Source: Lentisphaerae bacterium GWF2_50_93 (GTDB taxonomy: Bacteria > Verrucomicrobiota > Lentisphaeria > Victivallales > GWF2-50-93). From it: a DNA stretch of 64,000 bases. The position numbers and the translations under genes are program-made. Below are positions 1-64,000 of this stretch, piece after piece. The stretch lies in assembly GCA_001804815.1 (NCBI GenBank), contig MHBI01000092.1:62001-126000 (forward strand). The letters run 5' to 3'. Below the pieces are notes generated by a model that was not told the DNA's origin, did not search any database, and saw only the letters and a program-made list of their open reading frames with translations. Numbering within the stretch: position 1 is the stretch's first letter; each line of letters opens with the position of its first letter.

Positions 1-689
1 TTTGAATCAAGAATCCTTATCGTGACTGTTTCTCCGAGCGCAGAAGGAAGAAAGCACGCCCTGAGATCAAGGGTCTTCTTGTCGTTGTCCACCTTGATGA
101 TGATGCGTCCATCCTGAGGGCGCTGACGTTCGTGGAGATCGCATTTTGCCATGCTTTTGAATTCATCTATTACTGGTTGCAGGAGCCTTGAATCAAATTC
201 AGCGGCTGTCCTGAGAACTCCGTCTATGCGGTATCTCAGCAATACATGGTTGGCCATCAGATCTCCGGCAAGCGGGTGAGGGGACAGGTGTATGTCGCTT
301 GACCGCAGGAAGTATCCCAGGCTGATTATTCCGCTTATGATGGATTTCAGCTTGTCATTTCCTGTCTGGATGGCGCTTTTGGCACCGAGTTCAGTCAGTT
401 TCTCCGAGATAAACCCGAGAAGCGGATCAGGGCTTGCTGAAAGATCGATCCTGGGGCTTTCCCCTTTTAGGAAACGGTCTAATTCATCTTTGTAGAACCT
501 CCACTGGCGTCCCACCTTCATTCCCTTGAGCTTTCCAGACCTCAGCCAACGATAGAAAGTAGGGCGCGTGGTCTTGAGGTAGGATATCGCCCCGTCCATG
601 TCGACAATCCCAGTTTCAGCATCCTTCCGATCAATTTCAGACTTTTCCAGGGACTTGCCAGCGGCTTTGAATTTCAGGTTCTTTTGCAT
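1..689 (-). CDS. GspE/PilB-like secretion ATPase with N-terminal excisionase-type HTH (partial, C-terminus outside window)
   Basis: Translated by hand from an ATG behind a strong AAAGGAGG site; 229 codons are open to the window edge. Residues about 30-78 resemble an excisionase/MerR-like helix-turn-helix (segments SYLKTTRPTFYRWLRSGKL and GRQWRFYKDELDRFL). From about residue 105 the type II secretion/type IV pilus ATPase N2 domain follows, with recognisable blocks SSDIHLSPH, LLRYRIDGVL, ERQRPQDGRI and a GETVTIRIL-like block. The Walker motifs would lie beyond the edge. In this family the ATPase powers pilus or pseudopilus assembly in the cytoplasm. A DNA-binding head on such an ATPase is unusual, so its role may be regulatory or in DNA uptake; that is inference. 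The family call is firm, the exact function is not. Confidence 0.75.
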   Translation of the reverse strand, partial: MQKNLKFKAAGKSLEKSEIDRKDAETGIVDMDGAISYLKTTRPTFYRWLRSGKLKGMKVGRQWRFYKDELDRFLKGESPRIDLSASPDPLLGFISEKLTELGAKSAIQTGNDKLKSIISGIISLGYFLRSSDIHLSPHPLAGDLMANHVLLRYRIDGVLRTAAEFDSRLLQPVIDEFKSMAKCDLHERQRPQDGRIIIKVDNDKKTLDLRACFLPSALGETVTIRILDS

Positions 690-854
690 AAGCGCCTCCT
701 TTATTATCATAACATATCATTGTCTCTATGAAATACTATAATAAATAATATACAGAAGGCAAGACCGGGTTTTTAATATTATCTGCAAGATATTGGTAGT
801 CAGATAGAAAAAGAGTAGATGTTTGACGTGGAATAGCGTGGAATCAGGAATTAA

Positions 855-1121
855 TCACAGGGACTGTGCGATCTTCCTGCATTCGAACAGGACTTTTTCT
901 CCAACGGCGCCTGCGCACTTCTCGACAATGAATTCCTCGTCCGTTATCCTGCCCTCGAGATCAAGCATCATTCCAAGTCCGGCTGATGCGGAAAAGGAAT
1001 TGCCGTCCCATTCCACGTAATCTGAGTAGCCCAGATCGTCAAGGGCTTTCTCTACAAGTTTCCTGACCTCGGATGCATTTCCCCTGCTGTGCTTGTGAAT
1101 GAATTCAGCCATTTCCAGCAA
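855..1121 (-). CDS. small protein, possibly polyhydroxyalkanoate-granule-region family (PHA_gran_rgn)
   Basis: An 88-residue soluble protein with no signal peptide or membrane segment. It has an amphipathic first helix followed by a beta-rich middle (WDGNSFSASAGLGMMLDLEG) and a charged C-terminal helix. Length and layout resemble the small PHA granule-region proteins, which have an N-terminal helix, a VEWDG-like strand and a beta-sheet, but the match is weak and made by eye. It lies just upstream of the HTH-ATPase gene on the same strand and could be co-transcribed with it. Otherwise it is a hypothetical protein. Confidence 0.5.
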   Translation of the reverse strand: MLEMAEFIHKHSRGNASEVRKLVEKALDDLGYSDYVEWDGNSFSASAGLGMMLDLEGRITDEEFIVEKCAGAVGEKVLFECRKIAQSL

Positions 1122-1142
1122 ATCTCCAGTTTGTTGATCAAA

Positions 1143-1177
1143 GGAATTTCAATAACCTTAATCTACATTGAAATTCC
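1143..1177. promoter_or_regulatory. perfect 11-bp inverted repeat upstream of the small minus-strand gene
   Basis: GGAATTTCAAT and ATTGAAATTCC are separated by 13 bases. The repeat lies 21 bases upstream of the start codon of the minus-strand gene ending at 855, so it could be an operator or a 5'-leader hairpin. No U-tract follows on either strand, so it is unlikely to be a terminator. Confidence 0.4.
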
Positions 1178-1211
1178 GGATATGCCATCTTTGACCGATT
1201 TGGTTTTCATT

Positions 1212-1308
1212 ATAAAGAATCTCCGATCCACCCTATGTGCCCGGGTATCTGTCCGCAATACCCCGCTGCTTGCGGCTTGGATAGGATAGATGTCGGGAGA
1301 TTCTTTAT
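1212..1308. repeat. 97-base structured element with 13-bp outer stem
   Basis: Positions 1212-1224 and 1296-1308 are perfect reverse complements (13 bp). Inside lies a second perfect stem, CCGCAA/TTGCGG, around an 11-base loop. The element sits in the 256-base gap between divergent genes. It could be a small MITE-like repeat or a structured leader RNA. No coding potential was seen. Confidence 0.45.
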
Positions 1309-1377
1309 TTCCCGTGAAAAAATGTTTTATTGAACTATAGTCAAAAAAATCAATCGAACCCTTAAATGGAGAAATGC

Positions 1378-4311
1378 ATGTCTAATTGGAAATATGTAAT
1401 AAAGCAGTACAGGAAGGAACAGAATCATTTTCTTGAAGCCATTTTTACACAGTCGAACGGCTACCTTGGAATGAGGGGGTATCATGAGGAGGGTATTCCC
1501 GGTCATGACGGAATTCCAGCAGTCCCTTCAGCAGAAAAGATTGAAAGCAATCCCGAACAGTTCATCGCCGGCTACTTCGACAAGTCGCCACTCACCGGAA
1601 ATTCAATGGTCAATATCCCAACTCTTAAGTTGCTATACATTTATTTAAACGGTGAAAAACTTGATCTCTCAGCCGGAAAAGTCTCCAGTTACTCAAGAAC
1701 TCTCGACATGTCATGCGCTCTTTCGGAAAGATCGTTCATCTGGACTTCCCCCAAAGGAAACAAGACCTTTGTTTCTTTTACGTCTTTTCTGAGCTATCCA
1801 AGGAGGCATGTCTATCTTACCAGCATAACAATAAAGCCAGTCAACTGGTCCGGAGAAGCCATCCTTGCCGACACTTTCGACAGCACAGGACTCTCCCAGA
1901 AGCAGACGCACTACGGGATTGTCTCACATGGGGATTTCGACAACGGCCATTTCTGCGAGATTCGCACAAATACGAGCAGGCTCCGTGCCGTCATGGCTGC
2001 TGCATATGATATCCCCGGAGCTTTTAAGCATGAGACATCCAAGTCCGAACTGCAGGACAAGAAAGCAGTAAAGAAGATTATCATGACAGCCTCTAAAGGT
2101 AAAATCTGCGAAATCCGCAGATATCTTTCAATCTGCACCGACTTTGACAATGATGCAGGAAAAACAGAAATAAGGAAGAGGGCTTTCAACCAGCTTTCCT
2201 CTGCAAAAAAGACCGGATGGAAAAACCTCCTGGCGGAACAGAGGAAGAAATGGGCGGAACTCTGGGAAATGGCGGATGTTAAAATCGGAGGTGATCCAGA
2301 ACGCAGTTTCAAGCTGCGGTTTTACATATTCCAGCTCCTCCAGGCGTACAGGCCTGGTGATTCAAGGCTGAGCATCGGCGCAAAATTCCTCAGCGGGGAA
2401 CATTATTCGGGCCACTATTTCTGGGACACCGAGAACTTCATTTTCCCTTTCTACATGTCAACAATGCCGGAAGCTGCCGAAAATCTCGTGGCTTACCGCG
2501 TCAATGCCCTTCCCGGAGCCATGCGCAAGGCGAAAAAGAAGAAATTCAAGGGGGCTTTCTATCCATGGGAGGCCTCCCCCATCGATGATGATGAGAACTG
2601 TCCGGAATGGTGGCATGACAAGGGTATGGCGGAGCCAGTCTGCATTCCCTGCGGAAACATAGAAGTGCACATCAATTCGGCCGTGGCGAATGCTGCGATG
2701 CAGTATATGAGTTTCACCGGAAGAAAGAATCCTGACAGGATCGGGATGTTCCGGATGCTCGTTGAAATAGCGCGTTTCTGGGTATCGAGAGGGATGTGGG
2801 ATAAAGGGAGATTTTCGATCAGGAATGTCATAGGTCCTGACGAATATCATGAGTATGTGGACGACAATGCATATACGAACCATACGGCAAGACATAACAT
2901 CCGGGCGGCGCTGGAAATCGCATCCGACAATAAGATTGCGCGTAAATTCGGCGTCACGGCAAGGGAGATTGAACTCTGGAAGAAGGTGCATGGTTCCATG
3001 GAGCTCTGCTATGACAGGGAAAAGAAGATTCTTGCACAATATGACAAATTTTTGTCGCTCAGGGAAATAGATTTTTCGCAATACGAGCCGGCGAAACCCC
3101 TTTTCAGGCAGATCCTGCCTGAAGAACTTGCTAAGCTGCAGGTTGCGAAGCAGGCCGACGTGCTGGCAATATTCCTGATGCTGCCATTCTCATATGACTA
3201 TTCGCTTATGCAGAGGTGCTGGAATTATTATGAGAGGAGGACTATCCATGATTCGAATTTGAGCGCAGGCTCGCATGCGGTTGTCGCAAATCTGCTTGGA
3301 AGAAAGAAAGAAGCATTGAAATATTTTGACAAAGTACTCAATCTTGATATCGGCAACGAATCCTACAATGTCAATGAAGGACTGCATGCGGCTAACGCAG
3401 GAAATGCGTGGAATTCAACGATAACCGGATTTGCCGGAATACGGCATGATGAGAATTTCCTCTATTGCTGTCCGCAGCTTCCGGGGCACTGGAGATCGCT
3501 GGAGTTCAAGATGTTCTACCGTGGCAGGAAAATCGAATGTACTATCACACAGAAAAAGATTTCTTTTGCATGTGGAAAAGGAGTTCCGATAAAAGTTGTG
3601 ATAGAAGGGAAACTGGCGAAAGTTGACGGGAAGGAAAGGAAGATTGCAGTCAGCCGGATCCCTTGCGGGGTGGTTTTTGACCTGGACGGAGTGCTTGTCG
3701 ACAGTGCTATATGCCATTATCATGCCTGGAAGGCGATTGCCGACGAGCTGAAGATAAAGTTCGATGAGAAGAAGAACGATCTGCTCAGGGGCGTTTCCCG
3801 GCGCGAATCGCTCATGATCATGATCGAAGGGCAGATAAAGCTGACAGAGCAGCAGATCGAGCATTATATGCACAGGAAGAATGAACTCTACAAGAAGCTT
3901 GTAGACGAGTCAGGGGAGAATCTTCTTCTTCCCGGAGTGAAACCGTTTCTTACGATATTGAAGATGGCCGGAATAAGGCTGGCGGTCGCATCAAGCAGCA
4001 AGAACACCCCGTCTCTCCTGAGGCAGGCAGGGCTTAATGAATTCTATTTTGATTCCATAGCCGATGGGAATGACATTAAAAACAGCAAGCCTCATCCAGA
4101 AGTCTTCCTGCTTGCGGCGAAGAAAATGGGAGTGAATCCTTCAAAATGCATAGCTGTCGAGGATGCACCTGCCGGTGTTGAAGCCGGAAGAAGGGCCGGG
4201 ATGATGACTTTTGGGGTAGGGCATGCAGATCTTGGAAAATGCGATTTCCGCAGGGAGTCAATAGAAAAGACCAGCCCAGAGGAGCTGTTCTCTCTCCTGG
4301 CGAAACTTTGA
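1378..4311 (+). CDS. GH65 disaccharide phosphorylase fused to beta-phosphoglucomutase
   Basis: The first three quarters (to about residue 755) is a glycoside hydrolase family 65 phosphorylase (maltose/trehalose/kojibiose type). It shows the (alpha/alpha)6-barrel blocks FWDTENFIFPFY, IGPDEYHEYVDDNAYTN with the catalytic Glu of GPDEYHE near residue 489, and the KQADVL phosphate-side motif. The last 215 residues are a HAD beta-phosphoglucomutase: FDLDGVLVDS nucleophile loop, VASSS, KPHPEVFLLAAKKMGV and EDAPAGVEAG. Together they would phosphorolyse a glucose disaccharide to glucose plus beta-glucose-1-phosphate, then convert this to glucose-6-phosphate, in the cytoplasm. The ATG at 1378 is preferred over 1366 because GGAG lies 7 bases upstream. 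The substrate linkage cannot be read from sequence. Confidence 0.9.
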   Translation: MSNWKYVIKQYRKEQNHFLEAIFTQSNGYLGMRGYHEEGIPGHDGIPAVPSAEKIESNPEQFIAGYFDKSPLTGNSMVNIPTLKLLYIYLNGEKLDLSAGKVSSYSRTLDMSCALSERSFIWTSPKGNKTFVSFTSFLSYPRRHVYLTSITIKPVNWSGEAILADTFDSTGLSQKQTHYGIVSHGDFDNGHFCEIRTNTSRLRAVMAAAYDIPGAFKHETSKSELQDKKAVKKIIMTASKGKICEIRRYLSICTDFDNDAGKTEIRKRAFNQLSSAKKTGWKNLLAEQRKKWAELWEMADVKIGGDPERSFKLRFYIFQLLQAYRPGDSRLSIGAKFLSGEHYSGHYFWDTENFIFPFYMSTMPEAAENLVAYRVNALPGAMRKAKKKKFKGAFYPWEASPIDDDENCPEWWHDKGMAEPVCIPCGNIEVHINSAVANAAMQYMSFTGRKNPDRIGMFRMLVEIARFWVSRGMWDKGRFSIRNVIGPDEYHEYVDDNAYTNHTARHNIRAALEIASDNKIARKFGVTAREIELWKKVHGSMELCYDREKKILAQYDKFLSLREIDFSQYEPAKPLFRQILPEELAKLQVAKQADVLAIFLMLPFSYDYSLMQRCWNYYERRTIHDSNLSAGSHAVVANLLGRKKEALKYFDKVLNLDIGNESYNVNEGLHAANAGNAWNSTITGFAGIRHDENFLYCCPQLPGHWRSLEFKMFYRGRKIECTITQKKISFACGKGVPIKVVIEGKLAKVDGKERKIAVSRIPCGVVFDLDGVLVDSAICHYHAWKAIADELKIKFDEKKNDLLRGVSRRESLMIMIEGQIKLTEQQIEHYMHRKNELYKKLVDESGENLLLPGVKPFLTILKMAGIRLAVASSSKNTPSLLRQAGLNEFYFDSIADGNDIKNSKPHPEVFLLAAKKMGVNPSKCIAVEDAPAGVEAGRRAGMMTFGVGHADLGKCDFRRESIEKTSPEELFSLLAKL

Positions 4312-4335
4312 AAGCCACCGGTATTTCAGGGGGAA

Positions 4336-5694
4336 CTAGTTTTTCGAACTGAGAACCAGCTGTTTCCGCCATTTTTTTGATTTCAGGTACTTCGAATAGA
4401 GACAGAGGTTTCCATAGCTGTCAACAACAGCATATTTGTTGAGATGTTTGAGATAGACCGCATAGATGGCCGTGCCCTTTGTCTTCGGATTGATGCTTGA
4501 AGGCGTGAATTTTGCGATCTCATTGAAATCAGGTACATCGACGACGCAGATCTCATTGTTCAGGTACTTTTCAAAGACAAGCAACTTCTCTTCGGCATTG
4601 AACGCGAGCGAGTGTCCCATGATGTCGCAGAACTGCTTTTTCGATCCGTCCTTGAACAGGAATCCAGGCTTGTTGTACGAGGAGACTGCTATCCAGTCGC
4701 TTTTCCCTGCGAATACGGCGTTGTCCGGGACATAGTTCTCATTTAAACTGATCTGCTTGATCTGTTCAAGCCCTGCAGAATCAAACATCTCTATGGAATT
4801 CTCTCCTGCCAGGACCACACGGTCATTTTCCGGTGAAACGGCGAAGACGCCCTGGAGGTTTGAACTCTTGATGACTTTTGAAGATTTTGAAATATTGGAT
4901 GGATCAAAGCAGAAGATTGTTCTTTCTTCCGAGCTTTTCGCCATTATCCCCCCCTGGACGGCTATTATGTCAGACACGTCTGTCTTAATGTCCTTGGAAG
5001 TTGACTGGATCTCGCCTTTTTCGATTCCAACAATGATCAGTTCATAGGGTTTTTTAAGCAAGCTCTGCTTTTCAGACCAGAGAGCCAGTCTTTTTCCATC
5101 GGGGAGGAAGCATATGTTCTTGAATTTATTCTCCTGGAATTCATGTATCCTGAGGATCTGCCAGTTGTAAGTGTTGATAAGGACTATCCTGCTGCCATTC
5201 GGACCCTTGTCAGTGCCTGTCGTTTCAATTATGGCCATCACGCTCAGATCAGGGGACGTGCATATGGAGGGCAGTTTGACTCCGCCAACACCTTCAAAAT
5301 ACCATTTTGGATTCCATAATATCTTTTCACTCTTGTTGACAAGTTTTGATGCCAGGCTTTCAGCGGGGGCATTTATCTCCTTGTCGGACTCGTCCTTTTC
5401 GTCAGCATCTATCTTTTCTACGGTTATATTTGAGGCGTCGTCCTCTACTTCCGGCTTTTTAACGTCTTTTTCCCAGTTCTTAAGTTTGAATACAGGCTTT
5501 TCATATTTACCCTCCTCGCCGGACTTTGCCGGCTTCTCGATTTCCTTCTTCTCTCCTGCCTGCCTGCTGTCGGAGGACTTGGACTCGGTCTTTCCAGCCG
5601 GACTTTTGGATGAGCTGGCGGCATTCTCAGGCTTTTTCCCGCACCCCGTGACCAGGGAGAGTCCCAGAAAGATCATCAAAATGATTCTTATCAT
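4336..5694 (-). CDS. predicted lipoprotein with beta-propeller-like repeats
   Basis: 452 residues. The N-terminus is a short hydrophobic signal ending in LVTGC, a lipobox with the lipidated cysteine at residue 18. A Ser/Lys/Glu-rich linker (residues about 20-110) would span the periplasm or the peptidoglycan. The remainder repeats strand-rich units such as SPDLSVMAIIET, FLPDGKRLALWS, AVSPENDRVVLAGE and NAEEKLLVFEKY, typical of WD40/YVTN-like propellers. It probably binds or scaffolds something in the envelope; no catalytic motif is visible. It converges with the GH65 gene with only 24 bases between the stop codons. Confidence 0.7.
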   Translation of the reverse strand: MIRIILMIFLGLSLVTGCGKKPENAASSSKSPAGKTESKSSDSRQAGEKKEIEKPAKSGEEGKYEKPVFKLKNWEKDVKKPEVEDDASNITVEKIDADEKDESDKEINAPAESLASKLVNKSEKILWNPKWYFEGVGGVKLPSICTSPDLSVMAIIETTGTDKGPNGSRIVLINTYNWQILRIHEFQENKFKNICFLPDGKRLALWSEKQSLLKKPYELIIVGIEKGEIQSTSKDIKTDVSDIIAVQGGIMAKSSEERTIFCFDPSNISKSSKVIKSSNLQGVFAVSPENDRVVLAGENSIEMFDSAGLEQIKQISLNENYVPDNAVFAGKSDWIAVSSYNKPGFLFKDGSKKQFCDIMGHSLAFNAEEKLLVFEKYLNNEICVVDVPDFNEIAKFTPSSINPKTKGTAIYAVYLKHLNKYAVVDSYGNLCLYSKYLKSKKWRKQLVLSSKN

Positions 5695-5793
5695 TATATT
5701 TTCCTCGTTATTTTTAGTGGTGCACTATGGATTTAATATGATACGACCTTATTTTAACACAGTATTCAACAATAATCAAAATATTCATCCAAT

Positions 5794-6105
5794 ATGAAAA
5801 AAGACGGCAAATTGAAGGAAGTCGAAGCATTGCCTTTCGAAAAGGCCCTTGAACGGCTTGAAGCGGTCATCGAGAAGATGGAGAGCGGCAAACTCCAGCT
5901 TGATGAGATGATGAAATATTTCGAGGAAGGTTCCGCCCTCTCCGCATTATGTGAGAAAAAATTGAAGGAACTTGAAAAGAAGATCGAAATCCTTGTTAAA
6001 AATGAACAGGGTGGGAAATGGAAGGAATTCCAATCTGAACCAGAAGAAAATGCTAAAGATTCCTCTGATGACAATCAAGATGATCTAAAAGATTCATTGC
6101 TTTAA
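5794..6105 (+). CDS. xseB: exodeoxyribonuclease VII small subunit
   Basis: 103 residues. The N-terminal 70 carry the family's helical hairpin signature: LPFEKALERLEAVIEKMESG, then LDEMMKYFEEGSAL and C-x3-LKELEKKIEIL. The acidic tail after residue 80 is longer than usual. Several XseB copies bind one XseA to form the nuclease that degrades single-stranded DNA to oligonucleotides. The large subunit gene is present at 20580, so the two subunits are unlinked, which is common. No clear Shine-Dalgarno sequence precedes the ATG. Confidence 0.92.
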   Translation: MKKDGKLKEVEALPFEKALERLEAVIEKMESGKLQLDEMMKYFEEGSALSALCEKKLKELEKKIEILVKNEQGGKWKEFQSEPEENAKDSSDDNQDDLKDSLL

Positions 6106-6160
6106 TGCTCTTGCCATAAGAGACTTATAAATAATATTACAAAAAACATGATTTATTTAT

Positions 6161-6197
6161 TTGACATTGCGTAATTATTAGGTATTGTAGTACCATT
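6161..6197 (+). promoter_or_regulatory. candidate promoter and palindromic operator of the rrf2-hcp operon
   Basis: A consensus -35 TTGACA is followed 16 bases later by TATTGT, a fair -10. Overlapping the -10 is GGTA-N6-TACC in an AT-rich frame, an inverted repeat of the size bound by Rrf2-family dimers. Its place 20-30 bases ahead of the regulator suggests autoregulation. Confidence 0.5.
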
Positions 6198-6217
6198 ATA
6201 CTAAATAAGGAGAGCAT

Positions 6218-6619
6218 GTGAGCAGCATACTTAAAATAACCGAAGCATCGTCATTGGCATTTCATGCAGCTGTGATAATTGCCAGGGAAAATGAAAAGAT
6301 GGTGTCGGCAAAGGAAATCTCAAAAATACTGAACGTTTCCTGCGACCACCTTTCCAAGGTCCTGCAGAGGCTTGCGAAAATGGGCATCATGAAATCGCTG
6401 AGGGGGCCCGACGGAGGATTTAAATTCGCCAAAAATCCCTCGGAAGTGAACCTGATGGAGATCTATGAGGCCATAGAGGGCAGGTTCAACTACCAGAGCT
6501 GCCTCCTCGGAAAAGATGTCTGCAAGTCAGAAAAGTGTGTTCTTGGAAAGCTGAGCGAGAAGATCAACAAGGAAGTGTTTGATTACTTCACGAACACCAC
6601 AGTTGCAGATTTGTTATAA
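6218..6619 (+). CDS. Rrf2-family iron-sulfur transcriptional regulator
   Basis: 133 residues beginning at GTG, chosen because AAGGAGAG lies just upstream. The N-terminal winged helix (SAKEISKILNVSCDHLSKVLQRLAKMGIM, then LRGPDGGFKFAK) is the Rrf2 signature. Cys95, Cys102 and Cys107 (C-x6-C-x4-C) in the dimerisation region are placed as the cluster ligands of NsrR and IscR. It heads an operon with a ferredoxin-like protein, a cupin and Hcp, so the likely role is sensing nitric oxide or redox stress and derepressing hcp. An NsrR-like role is inferred from this context. Confidence 0.88.
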   Translation: MSSILKITEASSLAFHAAVIIARENEKMVSAKEISKILNVSCDHLSKVLQRLAKMGIMKSLRGPDGGFKFAKNPSEVNLMEIYEAIEGRFNYQSCLLGKDVCKSEKCVLGKLSEKINKEVFDYFTNTTVADLL

Positions 6620-6642
6620 AAATTTACGAAGGAAATTTTTAT
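6616..6642 (+). promoter_or_regulatory. leader hairpin exposing the Shine-Dalgarno of the ferredoxin-like gene
   Basis: ATAAAAATTT and AAATTTTTAT form a perfect 10-bp stem around the loop ACGAAGG, whose GAAGG is the ribosome binding site of the gene starting at 6644. The stem overlaps the rrf2 stop codon, so it may tune translation between the two genes. Confidence 0.5.
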
Positions 6643-6643
6643 C

Positions 6644-7375
6644 ATGAAAAGAAAAATAATTACGATAGATGAGGACAAATGCAACGGATGCGGACTCTGT
6701 GTCAGCGCCTGTGCCGAAGGGGCAATCCAGTTGGTGGACGGCAAAGCTAAACTTGTAAGCGACAATTACTGCGACGGGCTTGGTGCATGCCTCGGAGAAT
6801 GTCCACAGGGAGCAATAGCCATGATAGAGAGGGATGCAGCAGCCTTTGATGAAAAGGAAGTAGAAAAGCATCTTAAGAAGCAGGAGTCAAAACAGCCTGT
6901 GCAACACAAACATGCCGGATGCCCGGGAATGGCTGTAATGTCCTTCAACAGTAAAGACAAAAACCCGGACACAGGACACACGCAAGATGCCTGTGCAGCA
7001 TTAAATTCCGAGCTGACCCAGTGGCCAGTGCAGCTGCATCTCGTGCCTCCTGTCGCGCCGTACTGGGAAAATGCCGATTTGCTGATATGCGCCGACTGCG
7101 TACCCTTTGCATATGCGAATTTCCACTCGGAGCTTCTCAAGGGAAGAAAACTGGTGATTGCATGTCCCAAGCTCGACGATACGGATCCATATCTTGAAAA
7201 GCTTACGGCAATTTTCAAGGAGAACAATATCAAAAGCATAACGGTCGCAAGAATGGAAGTCCCATGCTGCGGAGGCATAGTCATGATCGCCCAGAGGGCT
7301 TTGCTGGAGTCTGGAAAGGACATACCGTTCAAGACAATAACCGTGGGCATACACGGCAATATAATAGGAGGGTGA
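6644..7375 (+). CDS. two-[4Fe-4S] ferredoxin-like protein of the hcp operon
   Basis: 243 residues. The N-terminus carries a classical cluster motif (C13, C16, C19, C23 in CNGCGLCVSAC) and a second set (CDGLGACLGECPQGAI). The C-terminal domain has further cysteines (CADCVPF, ACPKLDD, VPCCGG) and resembles the domain of ferredoxin-type proteins encoded beside hcp in anaerobes. It probably passes electrons to Hcp in the cytoplasm. It lies between the Rrf2 regulator and a cupin in a tight co-directional operon. Confidence 0.85.
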   Translation: MKRKIITIDEDKCNGCGLCVSACAEGAIQLVDGKAKLVSDNYCDGLGACLGECPQGAIAMIERDAAAFDEKEVEKHLKKQESKQPVQHKHAGCPGMAVMSFNSKDKNPDTGHTQDACAALNSELTQWPVQLHLVPPVAPYWENADLLICADCVPFAYANFHSELLKGRKLVIACPKLDDTDPYLEKLTAIFKENNIKSITVARMEVPCCGGIVMIAQRALLESGKDIPFKTITVGIHGNIIGG

Positions 7376-7379
7376 ACAT

Positions 7380-7721
7380 ATGAAGAACATGCGGAAACTT
7401 TTGGAGACGTCAAAATCTTTTGAACTCAAATCTCTCATACAGTATTCAAAGGATTCGATAGTAAGCCGGACAATATCCGACAGCAAGGCCGGAACTTTGA
7501 CTGTGTTCGCATTCGACAAGGATCAGGGGCTGAGCGAACATTCCGCCCCGTTCGACGCGATCGTACAGGTGCTTGATGGAGCCGGTGAATTCATAATAGG
7601 AGGGAATCCTGTAAAAGCTCCTGCCGGCCACCTTGTCATTATGCCTGCGAACGTACCTCATGCGGTCAGGGCGGTGAAGAAGTTCAAGATGCTTTTAACA
7701 ATGATAAGAAGTTCGAAATAA
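7380..7721 (+). CDS. cupin-domain protein
   Basis: 113 residues forming one small beta-barrel: EHSAPFDAIVQVLDGAGEF is cupin motif 1 (His and acidic residue present) and PAGHLVIMPANVPHAV is motif 2 with its His. The gene starts 5 bases after the ferredoxin-like gene behind GGAGGGTGA. Small cupins of this type recur in hcp operons; a metal-binding sensor or stabilising role in nitrosative stress is plausible, but the function is not established from the sequence. Confidence 0.82.
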   Translation: MKNMRKLLETSKSFELKSLIQYSKDSIVSRTISDSKAGTLTVFAFDKDQGLSEHSAPFDAIVQVLDGAGEFIIGGNPVKAPAGHLVIMPANVPHAVRAVKKFKMLLTMIRSSK

Positions 7722-7749
7722 ACCCTAATTCTAATTAAGGAGGATGATC

Positions 7750-9396
7750 ATGTTCTGCTATCAGTGTGAACAGACGGCAAAGGGTACGGGATGCAACATG
7801 GCGATGGGCGTGTGCGGAAAGGATTCACAGACTGCGGATCTCCAGGATCTCCTGGTGTATCTGTCAGAAGGAATCTCCCAGTATGCACACAAAGCCGCGG
7901 AGCTCGGCAAGGCGGACAAGGAAATAGATCTCTACATCATAGAGGCTCTTTTCTCCACTGTAACCAATGTGAATTTCGATTCTGCGAAACTGGCCGGAAT
8001 CATAAACAAGGGTATTTCAGTCCGCGAAAAGGCAAGAAAACTCTATGAGGAGGCATGCAAGGCAAAAGGCCAGACCCCGGAAAACTTAAGTGGACCCGCA
8101 GTCTTCAAGTTCGCAAACTCCCAGACCGAGATGGCCCAGCAGGCGGCAAATTTCGGTGTACAGGACAACATGAAGAAGAACGGTAATGATGTAGCCGGAC
8201 TCCAGTATCTTCTGATCCTCGGGCTGAAAGGCATGGCCGCGTATGCCGACCACGCACAAATCCTGGGCAAGGAAGATCCGGCAGTCTATGCTTTCTTCCA
8301 TAAGGCTCTCAGCTATATCGCTGGCAATCCGACGGATATTGGCGCCCTGACCGGAATGAATCTGGAATGCGGCAAGGTCAATCTCAGGGTAATGGAACTT
8401 CTCGATCAGGCGAACACGGGTACCTATGGTCATCCCGTCCCGACAAAGGTCAGAATTACTCCGGTGAAGGGCAAGGCTATACTTGTTTCAGGACATGACC
8501 TCAAGGATCTCGACGCGCTTCTCAAGCAGACGGAAGGCAAGGGGATAAACATTTACACTCATGGTGAGATGCTTCCCTGCCACGGATATCCCGAACTCAA
8601 AAAGTACAAGCATCTCGTTGGAAACTATGGTGGCGCCTGGCAGGATCAGAAGAAGGAATTCGATGAGTTCCCAGGTTCCATCCTGATGACCACAAACTGC
8701 ATCCAGAAACCTGCAGAGACCTATATCAAGAGGATATTCACGACAGGACTCGTAGCGTTCCCTGGAGTTACACATGTGACAAGCAAGGACTTCGGACCAG
8801 TCATCAAGGCTGCCTTCGAAGCTGAAGGATTCAAGGCCGACGAACCAGAAAAGACTATCCTAGTCGGATTCGGTCACAACGCCGTCATGGGTGTAGCTGG
8901 AGCCGTCGTTGACGCGGTCAAGGCTGGCGCTGTCAAGCATTTCTTCCTCATCGGAGGATGTGACGGAGCAAAATCCGGAAGAAACTATTATACTGAGCTT
9001 GCACAGAAAGTTCCCCAGGACTGCGTCATACTCACCCTTGCCTGCGGCAAATACCGTTTCAACAAACTTGAGTTCGGAGCGATCGGCGGAATTCCAAGAC
9101 TTCTCGATGTCGGACAGTGCAATGACGCATATTCCGCGATCCAGATCGCCGTTGCTCTTTCCAAGGCGTTCAACTGCGGTGTAAACGATCTTCCGCTCTC
9201 CATGATCCTTTCATGGTATGAGCAGAAAGCGGTTGTCATCCTGCTGACCCTTCTGAGCCTTGGAATCAAGAATATCAGGCTCGGACCAAGCCTTCCGGCT
9301 TTCGTAACGCCTGCAGTGTTGAATGTTCTCGTCCAGAACTTCAATATCATGCCCGTGTCGACGCCTGATGAGGATCTGAAGGCGATATTGAAATAG
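7750..9396 (+). CDS. hcp: hydroxylamine reductase / hybrid cluster protein
   Basis: 548 residues. The N-terminal cluster ligands are C3, C6, C15 and C21 (C-x2-C-x8-C-x6-C), the short spacing typical of strict anaerobes rather than the longer one of enterobacteria. Hybrid-cluster blocks follow: GEMLPCHGYPELKKY, TTNCIQKP, GGCDGAKSGRNYY, TLACGKYRFN and LDVGQCNDAYS. Hcp reduces nitric oxide or hydroxylamine and protects against nitrosative stress. The second of two nearby ATGs (7750) is chosen because AAGGAGG directly abuts the first at 7744. It is the last gene of the rrf2 operon and is followed by a terminator. Confidence 0.96.
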   Translation: MFCYQCEQTAKGTGCNMAMGVCGKDSQTADLQDLLVYLSEGISQYAHKAAELGKADKEIDLYIIEALFSTVTNVNFDSAKLAGIINKGISVREKARKLYEEACKAKGQTPENLSGPAVFKFANSQTEMAQQAANFGVQDNMKKNGNDVAGLQYLLILGLKGMAAYADHAQILGKEDPAVYAFFHKALSYIAGNPTDIGALTGMNLECGKVNLRVMELLDQANTGTYGHPVPTKVRITPVKGKAILVSGHDLKDLDALLKQTEGKGINIYTHGEMLPCHGYPELKKYKHLVGNYGGAWQDQKKEFDEFPGSILMTTNCIQKPAETYIKRIFTTGLVAFPGVTHVTSKDFGPVIKAAFEAEGFKADEPEKTILVGFGHNAVMGVAGAVVDAVKAGAVKHFFLIGGCDGAKSGRNYYTELAQKVPQDCVILTLACGKYRFNKLEFGAIGGIPRLLDVGQCNDAYSAIQIAVALSKAFNCGVNDLPLSMILSWYEQKAVVILLTLLSLGIKNIRLGPSLPAFVTPAVLNVLVQNFNIMPVSTPDEDLKAILK

Positions 9397-9417
9397 GATA
9401 GAAATAAAGTTAACGTA

Positions 9418-9449
9418 AAAAGCTCCTCAGATCCGTCTGGGGAGCTTTT
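9418..9449 (+). terminator. rho-independent terminator of the hcp operon
   Basis: A 14-bp stem (AAAAGCTCCTCAGA with TCTGGGGAGCTTTT, one G-T pair) closes on TCCG and is followed by a T-rich run, 21 bases after the hcp stop. Confidence 0.9.
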
Positions 9450-9516
9450 ATTTTTTCAAAATTAGATTTATCTTGCGTATACTCATATTGCCTTTTATTT
9501 GAAACGGAGAAATGTG

Positions 9517-10095
9517 ATGGCTAAAAACAGATGTGGCTGGGCTGGAAACGATCCTCTCTACATGGATTACCATGACAAGGAATGGGGTGTGCCTGTCCAT
9601 GATGACAAGGAACTTTTTGAAAAGATAATCCTCGACGGCGCACAGGCCGGACTCAGCTGGATTACAATTCTTCGCAAGCGCGATGGCTATCGCCGAGCCT
9701 TCAATTCATTCGATACTGGAAAAATCGCACGTTACACCGAAAAGGACGTTGCTCGATTGATGGCTGACGAAGGAATAGTCAGGAACCGCCTCAAGATCAT
9801 TTCTGCAATCAAGAATGCAAAGGCTTATCTGGAGATACAGGAAAAACACGGCTCCTTCGATAAGTTCCTATGGCGCTATGTGGATTATTCCCCGATTCAG
9901 AATTCGTGGAAATCACTTTCTCAGCTGCCGCCCAGCACAAAGGAATCCGACATGATGAGCAAGGAACTGAAGAAGGCCGGCTTCAAATTCGTCGGCTCCA
10001 CCATCTGCTATGCATTCATGCAGGCGGTTGGCATGGTGAACGACCATCTGGTAAGATGCTACAGGCACGGCGAGATCAAAAAACTTTCCCGTTAA
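9517..10095 (+). CDS. tag: DNA-3-methyladenine glycosylase I
   Basis: 192 residues from the ATG at 9517, preferred over an upstream TTG because CGGAGAAATGTG precedes it. It has the full Tag signature: CGWAGNDPLYMDYHDKEWG at the N-terminus, the helix-hairpin-helix region with DGAQAGLSWITILRKR, and NDHLVRCYRH at the end. The zinc ligands Cys6, His19 and the terminal His-x3-Cys pair are all present. The enzyme removes 3-methyladenine from alkylated DNA, starting base-excision repair. It stands between the hcp terminator and a nucleoside hydrolase gene. Confidence 0.95.
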   Translation: MAKNRCGWAGNDPLYMDYHDKEWGVPVHDDKELFEKIILDGAQAGLSWITILRKRDGYRRAFNSFDTGKIARYTEKDVARLMADEGIVRNRLKIISAIKNAKAYLEIQEKHGSFDKFLWRYVDYSPIQNSWKSLSQLPPSTKESDMMSKELKKAGFKFVGSTICYAFMQAVGMVNDHLVRCYRHGEIKKLSR

Positions 10096-10120
10096 ACTTA
10101 AAAAACAAGGAGATCTGTAT

Positions 10121-11050
10121 ATGAACTATCCGGTTTTATCCGACAATCTGCGCACTGAGCGCCTGTCCCTTCCAGGTCCAGGTCGCCTGCGAATGATTCT
10201 GGATACTGACACCTACAACGAGGTGGACGACCAGTTTGCTCTTTGCCAGGCTGTACTTTCACCGGACCGTTTGGAAGTTGAAGCAATATATGCCGCGCCT
10301 TTCCATAATTCGCGGTCCAGCGGTCCCGCCGACGGCATGCAGCGCAGCTACGACGAGATCCACCGCGTCCTCAAGATGCTCGGGAAATCAGAATGCTGTC
10401 CGGTATACAAGGGTTCCGACCGATGGATGAAGGCCGATCACAAGCCTGTGGAAAGCGAGGCCGCCCGCGACCTCATCCGCCGCGCAAAATCTGCAGACAA
10501 AAGACCGCTCTATGTCGTCGCCATAGGGGCAATCACCAACGTGGCATCAGCCATACAGATGGATCCCAGCATCATCGAACGCATCGTTGTCGTCTGGCTA
10601 GGTGGACATGACCATGGACAGGTAGAGACTGGCGAATTCAATCTCAAGCAGGATCCGGATTCCACACGCGTCATCCTGGATTCCGGAGTTCCTTTCGTGC
10701 AGATACCCTGCTGCAACGTGGCTTCGCATCTGAACACCACCGTTGCAGAGCTGAATCAATATCTCAAGGGCAAGAACGCCATCGGCACCTATCTGGCCGA
10801 TATCGTGGCAGGATATGTAGGGAAAAGTGATCCTTACGCCTGGTCAAAGGTGATCTGGGACATCTCCGCAACAAGCTGGCTGATCGAACCGAAATGGCTT
10901 CCTTCACAGCTAGTGCCTACTCCCACATTGACCAATGAAGTCACCTGGGGTCCGTCGACAGGGAGGCATATGATGCGCGTTGTAACTAGAATCCAGCGCG
11001 ATCCGATTTTCAGGGACGTGTTCAAGAAAATAACTTCGGTGAAGGATTGA
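10121..11050 (+). CDS. inosine/uridine-preferring nucleoside hydrolase family protein
   Basis: 309 residues. The calcium-binding motif of the family, D-x-D-x2-N-x2-DD, is intact as LDTDTYNEVDDQ (residues 27-38). Later blocks include VVAIGAITNVASA and the distal FNLKQDPDSTRVIL segment. Members cleave the N-glycosidic bond of ribonucleosides. Its neighbour, a GLYR-type dehydrogenase 6 bases downstream, suggests a two-gene unit acting on a sugar-like substrate. The exact substrate is unknown. Confidence 0.85.
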   Translation: MNYPVLSDNLRTERLSLPGPGRLRMILDTDTYNEVDDQFALCQAVLSPDRLEVEAIYAAPFHNSRSSGPADGMQRSYDEIHRVLKMLGKSECCPVYKGSDRWMKADHKPVESEAARDLIRRAKSADKRPLYVVAIGAITNVASAIQMDPSIIERIVVVWLGGHDHGQVETGEFNLKQDPDSTRVILDSGVPFVQIPCCNVASHLNTTVAELNQYLKGKNAIGTYLADIVAGYVGKSDPYAWSKVIWDISATSWLIEPKWLPSQLVPTPTLTNEVTWGPSTGRHMMRVVTRIQRDPIFRDVFKKITSVKD

Positions 11051-11056
11051 TTTAAT

Positions 11057-11878
11057 ATGAAAGTAACAATGATAGGATTGGGCATTATCGGAGCTGCTTG
11101 GGCAAAAAATCTTCAGGAGGACGGAATAGAAGTCAAAGCCTGGAATCGTACCCCGAAGGATTTTCCCGGATTCGAACCCGATCTGGCTAAAGCGACTAAA
11201 GGTTCAGACATCATCTTCATAGTAGTCGCGGATCCCCCGGCAGTCCAGCAGGTCCTGGATGTCATTCTGCCTGTCCTCAAACCAGGGCAGATCATCGTAC
11301 AGAGCAGCACGATTTCCACGAAATGGACTTTGGATTTCGCCAAGCAGGTCAAGGCCACAGGAGCACGCTATCTTGAAGCCCCGTTCACTGGCAGCAAACC
11401 TGCGGCCGAACAGCGCAAGACCGTATTCTATCTCGGAGGCGAAAAATCCGACATCGAAGCTGCGAATCCCGCACTTGAACGCCTTTCCGTCCATAGGCTC
11501 CACATCGGGCCGACAGGAACTGCAAGCGCCCTTAAGCTGGCTATGAACATGAACATTGCCATGGTTATGGAAGGATTGAACGAAAGCCTGAGTTTCGCCA
11601 GAAAACAGGGAATTTCAGACGATACATATTTCGAAGCCCTGCACCTCAACGCCTCCCGTTCCGGACTCAGCGATCTCAAGGAGGAAAAATTGAAAAATAA
11701 TGAGTTTTCGCCCCAGTTCTCCCTCAAACACATGGACAAGGACCTGCGCCTGGCACTGGAAGACGCCGGAGACCTTCGCCTCCCACAGCTCAAGGAACTT
11801 AAGAAGATCTATGATGATGGAATGTCCAAGGGACTGGGAGACAAGGATTTCTCCGTGCTGTCTACGCTGCTGGGATGA
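11057..11878 (+). CDS. NAD(P)-dependent 3-hydroxyisobutyrate/glyoxylate-reductase-like dehydrogenase
   Basis: 273 residues of the beta-hydroxyacid dehydrogenase family. The Rossmann fingerprint MIGLGIIGAAWAKNL opens the protein. The substrate loop LEAPFTGSKPAAEQRKTVFYLGG and the catalytic-lysine helix ASALKLAMNMNIAMV follow, and the C-terminal helical domain is complete. It probably oxidises or reduces a small hydroxyacid or semialdehyde. It starts 6 bases after the nucleoside hydrolase stop, so the two are likely co-transcribed. Confidence 0.85.
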   Translation: MKVTMIGLGIIGAAWAKNLQEDGIEVKAWNRTPKDFPGFEPDLAKATKGSDIIFIVVADPPAVQQVLDVILPVLKPGQIIVQSSTISTKWTLDFAKQVKATGARYLEAPFTGSKPAAEQRKTVFYLGGEKSDIEAANPALERLSVHRLHIGPTGTASALKLAMNMNIAMVMEGLNESLSFARKQGISDDTYFEALHLNASRSGLSDLKEEKLKNNEFSPQFSLKHMDKDLRLALEDAGDLRLPQLKELKKIYDDGMSKGLGDKDFSVLSTLLG

Positions 11879-11958
11879 AATTGAGAATGTCAAAATATGC
11901 AATTATTAGTTTAAATCTCATTATTTATTACTATAAATAGCTAAATATACTTGAAAAC

Positions 11959-11975
11959 TGATACTGGAAGTATCA
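11959..11975. promoter_or_regulatory. palindrome upstream of the DUF4143 ATPase
   Basis: TGATACT-GGA-AGTATCA, perfect 7-bp arms, lies 26 bases before the ATPase start. It is a candidate operator. Confidence 0.4.
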
Positions 11976-12001
11976 ATTATCAAGCATAATGAGGTTTTCG
12001 T

Positions 12002-13261
12002 ATGAGATACATATATCGCCAAATATCTGACCGGATATTAGGATTATTCAAAGAATTTCCTGTGATTATTATTACAGGGGCAAGGCAAGTCGGTAAGACG
12101 ACCCTTTTAAAGCATTTGTTTGCTGACAAGGGAGATTATGTTGTCTTTGATCCGACGATTGACATCGAAAATGCGAGAAGGGATCCGGATCTTTTTCTGG
12201 ACAACCATAAGGAGCCATTGATTCTTGATGAGATACAATATGCTCCTGAGCTTGTTGCGGCGATCAAGAGAAGGGTTGATAAAGACAAGCATCCAGGCAG
12301 ATTTATCCTGACAGGCAGTCAGCAATGGCAGGTTCTTAAAAATATTTCCGAAAGTCTGGCAGGACGTGCAATACTTCTAGAACTGTCCGGTTTTAATGCG
12401 GCGGAAGTATCAGGTTGCACATGGACAATGGAACCATGGATAGAAAGATGGATGCTTAATCAGAAGGAAATGGTTGAACAGGAAGGCTCAAGCATCTTTG
12501 GAAGTGGGATCGGCATTTACGAGCAGCTCTTCCGTGGGGCATTGCCAGATGCAAGGGAGATGAAGCTTGAAAGCCTCCGATATTACCACCAGTCATATCA
12601 GCAGACATATATTGAAAGAGACATACGCCTTCTTTCCAACATACATGACTATCAGCAGTTCGGAAGGTTTTTCAGCATTTCGGCGGCATTGACGGCGCAG
12701 GAGGTGAATTACTCCCAGCTTGGAAGGGATATTGGTCTGACGCAGAGGACTGCGCATGCCTGGCTCGACATCATGAGAGGAACATACCAGTGGATGGAAG
12801 TTCCTCCCTACCACGGCAATTCCATCAAAAGGATAAGCGGAAAGCCAAAGGGATATCTTGGTGATACCGGTCTGGCATGTTCAGCCCAGGCCATCAGTTC
12901 CCCTTCCGCCATCGCCGGCAGTCCTCTTGCCGGGGCCCTTTTTGAGACTTGGGTGGTGAATGAAATGAAAAAGCAGTGTTCCCTGATGTCATTTCCTCCA
13001 AACATGTATCACTGGCGGTCTCACGGAGGAGGAGAGGTGGACCTCATACTGGAGAGGGATGGCGTCCTTTACCCCATGGAAATAAAGATGACGACACAGC
13101 CTGCCCGTAATGACATAAGGGGGATTTCGGCGCTTAGAGATACATATCCAAATGCGAACATCGCGGTGGGCGCAATCATATGCTGTACAGATCACGCATA
13201 TAAGGTCTCAGAAGATACTTTTGCCATTCCATGGAACTGGAAGTGGGGGAATAAGAAGTGA
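12002..13261 (+). CDS. AAA ATPase with C-terminal DUF4143 domain (copy 1 of 3)
   Basis: 419 residues. Walker A is GARQVGKTT (residues 26-34), Walker B is LILDEIQ, and the sensor-like block FILTGSQQWQVLKNISESLAGR is typical. The C-terminal DUF4143 region ends in a PD-(D/E)xK-like core (GGGEVDLILERDG, then PMEIKM), so a nuclease fold is likely. These proteins are widespread orphan genes in anaerobe genomes and their role is not settled. A palindrome precedes the gene, and the next gene starts 43 bases after its stop. Confidence 0.9.
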   Translation: MRYIYRQISDRILGLFKEFPVIIITGARQVGKTTLLKHLFADKGDYVVFDPTIDIENARRDPDLFLDNHKEPLILDEIQYAPELVAAIKRRVDKDKHPGRFILTGSQQWQVLKNISESLAGRAILLELSGFNAAEVSGCTWTMEPWIERWMLNQKEMVEQEGSSIFGSGIGIYEQLFRGALPDAREMKLESLRYYHQSYQQTYIERDIRLLSNIHDYQQFGRFFSISAALTAQEVNYSQLGRDIGLTQRTAHAWLDIMRGTYQWMEVPPYHGNSIKRISGKPKGYLGDTGLACSAQAISSPSAIAGSPLAGALFETWVVNEMKKQCSLMSFPPNMYHWRSHGGGEVDLILERDGVLYPMEIKMTTQPARNDIRGISALRDTYPNANIAVGAIICCTDHAYKVSEDTFAIPWNWKWGNKK

Positions 13262-13304
13262 AGCCAGAGTAGAAAAGACTATTTTTAGAAATAGGCAAAA
13301 GCAA

Positions 13305-14330
13305 ATGGGTATTAGAGAAAGCAGAACATGGTATTATCTTAAAAGGCCTCCACTAAGGACTTTACTCCTTCTGCTGGCCGTTCTATTATTCCTTTTCTTT
13401 TGCTATCTTGTATGGAGCCCAGGTAAAAGGGTTTATGATGGCAGATATGATCTTCGGTCAAATGGAATTTGGCTTCAACATGGTTGGCTAGGAGATGACA
13501 AGTGGTTTTCAGTAAACAGAAGAGATAAATCTAAATTCAGAGATGCTAAAAAAATAGAGGAACTCGCAGGACTTCTAAAAAATCATGGAATTACATATGC
13601 TTATCCGCATTTATGTCCATCTTCTCCAAGAGGAGATTTACCCCCAGTAGATAATGAACAAACGGAAAAATTTCTTGATGCCATGGAGGGAGTGGATGTA
13701 TTGCCATGGATTGGAGGTGTATACGAGGGATGCTGTTATCCGGATTCTGAAAAATGGCGTAAAAGATTCGTCTCTTCAATTGTAGAACTCCTACAGGCGC
13801 ATCCAAGGCTTGCTGGAATACATGTAAATATTGAGCCTATGCCTGATAACAACAAGGGATATATTCTTCTTCTCAAAGAGATAAAGTCTTCAATTCCAGC
13901 AGGGAAAATAGTTTCTGTTGCAGCATATCCACCTCCAACTAGATGGCACCCATATCCTGATGTGCACTGGGGAAAGAATTATTATTTTGAAATTGCAAAT
14001 GAGGTTGACCAGCTTGCCGTCATGATGTATGACACCTCAATCCGTTTGCCGAAAATTTATCAAAAACTGATGAGCGATTGGACTAGAGAAATAATTCCTT
14101 GGTGTGGAAATACTCAAGTGCTTCTTGGAGTTCCTTCTTATGATGACTCAGGGGTAGGATATCATTTTAATTCTGTTGAAAATCTGGAGAATTCAATAAG
14201 AGGGATCAATGCAGGACTGAGCAAATTCAAGGAACTGCCAAAAAACTATTCTGGAATTGCACTTTACTGCGAATGGGAAACAGATGAGACTGAATGGATG
14301 TTTTTCAAGGAAGAATTTGAGAAGAAATGA
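13305..14330 (+). CDS. membrane-anchored putative TIM-barrel glycosidase
   Basis: 341 residues from the ATG at 13305; an earlier in-frame ATG at 13152 lies inside the ATPase gene and is unlikely. After a basic N-terminus (RESRTWYYLKRPP) comes one membrane segment (TLLLLLAVLLFLFFCYLVW), placing the rest outside the cytoplasm. The soluble part alternates strands and helices, and LAGIHVNIEPMP (Glu near residue 177) resembles the strand-4 acid motif of GH18-like barrels. The family call is tentative, and substrate and partners are unknown. Confidence 0.6.
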   Translation: MGIRESRTWYYLKRPPLRTLLLLLAVLLFLFFCYLVWSPGKRVYDGRYDLRSNGIWLQHGWLGDDKWFSVNRRDKSKFRDAKKIEELAGLLKNHGITYAYPHLCPSSPRGDLPPVDNEQTEKFLDAMEGVDVLPWIGGVYEGCCYPDSEKWRKRFVSSIVELLQAHPRLAGIHVNIEPMPDNNKGYILLLKEIKSSIPAGKIVSVAAYPPPTRWHPYPDVHWGKNYYFEIANEVDQLAVMMYDTSIRLPKIYQKLMSDWTREIIPWCGNTQVLLGVPSYDDSGVGYHFNSVENLENSIRGINAGLSKFKELPKNYSGIALYCEWETDETEWMFFKEEFEKK

Positions 14331-14332
14331 AT

Positions 14333-15166
14333 TCATGATTTAATCAGCTTCGACGGTGGCAATCCCCTATATTTCTTGAATATCCTTGAGAAGTAGAACT
14401 CATCGTCGAATCCAACCTTTGACGCGGCTTCCTTCACTGTCGTACCGGGATTGTTCCTGAGGATTTCTTCGGCTCGGTCAAGACGCAGATCAATCACGCA
14501 TGATTTGAACGACTTTCCGAGTTTTGCCTTGAAGATATGCGATACCGAAGACTTGCTGCGTCCGACAAGATGGGCGGCCTCTGAAAGGGTCGGGGGATTT
14601 TCCAGGTTGCATCGTATCCTATGAAGTATTTTTTCAACTACCGTGTCGCCTTGTACGGCAGCAATTCCCTCCTTGGCGATAGACCGGACCAGCATAGAGA
14701 AAAGTCCTAGCATGCTCGGAAGTTTTGAAGGCGAGATTTCGGGAACTTCGGAAAAGGCATCCAGGAGTTCGGAATCATTCCTATACTTATTTTTCCAGTC
14801 ATCAATGATTCCTCTTGGTGGTGATGAGACAGTACGGAACTGCCCAGCCATCACAAATCCTGCAAGGACATTGTCGATATATACTGGAAATATGGTTTCA
14901 ACTAGACCTCCATGGCAAGTGTAGGAAATGAGAGTCTTTCTTTCTGATGCCTCCTTCAGTTTTTCGCGGTCGAGTTCCATGCAGCGGCCATTTCCGTAGA
15001 GCTTTGAGCGGATCAAGGAGCAGTATCTGCACATCTGTTTCTTCTGGCCGACCCTAAGCTCTCCCATGTCGGTTGCGAAATACGCAATTCTGGCGCCGAA
15101 ACAGCCGGAGAAATTATCCAGGGCTGTCTGGACATTCTCATTCAGCAGGACCTTCAGATTTTCCAT
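14333..15166 (-). CDS. AraC-family regulator with PocR-type sensory domain
   Basis: 277 residues from an ATG behind AGGAAAA; longer starts would run towards or into the divergent gene. The N-terminal 155 residues match the PocR ligand domain, with cysteine-containing MCRYCSLIRS and GNGRCMELDRE and the block VYIDNVLAGFVMAGQF. The C-terminal 100 residues are two AraC helix-turn-helix motifs (LSEAAHLVGRSKSSVSHIFK and VKEAASKVGFDDEFYFSRIF). PocR domains are thought to sense small hydrocarbon or cobamide-pathway effectors. It is divergent from a UroD-like methyltransferase gene, its likely target, with a strong inverted repeat between them. Confidence 0.88.
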   Translation of the reverse strand: MENLKVLLNENVQTALDNFSGCFGARIAYFATDMGELRVGQKKQMCRYCSLIRSKLYGNGRCMELDREKLKEASERKTLISYTCHGGLVETIFPVYIDNVLAGFVMAGQFRTVSSPPRGIIDDWKNKYRNDSELLDAFSEVPEISPSKLPSMLGLFSMLVRSIAKEGIAAVQGDTVVEKILHRIRCNLENPPTLSEAAHLVGRSKSSVSHIFKAKLGKSFKSCVIDLRLDRAEEILRNNPGTTVKEAASKVGFDDEFYFSRIFKKYRGLPPSKLIKS

Positions 15167-15240
15167 TTTTCCTAGCATGGACATAATATTGCACGATTTT
15201 GCACTAATGTCCATGTTTCTTACGGGTATCTCCATTCCAA

Positions 15241-15288
15241 ATAAATATTTTTCATCATATCTTGAAGGAAAAGATGAAAAATATTTAT
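15241..15288. promoter_or_regulatory. 16-bp perfect inverted repeat in the araC/uroD-like divergent promoter region
   Basis: ATAAATATTTTTCATC at 15241-15256 is perfectly repeated in reverse complement at 15273-15288, with a 16-base spacer containing TTGAAGGAAAA. It ends just before the AAAGGAGG site of the gene at 15303. It could be an operator for the adjacent regulator or an mRNA leader hairpin. Confidence 0.55.
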
Positions 15289-15302
15289 AAAAGGAGGAAA
15301 AT

Positions 15303-16325
15303 ATGAAGATATCCAAGAGGGAAGTCGTAAAGCTTGCCATTGAAGGGAAACCTGTGCCGTATTCTCCGTGGAGCTTTGGATTCACGCAGGAACCTGCGGA
15401 GATGCTTCATAAGCATTATGGGACAAAAGACCTGGATCAATTCCTTCATCCGCATCTGTTCGGCATCGGAGGAGGCAATGGCTTTTTCACTAAGGTTGGC
15501 GAAGACTGCGTGAAGGATATATTCGGGGTTGTCTGGGACAAGAGCGTCGACAAGGACATCGGGATTGTGAAAGGGTGCATGCTTCCTGAGCCGACCCTGA
15601 AAGGATATTCGTTCCCGGATCCGAACAACCCTGTCTTCTGGGCAAACAATGACAGCCTCAAGAGCGAGAAGGCCCAGGGCAGATACCGTGTCTACAGCAT
15701 CGGGTTCTCCCTTTATGAACGCGCCTGGACTCTGCGCGGGACGGAAAACCTGATGATGGACTTCATCGATCATCCGGAGTTCATCGAGGAGATCATGAGG
15801 CGCATAGCCGACTTCAACATCGAGCTCATAAGAAGAGCCGTGAAGCTGGACATAGACGCAGTCTACTTCGGAGATGACTGGGGACAGCAGATCGGGCTCC
15901 AGATGGGACCTGAGCTTTGGAGGCAGTTCATAAAGCCGCAGCTTGTAAGGATGTACGGGGAGGTCAGGGCGGCAGGGAAGAAAGTGTTCATCCATTCCTG
16001 CGGCGACGTTGACGAACTTTTCGATGAACTAATCGATATAGGACTCAACTGTTTCAACCCGTTCCAGCCGGAGGTCATGGATGTGTTCTCTCTCATGGAC
16101 AAATATCATGGCCGACTGGCGTTCCATGGAGGATTGTCGACCCAGCAGACCCTTCCCAAGGGAAATGTTGAAGAGGTAAGGTCTGAAAGCAACAAGCTGC
16201 TGAAAAATGGTCTCAGGGGTGGATATATTTTCGCGCCTGCTCACGCTGTCGAAGGTGACGTGCCTCTGGAAAACATACTTGCATTCATCGGTGCCGCAGT
16301 AGAACAGCCGGGATTCAAAAAGTAA
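15303..16325 (+). CDS. uroporphyrinogen-decarboxylase-family (MtaA/CmuA-like) methyltransferase
   Basis: 340 residues. The TIM barrel of the UroD/MtaA family is recognisable from YFGDDWGQQIGLQMGPELW, VFIHSCGDVDELFDELIDIG and FNPFQPEVMD. His231 and Cys233 (HSCGD) match the first zinc ligands of corrinoid:CoM-type methyltransferases. The usual distal Cys is replaced in GGYIFAPAHAV, so zinc binding may differ. Such proteins are abundant in anaerobic PVC bacteria, usually beside AraC regulators as here, and are believed to move methyl groups via corrinoid proteins. True heme synthesis is unlikely. Confidence 0.85.
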   Translation: MKISKREVVKLAIEGKPVPYSPWSFGFTQEPAEMLHKHYGTKDLDQFLHPHLFGIGGGNGFFTKVGEDCVKDIFGVVWDKSVDKDIGIVKGCMLPEPTLKGYSFPDPNNPVFWANNDSLKSEKAQGRYRVYSIGFSLYERAWTLRGTENLMMDFIDHPEFIEEIMRRIADFNIELIRRAVKLDIDAVYFGDDWGQQIGLQMGPELWRQFIKPQLVRMYGEVRAAGKKVFIHSCGDVDELFDELIDIGLNCFNPFQPEVMDVFSLMDKYHGRLAFHGGLSTQQTLPKGNVEEVRSESNKLLKNGLRGGYIFAPAHAVEGDVPLENILAFIGAAVEQPGFKK

Positions 16326-16380
16326 AGCGGACATTCTTGTCGGCTTGTGTTATTTTCGCTTTAAAATAGGCAATTCGGAT

Positions 16381-16409
16381 ATAGTTTATTTTTTTGGAAA
16401 ATAAACTAT
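16381..16409 (+). promoter_or_regulatory. hairpin covering the start codon of the GT2 gene
   Basis: ATAGTTTATTTT and AAAATAAACTAT form a perfect 12-bp stem around TTTGG. The ATG at 16408 begins inside the 3' arm and the only Shine-Dalgarno-like bases (GGA) sit at the loop. Confidence 0.5.
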
Positions 16410-17187
16410 GATCAATGGCAAAAAAATAGTTGTCGTGATGCCGGCTTACAACGCCGAGAAGACGCTCATTCCCACATACGACGAGGTCATGTCACAGGGT
16501 TGCGTGGACTTTATCGTGCTTGTCGATGATGCGAGTTCGGACAAGACCACGGAAGTCGCGGCAACGCTCAAGAGCATGCGGGTTTTCCGGAACGAGAAGA
16601 ACCTCGGATATGGAGGCAACCAGAAGATCTGCTACAGATTAGCCATGGAGGAGGGCGCCGATATCGTCATCATGGTCCACCCGGACTACCAGTATACGCC
16701 GAAGCTGATACCTGCTATGGCATCACTGATAGGAAATGGACTCTACCACTGCGTGCTGGGTTCCAGGATACTTGGCGGACACTCGCTCAGAGGCGGAATG
16801 CCTGTCTATAAATACATAAGCAACAGGCTTCTGACACTCGTGGAGAACTTCTTCCTGGGAGCGAAACTTTCTGAATACCATACTGGATACAGGGCGTTTT
16901 CCAGAGAGCTCCTGCTGAAGCTCCCCCTCGAGGGAAACAGCGATGATTTCGTCTTTGACAACCAGATGCTTGCGCAGATAATCTGGACAGGCTGCAAGGT
17001 CGCCGAGATAAGCTGTCCTACGAAATACTTCCCTGAGGCTTCAAGCATAAATTTCTCACGCAGCGTCGTCTACGGGCTGGGATGCATGAAGACTTCGCTT
17101 GAGTTCTTTTCTTCGAAAATTGGAATTACAGGATCACGGAGGTTTCCGTCAGAACTGAAAAACTGTCTTTCGGATAAGTCTGAATGA
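16408..17187 (+). CDS. glycosyltransferase family 2, dolichyl/polyprenyl-phosphate sugar synthase-like
   Basis: 259 residues of GT-A fold. VVMPAYNAEKTLIPTYDEV opens the domain, VDDASSDKTTEVA and NEKNLGYGGNQKICYRLA carry nucleotide-binding residues, VMVHPDYQ stands for the DxD region and HTGYRAFSRELL is typical of DPM1-like enzymes. It lacks membrane anchors. The 4-base stop/start overlap with the following TMTC-like gene suggests that it makes a polyprenyl-phosphate sugar used by that protein; this coupling is inferred from context. Confidence 0.88.
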   Translation: MINGKKIVVVMPAYNAEKTLIPTYDEVMSQGCVDFIVLVDDASSDKTTEVAATLKSMRVFRNEKNLGYGGNQKICYRLAMEEGADIVIMVHPDYQYTPKLIPAMASLIGNGLYHCVLGSRILGGHSLRGGMPVYKYISNRLLTLVENFFLGAKLSEYHTGYRAFSRELLLKLPLEGNSDDFVFDNQMLAQIIWTGCKVAEISCPTKYFPEASSINFSRSVVYGLGCMKTSLEFFSSKIGITGSRRFPSELKNCLSDKSE

Positions 17188-18761
17188 ACCAGCTAGTCAA
17201 ATGGAAATATTTCCCTCATTTTCTTCTTGTCGTCATCACATCTGCAGTTTATTCATATTCGATGCCTTTTCCCCTGCTTGAGGGGTGGGACGACCATATT
17301 TACGTCACCTGCAATGTTGAGAAGCTGGCACCCTGCGCCGCAAACCTGATATACTGGCTCAGCCATCCATGTGAAGGATGCTATCTTCCTCTGACAATGT
17401 TCTCATACATGTTCGACCATGCTGTCTGGGGCCTGAATGGATTTGGATATCATCTTCAGAATGTCTTCTGGCATATTCTCGCTGTTCTTGCTGTCTTCAG
17501 CTGCATGAAATATTTCAGGATAAGCCTGTGGCTGGCATTTGGTCTTTCCCTGGCTTTTTCAGTCCATCCGCAGAGGGTTGAATCGGTCGTATGGATTTCC
17601 GAAAGGAAGGATGTCATGTGCACGGCACTATATTTCTGGAGTATTTTTTTCTGGTTTACAGAAAAAAATAAACGTTTTACCATAATCTCTTTCATATTAT
17701 TTATTTTGGCCCTGTTTTCCAAATCCATGGCGGTAAGCCTTCCTTTTGTCCTGCTGGCATGCGAATTCTACGGTCAAAAGAAGTTCGATATGAAATCATG
17801 GTCCAGGAAGCTCTGGCCCTTCTTCCTTATCCTGCTGGTATTCATTCCCATAACCATTTTTTCGCAGGACATCAACAAAGGTGGTATTTCAATAGGCAGA
17901 CAGTGTACCGTCCTGATCCATAATATTGCATGGTATGTCGGGGCCAATTTCATTCCACGGGATCTTTCACCGATTTATCCGAGGTTGGTCCTCGATACGG
18001 CAGTCATTTTCAAGATTGTCGCCATTTATGCGCTGATCCTCTTTATCGGCGTATTGTTTCTGAAGAGGGACAGGAGATATTTTATAAATGATATTGTCCC
18101 GCTGGCATTCTGCTTCATTGTTTCCATAGGACCAGTCGCTGGATTCCTGCCTCTTGGCGCTATTGATTATGCAGACAGATACAGCTATATCCCTTCGGTC
18201 TTCCTATGGATCATCTTCGGATCTGTGGCAAGTTATGTCATTGGCATGAAGCTGCCATTTTTCGAGAATCATCTGAAGTTTTGGAAGATCTGCGCGCTGG
18301 GATTCACAGCTTATTACGTGATTTACCTGATTATAATTAATTTGATATATTCAAATTCCTGGAAAAGCTATGATTCCGTTCTCAGGACGGCATGTTCATA
18401 TGATCCGCCAAGCTACATGGCTCTTGGCGCACTCGCAGATATCGAGCTGTCGGAAGGCAACTTCAAGGAAGCAGTGAAAACAGCCGACACCATTATCTTG
18501 CGCAGGAAAGGCCTGGAAACTGAAAAGGGATATCATCAGATAATCCTCAAGGCGAAATACACCAAGGCCTTCGCGTCATACAATATTGGCAATAAAAAGG
18601 AATCTTTGAAGATTTTCGAGGAGATAAAACCAGATCTGAATGTAGATTCATTCGGATCAGCATCAGGTTATAACAGTATGCTGAAGATGATGATAGACTG
18701 CTGCAATTCCCTAGGAGACAAGGAAAAAGCCGGGAAGCTGAAACTAGAAATAAAGAAATAG
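17184..18761 (+). CDS. TMTC/PMT-like multispanning glycosyltransferase with C-terminal TPR region
   Basis: 525 residues with about ten membrane segments over the first 400. The loop HPQRVESVVWISERKDVMCTALYF is the hallmark of bacterial TMTC-like O-mannosyltransferase homologues, and LEGWDDHIYV near the N-terminus holds the acidic residue expected in the first periplasmic loop. The C-terminal 125 residues are helical repeats of TPR type (ALGALADIELSEGNFKEAV and related units). It probably transfers a lipid-linked sugar to proteins or glycans at the membrane. It overlaps the upstream GT2 gene by 4 bases. Confidence 0.8.
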   Translation: MNQLVKWKYFPHFLLVVITSAVYSYSMPFPLLEGWDDHIYVTCNVEKLAPCAANLIYWLSHPCEGCYLPLTMFSYMFDHAVWGLNGFGYHLQNVFWHILAVLAVFSCMKYFRISLWLAFGLSLAFSVHPQRVESVVWISERKDVMCTALYFWSIFFWFTEKNKRFTIISFILFILALFSKSMAVSLPFVLLACEFYGQKKFDMKSWSRKLWPFFLILLVFIPITIFSQDINKGGISIGRQCTVLIHNIAWYVGANFIPRDLSPIYPRLVLDTAVIFKIVAIYALILFIGVLFLKRDRRYFINDIVPLAFCFIVSIGPVAGFLPLGAIDYADRYSYIPSVFLWIIFGSVASYVIGMKLPFFENHLKFWKICALGFTAYYVIYLIIINLIYSNSWKSYDSVLRTACSYDPPSYMALGALADIELSEGNFKEAVKTADTIILRRKGLETEKGYHQIILKAKYTKAFASYNIGNKKESLKIFEEIKPDLNVDSFGSASGYNSMLKMMIDCCNSLGDKEKAGKLKLEIKK

Positions 18762-18784
18762 AAGAACATGCCTCACGGCATTAA

Positions 18785-18835
18785 CTACGAACGACAATGA
18801 ATTCATTATTGTTGGTAGTCAAGCCCCTTAGGGCT
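18785..18835. repeat. two short palindromes between the TMTC-like gene and rsmD
   Basis: CTAC and GTAG bracket an imperfect palindrome centred on GAATTC (18785-18817). A second hairpin, AGCCC-CTTA-GGGCT, follows at 18822-18835. No U-tract follows either. They resemble REP-like intergenic hairpins. Confidence 0.4.
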
Positions 18836-18837
18836 GT

Positions 18838-18864
18838 AATAAATTCTACGAAGGAAAATTTATT
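18838..18864 (+). promoter_or_regulatory. leader hairpin exposing the Shine-Dalgarno of rsmD
   Basis: AATAAATT and AATTTATT form an 8-bp stem around CTACGAAGGAA, placing GAAGGA in the loop 12 bases before the rsmD ATG. Confidence 0.45.
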
Positions 18865-18866
18865 TT

Positions 18867-19472
18867 ATGCAGATTATCGGTGGAATAGCTTCAGGGATCC
18901 ATCTTTCTGTGGCGAAAGGTTTTTCCGTCAGGCCGACCGTTGGAAGATCCAGGAAATCACTTTTTGACAGCATTGGCAACATGTCTGGACTATGCGTAGC
19001 CGATTTCTTCGCCGGAAGCGGGGCTCTCGGGCTTGAAGCCGCCAGCCGTGGAGCTGAAAAGGTCTATTTCCTGGAGTCGGACCAGCGGAACTGCAGGATC
19101 ATTTCTGAGAACATTGCGAAAGTCGCAAAGGCGGGCGTCACCTCAGAAATGAAAGTAGTATGTTCAGATGTTGTCCATGGATATGCAAGATTGCCGCCAG
19201 TCGGCATGATATTCGCAGATCCTCCGTATGATGAAACGGCGGATTTGCTTTCAATCCTTCTATCGGATGCGAAATTCGCAGAATGGGCTGGGGATGCGGT
19301 TCTGATATGGGAGCTGCCTGAAGACAGCAGGTCTGAAGCCGTCAACGGCGTTCTTTTAGAAAACAAGAATTGGAAGATGTTGAAGAAACGCAAATTCGGC
19401 GATGCGGAGTTCCTGTGGCTGAAGCCACAGGCTATAACACTCCATCCCTTTGGGATGAAGAAAGGAAATTGA
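18867..19472 (+). CDS. rsmD: 16S rRNA (guanine966-N2)-methyltransferase
   Basis: 201 residues of the RsmD family. MQIIGGIASG and RPTVGRSRKSLFDSIG form the N-terminal signature, VADFFAGSGALGLEAASRGA is the SAM-binding motif, FLESDQRN the acidic strand and FADPPYDE the catalytic (D/N)PPY. It methylates G966 during small-subunit assembly. The last 16 or so residues (after LWLKPQA) are encoded by REP-like palindromes and look like an acquired tail, as the family normally ends near FLWL. Confidence 0.93.
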   Translation: MQIIGGIASGIHLSVAKGFSVRPTVGRSRKSLFDSIGNMSGLCVADFFAGSGALGLEAASRGAEKVYFLESDQRNCRIISENIAKVAKAGVTSEMKVVCSDVVHGYARLPPVGMIFADPPYDETADLLSILLSDAKFAEWAGDAVLIWELPEDSRSEAVNGVLLENKNWKMLKKRKFGDAEFLWLKPQAITLHPFGMKKGN

Positions 19473-19553
19473 TACGCTGGAAGCGTATGGTGATATAGCC
19501 TATGGCTTCAGCCATAGGATAAAGAAGAAAATGATTCCGTCCTGAAGGGACGG
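19413..19553. repeat. cluster of five short REP-like hairpins
   Basis: Five GC-rich palindromes occur in 141 bases: CTGTGGCT-GA-AGCCACAG (19413), CATCCC-TTT-GGGATG (19443), ATACGCT-GGA-AGCGTAT (19472), CCTATGGCT-TC-AGCCATAGG (19499) and CCGTCC-TGAAG-GGACGG (19537). The first two lie within the 3' end of rsmD. Sequences differ while size and tiny loops are shared. Confidence 0.65.
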
Positions 19554-19574
19554 GGTGGTAGGAAGGGAATTCAC

Positions 19575-19895
19575 ATGCGGGAAAAAACATATAAGATTGA
19601 ATTCTACGTGCCGGAAAACCATCTTGAGAAGGTGAAGTCCGCGGTTTTCGCGGCCGGGGCAGGTAAAATTGGGAACTATGACTGCTGCTGCTGGGAAACC
19701 AAGGGCAAAGGACAGTTCCGTCCCTGCGAGGGCAGCAGCCCGTTCATCGGCAAGAAGGGGAAAATTGAAAAAATACCTGAATACAAGGTCGAACTTGTCT
19801 GCGATTCAAAATATATTAAGCCTGTAATAGACGCGCTTAAAAAATCACATCCTTATGAAACTCCGGCCTACCAGTGCTGGGAAGTGAAAATCTGA
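19575..19895 (+). CDS. YqfO/NIF3 insert-domain-like (CutA1-fold) protein
   Basis: 106 residues. KIEFYVPENHLEKVKSAVFAAG, the glycine/cysteine block GKIGNYDCCCWETKGKGQF and the ending KSHPYETPAYQCWEV match the stand-alone form of the domain inserted in NIF3/YqfO proteins. Its molecular function is not known; metal or nucleotide binding by the His/Cys-rich blocks is possible. It is in line with the M50 protease and xseA genes downstream. Confidence 0.85.
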   Translation: MREKTYKIEFYVPENHLEKVKSAVFAAGAGKIGNYDCCCWETKGKGQFRPCEGSSPFIGKKGKIEKIPEYKVELVCDSKYIKPVIDALKKSHPYETPAYQCWEVKI

Positions 19896-19908
19896 TTGGA
19901 ATTTACTT

Positions 19909-20580
19909 ATGCTTGATTTAGCCAGATCTAGTCCGAATGAATATTTCATGATAATTTTAGTCGTGATATTCTCAATCTGCCTCCATGAATACATGCACGC
20001 CCGTGTGGCCCTGTGGCAGGGTGACAGCACTGCGGCTGACCAGGGCCATCTCACTCTGAATCCGCTCAAGCAGATGGGAATGTTTTCCCTTGCCCTGGTA
20101 TTCATTATAGGAGTGGCGTTTGGTTCGGTTCCAGTCGATCACTCTCGAATGAAACACCGGTACAGTCCAGCCTTGGTAGCTTTCGCAGGTCCATTTATAA
20201 ACCTCGTGCTTTTTCTGGTTTTCTGCCTGGGAATTGTCATAGTGACGCTTATGAGCAACAGCATGTCCCAGAATGTAGTTGATGGTGCAAGGCAGCTGTT
20301 TACGCTTGGGGCGGTCATGAACGTGGTTCTTTTCTGCCTGAATATTCTGCCGGTACCAATTCTCGATGGATATGAAGTCCTTGCCTATTTTTTTCCCGGA
20401 ATGCATAAGGTGGACCAGAAAGTTAAAAACGCCTTTTTCATTGTCATGGTAATTGCGATATTCGCATCGAGCAGGTTCATTTTCATGGCGGGATATGCGA
20501 TTACTTTTCTTACGGTGAATACCGTGCTGATCACAGCCGTCAATATAATAAAAATCTTACATTTAGAAAGATTTTTCTGA
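19909..20580 (+). CDS. site-2-type membrane metalloprotease (M50 family)
   Basis: 223 residues with about five membrane segments. The zinc motif HExxH is HEYMH (residues 26-30) in the first membrane helix and the third ligand motif is ILPVPILDGY. HSRMKHRYSPALVAFAGPFINL is the conserved segment between them. Short M50 proteins of this type cleave substrates within the membrane, but the target cannot be told. The stop codon overlaps the xseA start by one base (TGATG), so translation is probably coupled. Confidence 0.88.
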   Translation: MLDLARSSPNEYFMIILVVIFSICLHEYMHARVALWQGDSTAADQGHLTLNPLKQMGMFSLALVFIIGVAFGSVPVDHSRMKHRYSPALVAFAGPFINLVLFLVFCLGIVIVTLMSNSMSQNVVDGARQLFTLGAVMNVVLFCLNILPVPILDGYEVLAYFFPGMHKVDQKVKNAFFIVMVIAIFASSRFIFMAGYAITFLTVNTVLITAVNIIKILHLERFF

Positions 20581-21776
20581 TGCAGGAAGAGAAAATCTGG
20601 TCGGTCTCCGAAATCAACGCCTCGGTGCGGGAGGTGATTGAAGGCTGCTTTGTGCCTATGTGGGTGGAAGGGGAGATCGGAAACCTGAGCGTACAGAGAT
20701 CCGGACACGTCTATCTGACATTGAAAGACCAGAAATCCCAGATAAAAGCGGCATATTTCGGTGGAGCTGAAATAGCCAGGAAGCTTGATTTGAATGTGGG
20801 ATCAAAAGTTGAGGTTTTTGGCAGGCTGTCAGTTTACGAAGTGCGCGGCGAATACCAGCTGCTTGTAAAATCAATTCGGACCAAGGGCGTTGGAGATCTG
20901 CACAAGCGCTTCGAGGAGATGAAGAACAAGCTGGCGGCTGAAGGATTTTTCGATGAATCCAGGAAAAAACAGATTCCTCTTCTTCCAGGAAAAATAGGGA
21001 TAGTGACTTCTCCAGACGGCGCCGCCATACGCGACATCCTCCAGATCATCAACCGGCGTTTCCCAAACTTGAATATAAAGATCTATCCATCCCCAGTCCA
21101 AGGTAAAGGCGCCGAGAAGGAGCTTGCCGCCGGAATCAGATATTTCAATGAGAAGTGCATGGTAGATGTCATAATCATCACCCGCGGTGGAGGAAGTCTT
21201 GAGGACCTGTGGCCTTTCAACGAGGAAGTCCTGGCCAGGCAGATCGCCGCAAGCGAAATTCCCGTTATAAGCGCGGTCGGGCACGAAATTGATTTCACGA
21301 TCTGTGATTTTGTCTCCGACATGCGTGTTCCGACGCCGTCCGCCGCCGCTGAACTGGTTGTCGGAAAACAGGAGGAGTTTCTCGGAACGATAGCAGACTT
21401 CCGACGCCGGCTTAAGGGTTCATTTGATATTTATCTGGAAAGACTGAAGAACCGTTTCCAGAAAGCCTCGCAGAACCATGTTTTCAAGGAGCCTCTGTAC
21501 ATGGTCCGCGAACGCCAGCAGAAAGTGGATGAAATCTCCAGGAGGATGGAGAACTCCTTGAAGTTTTTCACCGAGAGGATGAAATCAAAGTCATTGGAAT
21601 TGAAGAGCAGGCTGAAGAATCTAAATCCTGAAGCCGTCCTCGAAAGAGGATATGTGATAATTACCAGCAGCTCAGATGGCGTCGTCGTATCTTCCCCGGA
21701 TGTTCCTGAAGGCACCCTCCTCGATGCGAAGTTCGCAAAAGGTGTGTTGCAGGTCAAGGCGATTCATAGGAAATAA
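20580..21776 (+). CDS. xseA: exodeoxyribonuclease VII large subunit
   Basis: 398 residues. The N-terminal OB-fold (FVPMWVEGEIGNLSVQRSGHVYLTLKD) is followed by the catalytic core: PLLPGKIGIVTSPDGAAIRDIL, DVIIITRGGGSLEDLWPFNEE and SAVGHEIDFTICDFVSDMRVPTPSAAAEL. A long coiled coil (residues about 265-345) that binds XseB follows, then the C-terminal NPEAVLERGYVI. The small subunit gene is at 5794. Confidence 0.95.
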   Translation: MQEEKIWSVSEINASVREVIEGCFVPMWVEGEIGNLSVQRSGHVYLTLKDQKSQIKAAYFGGAEIARKLDLNVGSKVEVFGRLSVYEVRGEYQLLVKSIRTKGVGDLHKRFEEMKNKLAAEGFFDESRKKQIPLLPGKIGIVTSPDGAAIRDILQIINRRFPNLNIKIYPSPVQGKGAEKELAAGIRYFNEKCMVDVIIITRGGGSLEDLWPFNEEVLARQIAASEIPVISAVGHEIDFTICDFVSDMRVPTPSAAAELVVGKQEEFLGTIADFRRRLKGSFDIYLERLKNRFQKASQNHVFKEPLYMVRERQQKVDEISRRMENSLKFFTERMKSKSLELKSRLKNLNPEAVLERGYVIITSSSDGVVVSSPDVPEGTLLDAKFAKGVLQVKAIHRK

Positions 21777-21784
21777 TATTTTCC

Positions 21785-22078
21785 TTGAATATAAGCAGAA
21801 TTACAGTCAAGGGACAGACGACTATTCCAATCCAGATAAGAAAGTTCCTTGGTATTTCCCCTCATGACCTTGTCAGTTTCAGGGTTTTCAAAATGAAGGA
21901 AATATATATTGATGCCAACGTCTTTTTGCGATTCATACTGGGAGAACCGCCGGAATTTGCCGTCGAGGCCGAAAGGGTATTCAGGGATTCGATTGAAGGA
22001 CGATTCAAGCTGGTGACATCGGAACTTGTACTTGCTGAGATTGTCTGGACATTGGAAGCATTTCAAAAGGTTTTCTGA
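21785..22078 (+). pseudogene. collapsed VapBC remnant: AbrB-like antitoxin head fused to truncated PIN toxin
   Basis: One 97-codon frame joins two broken pieces. Residues 1-34 (TTG start) are the first half of a SpoVT/AbrB antitoxin swapped-hairpin fold (ITVKGQTTIPIQIRKFLGI). After a Met in KMKEIYIDANVFLRFIL, a PIN-domain N-terminus runs about 60 residues with the first acidic residue (IDANVFLRF) and ELVLAEIVW. It stops before the later catalytic acids. The antitoxin tail and the toxin C-terminus are both missing, so neither is likely to work. Confidence 0.7.
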
Positions 22079-22090
22079 TATTGAGATGTT

Positions 22091-22119
22091 ATAAATTTTC
22101 CACTTTGTGAAAAATTTAT
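22091..22119 (-). terminator. hairpin at the 3' end of the MFS gene (possible terminator)
   Basis: ATAAATTTT and AAAATTTAT enclose a smaller CAC-TTT-GTG stem. The hairpin overlaps the minus-strand stop codon, lies between convergent genes, and could halt transcription in both directions, though no clean U-tract follows. Confidence 0.4.
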
Positions 22120-23984
22120 TTCTTCTTTCCGAACTCAGGATCGATTTTGACAAGGCTTACCGCTATGAGGCATGGGATTATGCAGAGGCATACCCAGATG
22201 AAGAAGTTCGGATAGCCGATCAGGCTCTGCAGCCAGCCGCTCCACATTCCCGGTATCATCATCCCGAGCGCCATGAATCCTGTCATTATCGCATAATGCG
22301 CCGTCTTATATTCGCTGTCTTCCACGAAATAGACCATGAACAGCATGTATGCCGCAAATCCGAACCCGTATCCAAGCTGTTCAAGCGCCACGCAGGCCGT
22401 TATCACTGCGAAATTATCCGGCAGGCATACGCTCATATAGACATATAAAAGATTAGGAACGTTGATGGAAAGGGCCATCCACCAGATCCATTTTTTAAGT
22501 CCGTGCCTGGCAGCCAGGATTCCTCCTGCTATGCCACCTATTGTAAGCATCAGTATTCCAACCGTCCCATAGGCGAGGCCGACTTGTCCTGTGGTGATGT
22601 TCAATCCCTCCATTTCCCGCGAATCGAGCATGAAAGGTGAGGCCAGCTTCAAAAGCTGAGATTCGCCAAGACGGTAAAAAAGGAGGAAGAAAAGGGCGGA
22701 AATGACACCATTCTTCTGGAAAAAACTTACAAAAGGTTTGAATAGCTCCGAGACCAGCCTGCCGTGCAGATCATGTCCGCTAGGTTTGTCGGTTTCAGGA
22801 AACGGAAGAATGAAGAAATGATAGGCGCTGAACAATCCGAAGGCGATTGCTATGATTATGAACACAATGCTCCAGGAAAGCCTGATATTGCCGGATACGG
22901 CCACGAATTCGGCGCTGGCTGCTGTTTTAAGCTGGGAGTCAAGCTGTATTACGGACATTAATGGCTTGTCCCAGTTCTCCGATGTGAACTCCTTCCTGGT
23001 GCCTTCAATGACCTTTATGCTCTTATCGCCGGTCTTCTGTCCGAAATTCACGACAATATTTTCGCCTTCTTTCGGTTTTCCATTAAGTCCGATGAGAACT
23101 ACGCCATAATTGCCGGTTTCCTTTTTAGCTTCAGCTTTCCCTTTTCCAAAGTGCTTGGAAATGAATTCTTCCATAGGCCGTTTTATTTTTGAGTCCCAGT
23201 AGCTAGGTCCATCCTTCTTGTGAGCTTCATTCTTCCTTTCCCTGGTTCCATTCCTGTCCCTTGCCTTTTCAAGGATGACGGCAATTTCCTCCTTTGTGCA
23301 TGGTTTTATCGGTATTTGCAAAGTTTTGTCTGTGGAAAAGCAGATTTTCAGGGGGCCTGAGCTTTCACTTCCGCAGTACATTTTTTCGAGTCCTGGCACG
23401 ATATTTTGGATTGTTTCAGCCTGTGGATACGGGATCGCTGAGACATTGAGCTTATGTGAATCAAGGCCGGTATTGCTTTCGATAAAGCCGGCGAGCATGA
23501 CCAGGAGACCCTGTCCGGTAAGCATTGAAAGACGGTAGAAAGTGCTGCGGATGCCTACAAACCAGGCCTGCTGGTGTGTGTCGAGTCCGAGAATGTAGAA
23601 ACCGTCGGCTGCGATGTCATGGGTTGCGGAATTGAATGCGACCAGCCAGAGCAGGGCCAGGGAGTATCTGAAAAAGTCGGGGGCGGGAATAGTCAGGGCG
23701 ACGCATGCGAAAGCCGCACCTGTGACAAGCTGCATGAGATAGATCCACCGCCGTTTCGTGCCGAAGATCTCGACAACCGGGCTCCAGAGCGGTTTGATCA
23801 CCCATGGCAGATAGAGCCAGCTGGTGTAGAGCGCAATGTCCGTGTTTGAAATGCCAAGCCGCTTGTACATTATCACCGAGACGGTCATCGCGACCACATA
23901 GGGGATTCCTTCGGCGTAGTAGAGGCTTGGCACCCAGAACCAGGGAGATCTGGATGTTTTTGATTTTTGATTATCGGTTTCCAA
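22116..23984 (-). CDS. AmpG/PAT-like major facilitator with large extracytoplasmic insert
   Basis: 622 residues, against about 430 for a usual member. The N-terminal half matches the AmpG-like group: PSLYYAEGIPYVVAMTVSV, then LPWVIKPLWSPVVE, NSATHDIAADGFY and a fifth segment ending GLLVMLAGFIE. About 190 hydrophilic residues (about 170-365, Lys/Glu-rich, including FVAVSGNIRL) are inserted before the sixth segment. By helix counting this insert lies outside the cytoplasm. Seven further segments follow. The substrate may be a muropeptide or small sugar-peptide, but this is not proven. Confidence 0.82.
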   Translation of the reverse strand: METDNQKSKTSRSPWFWVPSLYYAEGIPYVVAMTVSVIMYKRLGISNTDIALYTSWLYLPWVIKPLWSPVVEIFGTKRRWIYLMQLVTGAAFACVALTIPAPDFFRYSLALLWLVAFNSATHDIAADGFYILGLDTHQQAWFVGIRSTFYRLSMLTGQGLLVMLAGFIESNTGLDSHKLNVSAIPYPQAETIQNIVPGLEKMYCGSESSGPLKICFSTDKTLQIPIKPCTKEEIAVILEKARDRNGTRERKNEAHKKDGPSYWDSKIKRPMEEFISKHFGKGKAEAKKETGNYGVVLIGLNGKPKEGENIVVNFGQKTGDKSIKVIEGTRKEFTSENWDKPLMSVIQLDSQLKTAASAEFVAVSGNIRLSWSIVFIIIAIAFGLFSAYHFFILPFPETDKPSGHDLHGRLVSELFKPFVSFFQKNGVISALFFLLFYRLGESQLLKLASPFMLDSREMEGLNITTGQVGLAYGTVGILMLTIGGIAGGILAARHGLKKWIWWMALSINVPNLLYVYMSVCLPDNFAVITACVALEQLGYGFGFAAYMLFMVYFVEDSEYKTAHYAIMTGFMALGMMIPGMWSGWLQSLIGYPNFFIWVCLCIIPCLIAVSLVKIDPEFGKKK

Positions 23985-23996
23985 TTAAGTTCCTTG

Positions 23997-24092
23997 ATAA
24001 ATTCCTTGCATTGAAAGTACTGCGCAAATGTGTAGATTACAGTTTGTTTAATTTCAACTACCATGTCCAAAAGTTCAACGCAAGGAATTTAT
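23997..24092. repeat. 96-base element with 19-bp terminal inverted repeats at the prmA start
   Basis: Positions 23997-24015 and 24074-24092 are reverse complements at 18 of 19 bases; the core is AAATTCCTTGC and GCAAGGAATTT. The element fills the gap between the divergent MFS and prmA genes and runs into the 5' end of the annotated prmA frame. It resembles a small MITE-like insertion. Confidence 0.5.
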
Positions 24093-24983
24093 AATTTGAA
24101 GGAAAAATTATACTGTCTCAAGATATCTTTTATTTCCGGAGATATGGATTGTGCTGAGAAGGCGTTCATTGAATCCGAACTGAAGTTCAGCACCTGGCTT
24201 GACGTGGAAAGAAAAAGCATCGAACATATTTTTTATGCCGACGATCCTAAATCAGCCGTCGAAACAGCCCTGAAAATAAATATTATCGGCAAAGATCTCA
24301 GGAAAAAGAACATAAGGATATCAAAGCCCAAGCTCGAGGTTCTCAAGAAGGAAGACTGGGCCGAGGCCTGGAAAAAACATTTCAAGGTCCAGCATGTGAC
24401 AAGACGGGTCGTCATAAAGCCTTCCTGGCTGAAATACACGGCAAAAAAAGGCGAAGTTATCATAGAGATCGATCCGGGCATGAGTTTTGGCACGGGAAAA
24501 CATGCGACTACCAGGTTCTGCCTGAAAATGCTTGATCGTATCGCGAAAGAAACCGATGTATCCAAAATGACGGTTCTTGATGCCGGCTGCGGATCTGGGA
24601 TACTCAGTATTGGAGCTGTAAGACTTGGATTTAGTAAAATCACTGCTTTTGACTTTGATCCCGAATCCGTGGTGATAGCCAAGGAGAATTTTGACATTAA
24701 TAAAATTTCCAGAAGCAAGGCATCGGTTGCCGATGCTGAACTCTCTATGTTCAAAGCGCCGGAAAAGTTCGATATCGTGGTCGCGAATATAATCTCCGAT
24801 ATTCTGATCGTTAACTGTGAAAAGCTGGACTCCCTGCTGAGGCCCGATGGATACCTTGTGCTTGCCGGAATACTCTCAACTGATTATTCCAAAGTCCGCA
24901 AGGCATTCAAGAGTATTGGATTCAAGGAAATACACAAATCATCAGAAAATGAATGGACAGGCGGCATGTTCAGGAGAAACTGA
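24063..24983 (+). CDS. prmA: ribosomal protein L11 methyltransferase
   Basis: 306 residues. The SAM-binding core is clear: IEIDPGMSFGTGKHATTRFCL, VLDAGCGSGILSIGAVRLG, AFDFDPESVVIAKEN and VVANIISDILI. The N-terminal ferredoxin-like domain ends in EDWAEAWKKHFKVQHV. PrmA trimethylates ribosomal protein L11. Two starts are possible: ATG at 24063, inside an inverted-repeat element, or TTG at 24096, about 9 bases after AAGGA. The second gives a protein beginning MKEKLYCLKISF, closer to usual family starts. Positions 24090-24112 form an 8-bp hairpin (TATAATTT/AAATTATA) with loop GAAGGAA. Confidence 0.93.
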   Translation: MSKSSTQGIYNLKEKLYCLKISFISGDMDCAEKAFIESELKFSTWLDVERKSIEHIFYADDPKSAVETALKINIIGKDLRKKNIRISKPKLEVLKKEDWAEAWKKHFKVQHVTRRVVIKPSWLKYTAKKGEVIIEIDPGMSFGTGKHATTRFCLKMLDRIAKETDVSKMTVLDAGCGSGILSIGAVRLGFSKITAFDFDPESVVIAKENFDINKISRSKASVADAELSMFKAPEKFDIVVANIISDILIVNCEKLDSLLRPDGYLVLAGILSTDYSKVRKAFKSIGFKEIHKSSENEWTGGMFRRN

Positions 24984-25075
24984 GGTAGCGCAAGCCCTGG
25001 TCGCCTATGGCGCGCCTGCGGCGGGTAAACCTCCGGCCTGCAAGCTTTCAAAAAAATAATTAGGATGGGAAATTT

Positions 25076-26902
25076 ATGTTATACAATGTTTCAGGCCTTT
25101 CCCAGGGTAAACAGCTTTCAACCGTCCTGCCCGAATTCTTCTGTGCCAGGGGCGGCATTCCGATTACTGCGGTAAAAGGCCTGTCCGAGGGTTATATTGT
25201 AAATAAGGCTAATGATGGAAAAATCAAAATAGTACATTCATCCGTATCTGATCTCATACTTGCACTTGGATCTTTGATATGTGGAGATGTCAAAGAAGAT
25301 GAAAAAGTAATTGCTCCAGTATCGTTCAGGGGTTTAATGCTCGACTGTTCCAGGAATGCCGTGCCGAAAGTTGAATATCTGAAGGAATCACTTTCGAGGC
25401 TTGCCTTGATGGGCCTCAATCATTTCTGCCTTTATACTGAAGACACATACGAGGTTATAGGCGAACCTCTGATTGGCTACGGCAGAGGGAAGTATACGAA
25501 GGTAGAACTTAAGGAGATCGTTGATTTCTGCGAGGGAGTTGGAATCACGATGTTCCCGTGCATACAGACCCTCGGACATCTCGAGCAGGTCCTCAAATAT
25601 GGGAAATATTGCAAACACCGCGATACGGACCGCGTCCTGAATGCATGCGATGAAAAGACATATGAGTTTGTCGACAAGATCATTTCCGAGGCGATAGGAC
25701 CCTACAAGAGCGACTTGATACATCTCGGGATGGATGAATGCTGGGGCATTGGCAGAGGAAACGCCTTCAAGGAGGATGCTCCGATAAAACCTCTGGAAAT
25801 CTATGCGAAACACGTGGCGCGGGTCGCCGAGATCTGCAGGAACAAAGGGCTTAAACCTGTCATATGGGGTGACTTTGTAATTGGTATGTCCGGCGAGAAG
25901 GCGATGGATGAAAGGGAAACCGGCATAATTCCAAAATATGTGATAATGAACTACTGGAACTATTATCACAGCGACAAGCAGAAATATCTTGACGAGATGA
26001 ATAAATACAAGAAACTTGACTATGATCCGATTGTCTCTCCGGGGCTGCAGAACTGGGGCCGTTTCTGGATAAATCATGAGATGGTCGAGAAGACGGTCAA
26101 GCCCTGCATGGATGCGGTACATGAACTCGGAATCAAGAGGGTGCTGATGACAATGTGGGGTGACGACGGGCATGAAAATCTTTTCGAAGGGGATTACCAT
26201 TCACTGGCATATTACTTGTCATTGTGCCTGAATCCTTCACCAAGCGATGAATTCTGGAAGCTGAGGGCCTCGAAGATATGTTCGGTTTCAGTTGCGAAGT
26301 TCGCAAAATTCAGCCAATTTGATGTCATGGACAAGGTTCCCGGACTTAAGGATGGATATTTCAAGCCGACGTCGAAGATGCTCTTCTATGATGATCCTCT
26401 CTACGGCGTGATCAACAGGATGTTTTCCAATGATAAAATTTCAGATATTTTCTGGAAGACATCGAAATTTTATAGGAAAGCTGAAGCTGGCGCCGGCAAG
26501 CACTCGGATCTTTTCAGGCTTGCCGCCCTTTATTCGTCGATAATAGCTCTTAAGTTCAGGATCTGCATGGATTCAAGGAACGCATATGAATCGAAAAAGA
26601 AGCTCAGGTTGAAAACCCAGATGAAGGAGCTTCTGCGGCTTGAGAAGAAAATAGAGAAGTTCCACAAGCTGTACAGGAAACTCTGGCTCAGGGAGAGGAA
26701 GCCGTTCGGACTTGAAGTGATCGACCAGAGGTTTGGAGGAATGATCCTCAGAGCCAGATGCATGCGTGAAACATTGAAGAAATATGTTGATGGAAAAATC
26801 AAGACCATACCCGAATATGAACTTGATGATCCCGAAGGAATCGAGTTCAGGGATGTTCAGACATACAGGCAGCTCAGCACGAGATGCCTCTCGCTGTGGT
26901 AA
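25076..26902 (+). CDS. glycoside hydrolase family 20-like beta-N-acetylhexosaminidase
   Basis: 608 residues. An N-terminal alpha/beta domain (to about residue 80) is followed by a TIM barrel starting SFRGLMLDCSRNAVPKVEYLKESL. The catalytic Asp-Glu pair is Asp220-Glu221 in IHLGMDECWGIGRG, as in GH20 enzymes. LGHLEQVLKYG and KPVIWGDFVIGM are further barrel strands. A helical C-terminal region of about 200 residues follows. No signal peptide is seen, so it is probably cytoplasmic and acts on small imported glycosides such as chitobiose-type sugars. A GC-rich 90-base spacer separates it from prmA. Confidence 0.85.
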   Translation: MLYNVSGLSQGKQLSTVLPEFFCARGGIPITAVKGLSEGYIVNKANDGKIKIVHSSVSDLILALGSLICGDVKEDEKVIAPVSFRGLMLDCSRNAVPKVEYLKESLSRLALMGLNHFCLYTEDTYEVIGEPLIGYGRGKYTKVELKEIVDFCEGVGITMFPCIQTLGHLEQVLKYGKYCKHRDTDRVLNACDEKTYEFVDKIISEAIGPYKSDLIHLGMDECWGIGRGNAFKEDAPIKPLEIYAKHVARVAEICRNKGLKPVIWGDFVIGMSGEKAMDERETGIIPKYVIMNYWNYYHSDKQKYLDEMNKYKKLDYDPIVSPGLQNWGRFWINHEMVEKTVKPCMDAVHELGIKRVLMTMWGDDGHENLFEGDYHSLAYYLSLCLNPSPSDEFWKLRASKICSVSVAKFAKFSQFDVMDKVPGLKDGYFKPTSKMLFYDDPLYGVINRMFSNDKISDIFWKTSKFYRKAEAGAGKHSDLFRLAALYSSIIALKFRICMDSRNAYESKKKLRLKTQMKELLRLEKKIEKFHKLYRKLWLRERKPFGLEVIDQRFGGMILRARCMRETLKKYVDGKIKTIPEYELDDPEGIEFRDVQTYRQLSTRCLSLW

Positions 26903-26907
26903 AAAAA

Positions 26908-27072
26908 GGATGATTGGATTGCTGGATGACTGGATTATTGGGTATGAATACAGAAAGATGAGGACAATGACCTGGAGTGCTATAAAATTGAAAAAGCAGT
27001 CATGCAAATTTTTCATCTTCACGCATCATGCTTATGTCCTTCATGCGCAATCATCCATCAATCCAATCATCC
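26908..27072. mobile_element. MITE-like element with 22-bp terminal inverted repeats
   Basis: Positions 26908-26929 and 27051-27072 are reverse complements at 21 of 22 bases (both begin, outward to inward, GGATGATTGGATTG). The 165-base element holds no credible gene and fills the gap between the GH20 stop and the TauE start. Its right end comes within 17 bases of the TauE start codon. No transposase is nearby. Confidence 0.65.
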
Positions 27073-27088
27073 AAGGTATGCTAGCTTA

Positions 27089-28015
27089 ATGGATCCTCTA
27101 TTTTCAGCATTGATTGTCCTGATCGGCTTTGTCGCCTCCGTCTCCGGCGGATTCTGGGGGCTTGGAGGGGGCTGGCTGATACTGCCCTGCCTGTTTCTCG
27201 TAAACATAGATGTGAAAGTTGCGATAGGAGCATGTCTGCTACAGATGATCCCTACGACTTTTCCCACTGTTATGAGGCAGCTGCCTGATATAGGATGGAA
27301 AAAAGGCGGATGGGGACTGGTGGTGGCCCTTCCTCTCTGCATTGCATGCACATTCGGCGGAGTGCTTGGGGATCCTCTGGGAACTCTGATGGAAAAACTT
27401 TTTGAAAGCAGGAAAATCCACCAGTCCATGTATCTTCTCCTCCTCGTATGGATACTCTACGATCTTCATAAGCAGCAAAATACACATCCGAGCGAGAGAG
27501 GGAAAAGCGACAAGCCGTTAAACAATAAAATGAAGCAGACATTTATTGGAGGTTTTGTCACCGGCCTGGTTTCAGGCTTCCTTGGCATCGGGGGAGGATC
27601 GATGACGCGTCCCCTGATGACAAGCGTTCTGAAAGTGCCTGAGAAGCAGATTGGTCAGATCGCGAGGCTCGCAGTGCTTGTGACCGCGGTTGCCGGAAGT
27701 ATTCCATATCTGCTTACCAGTTCAGCGGATACAAGAAGTCAAATGCTCATAGTCGGGGCATTGCTGACAGCCGGCGGCATAGTTGGTTTTTCGATTGGTG
27801 CAAAGATGCATTCCATTGTTCTGAAAGCCGGAAAGGACCATGCTGCGCGCAAAAGCTTCGGGCTGATTGTTTTTATGGTGATGGGCGGTTTGATCTGCAA
27901 ACTCACCGATTTGATCCTGGTCGGACAGGTTATAATGGGCCTGTCAGGCGCCTTCATACTTGTTTATCTGGGAGTTCTCACGTTTAAATGCAGAAAGACA
28001 ATAGAACTCTCCTGA
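27089..28015 (+). CDS. TauE/SafE-family membrane exporter
   Basis: 308 residues and about eight membrane segments. The two halves each carry the family's glycine-rich motif: SVSGGFWGLGGGWLILPCLF near the N-terminus and GLVSGFLGIGGGSMTRPLMT near residue 180. Start ATG 27089 is chosen over 27002, which lies inside the MITE-like repeat. Relatives move sulfite, sulfoacetate or related organosulfur anions out of the cell. Its 3' end overlaps a decayed PIN gene. Confidence 0.88.
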   Translation: MDPLFSALIVLIGFVASVSGGFWGLGGGWLILPCLFLVNIDVKVAIGACLLQMIPTTFPTVMRQLPDIGWKKGGWGLVVALPLCIACTFGGVLGDPLGTLMEKLFESRKIHQSMYLLLLVWILYDLHKQQNTHPSERGKSDKPLNNKMKQTFIGGFVTGLVSGFLGIGGGSMTRPLMTSVLKVPEKQIGQIARLAVLVTAVAGSIPYLLTSSADTRSQMLIVGALLTAGGIVGFSIGAKMHSIVLKAGKDHAARKSFGLIVFMVMGGLICKLTDLILVGQVIMGLSGAFILVYLGVLTFKCRKTIELS

Positions 28016-28347
28016 TTGAAGAACTGGTGGATTGTGGAAAAGTAAAGCTTCTCTATCTGCATAGGAAGGAGCATGGGCTTTATAAGATTAATCTCAAGTC
28101 TCTTGGCAGAGGGGAGTCATCCTGCATCTCTGCCGCCTTTCATAGGAAAATGGTGTTTATAAGCGATGACAGGGCGGCAAGGGCCGCAGCCAGGGAAATG
28201 AAAATTAAAATTACAGGCACGGTTGGAATCCTGAAGGCGGCGGTATCCAGCGGGGAGATTTCACTCGGACAAGCGGATGACTGGCTGAGAAAAATGATTG
28301 ATGATGGTTTTTATTCCCCGGTGAACAGCATATCGCAGATTGAATAG
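27988..28347 (+). pseudogene. N-terminally truncated DUF3368 (PIN-like) toxin
   Basis: A 119-codon frame starting inside the TauE gene. From about residue 38 it matches the C-terminal half of DUF3368 proteins: LGRGESSCISAAF, FISDDRAARAAAREMKIKITGTVGIL and LRKMIDDGFYSPVN. The first half, with the initial conserved acidic strand (normally VINASPLI-like), is absent, and no UPF0175 antitoxin precedes it. It is probably a remnant. Confidence 0.7.
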
Positions 28348-28372
28348 AGTTTTATCTTGCAAAATAAAATAA

Positions 28373-28399
28373 ATCTTATATAATTAATATATGTAAGAT
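28373..28399. promoter_or_regulatory. palindromic candidate operator of vapBC
   Basis: ATCTTA and TAAGAT bracket an inner TATA/TATA palindrome in an AT-rich stretch about 40-60 bases upstream of the antitoxin ATG. VapB-type antitoxins usually bind such palindromes to autoregulate. Confidence 0.45.
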
Positions 28400-28435
28400 A
28401 ATATTTTAAATACAATTCATATCAGGAACTGCATT

Positions 28436-28666
28436 ATGATAACAACAGTTACAAGTCGCGGACAAACAGTCGTTCCGGCAAGGATACGTCATTTCTTCAA
28501 GATTAAAAAAAATTCCCGGATTGACTGGGTCATGGAAGAAAATTCCATAAAGGTATTTCCTCTTCCTGACGACACCATAAAAGCTGCAAGAGGGATGTTT
28601 GCAGGAGGTGCTCAACTGAACGACATCCTGCTTGAGGAAAGAAAGAAGGAAAGAAGCCGGAAATGA
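28436..28666 (+). CDS. vapB: AbrB-type antitoxin of a VapBC module
   Basis: 76 residues. TTVTSRGQTVVPARIRHFFKIKKNSRIDWVMEE is the SpoVT/AbrB swapped-hairpin DNA-binding fold; the tail (AGGAQLNDILLEERKKERS) would wrap the toxin. It overlaps the toxin gene by 4 bases (ATGA), typical of translational coupling in type II systems. A palindrome lies just upstream. Confidence 0.88.
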   Translation: MITTVTSRGQTVVPARIRHFFKIKKNSRIDWVMEENSIKVFPLPDDTIKAARGMFAGGAQLNDILLEERKKERSRK

Positions 28667-29094
28667 ACAGGAAAGTTCTACTGGATACATCTGCGATACT
28701 CTGTCTTGTGCTGGATGAAGATGGAGCAGGCTTGGTTGAAAAAACCCTTATGTCGGCCAAAACCGGACATGAATCTGTCTTTCTCAGTTTTGCCAGCATT
28801 ACGGAACTGAAATATATCATATGGCGCCAGCGGACTGAAGCTGATGCCGACAACCTTATGAAGCTGATGCGGACGTGGAACATGAAGATTGTCTATCCAG
28901 ATGAGGAATTATGTCTGCTTGCAGGAAAGCTGAAGAAGGAATATCCTCTCTCATTTGCCGATGCTTTCATTGCAGCGACCGGAATAACGAACAAACTTGT
29001 CCTCATGCATAAGGATCCGGAATACGATTCGCTGGGAAAAATCCTTGAAATGCAGAGGCTGCCCTATAAGAAGAATAAGCGTCTGGAGCTGTAA
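28663..29094 (+). CDS. vapC: PIN-domain ribonuclease toxin of a VapBC module
   Basis: 143 residues, complete. The PIN acids are in place: VLLDTSAILCLVLDEDGAG (first Asp), SITELKYIIW (Glu), then YPLSFADAFIAATGI with the late Asp pair region, and LMHKDPEY. VapC toxins cut tRNA or rRNA when the antitoxin is degraded. It forms an intact pair with the upstream AbrB-type gene. Confidence 0.9.
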   Translation: MNRKVLLDTSAILCLVLDEDGAGLVEKTLMSAKTGHESVFLSFASITELKYIIWRQRTEADADNLMKLMRTWNMKIVYPDEELCLLAGKLKKEYPLSFADAFIAATGITNKLVLMHKDPEYDSLGKILEMQRLPYKKNKRLEL

Positions 29095-29109
29095 ATAATT
29101 ATTCTTAAT

Positions 29110-29150
29110 TACCTTGCAAATTTAAACCCATGGTTTAATATTACAAGGTA
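29110..29150. promoter_or_regulatory. 41-base imperfect palindrome ending at the ATPase start codon
   Basis: TACCTTG and CAAGGTA form the outer arms and TTAAACC/GGTTTAA the inner arms around CAT. The A of the start codon at 29150 is the last base, so the only AAGG ribosome site is in the 3' arm. It may be an operator or a translation-blocking hairpin. Confidence 0.5.
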
Positions 29151-30373
29151 TGAAGAGACATTATACACAACTGCTGCAAGAATATCTTGGATACTTTCCA
29201 TGCGTTGTAATTCTAGGACCAAGGCAGAGCGGTAAAACTACGCTTTTAAAGGGTCTTCCGGCAGATTGGAAGATATTTGACGTTGAAAAGCGGAGTGATT
29301 ATACGGTAATCTCCCAGGATCCGGATCTCTTTTTGAGGATAAATCCATCGCATATCGCAATTGATGAAGCCCAGTTCCTTCCCGACTTGTTTCCCGCGCT
29401 CCGTGTTGCAATTGACAGCAACAGGGAAAAAAAAGGAAGGTTTGTAATTACAGGATCAAGTTCTCCCGACCTGGTAAAATCCATATCTGAATCTCTTGCC
29501 GGACGTGTCGGTTTCATTGAGATATCGCCTTTTCTTTCCACTGAAGCGTTGAACCTTCCACAATCCAGTTTCTTTAAGATAATCAGCGAAGGTAAAGACG
29601 TTGTTGACCTGCTGGGAAATATCCCGGTCGTTTCCAGCCTGGGACATGTCCATGATTATTGGTTTAGAGGCGGATATCCTGAACCTTGGATTAAGAGCAG
29701 CTCAAGGTTTCAAAATGTCTGGATGGAAAATTACATTCAATCCTATCTTAACAGGGACATCCTGAGGCTTTTTCCTAATCTAAACAAGGAAAAATATCAG
29801 AAATTCCTTGGAATTCTCAGCGATCTTTCAGGAACCATCATAAATTATTCCGAAGTTGCGCGGGCCTTGGGGATTTCCGTTCCCACGGTGATAGATTATT
29901 TTGAAATCGCACACGGATCGTTTTTGTGGAGGAAGATTCCTTCCTATGAAAAAAATGCCATCAAGAGAATTGTAAAACATCCAAAAGGATATATCAGGGA
30001 TTCTGGATTGCTGAACCATCTTCTCCATATCAGGGATTCCAAGCATCTCCTGTCACATCCAAAGGCCGGTCACCTCTGGGAAGGAATGGTGGCGGAAGAA
30101 ATCATAAGGGGCTTCAATGCCATAGGCGACGAATGTGGATGCTATTATTACAGGACCTCTGCCGGAGGCGAAGTCGACCTTGTAATTGAAGGAAGATTCG
30201 GAATCGTACCCATCGAAATAAAATATGGACAGAATGTGGACCCCAGGGAACTCCGCCCTATAAAGGATTTTATTTCAGAGAGGGGCTGCCAATATGGAAT
30301 AGTCATCAACAACGATGAAAAACCCAGGCTTTATGCGGAAAATCTCATAGGAGTGCCATTCTCATGCATTTGA
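29150..30373 (+). CDS. AAA ATPase with C-terminal DUF4143 domain (copy 2 of 3)
   Basis: 407 residues. Walker A is GPRQSGKTT (residues 23-31), Walker B IAIDEAQ, then FVITGSSSPDLVKSISESLAGRVGF. The DUF4143 part includes WMENYIQSYLNRDILRLFP and a nuclease-like end, SAGGEVDLVIEGRFGIVPIEIK. The architecture matches the copy at 12002, but the sequences are clearly diverged. It overlaps the epimerase gene by 10 bases, so an orphan ATPase has been joined directly to a sugar gene. Confidence 0.9.
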   Translation: MKRHYTQLLQEYLGYFPCVVILGPRQSGKTTLLKGLPADWKIFDVEKRSDYTVISQDPDLFLRINPSHIAIDEAQFLPDLFPALRVAIDSNREKKGRFVITGSSSPDLVKSISESLAGRVGFIEISPFLSTEALNLPQSSFFKIISEGKDVVDLLGNIPVVSSLGHVHDYWFRGGYPEPWIKSSSRFQNVWMENYIQSYLNRDILRLFPNLNKEKYQKFLGILSDLSGTIINYSEVARALGISVPTVIDYFEIAHGSFLWRKIPSYEKNAIKRIVKHPKGYIRDSGLLNHLLHIRDSKHLLSHPKAGHLWEGMVAEEIIRGFNAIGDECGCYYYRTSAGGEVDLVIEGRFGIVPIEIKYGQNVDPRELRPIKDFISERGCQYGIVINNDEKPRLYAENLIGVPFSCI

Positions 30374-31431
30374 AAAGAGTATTGATTACAGGCGGAGCCG
30401 GTTTTGTAGGCTCGAACATTGCTGTCGCGCTCAAGACACATGTGTCCGGAATTGAAGTTGTCGCCCTTGACAACCTTTACCGGAAGGGCTCTTCACTCAA
30501 TCTTCCCAGGTTAGAGAAGAATGATATCAAGTTCATACGCGGAGATGTGCGGAATCCGCAGGATCTGCTTCAAGCCGGGAAAATAGATTTTCTAATTGAA
30601 TGTTCAGCCGAGCCTTCAGTTCTTGCCGGAAAAGACGGAGACACCGATTATCTTGTCCAGACGAATCTCTATGGGGCGATCAACTGCGCCGAATACTGCC
30701 GGAGGAACAATGCCGGTATGATCTTCCTCTCCACGAGTCGCGTATATCCCATAGATCCACTTACAAACTGCAGATTGATTGAGAAGGCAGATAGGCTGGA
30801 ACTCTCAGACAATCAGGAAGTTGCCGGACTTAGTTCGAAAGGCGTATCCGAGGAATTCCCCATGGCCGGAGCGAGATCTATTTATGGAGCCACGAAATAT
30901 TCGGCGGAGATCATGCTCGAGGAATATCGACAGGCTTTCTCCATTCCCATAGTCATAGACCGCTGCGGAGTAATAGCCGGACCATGGCAGTTCGGAAAAG
31001 TCGACCAGGGCATTGCCGTGTTCTGGCTGGCCTCCCATATGTTTCAAAAACCTCTGAAGTATATCGGATTCGGAGGAACAGGAAAACAGGTCCGAGATAT
31101 GATGCACATTGACGACCTTGTAAGATTAGTCCTGCTGCAGCTCGAAGATCCTGCGAAATTCGCAAAGGGCGTCTGGAATGCCGGCGGTGGCAGGAACATA
31201 AGCGTATCATTGATTGAACTTACCGAGATCTGCAGAAGGATAACCGGCAACGATGTCCAGATAGGCTCTGATCCCCAGACAAGATATGCCGACATCCCAG
31301 TCTATATCAGCGATACGGACAAGATCAACTCTTTCTGTAGCTGGAAAGCTGAAAAATCGGTCGAAAAGATAATTTATGATATCCATGAATGGCTGAATGA
31401 TAACCCTGAAGCATGCCAACTCTTTAAATAA
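30364..31431 (+). CDS. NAD-dependent sugar epimerase, CDP-paratose 2-epimerase-like
   Basis: 355 residues of the extended SDR family. VLITGGAGFVGSNIAVAL is the NAD-binding motif, STSRVYPI carries the catalytic Ser region and YGATKYSAE the Tyr-x3-Lys. An insert between the two (about residues 130-175, DRLELSDNQEVAGLSSKGVSE) and GSDPQTRYADIPVYISDT near the end resemble CDP-paratose/tyvelose epimerases (RfbE). It likely acts on a nucleotide sugar for surface glycans. The next two genes are an antitoxin and a PIN toxin, then a GT2. Confidence 0.8.
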   Translation: MHLKRVLITGGAGFVGSNIAVALKTHVSGIEVVALDNLYRKGSSLNLPRLEKNDIKFIRGDVRNPQDLLQAGKIDFLIECSAEPSVLAGKDGDTDYLVQTNLYGAINCAEYCRRNNAGMIFLSTSRVYPIDPLTNCRLIEKADRLELSDNQEVAGLSSKGVSEEFPMAGARSIYGATKYSAEIMLEEYRQAFSIPIVIDRCGVIAGPWQFGKVDQGIAVFWLASHMFQKPLKYIGFGGTGKQVRDMMHIDDLVRLVLLQLEDPAKFAKGVWNAGGGRNISVSLIELTEICRRITGNDVQIGSDPQTRYADIPVYISDTDKINSFCSWKAEKSVEKIIYDIHEWLNDNPEACQLFK

Positions 31432-31478
31432 CAAGAAGATATAAATCTTGAATTTTGAAATATTGGATATATACTAAT

Positions 31479-31494
31479 TGATATAGTCATATCA
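31479..31494. promoter_or_regulatory. short palindrome upstream of the phd-like antitoxin
   Basis: TGATAT-AGTC-ATATCA lies 20 bases before the antitoxin start and is the kind of site Phd/YefM proteins bind to repress their own operon. Confidence 0.4.
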
Positions 31495-31514
31495 GTTAAT
31501 CACAAGAGGGAATT

Positions 31515-31775
31515 ATGTCAAAAACAGTATCAGCCCTTGAAGCCAGAAGAAATTTTGGGATGCTTTTAAACAGGGTGTTCTTGAATAATGAAGAGATAAT
31601 TATAGAACGTGCAGGCAAGAAAATTGCCAGACTTATGAGCTGTTCCAGAAAAGAGGACGTGAATTTGAAGAAAGGTAAGCTTGACTTCCGTAAAGCCAAA
31701 GGCCTAGGCAGGGAGATCTGGAAGAAGATCGATGCCGATGAATATGTAAGGAAGGAACGAAGCGAATGGAACTGA
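31515..31775 (+). CDS. Phd/YefM-family antitoxin
   Basis: 86 residues. The first 42 match the Phd/YefM DNA-binding fold: TVSALEARRNFGMLLNRVF, then EIIIERAGKKIARLM. The C-terminal half is charged and would be disordered until bound to the toxin. It is paired with the PIN toxin that follows. Confidence 0.82.
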   Translation: MSKTVSALEARRNFGMLLNRVFLNNEEIIIERAGKKIARLMSCSRKEDVNLKKGKLDFRKAKGLGREIWKKIDADEYVRKERSEWN

Positions 31776-31795
31776 ATTTTTCACGAGGACAGGTG

Positions 31796-32200
31796 ATGTT
31801 CATTGACACTTCGCCAGTCATTTATTTTTTTGAGGAGAATGATAAATATGTAATAAGGCTGGGGAAGCTTTTTGACAGTATATATGCAAATGATGTTCAG
31901 ATTGTAACATCGATGATCACTTATATAGAACTCATTTCATATCCTGTAAGGCTTGGAAATACGCAGCTGGCCGCCAAATACAGGGAATATCTTACCAATT
32001 CAGAAGCAATAAGCATGTATCCGTTGAATATAACCGCCTCTGAAGCTGCCGTGAAATACAGGGTTAATTATGGGTTGAAAACACCTGATGCTATTCAGCT
32101 TGGAATTGCTGAATGCTGCGGCGCCGATTTTGTTCTCACAAATGACAGTTCATGGAAAAGGGTAAAAGAGTTGAATGTAATTACCATGGATGACTTATGA
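31796..32200 (+). CDS. PIN-domain toxin paired with a Phd-type antitoxin
   Basis: 134 residues from ATG 31796, preferred for the GAGG 8 bases upstream and because PIN domains usually begin MFIDTSPVIYF. A start at 31766 overlapping the antitoxin is also possible. The acids are at the expected places: FIDTSPVIYF, SMITYIELIS, KTPDAIQLGIAE and FVLTNDSSWKR. Its stop overlaps the GT2 start by 4 bases, so the toxin and a glycosyltransferase appear in one transcript. Confidence 0.85.
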   Translation: MFIDTSPVIYFFEENDKYVIRLGKLFDSIYANDVQIVTSMITYIELISYPVRLGNTQLAAKYREYLTNSEAISMYPLNITASEAAVKYRVNYGLKTPDAIQLGIAECCGADFVLTNDSSWKRVKELNVITMDDL

Positions 32201-32925
32201 AATTCTCCGTAGTCATACCCGCCCACAATGAAGAGGGTGTCATAAAGGACACTCTCGAAAAGCTTGTTGGGAAGCTCAAGGAGGAATCCTTTGATTTTGA
32301 ACTGGTCGTTGTAGCCGACCACTGTTCGGACAGGACTGAGGGGATCCTTGAGGAGTTTTCCAGGAATGACAGCCGTATCAGATGGGTCAGGAACAAGGAG
32401 AAGGCCGGTTTTGGAATGGCAGTGAGGGCAGGACTGGATGAATTCAAGGGAGATGCCGTGGCGATATACATGGCTGATGCCAGTGACAGTCCGGATGACC
32501 TGTGTAAATATTTCAGGAAGATCGAAGGCGGCGCGGAATGTGTTTTCGGATCGAGGTTCATAAAAGGGTCTAGGATAGTTGATTACCCCAGGCATAAGTA
32601 TCTCCTTAACCGTTTTGTCAATTGGCTTATAAGGATCATGTTCAGGCATGGGCTCAATGACACTACAAACGCTTTCAAGTGCTACCGCCGTGAGGTAATT
32701 GAGGGATGCAGGCCATTCCTTTCTCCCCATTTCAACCTTACAGTCGAGCTTCCTCTGAAATCTTTCATACGCGGATACAAGTTTGAGGTCATACCCATCA
32801 GCTGGGAGAACAGGAAAGCAGGTGTTTCCAAGCTCAAACTCAAGGAAATGGGCTCCAGATACTTCTTCATAATCCTTTATTGCTTCCTTGAGAAATACAT
32901 GGTCGGAAAAGACTACCACAAATAA
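32197..32925 (+). CDS. glycosyltransferase family 2
   Basis: 242 residues of GT-A fold with the DPM1-like signature: FSVVIPAHNEEGVIKDTLEKL, VVADHCSDRTEGIL, NKEKAGFGMAVRAGL, YMADASDSP (DxD region) and TNAFKCYRREVIEG. It lacks C-terminal membrane helices. It probably makes a polyprenyl-phosphate sugar or adds a sugar in the adjoining polysaccharide pathway. Its stop lies within a 12-bp hairpin. Confidence 0.88.
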   Translation: MKFSVVIPAHNEEGVIKDTLEKLVGKLKEESFDFELVVVADHCSDRTEGILEEFSRNDSRIRWVRNKEKAGFGMAVRAGLDEFKGDAVAIYMADASDSPDDLCKYFRKIEGGAECVFGSRFIKGSRIVDYPRHKYLLNRFVNWLIRIMFRHGLNDTTNAFKCYRREVIEGCRPFLSPHFNLTVELPLKSFIRGYKFEVIPISWENRKAGVSKLKLKEMGSRYFFIILYCFLEKYMVGKDYHK

Positions 32926-32947
32926 AATTTCCGGACGGAAATTTTAT
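32922..32947 (+). terminator. hairpin over the GT2 stop codon (possible terminator)
   Basis: ATAAAATTTCCG and CGGAAATTTTAT form perfect 12-bp arms with a two-base centre. There is no long U-tract, so termination is uncertain. Confidence 0.4.
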
Positions 32948-32969
32948 ATCATAAAAAGAGAAATAATAC

Positions 32970-33011
32970 TTGACAATCAATAGCTTATGCGGTATCGTTA
33001 CTCAAAGTAAC
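32970..33011 (+). promoter_or_regulatory. candidate promoter and operator for the gmd-fcl region
   Basis: TTGACA and TATCGT are spaced by 17 bases. Directly overlapping the -10 is the palindrome GTTACT-CAA-AGTAAC, followed by a further GTTACTT half-site. The layout fits a regulated promoter driving the winged-helix/MNT gene and the sugar genes beyond. Confidence 0.5.
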
Positions 33012-33072
33012 GTTACTTAAGGAATGCATAAGTGACGGGGCGAAGCACGGATTTAACGCAATATAAGACTTC

Positions 33073-33246
33073 ACCACTAATCGACACTAATCCCTCACTT
33101 TCACTAATGGGAATTTAAAATATAAACATTTGCTGGGATATTGATTTTTAAAGCAAAAGCAATCTCCCAGTAAGTTATTGTTAGTGTCCGATAAGTGAAG
33201 ATTAGTGGTTGAATAATATTTTCGTGTAATTCGTGTGTTTCGTGGT
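33073..33246 (+). repeat. phased CACTAA/TTAGTG element, copy 1 (core class A)
   Basis: The left part has CACTAA boxes; the core is a palindrome, TTGCTGGGATATTG with CAATCTCCCAGTAA; the right part has TTAGTG, TAAGTG and TTAGTG boxes ending GATTAGTGGTT (33210). A second array of three TTCGTG boxes at 9-base period follows (33221-33246). It lies between the GT2 gene and the WH-MNT gene. Confidence 0.85.
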
Positions 33247-33276
33247 CAAAATTTTTATCTACTGACTATTTACAAA

Positions 33277-34308
33277 ATGGCTTCAATCGAAAAAAAAGAA
33301 CTCCTGGAACTTGAGATCCTCAAGCAGGTCGAGACAAGTCCCAGGCTGAACAACCGCCTCGCCGCATCAAAACTCGGCTGCAGCGTAAAGCTTGCACATG
33401 TCCTGCTTTCAAAAATGGTCGACAAGGGGCTGCTACATGTTAAGAAGCACCATTCGAGGCGCTGGGATTACTTCCTGACGCCCAGCGGCATAGCAGAAAA
33501 GGCGCGGATCACCTATGAATTCATAGATTTCTCGATGCAGTTTTACCATGAAGCCCGCAGGCAGAGCTCCAGGGTCTGCCGTCAGATAGCCGAATCCGGC
33601 AAGAAGAATGTTGCTTTTCTTGGGGATGGCGAACTTGCGGAAATAGCGTATCTGGGAATAAAGGAATGGGGTCTTGATCTAAACGAAGTATATGGAGAGG
33701 GGAAAAAAGAATTCCTTGGACTCAAGGTCAAACCTTATGAATCTATGCCCTCATCTTCGTCAGAAGCCATTATCGTGTGTCTTTTTGACAAGACTATGCC
33801 GATGAGGGCTGATTATCTTCCAGCCGGTATGGAAAGGAATGAAAAGATGTTCTGGGTGTTTTCTGGAGAATACTATGATGAACAGGGAGTAAGAAGGAAT
33901 GAGATCCCGGAGACTGGAGACATGAGAATGACGCTTTTTTCTATATTGGATCAGGAAGACGACATAAAAATTTGTTTCCTTTATGGATCTTCTGCAAACG
34001 GAAGGGCGACTGCCTCCAGCGACATAGATGTAGCAGTTGCATCCGATGGGCTGATAGACCAGGACAGGTTGCTGGAATTGGCCTCAATAATTTCAAAATC
34101 AGCAGCCCGCGAAACAGATATTGTTGACCTTCATTCAGTACACGGGGAAATACTCAGGCAGATCATTTCAAAGGGTAAACCAGTTTTTATCAAGGATAAG
34201 AATATGTATGCGGATATCATTGACAGGATGGTTTTCAACGAGGCCGATATGATGCCTAATTACAATATGATACTTTCAAAAAGGCGCGAGGCATTTACTA
34301 ATGGATAA
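33277..34308 (+). CDS. winged-helix EPS-type regulator fused to an MNT nucleotidyltransferase antitoxin
   Basis: 343 residues from ATG 33277; an upstream start would lie inside the repeat. Residues 1-75 are a winged helix like the MarR-type regulators found in EPS clusters (RLNNRLAASKLGCSVKLAHVLLSKMVDKGLL). Residues about 95-215 look Rossmann-like (KKNVAFLGDGELAEIAYLGI). From about 225 a minimal nucleotidyltransferase follows with the exact GSx10DxD motif (G237, S238, D249, D251). In known MNT-HEPN systems this enzyme AMPylates the partner toxin on a tyrosine. The HEPN gene overlaps by 8 bases. The three-part fusion is unusual. Confidence 0.85.
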   Translation: MASIEKKELLELEILKQVETSPRLNNRLAASKLGCSVKLAHVLLSKMVDKGLLHVKKHHSRRWDYFLTPSGIAEKARITYEFIDFSMQFYHEARRQSSRVCRQIAESGKKNVAFLGDGELAEIAYLGIKEWGLDLNEVYGEGKKEFLGLKVKPYESMPSSSSEAIIVCLFDKTMPMRADYLPAGMERNEKMFWVFSGEYYDEQGVRRNEIPETGDMRMTLFSILDQEDDIKICFLYGSSANGRATASSDIDVAVASDGLIDQDRLLELASIISKSAARETDIVDLHSVHGEILRQIISKGKPVFIKDKNMYADIIDRMVFNEADMMPNYNMILSKRREAFTNG

Positions 34309-34717
34309 GATGGTTATATTCAATAAGATAGAGAGTCTGCGCAGGTGCATAAACAGGATCAGGGAGAAAACACCGGAGACTGCAGGTCAGCTTGAATCTG
34401 ATATTGATCTTCAGGATATCATTACCGTCAATCTTGAAAGGGCAGTACAGACTTCGGTGGATATGGCGGCCCATATTATAGCTGAGCTCGAATCTCCTGC
34501 TCCGGAAACTATGGCTGAAGCTTTTGTGATCCTTGAGAAAAACAGGATTATCCCTCCGGAATTATCAGTAAAAATGCAGAAGGCTGTGGCTTTTAGGAAC
34601 ATTGCCGTCCATGCCTATCAGAAGATGAATTGGAATATTGTACATAAGATTGCTAAGGATGGAATAAATGATTTCGTGGAATTCGCAAGGTTGGTTACAG
34701 AAAAAATGGGAAACTAA
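34301..34717 (+). CDS. HEPN-domain RNase toxin (DUF86-type)
   Basis: 138 residues, all helical. The active motif Rx4HxY is intact: R99, H104 and Y106 in FRNIAVHAY. Length and the VDMAAHIIAE and FVILEKNRII blocks match DUF86 HepT toxins. Known HepT proteins cleave RNA and are silenced by AMPylation of that Tyr by the MNT partner. Here the partner is the C-terminal domain of the preceding regulator. Confidence 0.9.
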   Translation: MDKMVIFNKIESLRRCINRIREKTPETAGQLESDIDLQDIITVNLERAVQTSVDMAAHIIAELESPAPETMAEAFVILEKNRIIPPELSVKMQKAVAFRNIAVHAYQKMNWNIVHKIAKDGINDFVEFARLVTEKMGN

Positions 34718-34729
34718 AGCTCAGTTTTA

Positions 34730-34771
34730 ACCACTAACCTGCACTGACGGGTTCAGTAACAAGAATTTAAA
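34730..34771 (+). repeat. solitary left arm of the phased element
   Basis: ACCACTAAC and decayed CACTGA and CAGTAA boxes at 10-11-base spacing are followed by AACAAGAATTTAAA, which matches the left arm of the copy at 36880. There is no core or right arm. It lies 9 bases before the gmd start. Confidence 0.7.
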
Positions 34772-34779
34772 AGGAAAAT

Positions 34780-35793
34780 ATGAAAAAAGCGCTCATAACA
34801 GGAATTACCGGCCAGGATGGTTCCTACCTTGCCGAACTCCTGCTTTCAAAAGGATATGAGGTTCACGGAGTCATCAGAAGATCTTCTTCCTTCAACACCG
34901 AGAGGATAGATCATATCTACAAGGATCCGCACGAAAAACCCAATCTTAAGCTTCTTTACGGGGATCTTAACGACTCCAGCAGCCTGGCTGAAATACTTCA
35001 CTCCGTCAAACCTGATGAAATCTACAACCTGGGCGCACAGAGCCACGTCAGGGTGTCCTTTGACATCCCGGAATACACCGGAGAGATAACCGGCATGGGG
35101 ACGCTGAGAGTGCTTGAAGCAATCAGGAGGACAGGCTGCAAGGCGAGATTCTATCAGGCGAGCAGCAGCGAGATGTTCGGCAAGGTGGCCGAAACACCGC
35201 AGACGGAGAAAACTCCTTTCTATCCGAGAAGTCCTTATGGTGCGGCGAAAGTCTTTTCATATTGGATGACGGTGAATTACCGTGAAAGCTATGATATCTT
35301 CGCGTGCAACGGCATACTTTTCAACCATGAATCACCGCGCCGAGGCGAAACCTTTGTAACCAGGAAAATTACCAGGGCGGCTACTCGCATAAAGCTTGGA
35401 CTCCAGAGCAAATTATATCTTGGAAACCTTGATGCCAGGCGCGACTGGGGATACGCAGGAGACTTTGTCGAGGCCATGTGGCTGATGCTGCAGGCCGACA
35501 AGCCGGATGATTACGTAGTCGCCACAGGAGAAACACATTCCATAAGGGAATTCCTCGATGAGTCTTTCGGCCTGCTGGATCTCGACTGGAGGAAATATGT
35601 CGAAGTCGATCCGAAATACTTCAGACCTGCCGAAGTTGATCTTCTTCTCGGTGACAGCGCGAAAATAAGGAAAAAACTCAAGTGGAAGCCGAAAGTCGCT
35701 TTCAAGCAGTTGGTCAAGATGATGGTCAACAATGATTTGGATCTAGCTAAGAAAGAGAAAGCAATCAAAGAGTTCACCACTAATCGACACTAA
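34780..35793 (+). CDS. gmd: GDP-mannose 4,6-dehydratase (or GDP-heptose dehydratase)
   Basis: 337 residues with the full Gmd signature: [78 protein letters not shown] and [16 protein letters not shown]. It converts GDP-mannose to GDP-4-keto-6-deoxymannose. A GDP-heptose substrate is possible because a GDP-heptose pathway is encoded downstream. The C-terminal FTTNRH and the stop codon come from the intergenic repeat. A fucose-synthase-type gene follows. Confidence 0.93.
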
Positions 35794-35942
35794 TCCTTCA
35801 CTAATGGGAATTTTACATATGAACATTTGCCGGGATATTGGTTTTGAAGCAAAAGCAATCTCCCGGCAAGGTATTGTTAGTGCAAGATAAGTGCAGATTA
35901 GTGGTTAAATAATAGTTTTCGTGTAGTTCGTGTGTTTCGTGG
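35776..35942 (+). repeat. phased CACTAA/TTAGTG element, copy 2 (core class A)
   Basis: Three CACTAA-type boxes overlap the gmd 3' end. The core palindrome is TTGCCGGGATATTG with CAATCTCCCGGCAA, then TTAGTG, TAAGTG and TTAGTG boxes, then a TTCGTG array (35918-35942). It differs from copy 1 in the core by a paired change (C-G for T-A) that keeps the stem. Confidence 0.88.
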
Positions 35943-35952
35943 TAAGAATCTT

Positions 35953-36891
35953 ATGGCTATAAATAAAAACTCCAAAATCTATGTTGCCGGCCATACCGGC
36001 ATGGTCGGTTCGGCAATATGCCGTAATCTTCAATCATCCGGCTTCACAAATATCGTAGTGCGGACAAGCAGTCAGCTGGACCTGCGTGACACTCAAAAAG
36101 TCGTAAGGTTTTTTCAAAAGGAAAAACCTTGTTATGTCTTCTTCTGCGCGGGCAGGGTGGGAGGGATCAAGATAAACAGCGAGAAACCGGCGGAATTCCT
36201 TTATGACAACATGATGATGGCGGCGAACGTAATCCATCAGTCCTATCTGATTAAGGTCAAGAAGCTGTGCTTCCTCGGAAGTTCATGCATCTATCCGCGC
36301 GAATGTCCGCAGCCCATGAAGGAGGAATATCTCCTGACAGGTCCTCTTGAGCCGACAAATGAAGGATATGCAGTTGCGAAACTCGCAGGATATAAGCTCG
36401 CGTATTATTACGCCAGACAATATGGAATGAATACAATTTCGATAATGCCCTGCAATCTCTATGGGAAAAACGATCACTTTGATCTGGAAAAGGCGCACGT
36501 CCTTTCTTCTTTAGTAAAAAGATTCGTTGATGCAGTCAAAGAGAATAAGTCCGAGGTGAAATTGTGGGGGACCGGAAGCGCAAAAAGGGAATTCATGAAT
36601 GTCGACGATCTTGCTGGAGCGGTCATATTCCTGATGGACAAAAGATCGGATCCGGAAATAATCAACGTAGGAACTGGAACCGACATCACCATCAAGGAGC
36701 TTGCGCTTAAAATAGCAAAAGCTTCGGGATATAAGGGTAAAATAATATGGGACAAGTCAATGCCGGACGGCATGCCGCGAAAATGCCTGGACATCTCAAA
36801 ATTCAAACAACTTGGATTTGCCCCAAAGATATCGCTTGATGACGGCATCGGGCAGATGATAAGCGAATACCGGAATATCACCACTAACTGA
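35953..36891 (+). CDS. fcl: GDP-L-fucose synthase-like epimerase/reductase
   Basis: 312 residues from ATG 35953; an earlier GTG lies inside the repeat. IYVAGHTGMVGSAICRNL is the NADP motif, FLGSSCIYPRECPQPMKEEYLL carries the catalytic Ser and Cys, and GYAVAKLAGYKL the Tyr-x3-Lys. It epimerises and reduces the 4-keto-6-deoxy product of Gmd to GDP-L-fucose or a heptose equivalent. The C-terminal NITTN and the stop codon come from the following repeat. Confidence 0.93.
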   Translation: MAINKNSKIYVAGHTGMVGSAICRNLQSSGFTNIVVRTSSQLDLRDTQKVVRFFQKEKPCYVFFCAGRVGGIKINSEKPAEFLYDNMMMAANVIHQSYLIKVKKLCFLGSSCIYPRECPQPMKEEYLLTGPLEPTNEGYAVAKLAGYKLAYYYARQYGMNTISIMPCNLYGKNDHFDLEKAHVLSSLVKRFVDAVKENKSEVKLWGTGSAKREFMNVDDLAGAVIFLMDKRSDPEIINVGTGTDITIKELALKIAKASGYKGKIIWDKSMPDGMPRKCLDISKFKQLGFAPKISLDDGIGQMISEYRNITTN

Positions 36892-37014
36892 CACTAAGGG
36901 TGCACTAACAAGAATTTAAATACAAACCTTGCTGCGAGTTTAATTCTACCTTGTTAAATTAAACTCTCAGCAAATATTCCTTAGTGTCTAGTTTTGTTAG
37001 TGCAGATTAGTGGT
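36880..37014 (+). repeat. phased CACTAA/TTAGTG element, copy 3 (core class C)
   Basis: CACTAA boxes at 10-base period overlap the fcl stop. The core is a different palindrome: TTGCTGCGAGTTTAATT with AATTAAACTCTCAGCAA (16 of 17 paired). The right boxes TTAGTG, TTAGTG and TTAGTGG follow. Confidence 0.88.
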
Positions 37015-37083
37015 GAAAAAGTATTCCTCAGCGTCGCTGCGCGAGATATTCTAATGTTCGTGTAATTAAGCAAAAGAATAAAA

Positions 37084-38023
37084 ATGCTAAATGAAATCAA
37101 AATAAAAGAACTCATTAGGCATGGTGAAAACGCAACCTTGGAATTCAAGGAAGCTGGACGCGATTCACTGCCTTCCAGCCTCTTTGACACAATCTGCGCA
37201 TTTTTGAATGCTGAAGGAGGAATAATCCTCCTGGGCGTCAAAGACGATGGAGAAGTTTCAGGAGTCCATCCGGACTGCGTGGCAAAGCTGAAGGCTGATC
37301 TTGCGAATCTCGCAAATAATCCCCAGAAACTCGATCCAGTATTCATAATTGGAGCAACCGATTATGCCATAGACGGTAAAATAGTTATTTATTGAAAAAC
37401 ATTTGAACGATCCCTTCCACCTTGAAGGTGACATACGCATCAGCCTGCGAGAGAAGATATTCCGTGAACTAGTGTCTAATATCATTGCGCACAGGGAATA
37501 TGCTGATGCCCGCCCGGCGACCATGATGATTTACAAGGACAGGGTTGAATTCAAGAATCCAAACCACCCAAATGGAAAAGGCCCTATAAACCCCAAGTCC
37601 TTTGTTCCACGTCCTAAGAACCCTGTGATTTCCAGATTCATGATTCAGCTAGGGCGAGCAGAAGAACTCGGATCAGGGATAACTAATGTGACTAAATATC
37701 TTCCATTCTATGCGAAGGGTGCAAAAGCTATTTTCATTGAGGATTCGATGTTCTCCACAGTAATCCCTCTAATTCCGAACGCAAAAGAAAATGATATTGA
37801 AAACAATATTAATGAAACGCCGGTGAAAACGCCGGTGAAAACGCCGGTGAAAATTCTTTCCTTGCTAAAGGAAAATCCTTCTTTGACAATTCCCGAACTC
37901 GCAAGTAAAACTGGAAAATCGGAAAGTGCCGTGGAAAGGACTGTCAGGAAGCTGCGTGAATCAAAACATTTGAAACGCATTGGTCCGGACAAGGGCGGAC
38001 GCTGGCAGGTTATGGAAAAATGA
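37084..38023 (+). pseudogene. AlbA_2/Schlafen-type ATP-binding regulator with internal deletion
   Basis: Two frames split by a stop at 37393. The first (104 codons) is the AlbA_2 N-terminus: ESKEAG-like ATLEFKEAGRD and CAFLNAEGGIILLGVKDDGEVSGV. The second (207 codons) is the C-terminal ATPase-like part (IFRELVSNIIAHREYADARPATM, RFMIQLGRAEELGSGITNV) plus a winged helix (SLTIPELASKTGKSESAVERTVRKL). The middle of the usual protein is missing, so the gene has been deleted internally and is probably dead. Three tandem 12-base units encode TPVK-TPVK-TPVK in the linker. Confidence 0.75.
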
Positions 38024-38057
38024 CCACGGACGGATTGATAGGTAGTGAAATGACGGC

Positions 38058-38105
38058 ACCACTAACGGCCACTGATCTAGAAGTTCGAAAGTTCGGAAAT
38101 GCGTA
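38058..38105 (+). repeat. left-arm fragment of the phased element joined to a UPF0175 5' end
   Basis: ACCACTAAC and CACTGA boxes are followed by a 27-base stretch (38079-38105) that recurs exactly at 40111-40137 after the same left arm. No core or right arm is present. Confidence 0.7.
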
Positions 38106-38272
38106 TTGAGGCTGCAACCCAGTGGTATGCCCAACAGCGTATCTCGCAGGAAAAAGCGGCTGAGATAGCAGGACTTGGCCGAGCGGAGTTTATCGATGCG
38201 TTGTCGCTCCGGCACATACCATTAGTCCAAGTAGATTTGAACGAGCTCATGGACGAGGTGCGACGTGCCTGA
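38099..38272 (+). pseudogene. N-terminally truncated UPF0175 antitoxin
   Basis: 57 codons. AATQWYAQQRISQEKAAEIAGLGRAEFIDAL is the helix-turn-helix part of UPF0175, equivalent to residues 29-59 of the intact copy at 39341. The N-terminal 20-25 residues are missing and replaced by repeat sequence. It overlaps the following DUF3368 remnant by 8 bases. Word usage is more GC-rich than the surroundings, which suggests a separate origin. Confidence 0.7.
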
Positions 38273-38603
38273 AGCATGGGTTATCAATGCATCCCCTATT
38301 ATACTCTACGACAGAGTTGGACGACTTGATGTGATTGAACGATTAGCCCCAAAGATTTTTGTTCCAAGCAAGGTGGTAGAAGAGATTCGAGACGGCATTT
38401 CTAAAGATATGTCGGCCCGTTTGGCGGTTGACTGGGCGACGCGATATATCATGGCGGATATTCAGGTTCCACCAAGCGTGGAGCATTGGGATATTGGTCC
38501 AGGTGAATCGCAAGTGATAAGTCATTGTCTCCAAGGTTCGGGCATGTATGTTGGTGACGAACTAATCAGACAGTCCCTAGAAGCCATCGGGGAAGAGGAT
38601 TAA
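38265..38603 (+). pseudogene. DUF3368 PIN-like toxin with internal deletion
   Basis: 112 codons starting at GTG. The N-terminal two thirds is normal (WVINASPIILYDRVGRLDVI, IFVPSKVVEEIRDG, GPGESQVISHCLQGSGM). The frame then jumps to the very end of the family (YVGDELIRQSLEAIGEED). About 50 residues that normally hold the DDxxAR motif and TLGVL-like helix are absent, so the nuclease core is lost. It pairs with the truncated UPF0175 upstream. Confidence 0.75.
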
Positions 38604-38962
38604 CCTTGCAGATTAGACCTTGTCAGATTGCCCAATCTGCTTGTTTGGAATAACAGGCTGGAAAGCCTGTCTTACTTAAACATACAAATCCTTGCAGCGA
38701 TTTTTATTTGCTCTTCGGCTCATCATTTGCATGGTACAGCCAAACAGGCGCTTGTATTGCTTTCAAGTGCGCGCTTCTCCAAGCGTCCTGTTGCCAGCCC
38801 TGAGGAAGTAAGCAGCCGGATATCTAATATGCGTAACGAATGGGATCATCACCCATGAAGCGATGTGTTTAACTCGACACCTGCTGTGTCATTTACCTGC
38901 TGGAGGATGTCTTGGGATTTAGTGTCCCAATGCGCAATCACCTAGAGTTAAAGAAAGATTTT
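38604..38962 (+). other. non-coding debris with hairpins and a duplicated gene fragment
   Basis: CAGATT-GCCC-AATCTG (38624) and ACAGGCT-GGAA-AGCCTGT (38653) are REP-like hairpins. Positions 38713-38842 repeat 42141-42270 and encode a fragment (AHHLHGTAKQALVLLSSARF onward) of an unknown protein, here preceded by unrelated sequence. No intact gene was found. Confidence 0.6.
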
Positions 38963-39156
38963 ACCACTAGCCTGTCCCCCAGCCTGTCCCTCGTAGCCTT
39001 GGCGTGGTGGGAAGCCTTGGCGAAGGAGGATCCACACTAATTTGACACTAATAGGAATTAAGATATGAACATTTGCCGGGATATTATTCTACTCCTGAGA
39101 AAAATCTCCCGGCAAGATATTGTTAGTGTCTAGTTTCGTTAGTGTAGATTAGTGGT
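38963..39156 (+). repeat. phased CACTAA/TTAGTG element, copy 4 (core class A, expanded left arm)
   Basis: ACCACTAG is separated from the remaining CACTAA boxes by a 60-base GC-rich insert containing two CCTTGGCG repeats. The core is the class A palindrome TTTGCCGGGATATT with AATCTCCCGGCAA. Right boxes TTAGTG, TTAGTG and TTAGTGG follow. From 39157 to 39340 nothing coding is seen. Confidence 0.8.
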
Positions 39157-39340
39157 TAAAAAAAGGTTTTAATTTCTATGTGGTTGAAAATCTCTGAGTC
39201 GGAGTTTATCCCGATTCAGATATACATCGGGACGTCGCCGCGCGAGACAGTTTCAAAGTAATAGCAAGAGTGTGACCCCCAAGGGCATATGAAGTTGAAT
39301 TATTGAATCGAGAAGCTAGTTTAAACCTAGGAGAAAATCA

Positions 39341-39586
39341 ATGACACAATTGACATTAGAGTTACCGGAAACAACCTTTGCTGTTTTTCATCAATCGCCG
39401 CGTGAATTCGGTGAGTCGATGAAGGTTACTGCTTTGGTCAAATGGTACGAGGAAGGTAAGGTTTCTCAGTCAAAAGCTGCTGAAATAGCAGGGATATCCA
39501 GGCAGGATTTTTTGGAACAATTGTTTATACACAAAGTTTCTCCGTATCAACTGACTCCGGAAGAACTGATAAATGAAACTGAGTAA
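39341..39586 (+). CDS. UPF0175-family antitoxin
   Basis: 81 residues, complete. LTLELPETTFAVFHQSPREFGESMKVTALVKWYEEGKVSQSKAAEIAGISRQDFLEQL is the family signature. The gene begins behind TAGGAGAAAATCA. It overlaps the DUF3368 gene by 14 bases and forms an intact pair with it, in contrast to the decayed pair at 38099. UPF0175 proteins are predicted DNA-binding antitoxins. Confidence 0.88.
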   Translation: MTQLTLELPETTFAVFHQSPREFGESMKVTALVKWYEEGKVSQSKAAEIAGISRQDFLEQLFIHKVSPYQLTPEELINETE

Positions 39587-40067
39587 ACTGGTTGTTAATT
39601 CATCCCCGATTATCTCCCTCTCAAAGATAGGGTATGCTGATTTATTGTTCGACTTGTCATCGGAACTAATAATTCCAGAAGCGGTATATCAGGAGATCAA
39701 TAACCATAAATGCAATGATTCAGCAGTTAAGTGGATCAAAAATCAGGACTCCTCCTTATTTCGCCCAGTCGAAGTTCCTGGAATCGTATCTGATTGGAAT
39801 TTAGGGAGGGGAGAATCTCAGGTGATTGCATATGCATATCATAATAAAGAGTTTGCAGCAGTAATCGATGACAGAGCTGCAAAAAAAAGCGCAGATTATG
39901 CCAGGGCCTTCTCTTTGTTCTCCAGATATTACGATTATGCAACCTGTGAGGCTGCGCTTGAGAATGAAAATAAAGAGGTAAGGCAACTTTCAATAAAATA
40001 CCTGAATGAAATGAAGAATTCAGGGGATCCTTTTGCAATTGAGATTCTGGGATCAATAAAGCTATAA
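39573..40067 (+). CDS. DUF3368 PIN-like nuclease toxin
   Basis: 164 residues, full length. LVVNSSPIISLSKIGYADLL (first Asp replaced by the family's NSSP motif), IIPEAVYQEINNH, LGRGESQVIAYAY, then AAVIDDRAAKKSADYARAF with the acidic pair. Compared with the usual family the last third (FSRYYDYATCEAALENENKEVR) is atypical, so the C-terminus may be altered or swapped. Predicted RNase toxin paired with the upstream UPF0175 gene. Confidence 0.82.
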   Translation: MKLSKLVVNSSPIISLSKIGYADLLFDLSSELIIPEAVYQEINNHKCNDSAVKWIKNQDSSLFRPVEVPGIVSDWNLGRGESQVIAYAYHNKEFAAVIDDRAAKKSADYARAFSLFSRYYDYATCEAALENENKEVRQLSIKYLNEMKNSGDPFAIEILGSIKL

Positions 40068-40090
40068 AATCATTCCATCCCGTGAAAGTC

Positions 40091-40168
40091 ACCACTAACG
40101 GACACTGATAAGAAGTTCGAAAGTTCGGAAATGCGTAAGTTCTAGAGTTATAAAAGCAGAAAACTGTC
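40091..40168 (+). repeat. left-arm fragment and junction scar, apparently an emptied unit
   Basis: Starts with the same left arm and 27-base UPF0175 junction as 38058-38105, then at CTAGAGTTA resembles the sequence just before copy 4 (near 38943), and runs directly into copy 5. Everything between those two junctions in the 38 kb unit is missing here. Confidence 0.55.
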
Positions 40169-40315
40169 ACCACTATCGACACTAATTTATCACTAAGGAA
40201 GAGAGAATCTTAATTATAACAAGCCCATGCGTCGAATGATATTTTCTATCCTAAAAAATAACATTCAACGCATATATGTGTCTTATTAGTGTAAGATAAG
40301 TGAAGATTAGTGGTT
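40169..40315 (+). repeat. phased CACTAA/TTAGTG element, copy 5 (core class B)
   Basis: Left boxes CACTAT, CACTAA and CACTAA at 10-11-base spacing; core palindrome ATGCGTCGAATGATATTTT with AAATAACATTCAACGCAT; right boxes TTAGTG, TAAGTG and TTAGTGG. The core is unrelated to class A. Confidence 0.88.
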
Positions 40316-40405
40316 GAAAATTGCTTTTTACTTCTAAGTGGCTAAAAAGTCTGTGGTTCAATGCTTAGTCTGTGTGAGCCTGTGGCTATAAATTCAATTT
40401 AGAAA

Positions 40406-40449
40406 TAATACGATAATACTATATGTTGACTTATTGAAATACCGTATTA
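40406..40449. promoter_or_regulatory. inverted repeat upstream of ATPase copy 3
   Basis: TAATACG and CGTATTA flank 30 bases containing TTGACT (40426), a possible -35. The right arm ends 11 bases before the ATPase start. Confidence 0.35.
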
Positions 40450-40459
40450 ATATATAAAT

Positions 40460-41710
40460 ATGATTAAGAGAAAACTAATAAATGAACTAAAAAATCATCT
40501 CCAGTCAAAGGAGATCTCCCTGATTACTGGGCCTCGTCAGGCTGGGAAGACAACCCTGATGAGAGAACTGGTTGAATTTCTTGAACAGCGTGGGGATAAA
40601 ACGGTTTTTCTGAATCTTGACTTTGAATCTGATAAAACTCATTTCTCGACTCAGACAGCATTGATCAGCAAGCTTAAATTAGAACTTGGGGCAGGATCTG
40701 GATATGTGTTCATAGATGAAATCCAGAGAAAGGAGAATGCAGGTCTCTTCTTAAAAGGAATCTATGATCAGGATCTGAAATATAAATTTATAGTATCCGG
40801 ATCAGGCAGCCTGGAATTGAAGGAGAAAATCCATGAATCCCTTGCCGGCAGAAAACGGTTGTTTGAACTGAATACCTTGTCTTTTGAAGAATTTGCGGAT
40901 TACAGGACTTCGTATAGATATGAGGGAAGGCGGTCTGATTTTTTCAAAATTGAAAAAATCAGGACGAAGGCGCTATTGGATGAATATATGAATTTCGGTG
41001 GCTACCCTAGAGTTGTCCTTGAAGACGGAATCAGGGAAAAGACGATGATAATGGATGAAATTTACAGGAGTTATATTGAAAAGGATATTGCATATCTGCT
41101 GAAAATCGACAAGCCTGAGGCTTTTGCAAAAATGATCAGGCTGTTAAGTTCGCAGATATCCGGGCTTCTGAACTATTCAGAACTGGCTTCTAATTCTGGA
41201 ATATCTGTGCCGACGCTGAAAAACTATTTATGGTATGCTGAAAAAACATTTGTCATCAACCAGATTACTCCATATTTCAGCAACAGGTTGAAGGAGATAA
41301 CAAAGTCGCCGGTCGCATATTTCACCGATCTTGGCATGAGGAACTATATGATCGGATTGTTTGGCAATCTTCAGAATCCTGCTGATGCCGGCCATATCTT
41401 CCAGAATATGACATACAATATCCTTCATGAGAAATTGAGGTTTTCACCAGTTTTCCTCCATTATTGGCGGACTATTGACAGGGCTGAAGTGGATTTCGTA
41501 ATTAAAAAAGGCGAGACGGTCATTCCTCTGGAAGTGAAATTCTCAGTTTTGAAAAAGCCTGAACTTGGAAGATCCTTCCATAGCTTCATTGAGAAATACA
41601 ATCCTCATGAGGCGATTCTAGTCAACTTGGATCTTCAGGCAGACATTAAAATCAAGAACACGCACGTGAAAATAATTCCATTCCACGAATTGCTCAGCTA
41701 TGAATTCTGA
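40460..41710 (+). CDS. AAA ATPase with C-terminal DUF4143 domain (copy 3 of 3)
   Basis: 416 residues. Walker A GPRQAGKTT (residues 24-32), Walker B YVFIDEIQ, then FIVSGSGSLELKEKIHESLAGRKRLFEL. The DUF4143 part has SYIEKDIAYLLKIDKPEAF and the nuclease-like end DRAEVDFVIKKGETVIPLEVKFS. It has diverged from the other two copies and is bracketed by two phased elements of the same core class, as if it were a single mobile unit. Confidence 0.9.
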   Translation: MIKRKLINELKNHLQSKEISLITGPRQAGKTTLMRELVEFLEQRGDKTVFLNLDFESDKTHFSTQTALISKLKLELGAGSGYVFIDEIQRKENAGLFLKGIYDQDLKYKFIVSGSGSLELKEKIHESLAGRKRLFELNTLSFEEFADYRTSYRYEGRRSDFFKIEKIRTKALLDEYMNFGGYPRVVLEDGIREKTMIMDEIYRSYIEKDIAYLLKIDKPEAFAKMIRLLSSQISGLLNYSELASNSGISVPTLKNYLWYAEKTFVINQITPYFSNRLKEITKSPVAYFTDLGMRNYMIGLFGNLQNPADAGHIFQNMTYNILHEKLRFSPVFLHYWRTIDRAEVDFVIKKGETVIPLEVKFSVLKKPELGRSFHSFIEKYNPHEAILVNLDLQADIKIKNTHVKIIPFHELLSYEF

Positions 41711-41724
41711 GAATAAGAATTATA

Positions 41725-41889
41725 ACCACTAATCGACACTAATCTATCACTAACGAAGAGAGAATCTTAATTATAACAAAACCATGCGTCGAATGATATT
41801 TTCAATAGAAATAACATTCAACGCATATGTCTTATTAGTGTAAGATAAGTGAAGATTAGTGGTTGAAATATCTTTCGTGTAATTCGTGT
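41725..41889 (+). repeat. phased CACTAA/TTAGTG element, copy 6 (core class B)
   Basis: Three CACTAA boxes at exactly 10-base period begin 15 bases after the ATPase stop. The core palindrome is class B, nearly identical to copy 5 but with a shorter loop. TTAGTG, TAAGTG and TTAGTGG follow, then two TTCGTG boxes (41873-41889). Confidence 0.88.
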
Positions 41890-42025
41890 CTTCCATAGGC
41901 AGATAGCTAACATTAAGAAATAAGAAGTAAACCTTACAGTAGTTTTGAAATAATGAGATAAATGGCTTATAGTATCAAAACAAAATATGAACGCGAGTTT
42001 TCCACAGGCGTTTAAGGAGGTTCCA

Positions 42026-42271
42026 ATGCTACAGACAATTGAGATTCAAATTGATGATATTGGAAAATTCCACACCCTGGAGCCGTTGACTTTCAAGCCA
42101 ACTGGACGAGCGCTGTTGACATTGCTAGAGAATCCTGACGCTTCGGCTCATCATTTGCATGGTACTGCCAAACAGGCGCTTGTATTACTTTCAAGTGCGC
42201 GCTTCTCCAAGCGTCCTGTTGCCAGCCCTGAGGAAGTAAGCACACGGATATCCAATATGCGTAACGAATGA
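42026..42271 (+). pseudogene. chimeric remnant: antitoxin-like N-terminus joined to duplicated fragment
   Basis: 81 codons from ATG 42026, which has AAGGAGG 5 bases upstream. The first 38 residues (LQTIEIQIDDIGKFHTLEPL and FKPTGRALLTLLENP) resemble small antitoxins of cyanobacterial/gammaproteobacterial type. From DASAHHLHGTAK onward it is the same fragment as at 38713-38842. The two parts probably come from separate genes, so no function is assigned. Confidence 0.5.
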
Positions 42272-42295
42272 TAACCGCTTACTCGGTATTGCCCC

Positions 42296-42493
42296 AGGCT
42301 TGGTCGTGAATATCTTTACCACAGGCCCGAAATCCTAGTCCTTGACGAGGCAACATCTGCCCTGGATAACGACACTGAGAAAGCCTTCGTTGATGCTCTG
42401 ATGACCCTCCATGGGAAACTTACCATAATCATAGTGGCACACAGACTGACAACTGTGCAGAATTGCGACAGGATAGTTGAAATAGGGAAATGA
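42296..42493 (+). pseudogene. C-terminal fragment of an ABC-transporter ATPase domain
   Basis: No start codon fits, but the frame reads the end of an ABC nucleotide-binding domain: YHRPEILVLDEATSALDNDTE is Walker B and D-loop, VAHRLTTVQNCDRIVEIGK is the H-loop His and the C-terminus, ending in TGA at 42491. It resembles lipid-flippase ABC proteins (PglK/MsbA type) that sit in polysaccharide loci. The rest of the gene has been deleted. Confidence 0.8.
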
Positions 42494-42519
42494 AGACGAA
42501 TACGCAAAACAAGGATGTC

Positions 42520-42658
42520 ACCACTAACGGACACTAACGGGTCACTAACCAAGAGGTAGACTTAAAAATAACCAACTCATGCGTCGAATGATATTTTATA
42601 AAATAGCATTCAACGCATATGAATTATTAGTGTCTCTTGTTAGTGAAGATTAGTGGTT
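42520..42658 (+). repeat. phased CACTAA/TTAGTG element, copy 7 (core class B)
   Basis: Three CACTAAC boxes at exactly 10-base period; core ATGCGTCGAATGATATTTT with AAATAGCATTCAACGCAT; right boxes TTAGTG, TTAGTG and TTAGTGG. It separates the ABC fragment from the nonulosonate synthase gene and is the last copy in the window. Confidence 0.88.
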
Positions 42659-42716
42659 AAAAAATATGAAGTTAAGTATTCTAAATTGAATTTAAAATTT
42701 AACCGAGGAATATAAA

Positions 42717-43559
42717 ATGAGTATTTTCATCATTGCTGAAATTGGGATCAACCACAACGGTGACATTGAAATTGCAAAGAAGCTGATAGATGTCGCCAAG
42801 GAATGTGGTTGCGATGCTGTTAAATTCCAGAAAAGGACAATTGATATCGTCTATCCCAAGGAAGTGCTCGATGCACCTCGCGAAAGTCCATGGGGCACAA
42901 CAAACAGGGACCAGAAAATGCACTTGGAGTTTGGCCAAAAGGAATACGAGATTATTGATAGTTATTGCAAGGAGAAGCAGATTGAATGGTTTGCATCGGC
43001 TTGGGATTATAAATCACTGGAATTTATAAGACAGTTTAGCCTCAAATATAATAAGATAGCATCTGCAATGATAGTGGATTTGGATTTTCTTAAGGAAGTT
43101 GCTTCTGAGAAAAAACATACACTCATATCAACAGGATTATCCGAAATTGAAGATGTTGACAAGGCAGTAGAGATCTTCAGGAAAGCAGGCTGCCCGTTCG
43201 AACTTATGCATTGTGTCGGCACGTATCCCATGAATGAGGAGCAGGCGAATCTGAATATGATAGGCACGTTGAAAAAACGTTATAATTGTCCGGTAGGATA
43301 TAGCGGACACGAGCCCGGACTTGCTGTTTCATATGCTGCTGCATCTCTCGGTATTAGTTCACTTGAACGACATATAACAATTGACAGGACCATGTATGGT
43401 TCAGATCAGGCAGCCTCTATTGAACCTAACGGACTGAGAACTTTGATTGGATCAATAAGAAAAATACAAAAGGCTTTTGGAGATGGCGTCAAGAGGTTCC
43501 TTCCAGAGGAAAAGGCTGTCGCAAAAAAACTCAGGGTGCATCTGCCTTTGAAAAAATAG
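42717..43559 (+). CDS. NeuB-family nonulosonic acid synthase lacking the SAF domain
   Basis: 280 residues, against about 340 for full NeuB. The PEP-condensing TIM barrel is intact: IIAEIGINHNGDIEIAKKLID, DAVKFQKRTI, LISTGLSEIEDVDKAV, LMHCVGTYPM, GYSGHEPGLAVSYAA and SLERHITIDR. The protein ends where the C-terminal antifreeze-like SAF domain normally starts. It would join PEP to a 6-deoxy or N-acetyl sugar to give a 9-carbon acid. Start of the main sugar operon; a CMP-transferase follows two genes later. Confidence 0.88.
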   Translation: MSIFIIAEIGINHNGDIEIAKKLIDVAKECGCDAVKFQKRTIDIVYPKEVLDAPRESPWGTTNRDQKMHLEFGQKEYEIIDSYCKEKQIEWFASAWDYKSLEFIRQFSLKYNKIASAMIVDLDFLKEVASEKKHTLISTGLSEIEDVDKAVEIFRKAGCPFELMHCVGTYPMNEEQANLNMIGTLKKRYNCPVGYSGHEPGLAVSYAAASLGISSLERHITIDRTMYGSDQAASIEPNGLRTLIGSIRKIQKAFGDGVKRFLPEEKAVAKKLRVHLPLKK

Positions 43560-43574
43560 TTGGAGCTGTATATC

Positions 43575-44291
43575 ATGGGGAAAAATATACTAGAAGACAA
43601 ATCCTATCTGGAAGTGACTTATTCCTTGAAGACGCATCCCAAGGGGCCGTATCCTAGCCGGCTGGCCTGTCATCTGATCAGGAATTACTACGGCAGGCCG
43701 GGGAAGATTCTAGATATCGGTTGCGGGCGCGGAGATTATCTGCAAGTTTTTAAGGATCTGGGTTTTGAGGTGTCAGGTGTAGATATATCTCCATCTATTG
43801 TGGATATGTCCGGAAAATTTGATGTCAGTCGTGTAGATCTTGAAAAGGACGATTTCCCTTATTCTTCAGAGTCATTTGATTTCATCTTCAGCAAGTCCGT
43901 CGTGGAACACATGCGAAATCCCTTTGCTCTGATGGAGAAATCCTATACAGGTCTCAAGAAGGGAGGAGTTGCGGTAATTATGACGCCCAGCTGGGAGCAC
44001 AATTACTGGGGGCCGTTCTACATAGACCATACGCATGTGACTCCTTTTACACGCGCTTCCCTGACTGAATCCATGGTCATCGCCGGATACAAGGATGTTG
44101 AAGTCATATATTTCCACCAGCTTCCTTTTGTATGGAAATATCCTATGTTTAAGCCGTTTGTCAGGCTGTTGTCAGCCATGCCATTGTCATACAGACCTTT
44201 CAACCAGGATGCGAAATGGCCTGAGGGATTCAACAAGCTTGTCAGGTTTTCAAAGGAAGTGATGCTTCTTGGGGTCGGGCATAAGGAATAA
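43575..44291 (+). CDS. SAM-dependent methyltransferase, class I
   Basis: 238 residues from ATG 43575, chosen for GGAG upstream. KILDIGCGRGDYLQVFKDLGFEVSGVDIS is motif I, DDFPYSSESFDFIFSKSVVEHMRNP motif II, and GLKKGGVAVIMTPSW motif III. A C-terminal region rich in aromatic residues may bind a sugar. Its place between NeuB-type and NeuA-type genes suggests a methyl group on the nonulosonate or its precursor. Confidence 0.85.
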   Translation: MGKNILEDKSYLEVTYSLKTHPKGPYPSRLACHLIRNYYGRPGKILDIGCGRGDYLQVFKDLGFEVSGVDISPSIVDMSGKFDVSRVDLEKDDFPYSSESFDFIFSKSVVEHMRNPFALMEKSYTGLKKGGVAVIMTPSWEHNYWGPFYIDHTHVTPFTRASLTESMVIAGYKDVEVIYFHQLPFVWKYPMFKPFVRLLSAMPLSYRPFNQDAKWPEGFNKLVRFSKEVMLLGVGHKE

Positions 44292-44294
44292 CAT

Positions 44295-45059
44295 ATGAAT
44301 GCCGGTATGGGAAAAGCCTATGCGATCATTCCTGCCAGAAGCGGGAGCAAAGGGGTTCCAGGGAAAAACATAAGGCCTCTTAAGGGTCATCCCCTGATCG
44401 CCTACAGCATTGCCGCCGCAAGCCTTTCCAAGGGGATTGACAGGGTGATCGTTTCGACGGATTCGGCTGAAATCGCCGAGATCTCGAGGAAATATGGAGC
44501 AGAGGTGCCTTTCATCAGGCCTGCGGAGTTCGCAAAGGACAGTTCTTCCGACAGGGATTTCATGGTCCATGCGAACCAATGGTTCGAGGCGAATGAGAAG
44601 ATGATGCCTGAATACTGGGTGCACCTTCGTCCCACTACGCCTTTAAGGGATCCGTCTTTGATTGATGATGCCATATCGGCGCTCAAGGCCAGTCCTGAAG
44701 CTTCCTCCCTCCGCTCGGGGCATGAGGCGTCTGAGTCTCCTTTCAAATGGTTCATGACAGATGACAGTGGTTTCTTCGTCCCATTCAGATCTCCTGAAGG
44801 CAAGGACTATTCAAATATGCCAAGGCAGGCATGCCCGAAGGTTTATATACCGGACGGATATGTGGATGTCCTGAGAAGCCGGGTGATAATGATGGAGGAA
44901 ACCATACATGGCGGCCGCGTATATGGATATATAAGCCCCTTCTGCATAGAGGTCGACACCCAGGATGACTTTGATATGCTCAAATACGAGATAGATAAAA
45001 AAGGTCTTCCCATCCTGGAGCATTTGAATAATTTTATCAAAAGGTCGAAGGCAAAATGA
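44295..45059 (+). CDS. acylneuraminate-type CMP transferase
   Basis: 254 residues. The N-terminal nucleotide motif IIPARSGSKGVPGKNIRPL, VSTDSAEIAEISRKYGA and HLRPTTPLRDPSLIDDAI are those of NeuA/KdsB-like cytidylyltransferases; FCIEVDTQDDFDMLKYE closes the fold. It activates a nonulosonic acid with CMP. It partners the NeuB-like gene. The 4-base overlap with the aminotransferase gene shows one operon. Confidence 0.9.
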   Translation: MNAGMGKAYAIIPARSGSKGVPGKNIRPLKGHPLIAYSIAAASLSKGIDRVIVSTDSAEIAEISRKYGAEVPFIRPAEFAKDSSSDRDFMVHANQWFEANEKMMPEYWVHLRPTTPLRDPSLIDDAISALKASPEASSLRSGHEASESPFKWFMTDDSGFFVPFRSPEGKDYSNMPRQACPKVYIPDGYVDVLRSRVIMMEETIHGGRVYGYISPFCIEVDTQDDFDMLKYEIDKKGLPILEHLNNFIKRSKAK

Positions 45060-46330
45060 AAATATCTACCAAGTTCCGGAAAATAAAGGATGATTTCAAT
45101 ATTGAGCCCACAAGGCTGTCAAAGAGATTAAATGAAATGGAACCGGCTGCTGTCCTGAGGCAATTGCCTATCACATGGGCGAGGGCGGAGGATTTCACTG
45201 TATATGACGACAAGGGCAATCAATGGATTGACATGACCTCCGGAATATTTGTCGCTAATGCGGGGCATTCAAATCCATCTATAAAAAAAGCAATTCAGGA
45301 CCAGCTCGATAAAGATCTACTGTTTGCCTATAATTATCCGACGGATATCAGGAATAAGTTCCTGAATAAGATGCTTGATATTTCGCCGAAATCATTCGAC
45401 AAGGTGATACTCCTTAATTCGGGATCTGAAGCAGTTGATATCGCATATAAGCTGATTAAGCAGTGGTCTAGGAAGAATAATCGTAAATACATAATAACTT
45501 TTACAGGAAGCTATCATGGCAGAGGTCTTAGCAATGACTTGATCTGTGGCAGGAAAAACAAGGCTGCATGGTCCGGCGTCGAGGACAAGGACGTTGTCTT
45601 CATTGATTTCCCATATGATGAGAGCACTTCATTTCCAGAAGATAAGATGCCGCCATCGGACGAGATAGCGGCATTTGTCCTCGAGACGTTCCAGGGATGG
45701 GGAGCATGGTTCTATCCTCCAGGTTACCTTGAATCACTTGTGAAGTTTGCCCGCAGATCCGGTGCATTGGTGTGTTTTGATGATTTGCAGGGAGGCTTTT
45801 ACCGGCTTGGGACACTGTATGGCTATCAATCATATGGATTGGACTTTGATCCTGACATCTTATGCCTAGGGAAAGGCCTGTCCTCATCACTGCCAATATC
45901 GGCCGTATTAAGCAGGGCTGACATTACAGAAATAGATACTTATGCCGATTTGCACGGAACTCATTCTGGAAATCCTCTGTGCTGTGCGGCGGCACTGGCC
46001 AATCTGGAATTTTTGTCAGATATGGAATTTCAGGCTGAATTTAAGAAAAGATGCCGGATATTCAAAGATGGGATAAAGAATCTGTCAAGGCACAAGTCAA
46101 TTAGAAGTATCAATGTGCGTGGAATGATCGCCGGCATCATAACGAGCGATGAGGAAGCTGCCACAAGCATTGTCTTCAATGCGATAAAAAGAGGAGTCCT
46201 TACTGTCTGGACACAACGCAATTCTGTAAAGATCGCACCGCCATTGACTATTACCGAAGATGCAATTGCTGAAGCAATTGCCGTACTAGACGAGTCGGTT
46301 TCTGAAAGTGAAAAATTCAGTCGTAAATAA
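45056..46330 (+). CDS. class III PLP-dependent aminotransferase
   Basis: 424 residues. VYDDKGNQWIDMTSGIFVANAGHSNPSI, LNSGSEAVDIAYKL, ITFTGSYHGRG, CFDDLQGGFYRLG and the PLP lysine K273 in LCLGKGLSSSLPISAVLS are all present, as in acetylornithine/GABA-type transaminases. LETFQGWGAWFYPPGYL replaces the usual EPIQGEGG motif with a related form. Substrate could be a keto-sugar or an amino acid precursor for a sugar decoration. Confidence 0.87.
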   Translation: MKISTKFRKIKDDFNIEPTRLSKRLNEMEPAAVLRQLPITWARAEDFTVYDDKGNQWIDMTSGIFVANAGHSNPSIKKAIQDQLDKDLLFAYNYPTDIRNKFLNKMLDISPKSFDKVILLNSGSEAVDIAYKLIKQWSRKNNRKYIITFTGSYHGRGLSNDLICGRKNKAAWSGVEDKDVVFIDFPYDESTSFPEDKMPPSDEIAAFVLETFQGWGAWFYPPGYLESLVKFARRSGALVCFDDLQGGFYRLGTLYGYQSYGLDFDPDILCLGKGLSSSLPISAVLSRADITEIDTYADLHGTHSGNPLCCAAALANLEFLSDMEFQAEFKKRCRIFKDGIKNLSRHKSIRSINVRGMIAGIITSDEEAATSIVFNAIKRGVLTVWTQRNSVKIAPPLTITEDAIAEAIAVLDESVSESEKFSRK

Positions 46331-46345
46331 ACCGGATAAGGAATT

Positions 46346-46789
46346 ATGAGAACAGTCAAAGTCAGGCATTTCGGAATAGTTGTCAAGGATATGGAAAAGT
46401 CTCTACGTTTTTATCGGGACATGCTTGGATTGGATATTTTTTCTGACAATGTGGAACAAGGGGATTTCATTGACCGGATACTTGGTCTGCGCAAGATTGA
46501 GGTGCGCACTATAAAGATGGGGGTTTCCAAGGACGCCACGCTAGTGGAGCTGCTTGAATTCAGATCTCATAAAGGTGAGGGAACGAGTAGGAGCCAAATT
46601 TACGATATCGGACCAAGGCATATTGCCATAGAAGTGGAAGATGTAGATTCTGCATACAGTTCACTTGTGGAAAAAGGGATCAGTTTTCTTTCAACCCCTG
46701 AAACATCCCCTGAAGGAAAGGCCAAAGTAGCCTTCTGCCAAGATCCGGATGGAACTCCTGTGGAACTAGTACAAATCATTATAAGGTGA
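46346..46789 (+). CDS. glyoxalase/VOC-superfamily protein
   Basis: 147 residues of two beta-alpha-beta3 units. VRHFGIVVKDMEKSLRFYRDMLGLD supplies the first metal His, RHIAIEVEDVDSAYSSLVEKG the second, and DPDGTPVELVQI the terminal Glu. VOC enzymes catalyse isomerisation, epimerisation or ring opening at a metal; methylmalonyl-type epimerases are the nearest by eye. It sits between an aminotransferase and a radical SAM gene and may share their pathway. Confidence 0.85.
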   Translation: MRTVKVRHFGIVVKDMEKSLRFYRDMLGLDIFSDNVEQGDFIDRILGLRKIEVRTIKMGVSKDATLVELLEFRSHKGEGTSRSQIYDIGPRHIAIEVEDVDSAYSSLVEKGISFLSTPETSPEGKAKVAFCQDPDGTPVELVQIIIR

Positions 46790-46792
46790 ACT

Positions 46793-47617
46793 ATGCCAGT
46801 TGAAGGCTTGAGTGGACTTGCAAACATCAATATTGAACTGACCAGCAGATGCAACAAGAACTGCTGGATCTGCGGCCGCAGGAAGGTCGAGAGGGAGATG
46901 CCTGAACTTGCCCTTAAATACGGGGATATGCCTTTTGATTTAGTCAAAAAGATTGCAAGGCAATTGCCTCCTAACGTTGTAGTTCAACTCCATAACAATG
47001 GAGAACCTCTTCTATATTCTGAGTTTGGACGAGCTGTTGGATTGTTTAAGAAACAGATAACCAATATTGTCACGAATGGAAAGCTCCTTATAGATAAAGC
47101 AGATGAGATCGTAGGAAATCTTGATACAATGGCGATATCTGTTTTTGAAAATGATCCCGAAGCGGAGGAGCAGTTCAAGATCATTGAGCAGTTCTTTAAG
47201 ATTAAGGGTGATGTAAAGCCGTTTACAATCATACGTCTCAACGGAGATGTCAAAGAGGATAGATACAGGAAATTTTGTTCTGTGTTTGCGAAAAGGACTC
47301 TTCATTCTGCAATGGGTAGTTTCAAGTACGAAAAAGCAAGTCCTACTGTCCCTGAAATAGGGATTTGCCTTGATTTCCTGCATCATCTTGCCATCAATAG
47401 TCTTGGGGAAGTTTCGATATGCGTAAGATTTGATCCGAAGAGGGTTGGAGTCATAGGAAATGCCAATACCCAGTTCCTTGACGAAATATGGAACGGTGAG
47501 AAGAGGATGCAATGGCTTGAAATGCATAAGGCTGGAAAGAGGGGAAAGATTCCGCTGTGCTCATTCTGTGAATTCTGGGGAGTTCCGACAAGCGCCAACA
47601 AGAGTCCTTCAAAATAA
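46793..47617 (+). CDS. radical SAM enzyme with SPASM-like C-terminus
   Basis: 274 residues. The cluster cysteines are C20, C24 and C27 (SRCNKNCWICG). VVVQLHNNGEPLLYSEFGRAV is the GGEP-like SAM-binding segment (here NNGEP). The C-terminal half has ICVRFDPKRVGVIGN and LCSFCEFWG, as in SPASM domains holding an auxiliary cluster. Such enzymes modify peptides or sugars by radical chemistry. The next gene is a methyltransferase. Confidence 0.85.
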   Translation: MPVEGLSGLANINIELTSRCNKNCWICGRRKVEREMPELALKYGDMPFDLVKKIARQLPPNVVVQLHNNGEPLLYSEFGRAVGLFKKQITNIVTNGKLLIDKADEIVGNLDTMAISVFENDPEAEEQFKIIEQFFKIKGDVKPFTIIRLNGDVKEDRYRKFCSVFAKRTLHSAMGSFKYEKASPTVPEIGICLDFLHHLAINSLGEVSICVRFDPKRVGVIGNANTQFLDEIWNGEKRMQWLEMHKAGKRGKIPLCSFCEFWGVPTSANKSPSK

Positions 47618-47619
47618 TT

Positions 47620-48486
47620 ATGATAGATAAATGCCGGCTATGCAGCACTGATCTCATACATGACGGTTTTTTCTGTAATGACAAACCGGACGTGGAAGTT
47701 GGACATTGCCTCAAATGCAAAGCCGTACAGCTCTTTGAAAATGCTGAAAACATAGAAGAGATCTACAAAAGCATAAATAATCTGCCTGAAGATTTTGAAG
47801 TTGAGCGGAAAAGACAGGAAAACTGGAACAGGAAGAGGATCGAACTTGTCAGGAGATACATCCCTGGCGCAGGGAAGTTAAACCTTCTTGATTTCGGGTC
47901 CGGCACCGGCGGATTCCTGGAGAAGGCCCAGAAGAATTTCAAGTCCGTTGTCGGATACGACATCAGCCCCGAGGTATGTGGGCTTCATGACAGGAGCGGA
48001 TGGCGCTGCGTCAGCGATCTGCGTTCGATAGACGCCAAAAGCATTGGCATTATTACATTGTTCCATGTCCTTGAGCATCTGCCAAGGCCCTGGGAGATAC
48101 TGAAGGATATCAAGGGGAAATTCAAGAATATTGAATATTTTGTTATTGAGGTTCCAAATACGGATGAGGCGCTGCTGTCCGTCTTCAACATGCAGAAATA
48201 CAGGAATAACCATTATAGTTCGCAGCACATATGGTATTTTACGGAGAAATCACTGGGGGCTGTCTTGAAGAAGGCTGGCTTGACTGTGGTCGTTTCCACG
48301 CAGCTGCAGAGATATTCGCTGCTGAACAATGTCGGGTGGATGATTGATCACAGGGTGGAACCGGGGGAATATGATTTCATATTCGGTGACAGGAAGATGG
48401 ACGGCATTTATGAGAAGGCATTGATCAAAAACAGGATTGCCGACTCAATATTTGTAGTTTGCAGGAGGGGCAAACGGGAAAAGTGA
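47620..48486 (+). CDS. zinc-ribbon SAM-dependent methyltransferase
   Basis: 288 residues. The N-terminus has two paired cysteine knuckles (CRLC and CLKC, residues 5-33), then the SAM fold: LLDFGSGTGGFLEKAQ, VVGYDISPEVCGL, ITLFHVLEHLPRPWEIL and FVIEVPNTDE. Methyltransferases with such a ribbon act on sugar or small-metabolite carbons. It is one of three ribbon methyltransferases in the locus (also at 53168 and 59305) and lies 2 bases after the radical SAM gene. Confidence 0.85.
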   Translation: MIDKCRLCSTDLIHDGFFCNDKPDVEVGHCLKCKAVQLFENAENIEEIYKSINNLPEDFEVERKRQENWNRKRIELVRRYIPGAGKLNLLDFGSGTGGFLEKAQKNFKSVVGYDISPEVCGLHDRSGWRCVSDLRSIDAKSIGIITLFHVLEHLPRPWEILKDIKGKFKNIEYFVIEVPNTDEALLSVFNMQKYRNNHYSSQHIWYFTEKSLGAVLKKAGLTVVVSTQLQRYSLLNNVGWMIDHRVEPGEYDFIFGDRKMDGIYEKALIKNRIADSIFVVCRRGKREK

Positions 48487-49445
48487 CAAACATTGCGATA
48501 ATCGGCGCGGGTCAGATAGGCAGCAGGCATCTGCAGGCCATCGCACGTCTGGGAATTCCCTTGTCCATAGACCTGGTAGACCCTTCAGACGAATCCATCG
48601 GAATATGCATCGGCAGATTCAATGAAATACGGAAAGGCGCCGGAGGAATGGTCGTAAATGGGCATGGGGCAATTGATTCAATTAATAGGAAGATTGACAT
48701 ATGCATAGTATCTACAAGCTGCGATGTCAGGGCCGGCATAATAAGGGAGCTTCTTGAAAAAACAACGGTAGGCGGCCTGATCCTGGAGAAGATACTCTTC
48801 AATAGGATAAAGGACTACTATGCGATATCAGAACTGCTGATGGCTAAAAACATACCTGCCTGGGTGAACTGCTACCTGAGATCAGCCGGGGTTTTCAGGG
48901 AATTGAAGGAAGAGATTGGTAAAAACGCAAAGCTGGAAATAAATGTCAAAGGGGCTGCCTGGGGCATGGGCAGCGCGGCTGTTCACTTCATAGATCTGCT
49001 TTCATTCCTGTCCGGCACCGCTGAATATAACATTAAAACCTGCGACATAGACTTCATCCCTTCGAAGCGTAAAGGATTCCATGAGCTGTCCGGTACAATT
49101 GAAATTGCAAATGAGGCGGGTTCCTGTTTGAATATGACCTGCGAGAAGGGCGATATGCCTTCGGAATATCTTACAATATCGACGGATTCTGCAGCATATG
49201 GATATTCCAGCTGGTGCGGCGATGTTGCAAGGAAAACAACTTCTGAAGGCCTGACAAGAAGCGATACCGTGAAAATACCATTTCAGAGTGAGACGACGAA
49301 CATGCATGTGGAAATGATATTGAACGTGGGAAAATGCCTGCTGCCGACTTTTGAGGAATCAGCCAGGCTTCACCTGCCTTTTATCAGGAAGATTACCGAG
49401 GCATATGCAAATAAGACCGGAACGGAGATATGTCCTCTGACATGA
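48483..49445 (+). CDS. Gfo/Idh/MocA-like oxidoreductase (1)
   Basis: 320 residues from GTG 48483, which overlaps the previous stop (GTGA); AGGAGGGG lies 13 bases upstream. IAIIGAGQIGSRHLQAIARL is the NAD(P) motif. LEKILFNRIKDYY stands for the EKP-like catalytic Lys block, in a deviating form. INVKGAAWGMGSAAVHFIDLLSFL matches the C-terminal domain. It likely oxidises or reduces a nucleotide sugar. It is followed directly by a second, distinct member of the family. Confidence 0.8.
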   Translation: MTNIAIIGAGQIGSRHLQAIARLGIPLSIDLVDPSDESIGICIGRFNEIRKGAGGMVVNGHGAIDSINRKIDICIVSTSCDVRAGIIRELLEKTTVGGLILEKILFNRIKDYYAISELLMAKNIPAWVNCYLRSAGVFRELKEEIGKNAKLEINVKGAAWGMGSAAVHFIDLLSFLSGTAEYNIKTCDIDFIPSKRKGFHELSGTIEIANEAGSCLNMTCEKGDMPSEYLTISTDSAAYGYSSWCGDVARKTTSEGLTRSDTVKIPFQSETTNMHVEMILNVGKCLLPTFEESARLHLPFIRKITEAYANKTGTEICPLT

Positions 49446-50398
49446 AAATAGCGCTAATAGGCGTCGGGGAGATGGGGCGCGAATACACCAAGGTCCTGAA
49501 GGCTCTTGGTGCAAAAGATGTTTCAGTTATCGGCAGAAGCACCGAGGGATGCAGCCGTTTTTATGAGGCGACAGGTGTCAGGGCAATCCCCGGCGGACTC
49601 GCAGGCTGGCTGAAATCTGCACGTCCGGAAATTGATATTGCTATTGTGGCGGTCAGCGTCGAAGAACTTGCCGGTGTGAGCATTGAACTTCTGGATTATG
49701 GGGTTAAGAGGATACTTTTGGAAAAGCCTGCCGGTCTCAATTCACAGGAAATAGGGAGGGTCAAGAGGAAGGTCGAGGAGAAGAAGGCGCAGGTGATCGT
49801 CGGATATAACAGGCGTTTCTATGCATCTGTATTGAAGGCGCAGGAGATCATACGGGAAGATGGTGGAGTGCTGTCATTCCACTTTGAATTTACGGAATGG
49901 CCGCATACAATTATTCCTCTTGGCCATATCAGCGCAGCTGCCAAGGCCAGCTGGTTCCTTGCAAATTCGAGCCATGTGGCCGATCTCGCCTTCTTTCTCG
50001 GAGGAAAACCCGAAAGGATGACGGCGTTCAAGGCGGGAGGCTGCGACTGGCATCCGTCCGGGACTGTTTTTACGGGTGCAGGTATTTCCAAAACAGGAGC
50101 AATGTTCTCATATTGTGCGAACTGGGATGCTCCGGGACGCTGGGGGGTTGAGATAATGACAAGGAATAGCAGGCTGATTTTCAGGCCAATTGAAAAGTTG
50201 CAAATTCAAAGACAGAAGTCAGTCTCAATAGAACCTGTTGATATAGATTATACCTTGGATACTGCTTTTAAACCAGGACTCTATCTGCAGACAAAATATT
50301 TCATTGAAGATATAATACATCATAATTTCATTGAAATTAATAATCATTTACAAAATTGCGAAAATATTTATATGAAAATAATAAATGCTAATGAATAG
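49442..50398 (+). CDS. Gfo/Idh/MocA-like oxidoreductase (2)
   Basis: 318 residues from ATG 49442 (ATGA overlap with the previous stop); ATG 49430 is an alternative. MKIALIGVGEMGREYTKVLKAL binds NAD(P), LLEKPAGLNSQEIGRVK holds the catalytic Lys (EKP), and the C-terminal half has HISAAAKASWFLANSSHVADLAFFLGG. The last 30 residues are AT-rich and unusual in composition. Together with the preceding gene it may set two stereocentres of the sugar. Confidence 0.82.
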   Translation: MKIALIGVGEMGREYTKVLKALGAKDVSVIGRSTEGCSRFYEATGVRAIPGGLAGWLKSARPEIDIAIVAVSVEELAGVSIELLDYGVKRILLEKPAGLNSQEIGRVKRKVEEKKAQVIVGYNRRFYASVLKAQEIIREDGGVLSFHFEFTEWPHTIIPLGHISAAAKASWFLANSSHVADLAFFLGGKPERMTAFKAGGCDWHPSGTVFTGAGISKTGAMFSYCANWDAPGRWGVEIMTRNSRLIFRPIEKLQIQRQKSVSIEPVDIDYTLDTAFKPGLYLQTKYFIEDIIHHNFIEINNHLQNCENIYMKIINANE

Positions 50399-51590
50399 GC
50401 TTCAAGCAGTAATCTTAGCAGGGGGTAAAGGAACCAGGTTATATCCGATTACCAAGGATATCCCTAAGCCCATGATTGAATTCCATGGAAGGCCATTCAT
50501 ATCATACCTGTTGCAAATGCTCAAGGATAATGGCGTAGAGAAGGTTCTCATGCTTCTTGGCTATCTTCCTGAAAAGATCATGGACTACTGTGGAGATGGA
50601 AAACGCTGGGGACTTGATATCGAATATTCAATCGGAGGCGTAGATGATGATACGGGCACTAGGATCCTGAACGCAAAATCTAAGCTTGATGACACATTCC
50701 TTCTTATGTACTGTGACAATTACTGGCCGATGAATCTTCCAAGAATGAAAAGCCTTTTTGATGCTAACGAATGTGATGCGATGGTCACCGTTTACATGAA
50801 TAAGGATAAATATACCAGGGACAATATTCTAATTGGAGATGATGGATTCATAAGAATTTACGATAAGGAGAGGAAAACTCCGGGATTGAAAGGGGTTGAC
50901 ATAGGATTCCTGATAATGAAGAAAAGATGCATTGATCTCCTGCCTGCCGGAAACATGCATTTTGAGAGGGAGATTTATCCAAGATTATCAGAATCACATA
51001 AGTTCCTGGCGTATCCCACAGAGCACAGGTATTATAGCGTCAGCTCCCATGAAAGGCTTCCCTTCACTAACGAGTTCCTTTCGTTCAAGAAAGCAATTAT
51101 CCTTGACCGTGACGGAGTTCTAAATCGTAAAGCCGAGAAGGCAAGATATGTTTGCACCTGGGAGGATTGGAAATGGCTTCCTGGGGCCGTAGAGGCAATA
51201 AGCCTTCTCAAGAGAAATGGATATTCTGTAATCATTGTTTCCAACCAGGCGGGAATCGCCAGAGGGGCAATGAGAGAAGAAGACCTGAAGCATATTCATT
51301 CAAATATGATTTCCGAACTGAGGAAGGAAGGCGGAGACGTAGACAGGATTTACTATTGTCCGCACGGATGGGATGACGGATGCGAGTGCAGGAAGCCAAA
51401 GCCGGGAATGCTTTTCCAGGCTCAGCGCGCTTTCCATATTGATCTTACCAGGACATTCTTTATAGGAGATGATGAGAGGGATGTCCAGGCTGGACAGGCC
51501 GCCGGATGTAAAACTCTTCTAGTTGACGAACATAATTCGCTGCTGAAACTGGTAAAGGAAATTATCATGGAAAATGAGGTGAATTCATGA
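50391..51590 (+). CDS. heptose 1-phosphate guanylyltransferase fused to heptose bisphosphate phosphatase
   Basis: About 399 residues; starts at 50385 and 50391 are both possible. Residues 1-225 are a nucleotidyltransferase (AVILAGGKGTRLYPITKDIPKPMI, LMYCDNYWP) of the HddC type. Residues about 235-395 are a HAD GmhB phosphatase: AIILDRDGVLNRKAE, VSNQAGIARGAM, the zinc Cys/His block YYCPHGWDDGCECRKPKPGM and FFIGDDERDVQAG. It therefore should remove the C7 phosphate from heptose bisphosphate and make GDP-heptose. The isomerase gene gmhA overlaps its stop. Confidence 0.88.
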   Translation: MNRLQAVILAGGKGTRLYPITKDIPKPMIEFHGRPFISYLLQMLKDNGVEKVLMLLGYLPEKIMDYCGDGKRWGLDIEYSIGGVDDDTGTRILNAKSKLDDTFLLMYCDNYWPMNLPRMKSLFDANECDAMVTVYMNKDKYTRDNILIGDDGFIRIYDKERKTPGLKGVDIGFLIMKKRCIDLLPAGNMHFEREIYPRLSESHKFLAYPTEHRYYSVSSHERLPFTNEFLSFKKAIILDRDGVLNRKAEKARYVCTWEDWKWLPGAVEAISLLKRNGYSVIIVSNQAGIARGAMREEDLKHIHSNMISELRKEGGDVDRIYYCPHGWDDGCECRKPKPGMLFQAQRAFHIDLTRTFFIGDDERDVQAGQAAGCKTLLVDEHNSLLKLVKEIIMENEVNS

Positions 51591-52141
51591 ATTTGTATGA
51601 ACAATATGTTAATAAGATTTCAGCTATGCTGAAAGCTTATGACTGGAGAAATGTTGATTTGCTTGTAGGCGATCTTGTCTACTGTTGGGCAAAAAAAAGA
51701 AGGGTCTTTCTATGTGGCAATGGTGGTAGCGCAGCCAATGCCAACCATCTTGCAAATGATTTAATATATGGAGTGTCTCCGGGCAAGGGTGACGGGATAC
51801 ATGCTGTTTCCCTTTCCAGCAATACATCTGTAATGACATGCATATCTAACGATGTTTCCTATGATGAGATATTTGCTTATCAGTTGTCTGTAATGGCAGA
51901 GAAAAATGATTTGCTCATTGTATTCTCAGGGAGCGGAAATTCGAAAAACATTGTCAACGCTGTCAGAAAAGCAAAGAAGATGGGATTGAAGACATATGCG
52001 GTTATCGGATTTACAGGTGGAAAGGTCAAGGATATTGTTGACGTTCCTATTCATTTTCCAATAAATGACATGCAGATCTCAGAAGACTGCCAGCAGATAG
52101 TCGGACATATGATAATGAAGAGGATTCTCAACATTAAATGA
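51587..52141 (+). CDS. gmhA: sedoheptulose 7-phosphate isomerase
   Basis: 184 residues of SIS fold: FLCGNGGSAANANHLANDLIYG, SNTSVMTCISNDVSYDEIFAYQL, VFSGSGNSKNIVNAV and the C-terminal EDCQQIVGHMIM with the active Glu/His region. It turns sedoheptulose 7-phosphate into D-glycero-D-manno-heptose 7-phosphate, the first step of heptose synthesis. It overlaps genes on both sides by 4 bases. Confidence 0.92.
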   Translation: MNLYEQYVNKISAMLKAYDWRNVDLLVGDLVYCWAKKRRVFLCGNGGSAANANHLANDLIYGVSPGKGDGIHAVSLSSNTSVMTCISNDVSYDEIFAYQLSVMAEKNDLLIVFSGSGNSKNIVNAVRKAKKMGLKTYAVIGFTGGKVKDIVDVPIHFPINDMQISEDCQQIVGHMIMKRILNIK

Positions 52142-53175
52142 ATAAAATACTCATAACTGGCAACAATGGCTACATAGGAACTGTTCTGACACATTTCCTC
52201 AAAGGTAAAGGCTATTATATAAAAGGTATTGACGCAGATTATTTTGAAGGTTTTGCTCAGAATGGATATGAAAAATCCGACGAGCAATGTATTAAAGATA
52301 TAAGGGACATAACAGTTGATGACATCAAAGGATGTGATTTTATCATACATCTGGCAGCCCTTTCGAATGATCCTCTTGGTGAATTTGATCCTGTCTTAAC
52401 TGAGGAGATAAATTACAAGGCTACGGTCAGCCTGGCGGATAAGGCTAGAAAGTCTTCAGTAGGAAGATTCATCTATTCTTCTTCCCAGAGCATGTATGGT
52501 GTGTCTGACACAGATGAAGAACTAGAAGAGGACAACAGCAAAAAGAATCCAGTCACTGCATATGCGCGTACCAAATGGGAGGCCGAACAGAAAATAAAAG
52601 CGTTATCAGGGAATGGTTTCACAGTTGCATGTCTTAGACCCTCCACTGTTTTTGGAAGAAGCCCTAAGTTCAGATGTGACATTGTCTTTAACAATCTTGT
52701 AGCATGTGCATTTACGACAGGTAGGATAGTTGTTAAAAGCGATGGTACTCCATGGCGTCCAGTTGTTCATGTACATGATGTATGTAAGGCGTTTCATGCA
52801 ATGATCGATGCACCGGAGGAACTGGTTTCGGGGGAGTCTTTCAATGTTGGAATAGCGAATGGGAATTTTACCGTCAGGGAGCTGGCAGAAGCCGCTGCAA
52901 AGGCAGTTCCTGGCTGTGAACTTGTATTTACAGGAGAACACACTGATTCAAGGACTTACAAGGTAAGCTTCAACAAGATATTGAATAAGATGGTGGATTA
53001 TTATAAACCCGAATGGAATTTGGAAAATGGAGGCAAGGAATTAGTGGAATTCTTCAGGGAGATCAACTTGACGGAAGAGGAATTCAAGGGAAGAAGGACG
53101 AATCGTCTGGCGCAACTGAAATATCTTGTAGATAACAAAATATTGGATAGGAAATTTCATAGGATCAATGAATAA
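52138..53175 (+). CDS. NAD-dependent sugar epimerase/dehydratase
   Basis: 345 residues of extended SDR fold. ILITGNNGYIGTVLTHFL is the NAD motif, IYSSSQSMYGVSD the catalytic Ser region, YARTKWEAEQK the Tyr-x3-Lys, and RPSTVFGRSPKFRCDIVFNNL the substrate loop. PWRPVVHVHDVCKAF is typical of the WbpP/Gne-like group. Its substrate is probably the GDP-heptose or its keto derivative, judged by the gmhA overlap. Confidence 0.85.
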   Translation: MNKILITGNNGYIGTVLTHFLKGKGYYIKGIDADYFEGFAQNGYEKSDEQCIKDIRDITVDDIKGCDFIIHLAALSNDPLGEFDPVLTEEINYKATVSLADKARKSSVGRFIYSSSQSMYGVSDTDEELEEDNSKKNPVTAYARTKWEAEQKIKALSGNGFTVACLRPSTVFGRSPKFRCDIVFNNLVACAFTTGRIVVKSDGTPWRPVVHVHDVCKAFHAMIDAPEELVSGESFNVGIANGNFTVRELAEAAAKAVPGCELVFTGEHTDSRTYKVSFNKILNKMVDYYKPEWNLENGGKELVEFFREINLTEEEFKGRRTNRLAQLKYLVDNKILDRKFHRINE

Positions 53176-54403
53176 TAAGCTTTTTAAAAAGATAAATTCC
53201 TGCAGGATATGCGGAAATGATGATTTGGCAATAGTTCTGGATCTAGGAGACCAGCCTCCGGCTAATTCCCTGAGGGACAATATTGAAGAAGAACTGCCCA
53301 GAATCCCGCTTCAGCTTGCCTGCTGTCGCTTATGCGGGGCGGCTCAACTTTCAGTATCTGTCAATCCGGAGTATCTTTTCAAACACTATGTCTGGGTTAC
53401 CGGAACTGCGGAAACAACTAGGAAATATAGTATCGAGTTCTGTAGCAGGATGCTTGAAAGGCTGCCGTTAGGGAGACCTCTTAAAATTATAGAAGTCGCC
53501 AGCAATGACGGAACTTTTCTTAAGCCTTTCAAGGTAAAAGGACACGAACTGCTGGGAATTGATCCTGCTGAGAACATTGTGAAAATGGCAAACGAAGATG
53601 GGATAAATACCATATCTGAATTTTTCAGTTCAGAGTTAGCCGGAAAAATTATTTCCGGTTTCGGAGAGGCCGACTGCATATTTGCAAGAAATGTCGTACC
53701 CCATGTGGAGGATGCACACGATGTAATTGAGGGAATGGGCAGGTGTTTGGATGAAAAAGGGTTAGGAGCAATCGAGTTCCATTATGCAGGAACTATCCAC
53801 AATGAACTTCATTATGATTCAATTTATCATGAACATAACCTATATCTTTCACTCTCATGCCTCTCAAAAATGCTTGAAAAGCATGGTTTGTTTTGCTTTG
53901 ATATTTCCGAAAGTCCAATAAGTGGTGGATCCATTGTGGCTTATTTCTCAAAACACAGGCGGGAACAGAGCGAGAACTTCAAGAAAAAGATATTGCGCGA
54001 AAAGAATGACAATCTTAATTCCGTATCTGCCTGGATCGATTTTTCAAGAAGAGCTGTCAAACATAAGGATGAACTGCTAAATTTAATAAAGGGAGTACCA
54101 TCGAAAATGATCGGATATGGAGCCTCGGCCAGAAGTTCGACAATTCTGAACTTCTGTGGAATTGACAGGAGAGTATTGTCATGTATTGCTGATAATAGCC
54201 CCTTGAAGCAAGGGAAATACACTCCTGGAACGGATATCAAGATCTTTTCTCCTGATATTGCTTTCCAGTCAAAACCAGAATCAGTATTGCTTCTTGCCTG
54301 GAACTTCAGTGATGAAATCCTCAGGGAGTTGCATGATAAATATGAATTCTCAGGAACTGTTGTAGTACCATTTCCAGGTAATCCAAGAATCCCAAAGAGT
54401 TAA
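53168..54403 (+). CDS. sugar C-methyltransferase with zinc ribbon (TylC3-like)
   Basis: 411 residues in the three-part layout of NDP-4-keto-sugar C3-methyltransferases: an N-terminal zinc ribbon (CRICGNDDLAIVLDLGDQPPANSL and CRLCGAAQ), a SAM domain (IEVASNDGTFLKPF, ARNVVPHVEDAHDVIEGM), and a C-terminal Rossmann-like domain (MIGYGASARSSTILNFCGI, AWNFSDEI). YHEHNLYLSLSCLSKML carries the conserved Tyr-His/Glu-His active residues. It adds a methyl branch to a keto sugar. Confidence 0.9.
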   Translation: MNNKLFKKINSCRICGNDDLAIVLDLGDQPPANSLRDNIEEELPRIPLQLACCRLCGAAQLSVSVNPEYLFKHYVWVTGTAETTRKYSIEFCSRMLERLPLGRPLKIIEVASNDGTFLKPFKVKGHELLGIDPAENIVKMANEDGINTISEFFSSELAGKIISGFGEADCIFARNVVPHVEDAHDVIEGMGRCLDEKGLGAIEFHYAGTIHNELHYDSIYHEHNLYLSLSCLSKMLEKHGLFCFDISESPISGGSIVAYFSKHRREQSENFKKKILREKNDNLNSVSAWIDFSRRAVKHKDELLNLIKGVPSKMIGYGASARSSTILNFCGIDRRVLSCIADNSPLKQGKYTPGTDIKIFSPDIAFQSKPESVLLLAWNFSDEILRELHDKYEFSGTVVVPFPGNPRIPKS

Positions 54404-54404
54404 A

Positions 54405-54947
54405 ATGATTTTTAAAGAACAGAAAATAAAAGGCGTATTCCTGATCGAGCATGAACCTTTTTCAGATCATCGCGGAAAGTTGGAGAGGCATTTTTGTGCA
54501 AAGGAATATGAGGATGCCGGCATCAATCCCAGAATTTGCCAGACCAATTTATCCTATAATACATGCAAGGGGACACTAAGGGGTTTCCATTATCAAAAAC
54601 CTCCGAATGCCGAATGCAAGACCATTTCATGCCTCAAAGGTGAAATATATGATATAGTCGTTGATTTAAGGGGTGATTCAAAGACATTCATGCAATGGCA
54701 ATCATTCACACTTGGAGAGTCGCAGCAATCGTCCTTATATCTTCCCGGTGGATGTGCAAATGCATTTCTGACAATAAAGGATGAAACCGTGGTACTTTAC
54801 TACATGTCCGAATTTTATGCTCCTGATTCCTACTGCGGGCTCCGCTATGATGATCCCATTTTCAGGTTCAGATGGCCGGAGAATCCGGCAGTTCTTTCAG
54901 AGAAGGACAGGAACTATCCGGATTTCAATAGGGATGGTCTAAAATAA
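54405..54947 (+). CDS. dTDP-4-dehydrorhamnose 3,5-epimerase family protein (1)
   Basis: 180 residues of RmlC jelly roll. SDHRGKLERHFCAKEY, RICQTNLSYNTCKGTLRGFHYQKPPNAECK with the catalytic His in RGFHYQ, IYDIVVDLRGDSKTFMQW and LYLPGGCANAFLTIKDETVVLYYMSE are all present. It epimerises a 4-keto nucleotide sugar at C3 and/or C5. Substrate could be the GDP-keto-heptose. It partners the preceding C-methyltransferase and the following reductase. Confidence 0.9.
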   Translation: MIFKEQKIKGVFLIEHEPFSDHRGKLERHFCAKEYEDAGINPRICQTNLSYNTCKGTLRGFHYQKPPNAECKTISCLKGEIYDIVVDLRGDSKTFMQWQSFTLGESQQSSLYLPGGCANAFLTIKDETVVLYYMSEFYAPDSYCGLRYDDPIFRFRWPENPAVLSEKDRNYPDFNRDGLK

Positions 54948-55843
54948 TGAGAGTTCTTGTCACAGGTGCTGATGGCTTTATAGGAGGACATGTACTTGAG
55001 AGACTGCTTGCTTCCGGGCATGAAGTGCTTGCTGTGGCATTAGGTGAAACTGAGGTGTCATCCGGTTTCAAATCTGTAAAATGGTTCTTTGGAGACATCT
55101 CTAATACATCTGAAATAAAAAAGCATGTAATATCATATGACCCAGAAGCAATGATTCATCTTGCCTGGGAAGGCATTCCTGACTATGGATATGATATGTC
55201 AAGGAGGAATATTGACATCTCCTTAGGCATATCCAATCTAGTGATTGATAATTCTTGTTGCAGAAAGATAATATCCACTGGAAGCTGCTGGGAATATGGG
55301 AATAGAAAGGGCGTATGCATGGAATCGGATGCAATTGCTGCAGATTCATATTTCTCATGGGCAAAGAGCTCTGTCAATGGATATTTAGGGATCAAGTGCA
55401 AAGAGCATAAGATTGATTTCAAATGGTTGAGGCTCTTTTATGTTTATGGACCGGGCCAGAAGGAAAAGTCCATTATCCCATCCATAATCAGAGCCTTTAC
55501 CGAAGGAAGACATCCGGAGATCAGAAATCCTGCAAACAGAAACGATTATATATATGTCAAGGATGTAGCTGATGCGATATTTCTTGCATTGGAAAAGAAC
55601 ACGGATAACATCATTTATAATGTAGGAAGTGGCAGGTCGGTTCCTGCTTATGAAGTTGCTGGAACCATAGCATCGGAAATGAAGTGCGTTTATGAACCGG
55701 GAACAGGATCCGGGAACGGACAGCATGAAGACTTCTGGGCTGACACAACACGAATACACAGCGATCTAGGGTGGAAACCTGAATATTCACTTGAAAAAGG
55801 CATTCTAGAGACGATAAGATACTTTAAGAAAAGGTGTTATTAA
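54947..55843 (+). CDS. NAD-dependent sugar reductase/epimerase
   Basis: 298 residues. VLVTGADGFIGGHVLERLLASGHEV is the NAD(P) motif, ISTGSCWEYG the Ser region, and YFSWAKSSVNGYLG takes the place of the Tyr-x3-Lys region (SWAKSS). FYVYGPGQKEKSIIPSII is the substrate loop. Such short SDRs usually reduce the C4 keto group at the end of deoxysugar pathways. It starts within the stop of the 3,5-epimerase gene (TAATG). Confidence 0.82.
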   Translation: MRVLVTGADGFIGGHVLERLLASGHEVLAVALGETEVSSGFKSVKWFFGDISNTSEIKKHVISYDPEAMIHLAWEGIPDYGYDMSRRNIDISLGISNLVIDNSCCRKIISTGSCWEYGNRKGVCMESDAIAADSYFSWAKSSVNGYLGIKCKEHKIDFKWLRLFYVYGPGQKEKSIIPSIIRAFTEGRHPEIRNPANRNDYIYVKDVADAIFLALEKNTDNIIYNVGSGRSVPAYEVAGTIASEMKCVYEPGTGSGNGQHEDFWADTTRIHSDLGWKPEYSLEKGILETIRYFKKRCY

Positions 55844-55845
55844 TT

Positions 55846-56844
55846 ATGATTATATCAAGAACTCCCATGAGGGTAAGTTTTGCCGGGGGCGGTACTGATT
55901 TTGCTGATTATTATCTTGAACATGGAGGTGCAGTAATAAGTACTGCTATAAACAAATATATTTATATTACTGTAAATAAAAAGTTCGATGATCTCATAAG
56001 GGTCAGTTATTCATCCACTGAAATTGTTGATTCAGTTGACAAAGTACAGCATAATATTATTAGAGAGGCGCTTAAACTTCTGAAAATAGGCAAGGGCATT
56101 GAAGTTGTCTACATGGGGGATATCCCATTGGGAACTGCTGGAATTGGCCTTGGTTCATCAAGCAGTCTTGCGGTGGGCGTCCTGAACGCGCTTCATGCAT
56201 ATAAAGGTGAACATGTTTCAGCAGATAGGCTTGCAAGGGAGGCATGCGAAATAGAAATCAACATATTGAAGAATCCCATAGGCAAACAGGATCAGTATAT
56301 CGCCGCTTATGGAGGTTTACAGCACATTAGGTTCAACAGGGACGACACTGTTTTTGTTGATCCGATAATATGCAAGGAAGACACAAAGCGCATGCTTAAA
56401 GCCAAGCTGATGCTTTTCTATACTGGAATTACCAGAATCTCCTCATCGATTCTTACGGAACAGAAATCCAAGACAAAAGTCAACAAGGGATATCTTGAAA
56501 ACATATATTCATTGTCTCAGGAAATGCTAAATTGCATGATAGAAAACAAATTCGACAGGGTTGGGGATATACTCAACAAGGGATGGATATTGAAAAGGAA
56601 TCTTGCATCAGGCATAAGCACATCAGAAATAGACGATTACTATTATAAAGCGTTGAAGTCCGGCGCAAAGGGTGGCAAGCTTCTTGGAGCGGGAGGAGGA
56701 GGATTTCTTCTCTTTTACTGTGACCAGGAAAAACAGGACAATGTTAGAAAGGAACTTTCTGGTTTAAAGGAAGTCCTATTTGCATTTGAGCCGCAGGGAA
56801 GCAAAATAATCTATATAAGCGATTGCGACCAGTCGTTAAGCTAA
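55846..56844 (+). CDS. hddA: D-glycero-alpha-D-manno-heptose 7-phosphate kinase (GHMP family)
   Basis: 332 residues from ATG 55846. SRTPMRVSFAGGGTDFADYY is the HddA-type N-terminus, LGTAGIGLGSSSSLAVGVLNALHA the phosphate-binding loop (GLGSSSS), NPIGKQDQYIAAYGGLQHIRF the catalytic Asp region, and KLLGAGGGGFLLFYC the last motif. It phosphorylates heptose 7-phosphate at C1. With GmhA and the HddC-GmhB fusion it completes the GDP-heptose route in this operon. Confidence 0.9.
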   Translation: MIISRTPMRVSFAGGGTDFADYYLEHGGAVISTAINKYIYITVNKKFDDLIRVSYSSTEIVDSVDKVQHNIIREALKLLKIGKGIEVVYMGDIPLGTAGIGLGSSSSLAVGVLNALHAYKGEHVSADRLAREACEIEINILKNPIGKQDQYIAAYGGLQHIRFNRDDTVFVDPIICKEDTKRMLKAKLMLFYTGITRISSSILTEQKSKTKVNKGYLENIYSLSQEMLNCMIENKFDRVGDILNKGWILKRNLASGISTSEIDDYYYKALKSGAKGGKLLGAGGGGFLLFYCDQEKQDNVRKELSGLKEVLFAFEPQGSKIIYISDCDQSLS

Positions 56845-56859
56845 AAATGGAGAGTATGT

Positions 56860-57594
56860 GTGAAAATTAAAATTGTTGAACATGATCGGGAGAAGGAAAT
56901 TGACATATACAGCAAGGAAGGTCTTCTTCTGATTTCAGAGCTTTGGACAAAGGTTTCATGCCATAACCGCCTAATGTATGAGCCTAGTTGGCTTGGAATA
57001 CCTATAATCCAGTTCCCTGAAGATATTGTCATTATGCAAGAATTAATATGGAAGATAAGACCGGATGTTATTGTTGAAACAGGAGTGGCTCATGGAGGTT
57101 CTGCAATACTCTACTCCTCAATCCTTGAAATCATAGGAAAGGGGAAAGTCATAGCTGTTGACATAGAGATAAGACAATATAATAAAATTGCAATTAAAAG
57201 CCATCCCTTATCGAAGAGGATCAATTTGATTGAAGGCAGTTCAACTGATGAAAAGATATTTGAAGATGTTAAACGCCTTATTAATAAAGGAGATAAGGTT
57301 CTTGTGGCTTTGGACTCAAGCCATTCTTACAACCATGTTCTTAAAGAGCTGGACATGTATTCTAAAATTGTGCCCGAGGACAGCTATCTCGTTGCAATGG
57401 ATGGCGCACAAGCGCAGGCGTGGGACCTACCGTCGGGGAAAAAAGAATGGAAAGATGACAATCCATTGAAAGCCATAGAGGACTTCCTTTCCACTCATCC
57501 TGGCTGGGAGTCCGACCCCTATTACAACCGACTCGTAGTTACATCTAATCCGAGGGGTTTTCTTCGTAGAAAGCAAGACAACAAAAACTATTAA
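56860..57594 (+). CDS. CmcI/rhamnosyl O-methyltransferase-like protein
   Basis: 244 residues, GTG start. WLGIPIIQFPEDIVIMQELIWKIRPDVIVETGVAHGGSAILYSSIL is the family's SAM-binding opening. KVIAVDIEIRQYN and VALDSSHSYNHVLKELDMYSKIV (metal Asp/Ser-His motif) follow, with LVAMDGAQAQAWDLPSG. Members O-methylate sugars in a metal-dependent way. Here it likely methylates a heptose hydroxyl. Confidence 0.87.
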   Translation: MKIKIVEHDREKEIDIYSKEGLLLISELWTKVSCHNRLMYEPSWLGIPIIQFPEDIVIMQELIWKIRPDVIVETGVAHGGSAILYSSILEIIGKGKVIAVDIEIRQYNKIAIKSHPLSKRINLIEGSSTDEKIFEDVKRLINKGDKVLVALDSSHSYNHVLKELDMYSKIVPEDSYLVAMDGAQAQAWDLPSGKKEWKDDNPLKAIEDFLSTHPGWESDPYYNRLVVTSNPRGFLRRKQDNKNY

Positions 57595-57603
57595 AATTCA
57601 TGC

Positions 57604-58362
57604 ATGACTTTTAACCTCAAAAACAAAAAGATTCTGATTACTGGGGCTTCCTCTGGAATTGGCGCGCGTATTGCTGAAACTCTAGCTGATGCGGGTGCAA
57701 TTGTTGGAATTCACTATAATAAGAATAAAACAGTAGCGGAGCAGATCTTTGAAAAGTTGAAAAATGATGAATGCAAAGCTTTTCTTATTCACGGAGACTT
57801 ATTGAAAATACATGTCCAGAAAACTCTTGTTGACAATTTTATAAATAAAGCGGGTGGAATTGATGTTCTTGTAAACAACGCAGCAGCAGTTTTTGAATAT
57901 AAAGATCCCCTTGAGCTCTCCGATGACTCTCTGGATAAATCCATCTCCTTGAACTTCAAAGCCCCATATTATCTTTCTGCAAGCGCATTTGAGCACATGA
58001 AAAGGAGTGGTGGAGGAAAGATTATAAACATTAGTACTGCCGCTGTAAAATACGGAGGGAGCCTCAAGGGGCTCCATTACGCAGCTTCAAAAGCAGCACT
58101 GGAGTCTCTTACTAGAGGATTCTCAAGAGAAGGAGCTAGATATAATATTCTTGTCAATTCTATCCGTTGCGGTTTAATTGAAACTGATATGCGAAAGAAA
58201 ATCAAAGGATATTCTGAGAAGCGTTTCAAGGAAAGAATCAAGATGATACCTCTTGGACATCCGGGAAAGACTTCGGATATAGCAGACATGGTTTTATTTT
58301 TATGTTCTAGTTCGGGGAATTTTATCACAGGAGATATAATTACCATTGCGGGTGGAGATTGA
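57604..58362 (+). CDS. short-chain dehydrogenase/reductase
   Basis: 252 residues, classical SDR. ILITGASSGIGARIAETLADAG binds NAD(P), DVLVNNAAAV the NNAG-like motif, NISTAAVKYGGSLKGLHYAASKAALESL carries Ser, Tyr and Lys (YAASK). The C-terminal segment LVNSIRCGLIETDMRKK is typical. Substrate unknown; in this setting probably a keto sugar or its branch. Confidence 0.9.
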   Translation: MTFNLKNKKILITGASSGIGARIAETLADAGAIVGIHYNKNKTVAEQIFEKLKNDECKAFLIHGDLLKIHVQKTLVDNFINKAGGIDVLVNNAAAVFEYKDPLELSDDSLDKSISLNFKAPYYLSASAFEHMKRSGGGKIINISTAAVKYGGSLKGLHYAASKAALESLTRGFSREGARYNILVNSIRCGLIETDMRKKIKGYSEKRFKERIKMIPLGHPGKTSDIADMVLFLCSSSGNFITGDIITIAGGD

Positions 58363-58426
58363 AGAGGATATCAATCAAAAATAATTTACTTGAGAAATAT
58401 TTATTTTTTAATTTAAGGTGTTATCA

Positions 58427-59305
58427 ATGAAAATATTCATCACAGGTTCGTCCAGTTTTGTAGGCAGGGAGCTGATAAGACAATGCAGATCAAGCAATAT
58501 TGAATATCTGGGAGTTGATAAAGTATCATCTGATTTACCAAACTGCCATATTGCAGACATATGTAGCAAGGAAATATTCGATCTGATTCCGATCAATTGT
58601 GATGCAATTGTCCATCTTGCAGCATTGTCCCGGGATGGGGACTGTAAGAACAATGCATATAATTGTTTCAATATCAATGTAATGGGAACTCTCAACCTTA
58701 TTGATGCTGCAATAAAAAGGAATGTAAAGCAGTTCATTTTTGCCTCAACCGAGTGGGTATATGGGAAATTTGATAAAGATGAAATAAAAAATGAGCAATC
58801 TCATATTGACATTTCCACCATCAGTTCCGAATATGCTTTGTCAAAACTCGTAAGTGAGTCAAATCTTAGGCAGAAATACCAACATGGTTTCTGTCATACA
58901 ACAATTTTGCGTTTTGGTATCATATATGGACCAAGAAAGGATAACTGGTCGGCTGTGGAATCATTATTGAGCGCAGTGAAGAACAAGCCTTTTGTCCAAG
59001 TTGGCTCTCTTGCTACTTCAAGATGCTTTATCCATGTAGGAGACATAGCTTCAGGCATCATCAAATCCGTAGGACTAAATGGATTTAATATAATAAATCT
59101 CGAAGGGGAATTGCCCGCGACCACATTGGGACAGATCATTGGAGAAGGGAAAATAATATTTAAAACAGATCCTAAGATTGAAGAGACAAACGCATCTAAT
59201 CCTAACGTTCGAATGGTTTCAAACCAAAAAGCAAAAGATGTTATAGGGTGGGAAACTAAAATATCCTTGCCTGCAGGGATAGAAAGCATTGTAGAATTCA
59301 TATAA
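58427..59305 (+). CDS. NAD-dependent sugar epimerase/dehydratase
   Basis: 292 residues from ATG 58427, with AAGG 8 bases upstream; GTG 58418 is less likely. IFITGSSSFVGRELIRQC is the nucleotide motif, FASTEWVYGKFD the Ser region, YALSKLVSESNLRQ the Tyr-x3-Lys, and LRFGIIYGPRKDNWSAVESLL the substrate loop. Start of a small subgroup (epimerase, methyltransferase, 3,5-epimerase) with more AT-rich codons than the genes before it. Confidence 0.85.
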   Translation: MKIFITGSSSFVGRELIRQCRSSNIEYLGVDKVSSDLPNCHIADICSKEIFDLIPINCDAIVHLAALSRDGDCKNNAYNCFNINVMGTLNLIDAAIKRNVKQFIFASTEWVYGKFDKDEIKNEQSHIDISTISSEYALSKLVSESNLRQKYQHGFCHTTILRFGIIYGPRKDNWSAVESLLSAVKNKPFVQVGSLATSRCFIHVGDIASGIIKSVGLNGFNIINLEGELPATTLGQIIGEGKIIFKTDPKIEETNASNPNVRMVSNQKAKDVIGWETKISLPAGIESIVEFI

Positions 59306-60156
59306 TGATTCCTATGAGCAAAAACAGAACATGCATTATATGTGGATCTCCTGATCACTTTTTGATATTTGCGTATGATAAACCAGATAAATATGAAATT
59401 TCACTTGGGATATCCGGAACGGACTATTCAAGAAAATGGGTCAAGTGCAATGAATGTGGTTTTTATTATTCTATCAGCTCTGAAATGACTTCTGTAAGAG
59501 AAATCTATGAAAGCCTATACCGAGGCAAGAACTCTCCTTGGAGAAAGGAATCCAACGAAACCATCTTTGAAAAAGTGATAAATCTTCCTGAATCTGAGTC
59601 TGAAACGAAAAAACGGATAAAATGGATTAAAGGTAGAGTAATATCCACTTGGAAGGAAATATATGGCATCACCCATTTCCCTCCTTACCGCCTGCTGGAT
59701 ATCGGAGGAGGAACTGGAGTGTTTTCATATGAATTCCAGGATTCCGAATGGAAGGCATGTATCATAGATCCGGATTCCAGCGGAGGATTCCTCAGTGAAA
59801 AGCATGGCATAGAGTATATACAAAAAATGTATAGTCCGAGGCTTGCCACTGGCCCATTCGACCTTTTTTCACTTGTCTTTGTACTAGAACATATCGAAGA
59901 TCCTGAGGATATCTTAAGAAAGATTCGGACGGAAATGAATGATGAAAGTCTCATATATATCGAAGTGCCTGACTCAGTAGCATTTAGGCACAAACCTCCC
60001 GAGGATGATATTTTTAATTCCTGCCATCTATGGTTCTTTACAGCTTTCTCAATAGCCCGTCTCCTTGACCGATGCGGAATGGAGATATTTCATATGAAAC
60101 GGACAAAAACCATCCGTGGACATTTTTCAATGATGTTGATTGCTGGTATAAAATGA
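59305..60156 (+). CDS. zinc-ribbon SAM-dependent methyltransferase
   Basis: 283 residues. CIICGSPDHFLIFAYDKP and VKCNECGFYY are the ribbon, RLLDIGGGTGVFSYEFQDSEWKACIIDPD the SAM motif, LVFVLEHIEDPEDILRKIR and IYIEVPDSVAF the following strands. The layout matches the methyltransferase at 47620. It overlaps the epimerase stop by one base and the next gene's start by four, so it probably acts on the same sugar. Confidence 0.86.
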   Translation: MIPMSKNRTCIICGSPDHFLIFAYDKPDKYEISLGISGTDYSRKWVKCNECGFYYSISSEMTSVREIYESLYRGKNSPWRKESNETIFEKVINLPESESETKKRIKWIKGRVISTWKEIYGITHFPPYRLLDIGGGTGVFSYEFQDSEWKACIIDPDSSGGFLSEKHGIEYIQKMYSPRLATGPFDLFSLVFVLEHIEDPEDILRKIRTEMNDESLIYIEVPDSVAFRHKPPEDDIFNSCHLWFFTAFSIARLLDRCGMEIFHMKRTKTIRGHFSMMLIAGIK

Positions 60157-60719
60157 ATATAACTCCCTCAAGATTAAAAGGAGTATTTGAAGTAAAAGGA
60201 GAAATCCATAAGGACTTCAGAGGCAAGCTGGCAAGGACATTTGATTTCAGATGGCTACAGGATTCTGGTATATCTTTCAATTCCCTTCAGGAGAGCATCT
60301 CGTATTCTGAAAAGAAATACACTTTGAGAGGAATTCATGTTTCCCTGCCTCCCTTCAGCGAAGGAAAACTCATTGCTCCTATTTCTGGAACGGTGCAGTG
60401 GATGCTCCTAGACTTGAGAAAAGGAAGCAGCACCTATAAGGAATGGATAAGTATGATTCTTTCTGAAGATGAAAATATCGGAATCTTGGTGCCTAAGGGA
60501 TTTGCTCACGGATGCCTTTCTTTGACCGACAAATGCAGTCTGCTCATAAAATCCGACAGCTACTTTTCGGCAGACAGTGGAACAGGCATATTATGGAAAG
60601 ATCCTTTATTAGACATAAAATGGCAACTTGATGGTAATAATCCAATAATTTCGGAAAGGGATTCATCCTATAAGGATTTCATTCATTTCGAAAGCAAATA
60701 CGGAGGAGTCCAAGTTTAA
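60153..60719 (+). CDS. dTDP-4-dehydrorhamnose 3,5-epimerase family protein (2)
   Basis: 188 residues from ATG 60153 (ATGA overlap). DFRGKLARTFDFRWLQDSGI, QESISYSEKKYTLRGIHVSLPPFSEGKLIAP (RGIHV with the catalytic His), VQWMLLDLRKGSSTYKEW and LVPKGFAHGCLSLTDKCSLLIKSD follow the RmlC fold. It differs from the copy at 54405 at many positions (for instance RGIHVS against RGFHYQ), so the two likely use different keto sugars. Confidence 0.87.
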   Translation: MNITPSRLKGVFEVKGEIHKDFRGKLARTFDFRWLQDSGISFNSLQESISYSEKKYTLRGIHVSLPPFSEGKLIAPISGTVQWMLLDLRKGSSTYKEWISMILSEDENIGILVPKGFAHGCLSLTDKCSLLIKSDSYFSADSGTGILWKDPLLDIKWQLDGNNPIISERDSSYKDFIHFESKYGGVQV

Positions 60720-60736
60720 TATTAGGAGTAAATCGT

Positions 60737-61672
60737 ATGTTATCAATTGAACAAAAACATAAAATAGTAAGGCGCCTTATAAAACTGAGGATTGGACAGA
60801 TAATTATAAACGAAAAATATAGGAAAGGATCATTCAAGGTACCAATACATCTTGCATTTGGACATGAGGCAATAGCCATTGCAACCAATTTTGTACGCGC
60901 GAAAGGGGACTTCCTGGTTCTTAGCCATAGGAACATCCAATATAATCTTGACAGTGCCCTCTCGTTAAGACACCATATTCATGAATATATGCTTAGCCCT
61001 ACTGGTACTTCACATGGGAAACACGGTTCAATGAACCTTATGAATCCAAGGGAAGGAATTGTATATACTTCAAGCATCCTTGGGAACAATCTCAGTGTGG
61101 GAACCGGACTTTCTTTGAGCCAGAAGATTAAAGGACTTGAGAATTCTGTAACTTTTGTTGTCACCGGAGATGGCGCCATGGAAGAGGGAACATTTTATGA
61201 AAGTATTGAATTTTCAAAAAGCAATAGGCTGCCGTTGCTGATAATAATTGAAAACAATGAATGGTCGCTTGCGACCAAAAGACATGAACGCAGATGCAAC
61301 ATCGAATTGAAGAAATTATCTGAAGCTTTTGGATCTGGATATTCACATCTGACCGGCAACAATGTTTTCCATTATATTGATGAACTTCAAAAAGCCAGGG
61401 CAAACGCATTGAAGAACTTATGCCCATGGTGTATCGAGGTTCAAATTTCAACTCTTGGTGATTGGCGTATGAAAACGCAGGAACATCCAGATGGTAAATT
61501 TGTTAACTACCATGGAGGGCCTGCACCGACAGTTGAACTAGCAAAAGGCATATATATTGAGAATGACAGCAGGGATCCTGTTCATGTCATTTCCTGTGAA
61601 TTTGGTGAAGAATTTATTAGGAAGATGGAGTCGGAAATATTGAATGAAGTAAAGATGGATATAGAAATATGA
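60737..61672 (+). CDS. thiamine-diphosphate dehydrogenase E1 alpha-like subunit
   Basis: 311 residues. LAFGHEAIAIATNFVRAKGDFLVLSHRNIQYNL and HGKHGSMNLMNPREGIVYTSSILGNNLSVGTGLSL match E1 alpha chains. The ThDP motif GDGAMEEGTFYESIEFSKSNRLPLLIIIENNEWS is complete (GDG to NN). No lipoyl E2 or E3 gene is near, so it is not a classical oxoacid dehydrogenase. In a sugar operon an E1 pair may transfer a two-carbon acyl unit to a keto sugar, as proposed for AviB1/AviB2 of avilamycin. Confidence 0.88.
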   Translation: MLSIEQKHKIVRRLIKLRIGQIIINEKYRKGSFKVPIHLAFGHEAIAIATNFVRAKGDFLVLSHRNIQYNLDSALSLRHHIHEYMLSPTGTSHGKHGSMNLMNPREGIVYTSSILGNNLSVGTGLSLSQKIKGLENSVTFVVTGDGAMEEGTFYESIEFSKSNRLPLLIIIENNEWSLATKRHERRCNIELKKLSEAFGSGYSHLTGNNVFHYIDELQKARANALKNLCPWCIEVQISTLGDWRMKTQEHPDGKFVNYHGGPAPTVELAKGIYIENDSRDPVHVISCEFGEEFIRKMESEILNEVKMDIEI

Positions 61673-62604
61673 ACTACATATCTTATATAAACAGTGTCAT
61701 TTCAGACGAGGTTTCGAAAAGAGAGAAAATTGTACTTTTCGGGCAAAATATCAGTGCCGGTTCATGTATTTCCGGATTCACGCGCGGACTTAAGCCTGGG
61801 GAGCGCAGCATGATCATAAACACTCCAAATGTTGAGAATACTCAGACTGGTGTAGGTTTCGGACTCATGCTTGGAGGAGTTTCATCGGTGTTTTTCGTAA
61901 AACAGCTTGATTTTATGCTGTTAGGTATGGATCACATAGTTAATACCTATAATCTGATACGTAAGGATGTTCCAAAGGCGTCTTTTACAATTATGCCTGT
62001 CGTAGTTGATTCTGGTTACGAGGGACCTCAGTCAAGCTGTAATCATCTTTCTGATTTTTGTTCGATTTCCCATGTAGATGGATTTACAATCACCAACAAA
62101 CATGATGCTGATTACTTATTGAAGAACGAGATGTTCAGACCCGGATTCAGAATTATCTCAATAAGCCAGAGACTTTTCAAGACCAATATTATTGAATTTG
62201 ATAAGGAAGCAGAGGCGATGGAAGGAGGGAGAATGTATAAATATCTCTCTGGAAATGATGCATTGGTGGTTTGCTTTAACTTTTCACTGCCTCAAGGACT
62301 GGATCTTTGCAACAGCTTGCAAAAAAAGAAGATCGACTGTTCCCTCATCAGTATAAACACTCTTTTGCCATTTGCATGGGACAAGGTGCTGGAAGTTGCC
62401 GGAAAGACAAACCGCAAGGTGATTATCCTGGATGATTCTAAAAGTGCCAATGTCTCATCTATGGCGCTCAGGTGTTCATTGCTTGAAAATGGATGTGTCG
62501 ATAAGATGCTGTATTTGAAAAGGGAATTTTCCGAAGAATGGTTTATTCCAAATCCAGATTCATTTGTCATCAACCATGATCATGTGATTAATTATCTTTT
62601 TTGA
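61669..62604 (+). CDS. thiamine-diphosphate dehydrogenase E1 beta-like subunit
   Basis: 311 residues. VLFGQNISAGSCISGFTRGL, IINTPNVENTQTGVGFGLMLGGVSSVFFVKQLDFMLLGMDHIVNTYNLI and the C-terminal transketolase-type domain (DALVVCFNFSLPQGLDLCNSLQ, INTLLPFAWDKVLEVAGKTNRKVIILDD) fit an E1 beta chain. The Glu that activates thiamine is probably the one in VENTQTGVGFG. It overlaps the alpha gene by 4 bases and would form an alpha2beta2 enzyme. Confidence 0.87.
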   Translation: MNYISYINSVISDEVSKREKIVLFGQNISAGSCISGFTRGLKPGERSMIINTPNVENTQTGVGFGLMLGGVSSVFFVKQLDFMLLGMDHIVNTYNLIRKDVPKASFTIMPVVVDSGYEGPQSSCNHLSDFCSISHVDGFTITNKHDADYLLKNEMFRPGFRIISISQRLFKTNIIEFDKEAEAMEGGRMYKYLSGNDALVVCFNFSLPQGLDLCNSLQKKKIDCSLISINTLLPFAWDKVLEVAGKTNRKVIILDDSKSANVSSMALRCSLLENGCVDKMLYLKREFSEEWFIPNPDSFVINHDHVINYLF

Positions 62605-62621
62605 TTATTTAAGGATTCCAG

Positions 62622-63965
62622 ATGAAACATCCAGTCTATCTTCTAAATATTGCACGCAGGACAAATCAGATCCAGATGCCGATTTCTATTGCGGTGCTCA
62701 CGAATGCCCTCATGGAAAAGGGGATTGACGCCAATGTAATAGATGCCATTCCGATAGAAATTAATAAAAGAGAGGAATTTGTTAGCGAAATAATACCAGA
62801 TTGTCCTGCAATTTATGGTTTTGGAATAATTGCCGGCAATGGACATCTGGATGAGACAGAGAAATACGCCAGTATTCTGAAAAATAAGAACAAGTCAAAT
62901 ATAATCATCTACGGTGGCCCTCTTCCATCGGCAGTTCCCGAATTGATCCTCAAGCACTGCATTTGTGACTATTTAATATCTGGGGAAGGAGAAATAAGCC
63001 TTCCGTATCTGATAAACTCAATTGAAAAAGGAGATTTCTATCCAGATCATCCTGGCATTTATTATAAAAAAGGAGATAATATAATCGGGAAACCTCCAGC
63101 CCGAATTAAAATGTTGGATTCCGTATCTGATCCTGACTACTCTCAGCTGAATATGCAGTTTTATATCAATTATTTAAAAGAAACAGGACAGGCATTTGAA
63201 ATAATGGCTTCCAGGGGATGCCGTGGTAACTGCAGTTTTTGTTTCAAACTGTGCGGTAAAGGCATTTCCTTCAGATCCGTTGATTCTGTCATCAATGAAA
63301 TCGAAACTGTCATTGCAAAATACTCGTTGAATCGTTTCTATTTTGTCGATGAGAATTTTCTTGAAAACAAAAAATATTTTATACAGTTCATAGAACAGAA
63401 AAGGCGAAGGAATCTTGACTTTTCATTTATAGGGCAGTGCAGAATTGATAGTATTGATGAAGAAATATGTTCAATTGGCAGTAAAAACGGTCTTGTTTGT
63501 GTAAGTGTGGGAGTCGAATCTCCTTCACAGAAGACATTGTCCTTGATAAACAAGGGATATTCATCGCAGATTGTTGAAGAAAAGATTAGGATATGCAGAG
63601 ACAACGGAATCCTTTTCAGGGCAAATATGATAATTGGATTTCCATGGGATACAGAAGAGGATTACATATCCATGATTGATTTTGTCCATGCTAACAGGCT
63701 GGAAGGAAATTTCAAGCTAAGTTACCTGACTCCTCTTCCCAATACCCGCCTTTATAATGATGCAAAGAAAGATGGATATATAAAGGATGATTTTGAATAT
63801 ATAAAATCGTTGGGTGACCTGTATTGGGAAAGGATGGTGAATATGACCTCCCTGTCGAATGATGTTTTAGATCTTTATTACAGGAAGATTTCAGGAATAG
63901 GACAAAGGCAGGTTAATCATCCAAAATCAGAAAAATATGCAAGTCAAATCAAAAAACTTCACTAA
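62622..63965 (+). CDS. B12-binding-domain radical SAM protein
   Basis: 447 residues. Residues about 1-150 are a cobalamin-binding-like Rossmann domain (YGFGIIAGNGHLDETEKYASIL, IIIYGGPLPSAVPELIL, YLISGEGEISLPYLI). The cluster cysteines are C200, C204 and C207 (GCRGNCSFC). YFVDENFLENKKYF and VSVGVESPSQKTLSLINKGYS are typical barrel strands. The canonical B12 motif DxHxxG is not evident, so cobalamin binding is uncertain. It may methylate an unactivated carbon or build a ring on the sugar. Confidence 0.85.
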   Translation: MKHPVYLLNIARRTNQIQMPISIAVLTNALMEKGIDANVIDAIPIEINKREEFVSEIIPDCPAIYGFGIIAGNGHLDETEKYASILKNKNKSNIIIYGGPLPSAVPELILKHCICDYLISGEGEISLPYLINSIEKGDFYPDHPGIYYKKGDNIIGKPPARIKMLDSVSDPDYSQLNMQFYINYLKETGQAFEIMASRGCRGNCSFCFKLCGKGISFRSVDSVINEIETVIAKYSLNRFYFVDENFLENKKYFIQFIEQKRRRNLDFSFIGQCRIDSIDEEICSIGSKNGLVCVSVGVESPSQKTLSLINKGYSSQIVEEKIRICRDNGILFRANMIIGFPWDTEEDYISMIDFVHANRLEGNFKLSYLTPLPNTRLYNDAKKDGYIKDDFEYIKSLGDLYWERMVNMTSLSNDVLDLYYRKISGIGQRQVNHPKSEKYASQIKKLH

Positions 63966-63969
63966 AATC

Positions 63970-64000
63970 ATGCAACCTCTTGTCCCAAAAAGACTTCAAA
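63970..64000 (+). CDS. possible start of a further operon gene (partial)
   Basis: ATG 63970 opens a frame of ten codons to the window edge (QPLVPKRLQ follows Met), 4 bases after the previous stop. The operon spacing supports a real gene, but nothing can be said of its product. Confidence 0.3.
   Translation, partial: MQPLVPKRLQ

Follow-up and report, generated by a model that had tools for sequence, protein, structure and literature searches.

A two-chain E1-like ThDP enzyme pair in a predicted GDP-heptose cassette of a Lentisphaerae bacterium

The window, as the whole stretch of DNA analyzed is called here, covers 64,000 nucleotides from Lentisphaerae bacterium GWF2_50_93 (C92:62001-126000); the assembly comprises 6.4 Mb in 120 contigs and is 91% complete. 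The genes from 50385 to 62604 all share a strand and either overlap or are separated by short gaps, and the last two encode an E1-alpha/E1-beta-like pair (Table 1). Both E1 reading frames are whole, as the initial annotation had stated, and they overlap at an ATGA. The epimerase, methyltransferase and 3,5-epimerase that it placed ahead of the pair were also found, as the SDR epimerase epiC, the class I methyltransferase and an RmlC-type epimerase. For RmlC-type epimerase 2, the reading frame opens at 60072, and the ATG at 60153, which overlaps the previous stop, is the likelier start. Directly after the pair, at 62622-65845, are a B12-binding radical SAM gene and two more radical SAM genes, the last part of which extends beyond the window. 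This order recurs in two related loci (L052 and L062), and parts of it are seen in three others (L054, L055 and L061). Upstream of the cassette, at 42717-46330, a separate ulosonic-acid-type module was recognized by eye from a NeuB-like synthase, a CMP-sugar-synthetase-like NTase and a class III aminotransferase.

Table 1. Genes of the cassette in the window, named by homology. Occurrence was counted over 21 related loci, several of which are cut by contig ends.
Gene or product	Coordinates	Strand	Matches and motifs	Related loci
hddC-gmhB, fused guanylyl/nucleotidyltransferase + HAD phosphatase	50385..51590	+	PF00483 + HAD families	17/21
gmhA, sedoheptulose-7-P isomerase (SIS)	51587..52141	+	PF13580	9/21
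epiA, Cj1427-like GDP-heptose C4-dehydrogenase	52138..53175	+	best PDB match 6vo6/6vo8, 129 bits	17/21
NDP-4-keto-sugar 3-C-methyltransferase (TylC3 type)	53168..54403	+	PF08421/PF08484; 4rv9, 222 bits	15/21
RmlC-type C3/C5 epimerase 1	54405..54947	+	PF00908, 182 bits; GDP-4-keto-heptose epimerases 8dco/8db5, 65 bits	
epiB, SDR reductase/epimerase	54947..55843	+		16/21
hddA, heptose-7-phosphate kinase (GHMP)	55834..56844	+	3k85, 4usm, 4n3o, 125-137 bits	18/21
CmcI/rhamnosyl O-methyltransferase-like	56860..57594	+	PF04989, 228 bits	18/21
SDR ketoreductase, optional module	57604..58362	+	PF13561	5/21
epiC, SDR reductase/epimerase	58418..59305	+	S/T-Y-K catalytic residues conserved	18/21
Class I methyltransferase, optional module	59305..60156	+	PF13489	4/21
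RmlC-type epimerase 2	60153..60719	+	PF00908, 146 bits	
E1-alpha-like subunit	60737..61672	+	311 aa; ThDP/Mg binding; invariant GDGAMEEG...ENN and H259	
E1-beta-like subunit	61669..62604	+	311 aa; catalytic E56 kept; no conserved His	20/21

The initial annotation overlooked that the upstream part of the locus, 50385-56844, is by homology a GDP-heptose pathway: GmhA, HddA, HddC, GmhB, a C4-dehydrogenase and an RmlC-type epimerase are encoded together there. The closest solved relatives of hddA were 3k85 and 4usm. The match of epiA to 6vo6/6vo8, which we take to be structures of Cj1427, was far above its other PDB matches. The C-methyltransferase was closest to D-mycarose 3-C-methyltransferase (4rv9), the substrate of which is a 4-keto sugar. 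A role for epiC as a 4,6-dehydratase was considered and dropped, as its STEWVY motif does not have the Asp-Glu pair held by the motif of RmlB. Cj1427 oxidizes GDP-D-glycero-manno-heptose at C4 to GDP-4-keto-heptose, and its NADH is re-oxidized by the conversion of alpha-ketoglutarate to L-2-hydroxyglutarate (PMC10680097). With hddC-gmhB, gmhA, hddA and a Cj1427-like SDR present, the locus therefore appears equipped for GDP-4-keto-heptose, the kind of ketone that a ThDP carboligase would attack.

The alpha protein matched PF00676 (E1_dh) at 91 bits (7.9e-26; cut-off 22). The beta protein is divergent, with 30 bits for PF02780 and no match to PF02779, and only 3 or 4 of the 21 beta family members reached either transketolase domain model. 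Predicted models of both chains had a pLDDT of 90, and their best comparisons were made with human PDH, giving a Z of 32.5 for alpha against E1-alpha 1ni4_A (281 residues, 2.1 A) and 29.4 for beta against E1-beta 1ni4_B (304 residues, 2.9 A). These predicted folds clearly settle the pair as E1-alpha/E1-beta-like ThDP proteins. The fold, the ThDP motif, the catalytic Glu and the alpha-His are common to the pair and to the E1 components of pyruvate and branched-chain dehydrogenases (1ni4, 1um9 and 1w85), whereas the window's pair has no E2 nearby, no conserved His128-beta and only 15-21% identity over the structural alignment. In a phylogenetic tree, the pair formed a separate clade on a long stem with a support of 1.0. 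Two other identities were rejected: transketolase, since the transketolase models gave 25-34 bits against cut-offs of 488-788, and a YerE-type enzyme, since the two chains match PF00676 and PF02780 and do not form a single-chain ThDP protein of the decarboxylase superfamily.

A lipoyl or E2 match was not detected in the window, in the 20 kb preceding it, in the 26 kb following it or in any of the 21 related loci; in two control loci, this search did recover the E2. PF00198 (E2) had a single match in the whole assembly, on contig C101, adjoining a fused E1 of 772 aa. The claim that no lipoyl acyltransferase lies near the pair thus held, and the flanks did not contain the E2 just outside the window that had been named beforehand as evidence against it. 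A dehydrogenase complex with an E2 nearby was rejected on these grounds. The same genome has a further canonical-type E1 alpha/beta pair (G000:C99:14017-15464; L003, L008), yet only the one E2 gene on C101 was found.

Across the family, the alpha ThDP motif (G144DGAMEEG...ENN174), alpha H259 and beta E56 were invariant or nearly so. In a profile alignment, alpha H259 was paired with the His found in the active site of canonical alpha subunits; about 16 extra residues lie just ahead of it in the window's lineage and none in the acidobacterial lineage. His128-beta was a His in 37 of 37 canonical E1-beta proteins, and there was no conserved His column in the 21-member family. The placement of this site is based on sequence alignments (MAFFT, HMMER and hhalign) and the residue varies with the alignment, with S123, S122, N125 or H126 found opposite His128-beta by MAFFT, hhalign, ungapped reading and HMMER. 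The window's beta protein is alone in having H126, near the His128-beta site, so the loss of this residue is an argument at the level of the family. Work on the G. stearothermophilus E1 assigns to His128-beta, a residue that every known E1 shares, the probable role of proton donor when lipoate is acetylated, a step for which it is considered necessary; decarboxylation was intact when it was changed to Gln and harmed when it was changed to Asn (PMC2663715). As read from these alignments, the loss of His128-beta is consistent with an enzyme that has ceased to serve lipoate. One lost active-site His would be a simple and testable account of how a dehydrogenase subunit became a free carboligase.

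Relatives were sought by scanning 84,980 species genomes with E1-alpha as the sole query. The scan returned 21 relatives with 37-52% identity and one distant match. The relatives come from two archaeal bins and no fewer than eight bacterial groups, among them Desulfovibrionaceae, Nitrospirae, Magnetococcales, Alphaproteobacteria, Sulfuritalea, Bacteriovorax, Marinimicrobia, Acidobacteria and Spartobacteria; because nearly all are MAGs, individual taxon assignments may err. Most of the 21 loci have an RmlC gene, seven being closest to rmlC2 and six to rmlC1. One locus (L065) retains only epiC, E1a and E1b within 10 kb, and another (L066; G398:C41:137650-143509) has a second, frame-disrupted E1-beta copy about 5 kb from the intact one. 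Single-protein searches across the window's own phylum found no close relative. When three phyla were searched with an E1-beta profile, members of the group-1 family were found only in the centre genomes (1/296, 1/297 and 1/297); the remaining matches scored 104-118 bits and at least part of them belong to a second E1 class. As roughly 300 genomes from each of these phyla yielded no further group-1 members, the cassette is considered rare and its distribution scattered, a pattern that horizontal transfer would be expected to leave. No relative was found in the viral contigs searched and no DNA match in E. coli genomes, and the plasmid and phage matches were other E1 classes or complete dehydrogenase operons.

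Co-evolution was examined by comparing distance matrices (Mantel). Correlations were 0.84 for E1a-E1b, 0.79 for E1a-epiC, 0.74 for E1b-C-MT and 0.73 for E1b-epiB, all with a p of 0.001, but gmhA gave r values of only 0.19 and 0.04 with the E1 pair, which were not significant. The tightest co-evolution among the cassette genes was therefore between E1-alpha, E1-beta and epiC, and epiC is the gene most tightly linked to the pair.

Three known systems resemble parts of this cassette. Enzymes of the YerE type serve LPS sugars, and E1-type alphaKADH2 enzymes serve secondary metabolites, using pyruvate as the donor to place C2 branches at C3 or C4 (PMC12247030, a 2025 review). The antibiotic two-chain enzymes transfer acetyl from pyruvate onto keto-sugars (PMC12247030, PMC4425429), and Pau11/Pau12, homologues of AviB1/AviB2, are the proposed adders of the two-carbon branch in paulomycin (PMC4425429). 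Like the window's pair, AviB1/AviB2, Pau11/Pau12 and KbDH-alpha/beta are two-chain E1-like ThDP proteins encoded without an E2 in a keto-sugar gene cluster, and their use of pyruvate and a ketone has been proposed or shown. These enzymes belong to antibiotic clusters, whereas the window's pair belongs to a GDP-heptose cassette of mostly uncultured bacteria and two archaeal bins. The pair probably works like them, a likeness drawn from descriptions rather than from sequence comparison. YerE, ErwE and their relatives share with the proposed pair the placing of an acyl branch on an NDP-4-keto sugar of surface polysaccharides by a ThDP enzyme, but they are single proteins of the decarboxylase superfamily with a CDP-dideoxyhexose acceptor, in contrast to the window's E1 alpha/beta. 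Campylobacter jejuni (GmhA, HddA, Cj1427, Cj1430 and C4-reductases) shares with the window its GDP-heptose front end, its C4-dehydrogenase and its RmlC-type epimerases. The Campylobacter loci reduce the C4 ketone, with neither C-branching nor C-methylation mentioned (PMC10680097), whereas the window adds a C-methyltransferase and the E1 pair.

On balance, we favor the pair being a dedicated, E2-independent two-chain ThDP carboligase within the GDP-heptose pathway. Since the same gene set recurs in about twenty scattered microbes, the pair probably builds a branched sugar. The Cj1427-like SDR would oxidize C4, the TylC3-type enzyme would place a methyl on C3 and the RmlC-type enzymes would set the C3/C5 stereochemistry. 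The E1-like pair would then decarboxylate a 2-oxoacid, most likely pyruvate, and join the resulting acyl anion to the carbon of the 4-keto group, which would become a tertiary alcohol with a two-carbon branch. It is somewhat probable that the unit added at C4 of GDP-4-keto-(3-C-methyl)heptose is acetyl and that epiC or another SDR subsequently reduces the branch; the CmcI-like enzyme could carry out an O-methylation. The product would be a C-branched, C-methylated surface-glycan sugar of C9-C10. Genes, folds, motifs, cassette conservation and co-evolution were observed, and from them we infer each of the reactions as well as the donor, the position on the acceptor and the product. The initial annotation had proposed an E2-free ThDP sugar brancher making an octose or a larger sugar. 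The first part gains support from the cassette in more than 20 genomes, the co-evolution with an SDR, the predicted GDP-4-keto-sugar genes and the apparent loss of the lipoate-transfer His. Of the second, the larger sugar would stand and the octose itself would not, because a sugar that is most likely a GDP-linked heptose would give C9-C10.

Several findings do not sit well with the carboligase reading. Consumption of the C4 ketone would leave the roles of all the SDRs unaccounted for; gmhA is present in only nine loci and has a tree that does not follow that of E1; L065 is reduced to epiC and the pair; the residue opposite His128-beta shifts with the alignment, and the window's own protein has H126; and Asn, the residue that one alignment places at the His128-beta site, hurt decarboxylation in the G. 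stearothermophilus E1. Another 2-oxoacid could serve as the donor, and a sugar phosphate or an aldehyde as the acceptor. One alternative is that the branch is placed elsewhere than C4, at another carrier stage or from a longer 2-oxoacid such as 2-oxobutyrate or hydroxypyruvate. The donors of YerE-type enzymes are varied, alphaKADH2 enzymes branch at C3 or C4 (PMC12247030) and the branching of paulomycin was proposed to follow glycosyl transfer (PMC4425429). We nevertheless regard this as unlikely, given that the two-chain E1 branchers described so far take C2 donors only (PMC12247030), that the C4-dehydrogenase is a source of the ketone and that C3 is probably methylated.

Another explanation is that the pair acts upstream in the manner of transketolase or DXS, extending an aldose phosphate by a two-carbon unit. 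The resulting ketose phosphate, an unusual one such as an octulose, would then be turned into a GDP-sugar by GmhA, HddA, GmhB and HddC. Most cassette loci do encode enzymes of sugar-phosphate activation, the fold is common to DXS and transketolase, and a split transketolase occurs in one related glycan locus (L076 13809-15526), where the N and C halves are separate genes and an E1 pair is also present. The C4-dehydrogenase and C-methyltransferase point instead to 4-keto-sugar chemistry. Because the family match is to 2-oxoacid E1 and not to transketolase, and because epiC tracks the pair and gmhA does not, such an upstream role is disfavored and seems rather improbable. Least credible, and in our view very improbable, is an ordinary 2-oxoacid or acetoin dehydrogenase E1 that was brought to a glycan locus by horizontal transfer and uses the genome's distant E2/E3: the E1 fold and ThDP motif and the one E2 elsewhere in the genome agree with it, but the cassette is conserved in 20 other genomes without a nearby E2, His128-beta is not conserved as His and the pair occupies its own long-stemmed clade.

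With the carboligase reading preferred, the pair marks a heptose-modification cassette that is transferable and undescribed, and is not a lone odd pair. The open-access literature searched gave no description of an E1 pair from a gene cluster for heptoses or envelope glycans, which is weak evidence but agrees with the initial statement that such pairs are little described. We know of no earlier case in which E1-type branching is joined to GDP-heptose metabolism. We propose more tentatively, and with somewhat less than even confidence, that the widely transferred cassette produces surface monosaccharides of a new class, in which a GDP-heptose bears both a 3-C-methyl and a two-carbon branch (about C10), by means of an E1-derived ThDP carboligase that has lost lipoate transfer and arose independently of YerE. 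If this is true, E1-type branching chemistry would extend to envelope glycans and would no longer be confined to antibiotic clusters. C-branched and higher-carbon sugars are rare antigens and parts of antibiotics, and ThDP enzymes that form tertiary alcohols are sought as biocatalysts. A GDGAMEEG E1-alpha adjoining epiC and hddA provides a sequence handle for finding more.

A second class of E1 pairs, which keeps the beta-His and falls in a different clade from the window's pair, was also found in heptose loci, namely on the Solidesulfovibrio plasmid pDMC1 and in L075 and L076, both from the phylum of L052. These loci carry a Cj1427-like dehydrogenase and gmhA, and three of them also have an L-2-hydroxyglutarate-oxidase-like gene. 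In L075 (10928-16669) and L076 (3207-12998), all three genes accompany an E2-free second-class pair. The L-2-hydroxyglutarate-oxidase-like enzyme may recycle the alpha-ketoglutarate used by the Cj1427-like dehydrogenase. Because two divergent E1 classes keep the same company, the link between E1 chemistry and GDP-keto-heptoses is strengthened. A single-chain E1-like/transketolase-like fusion protein was also seen in a sugar cluster of the cyanophage Synechococcus phage S-SM2 (L043 11950-13158), which also holds phosphoheptose isomerase genes and a Zn alcohol dehydrogenase.
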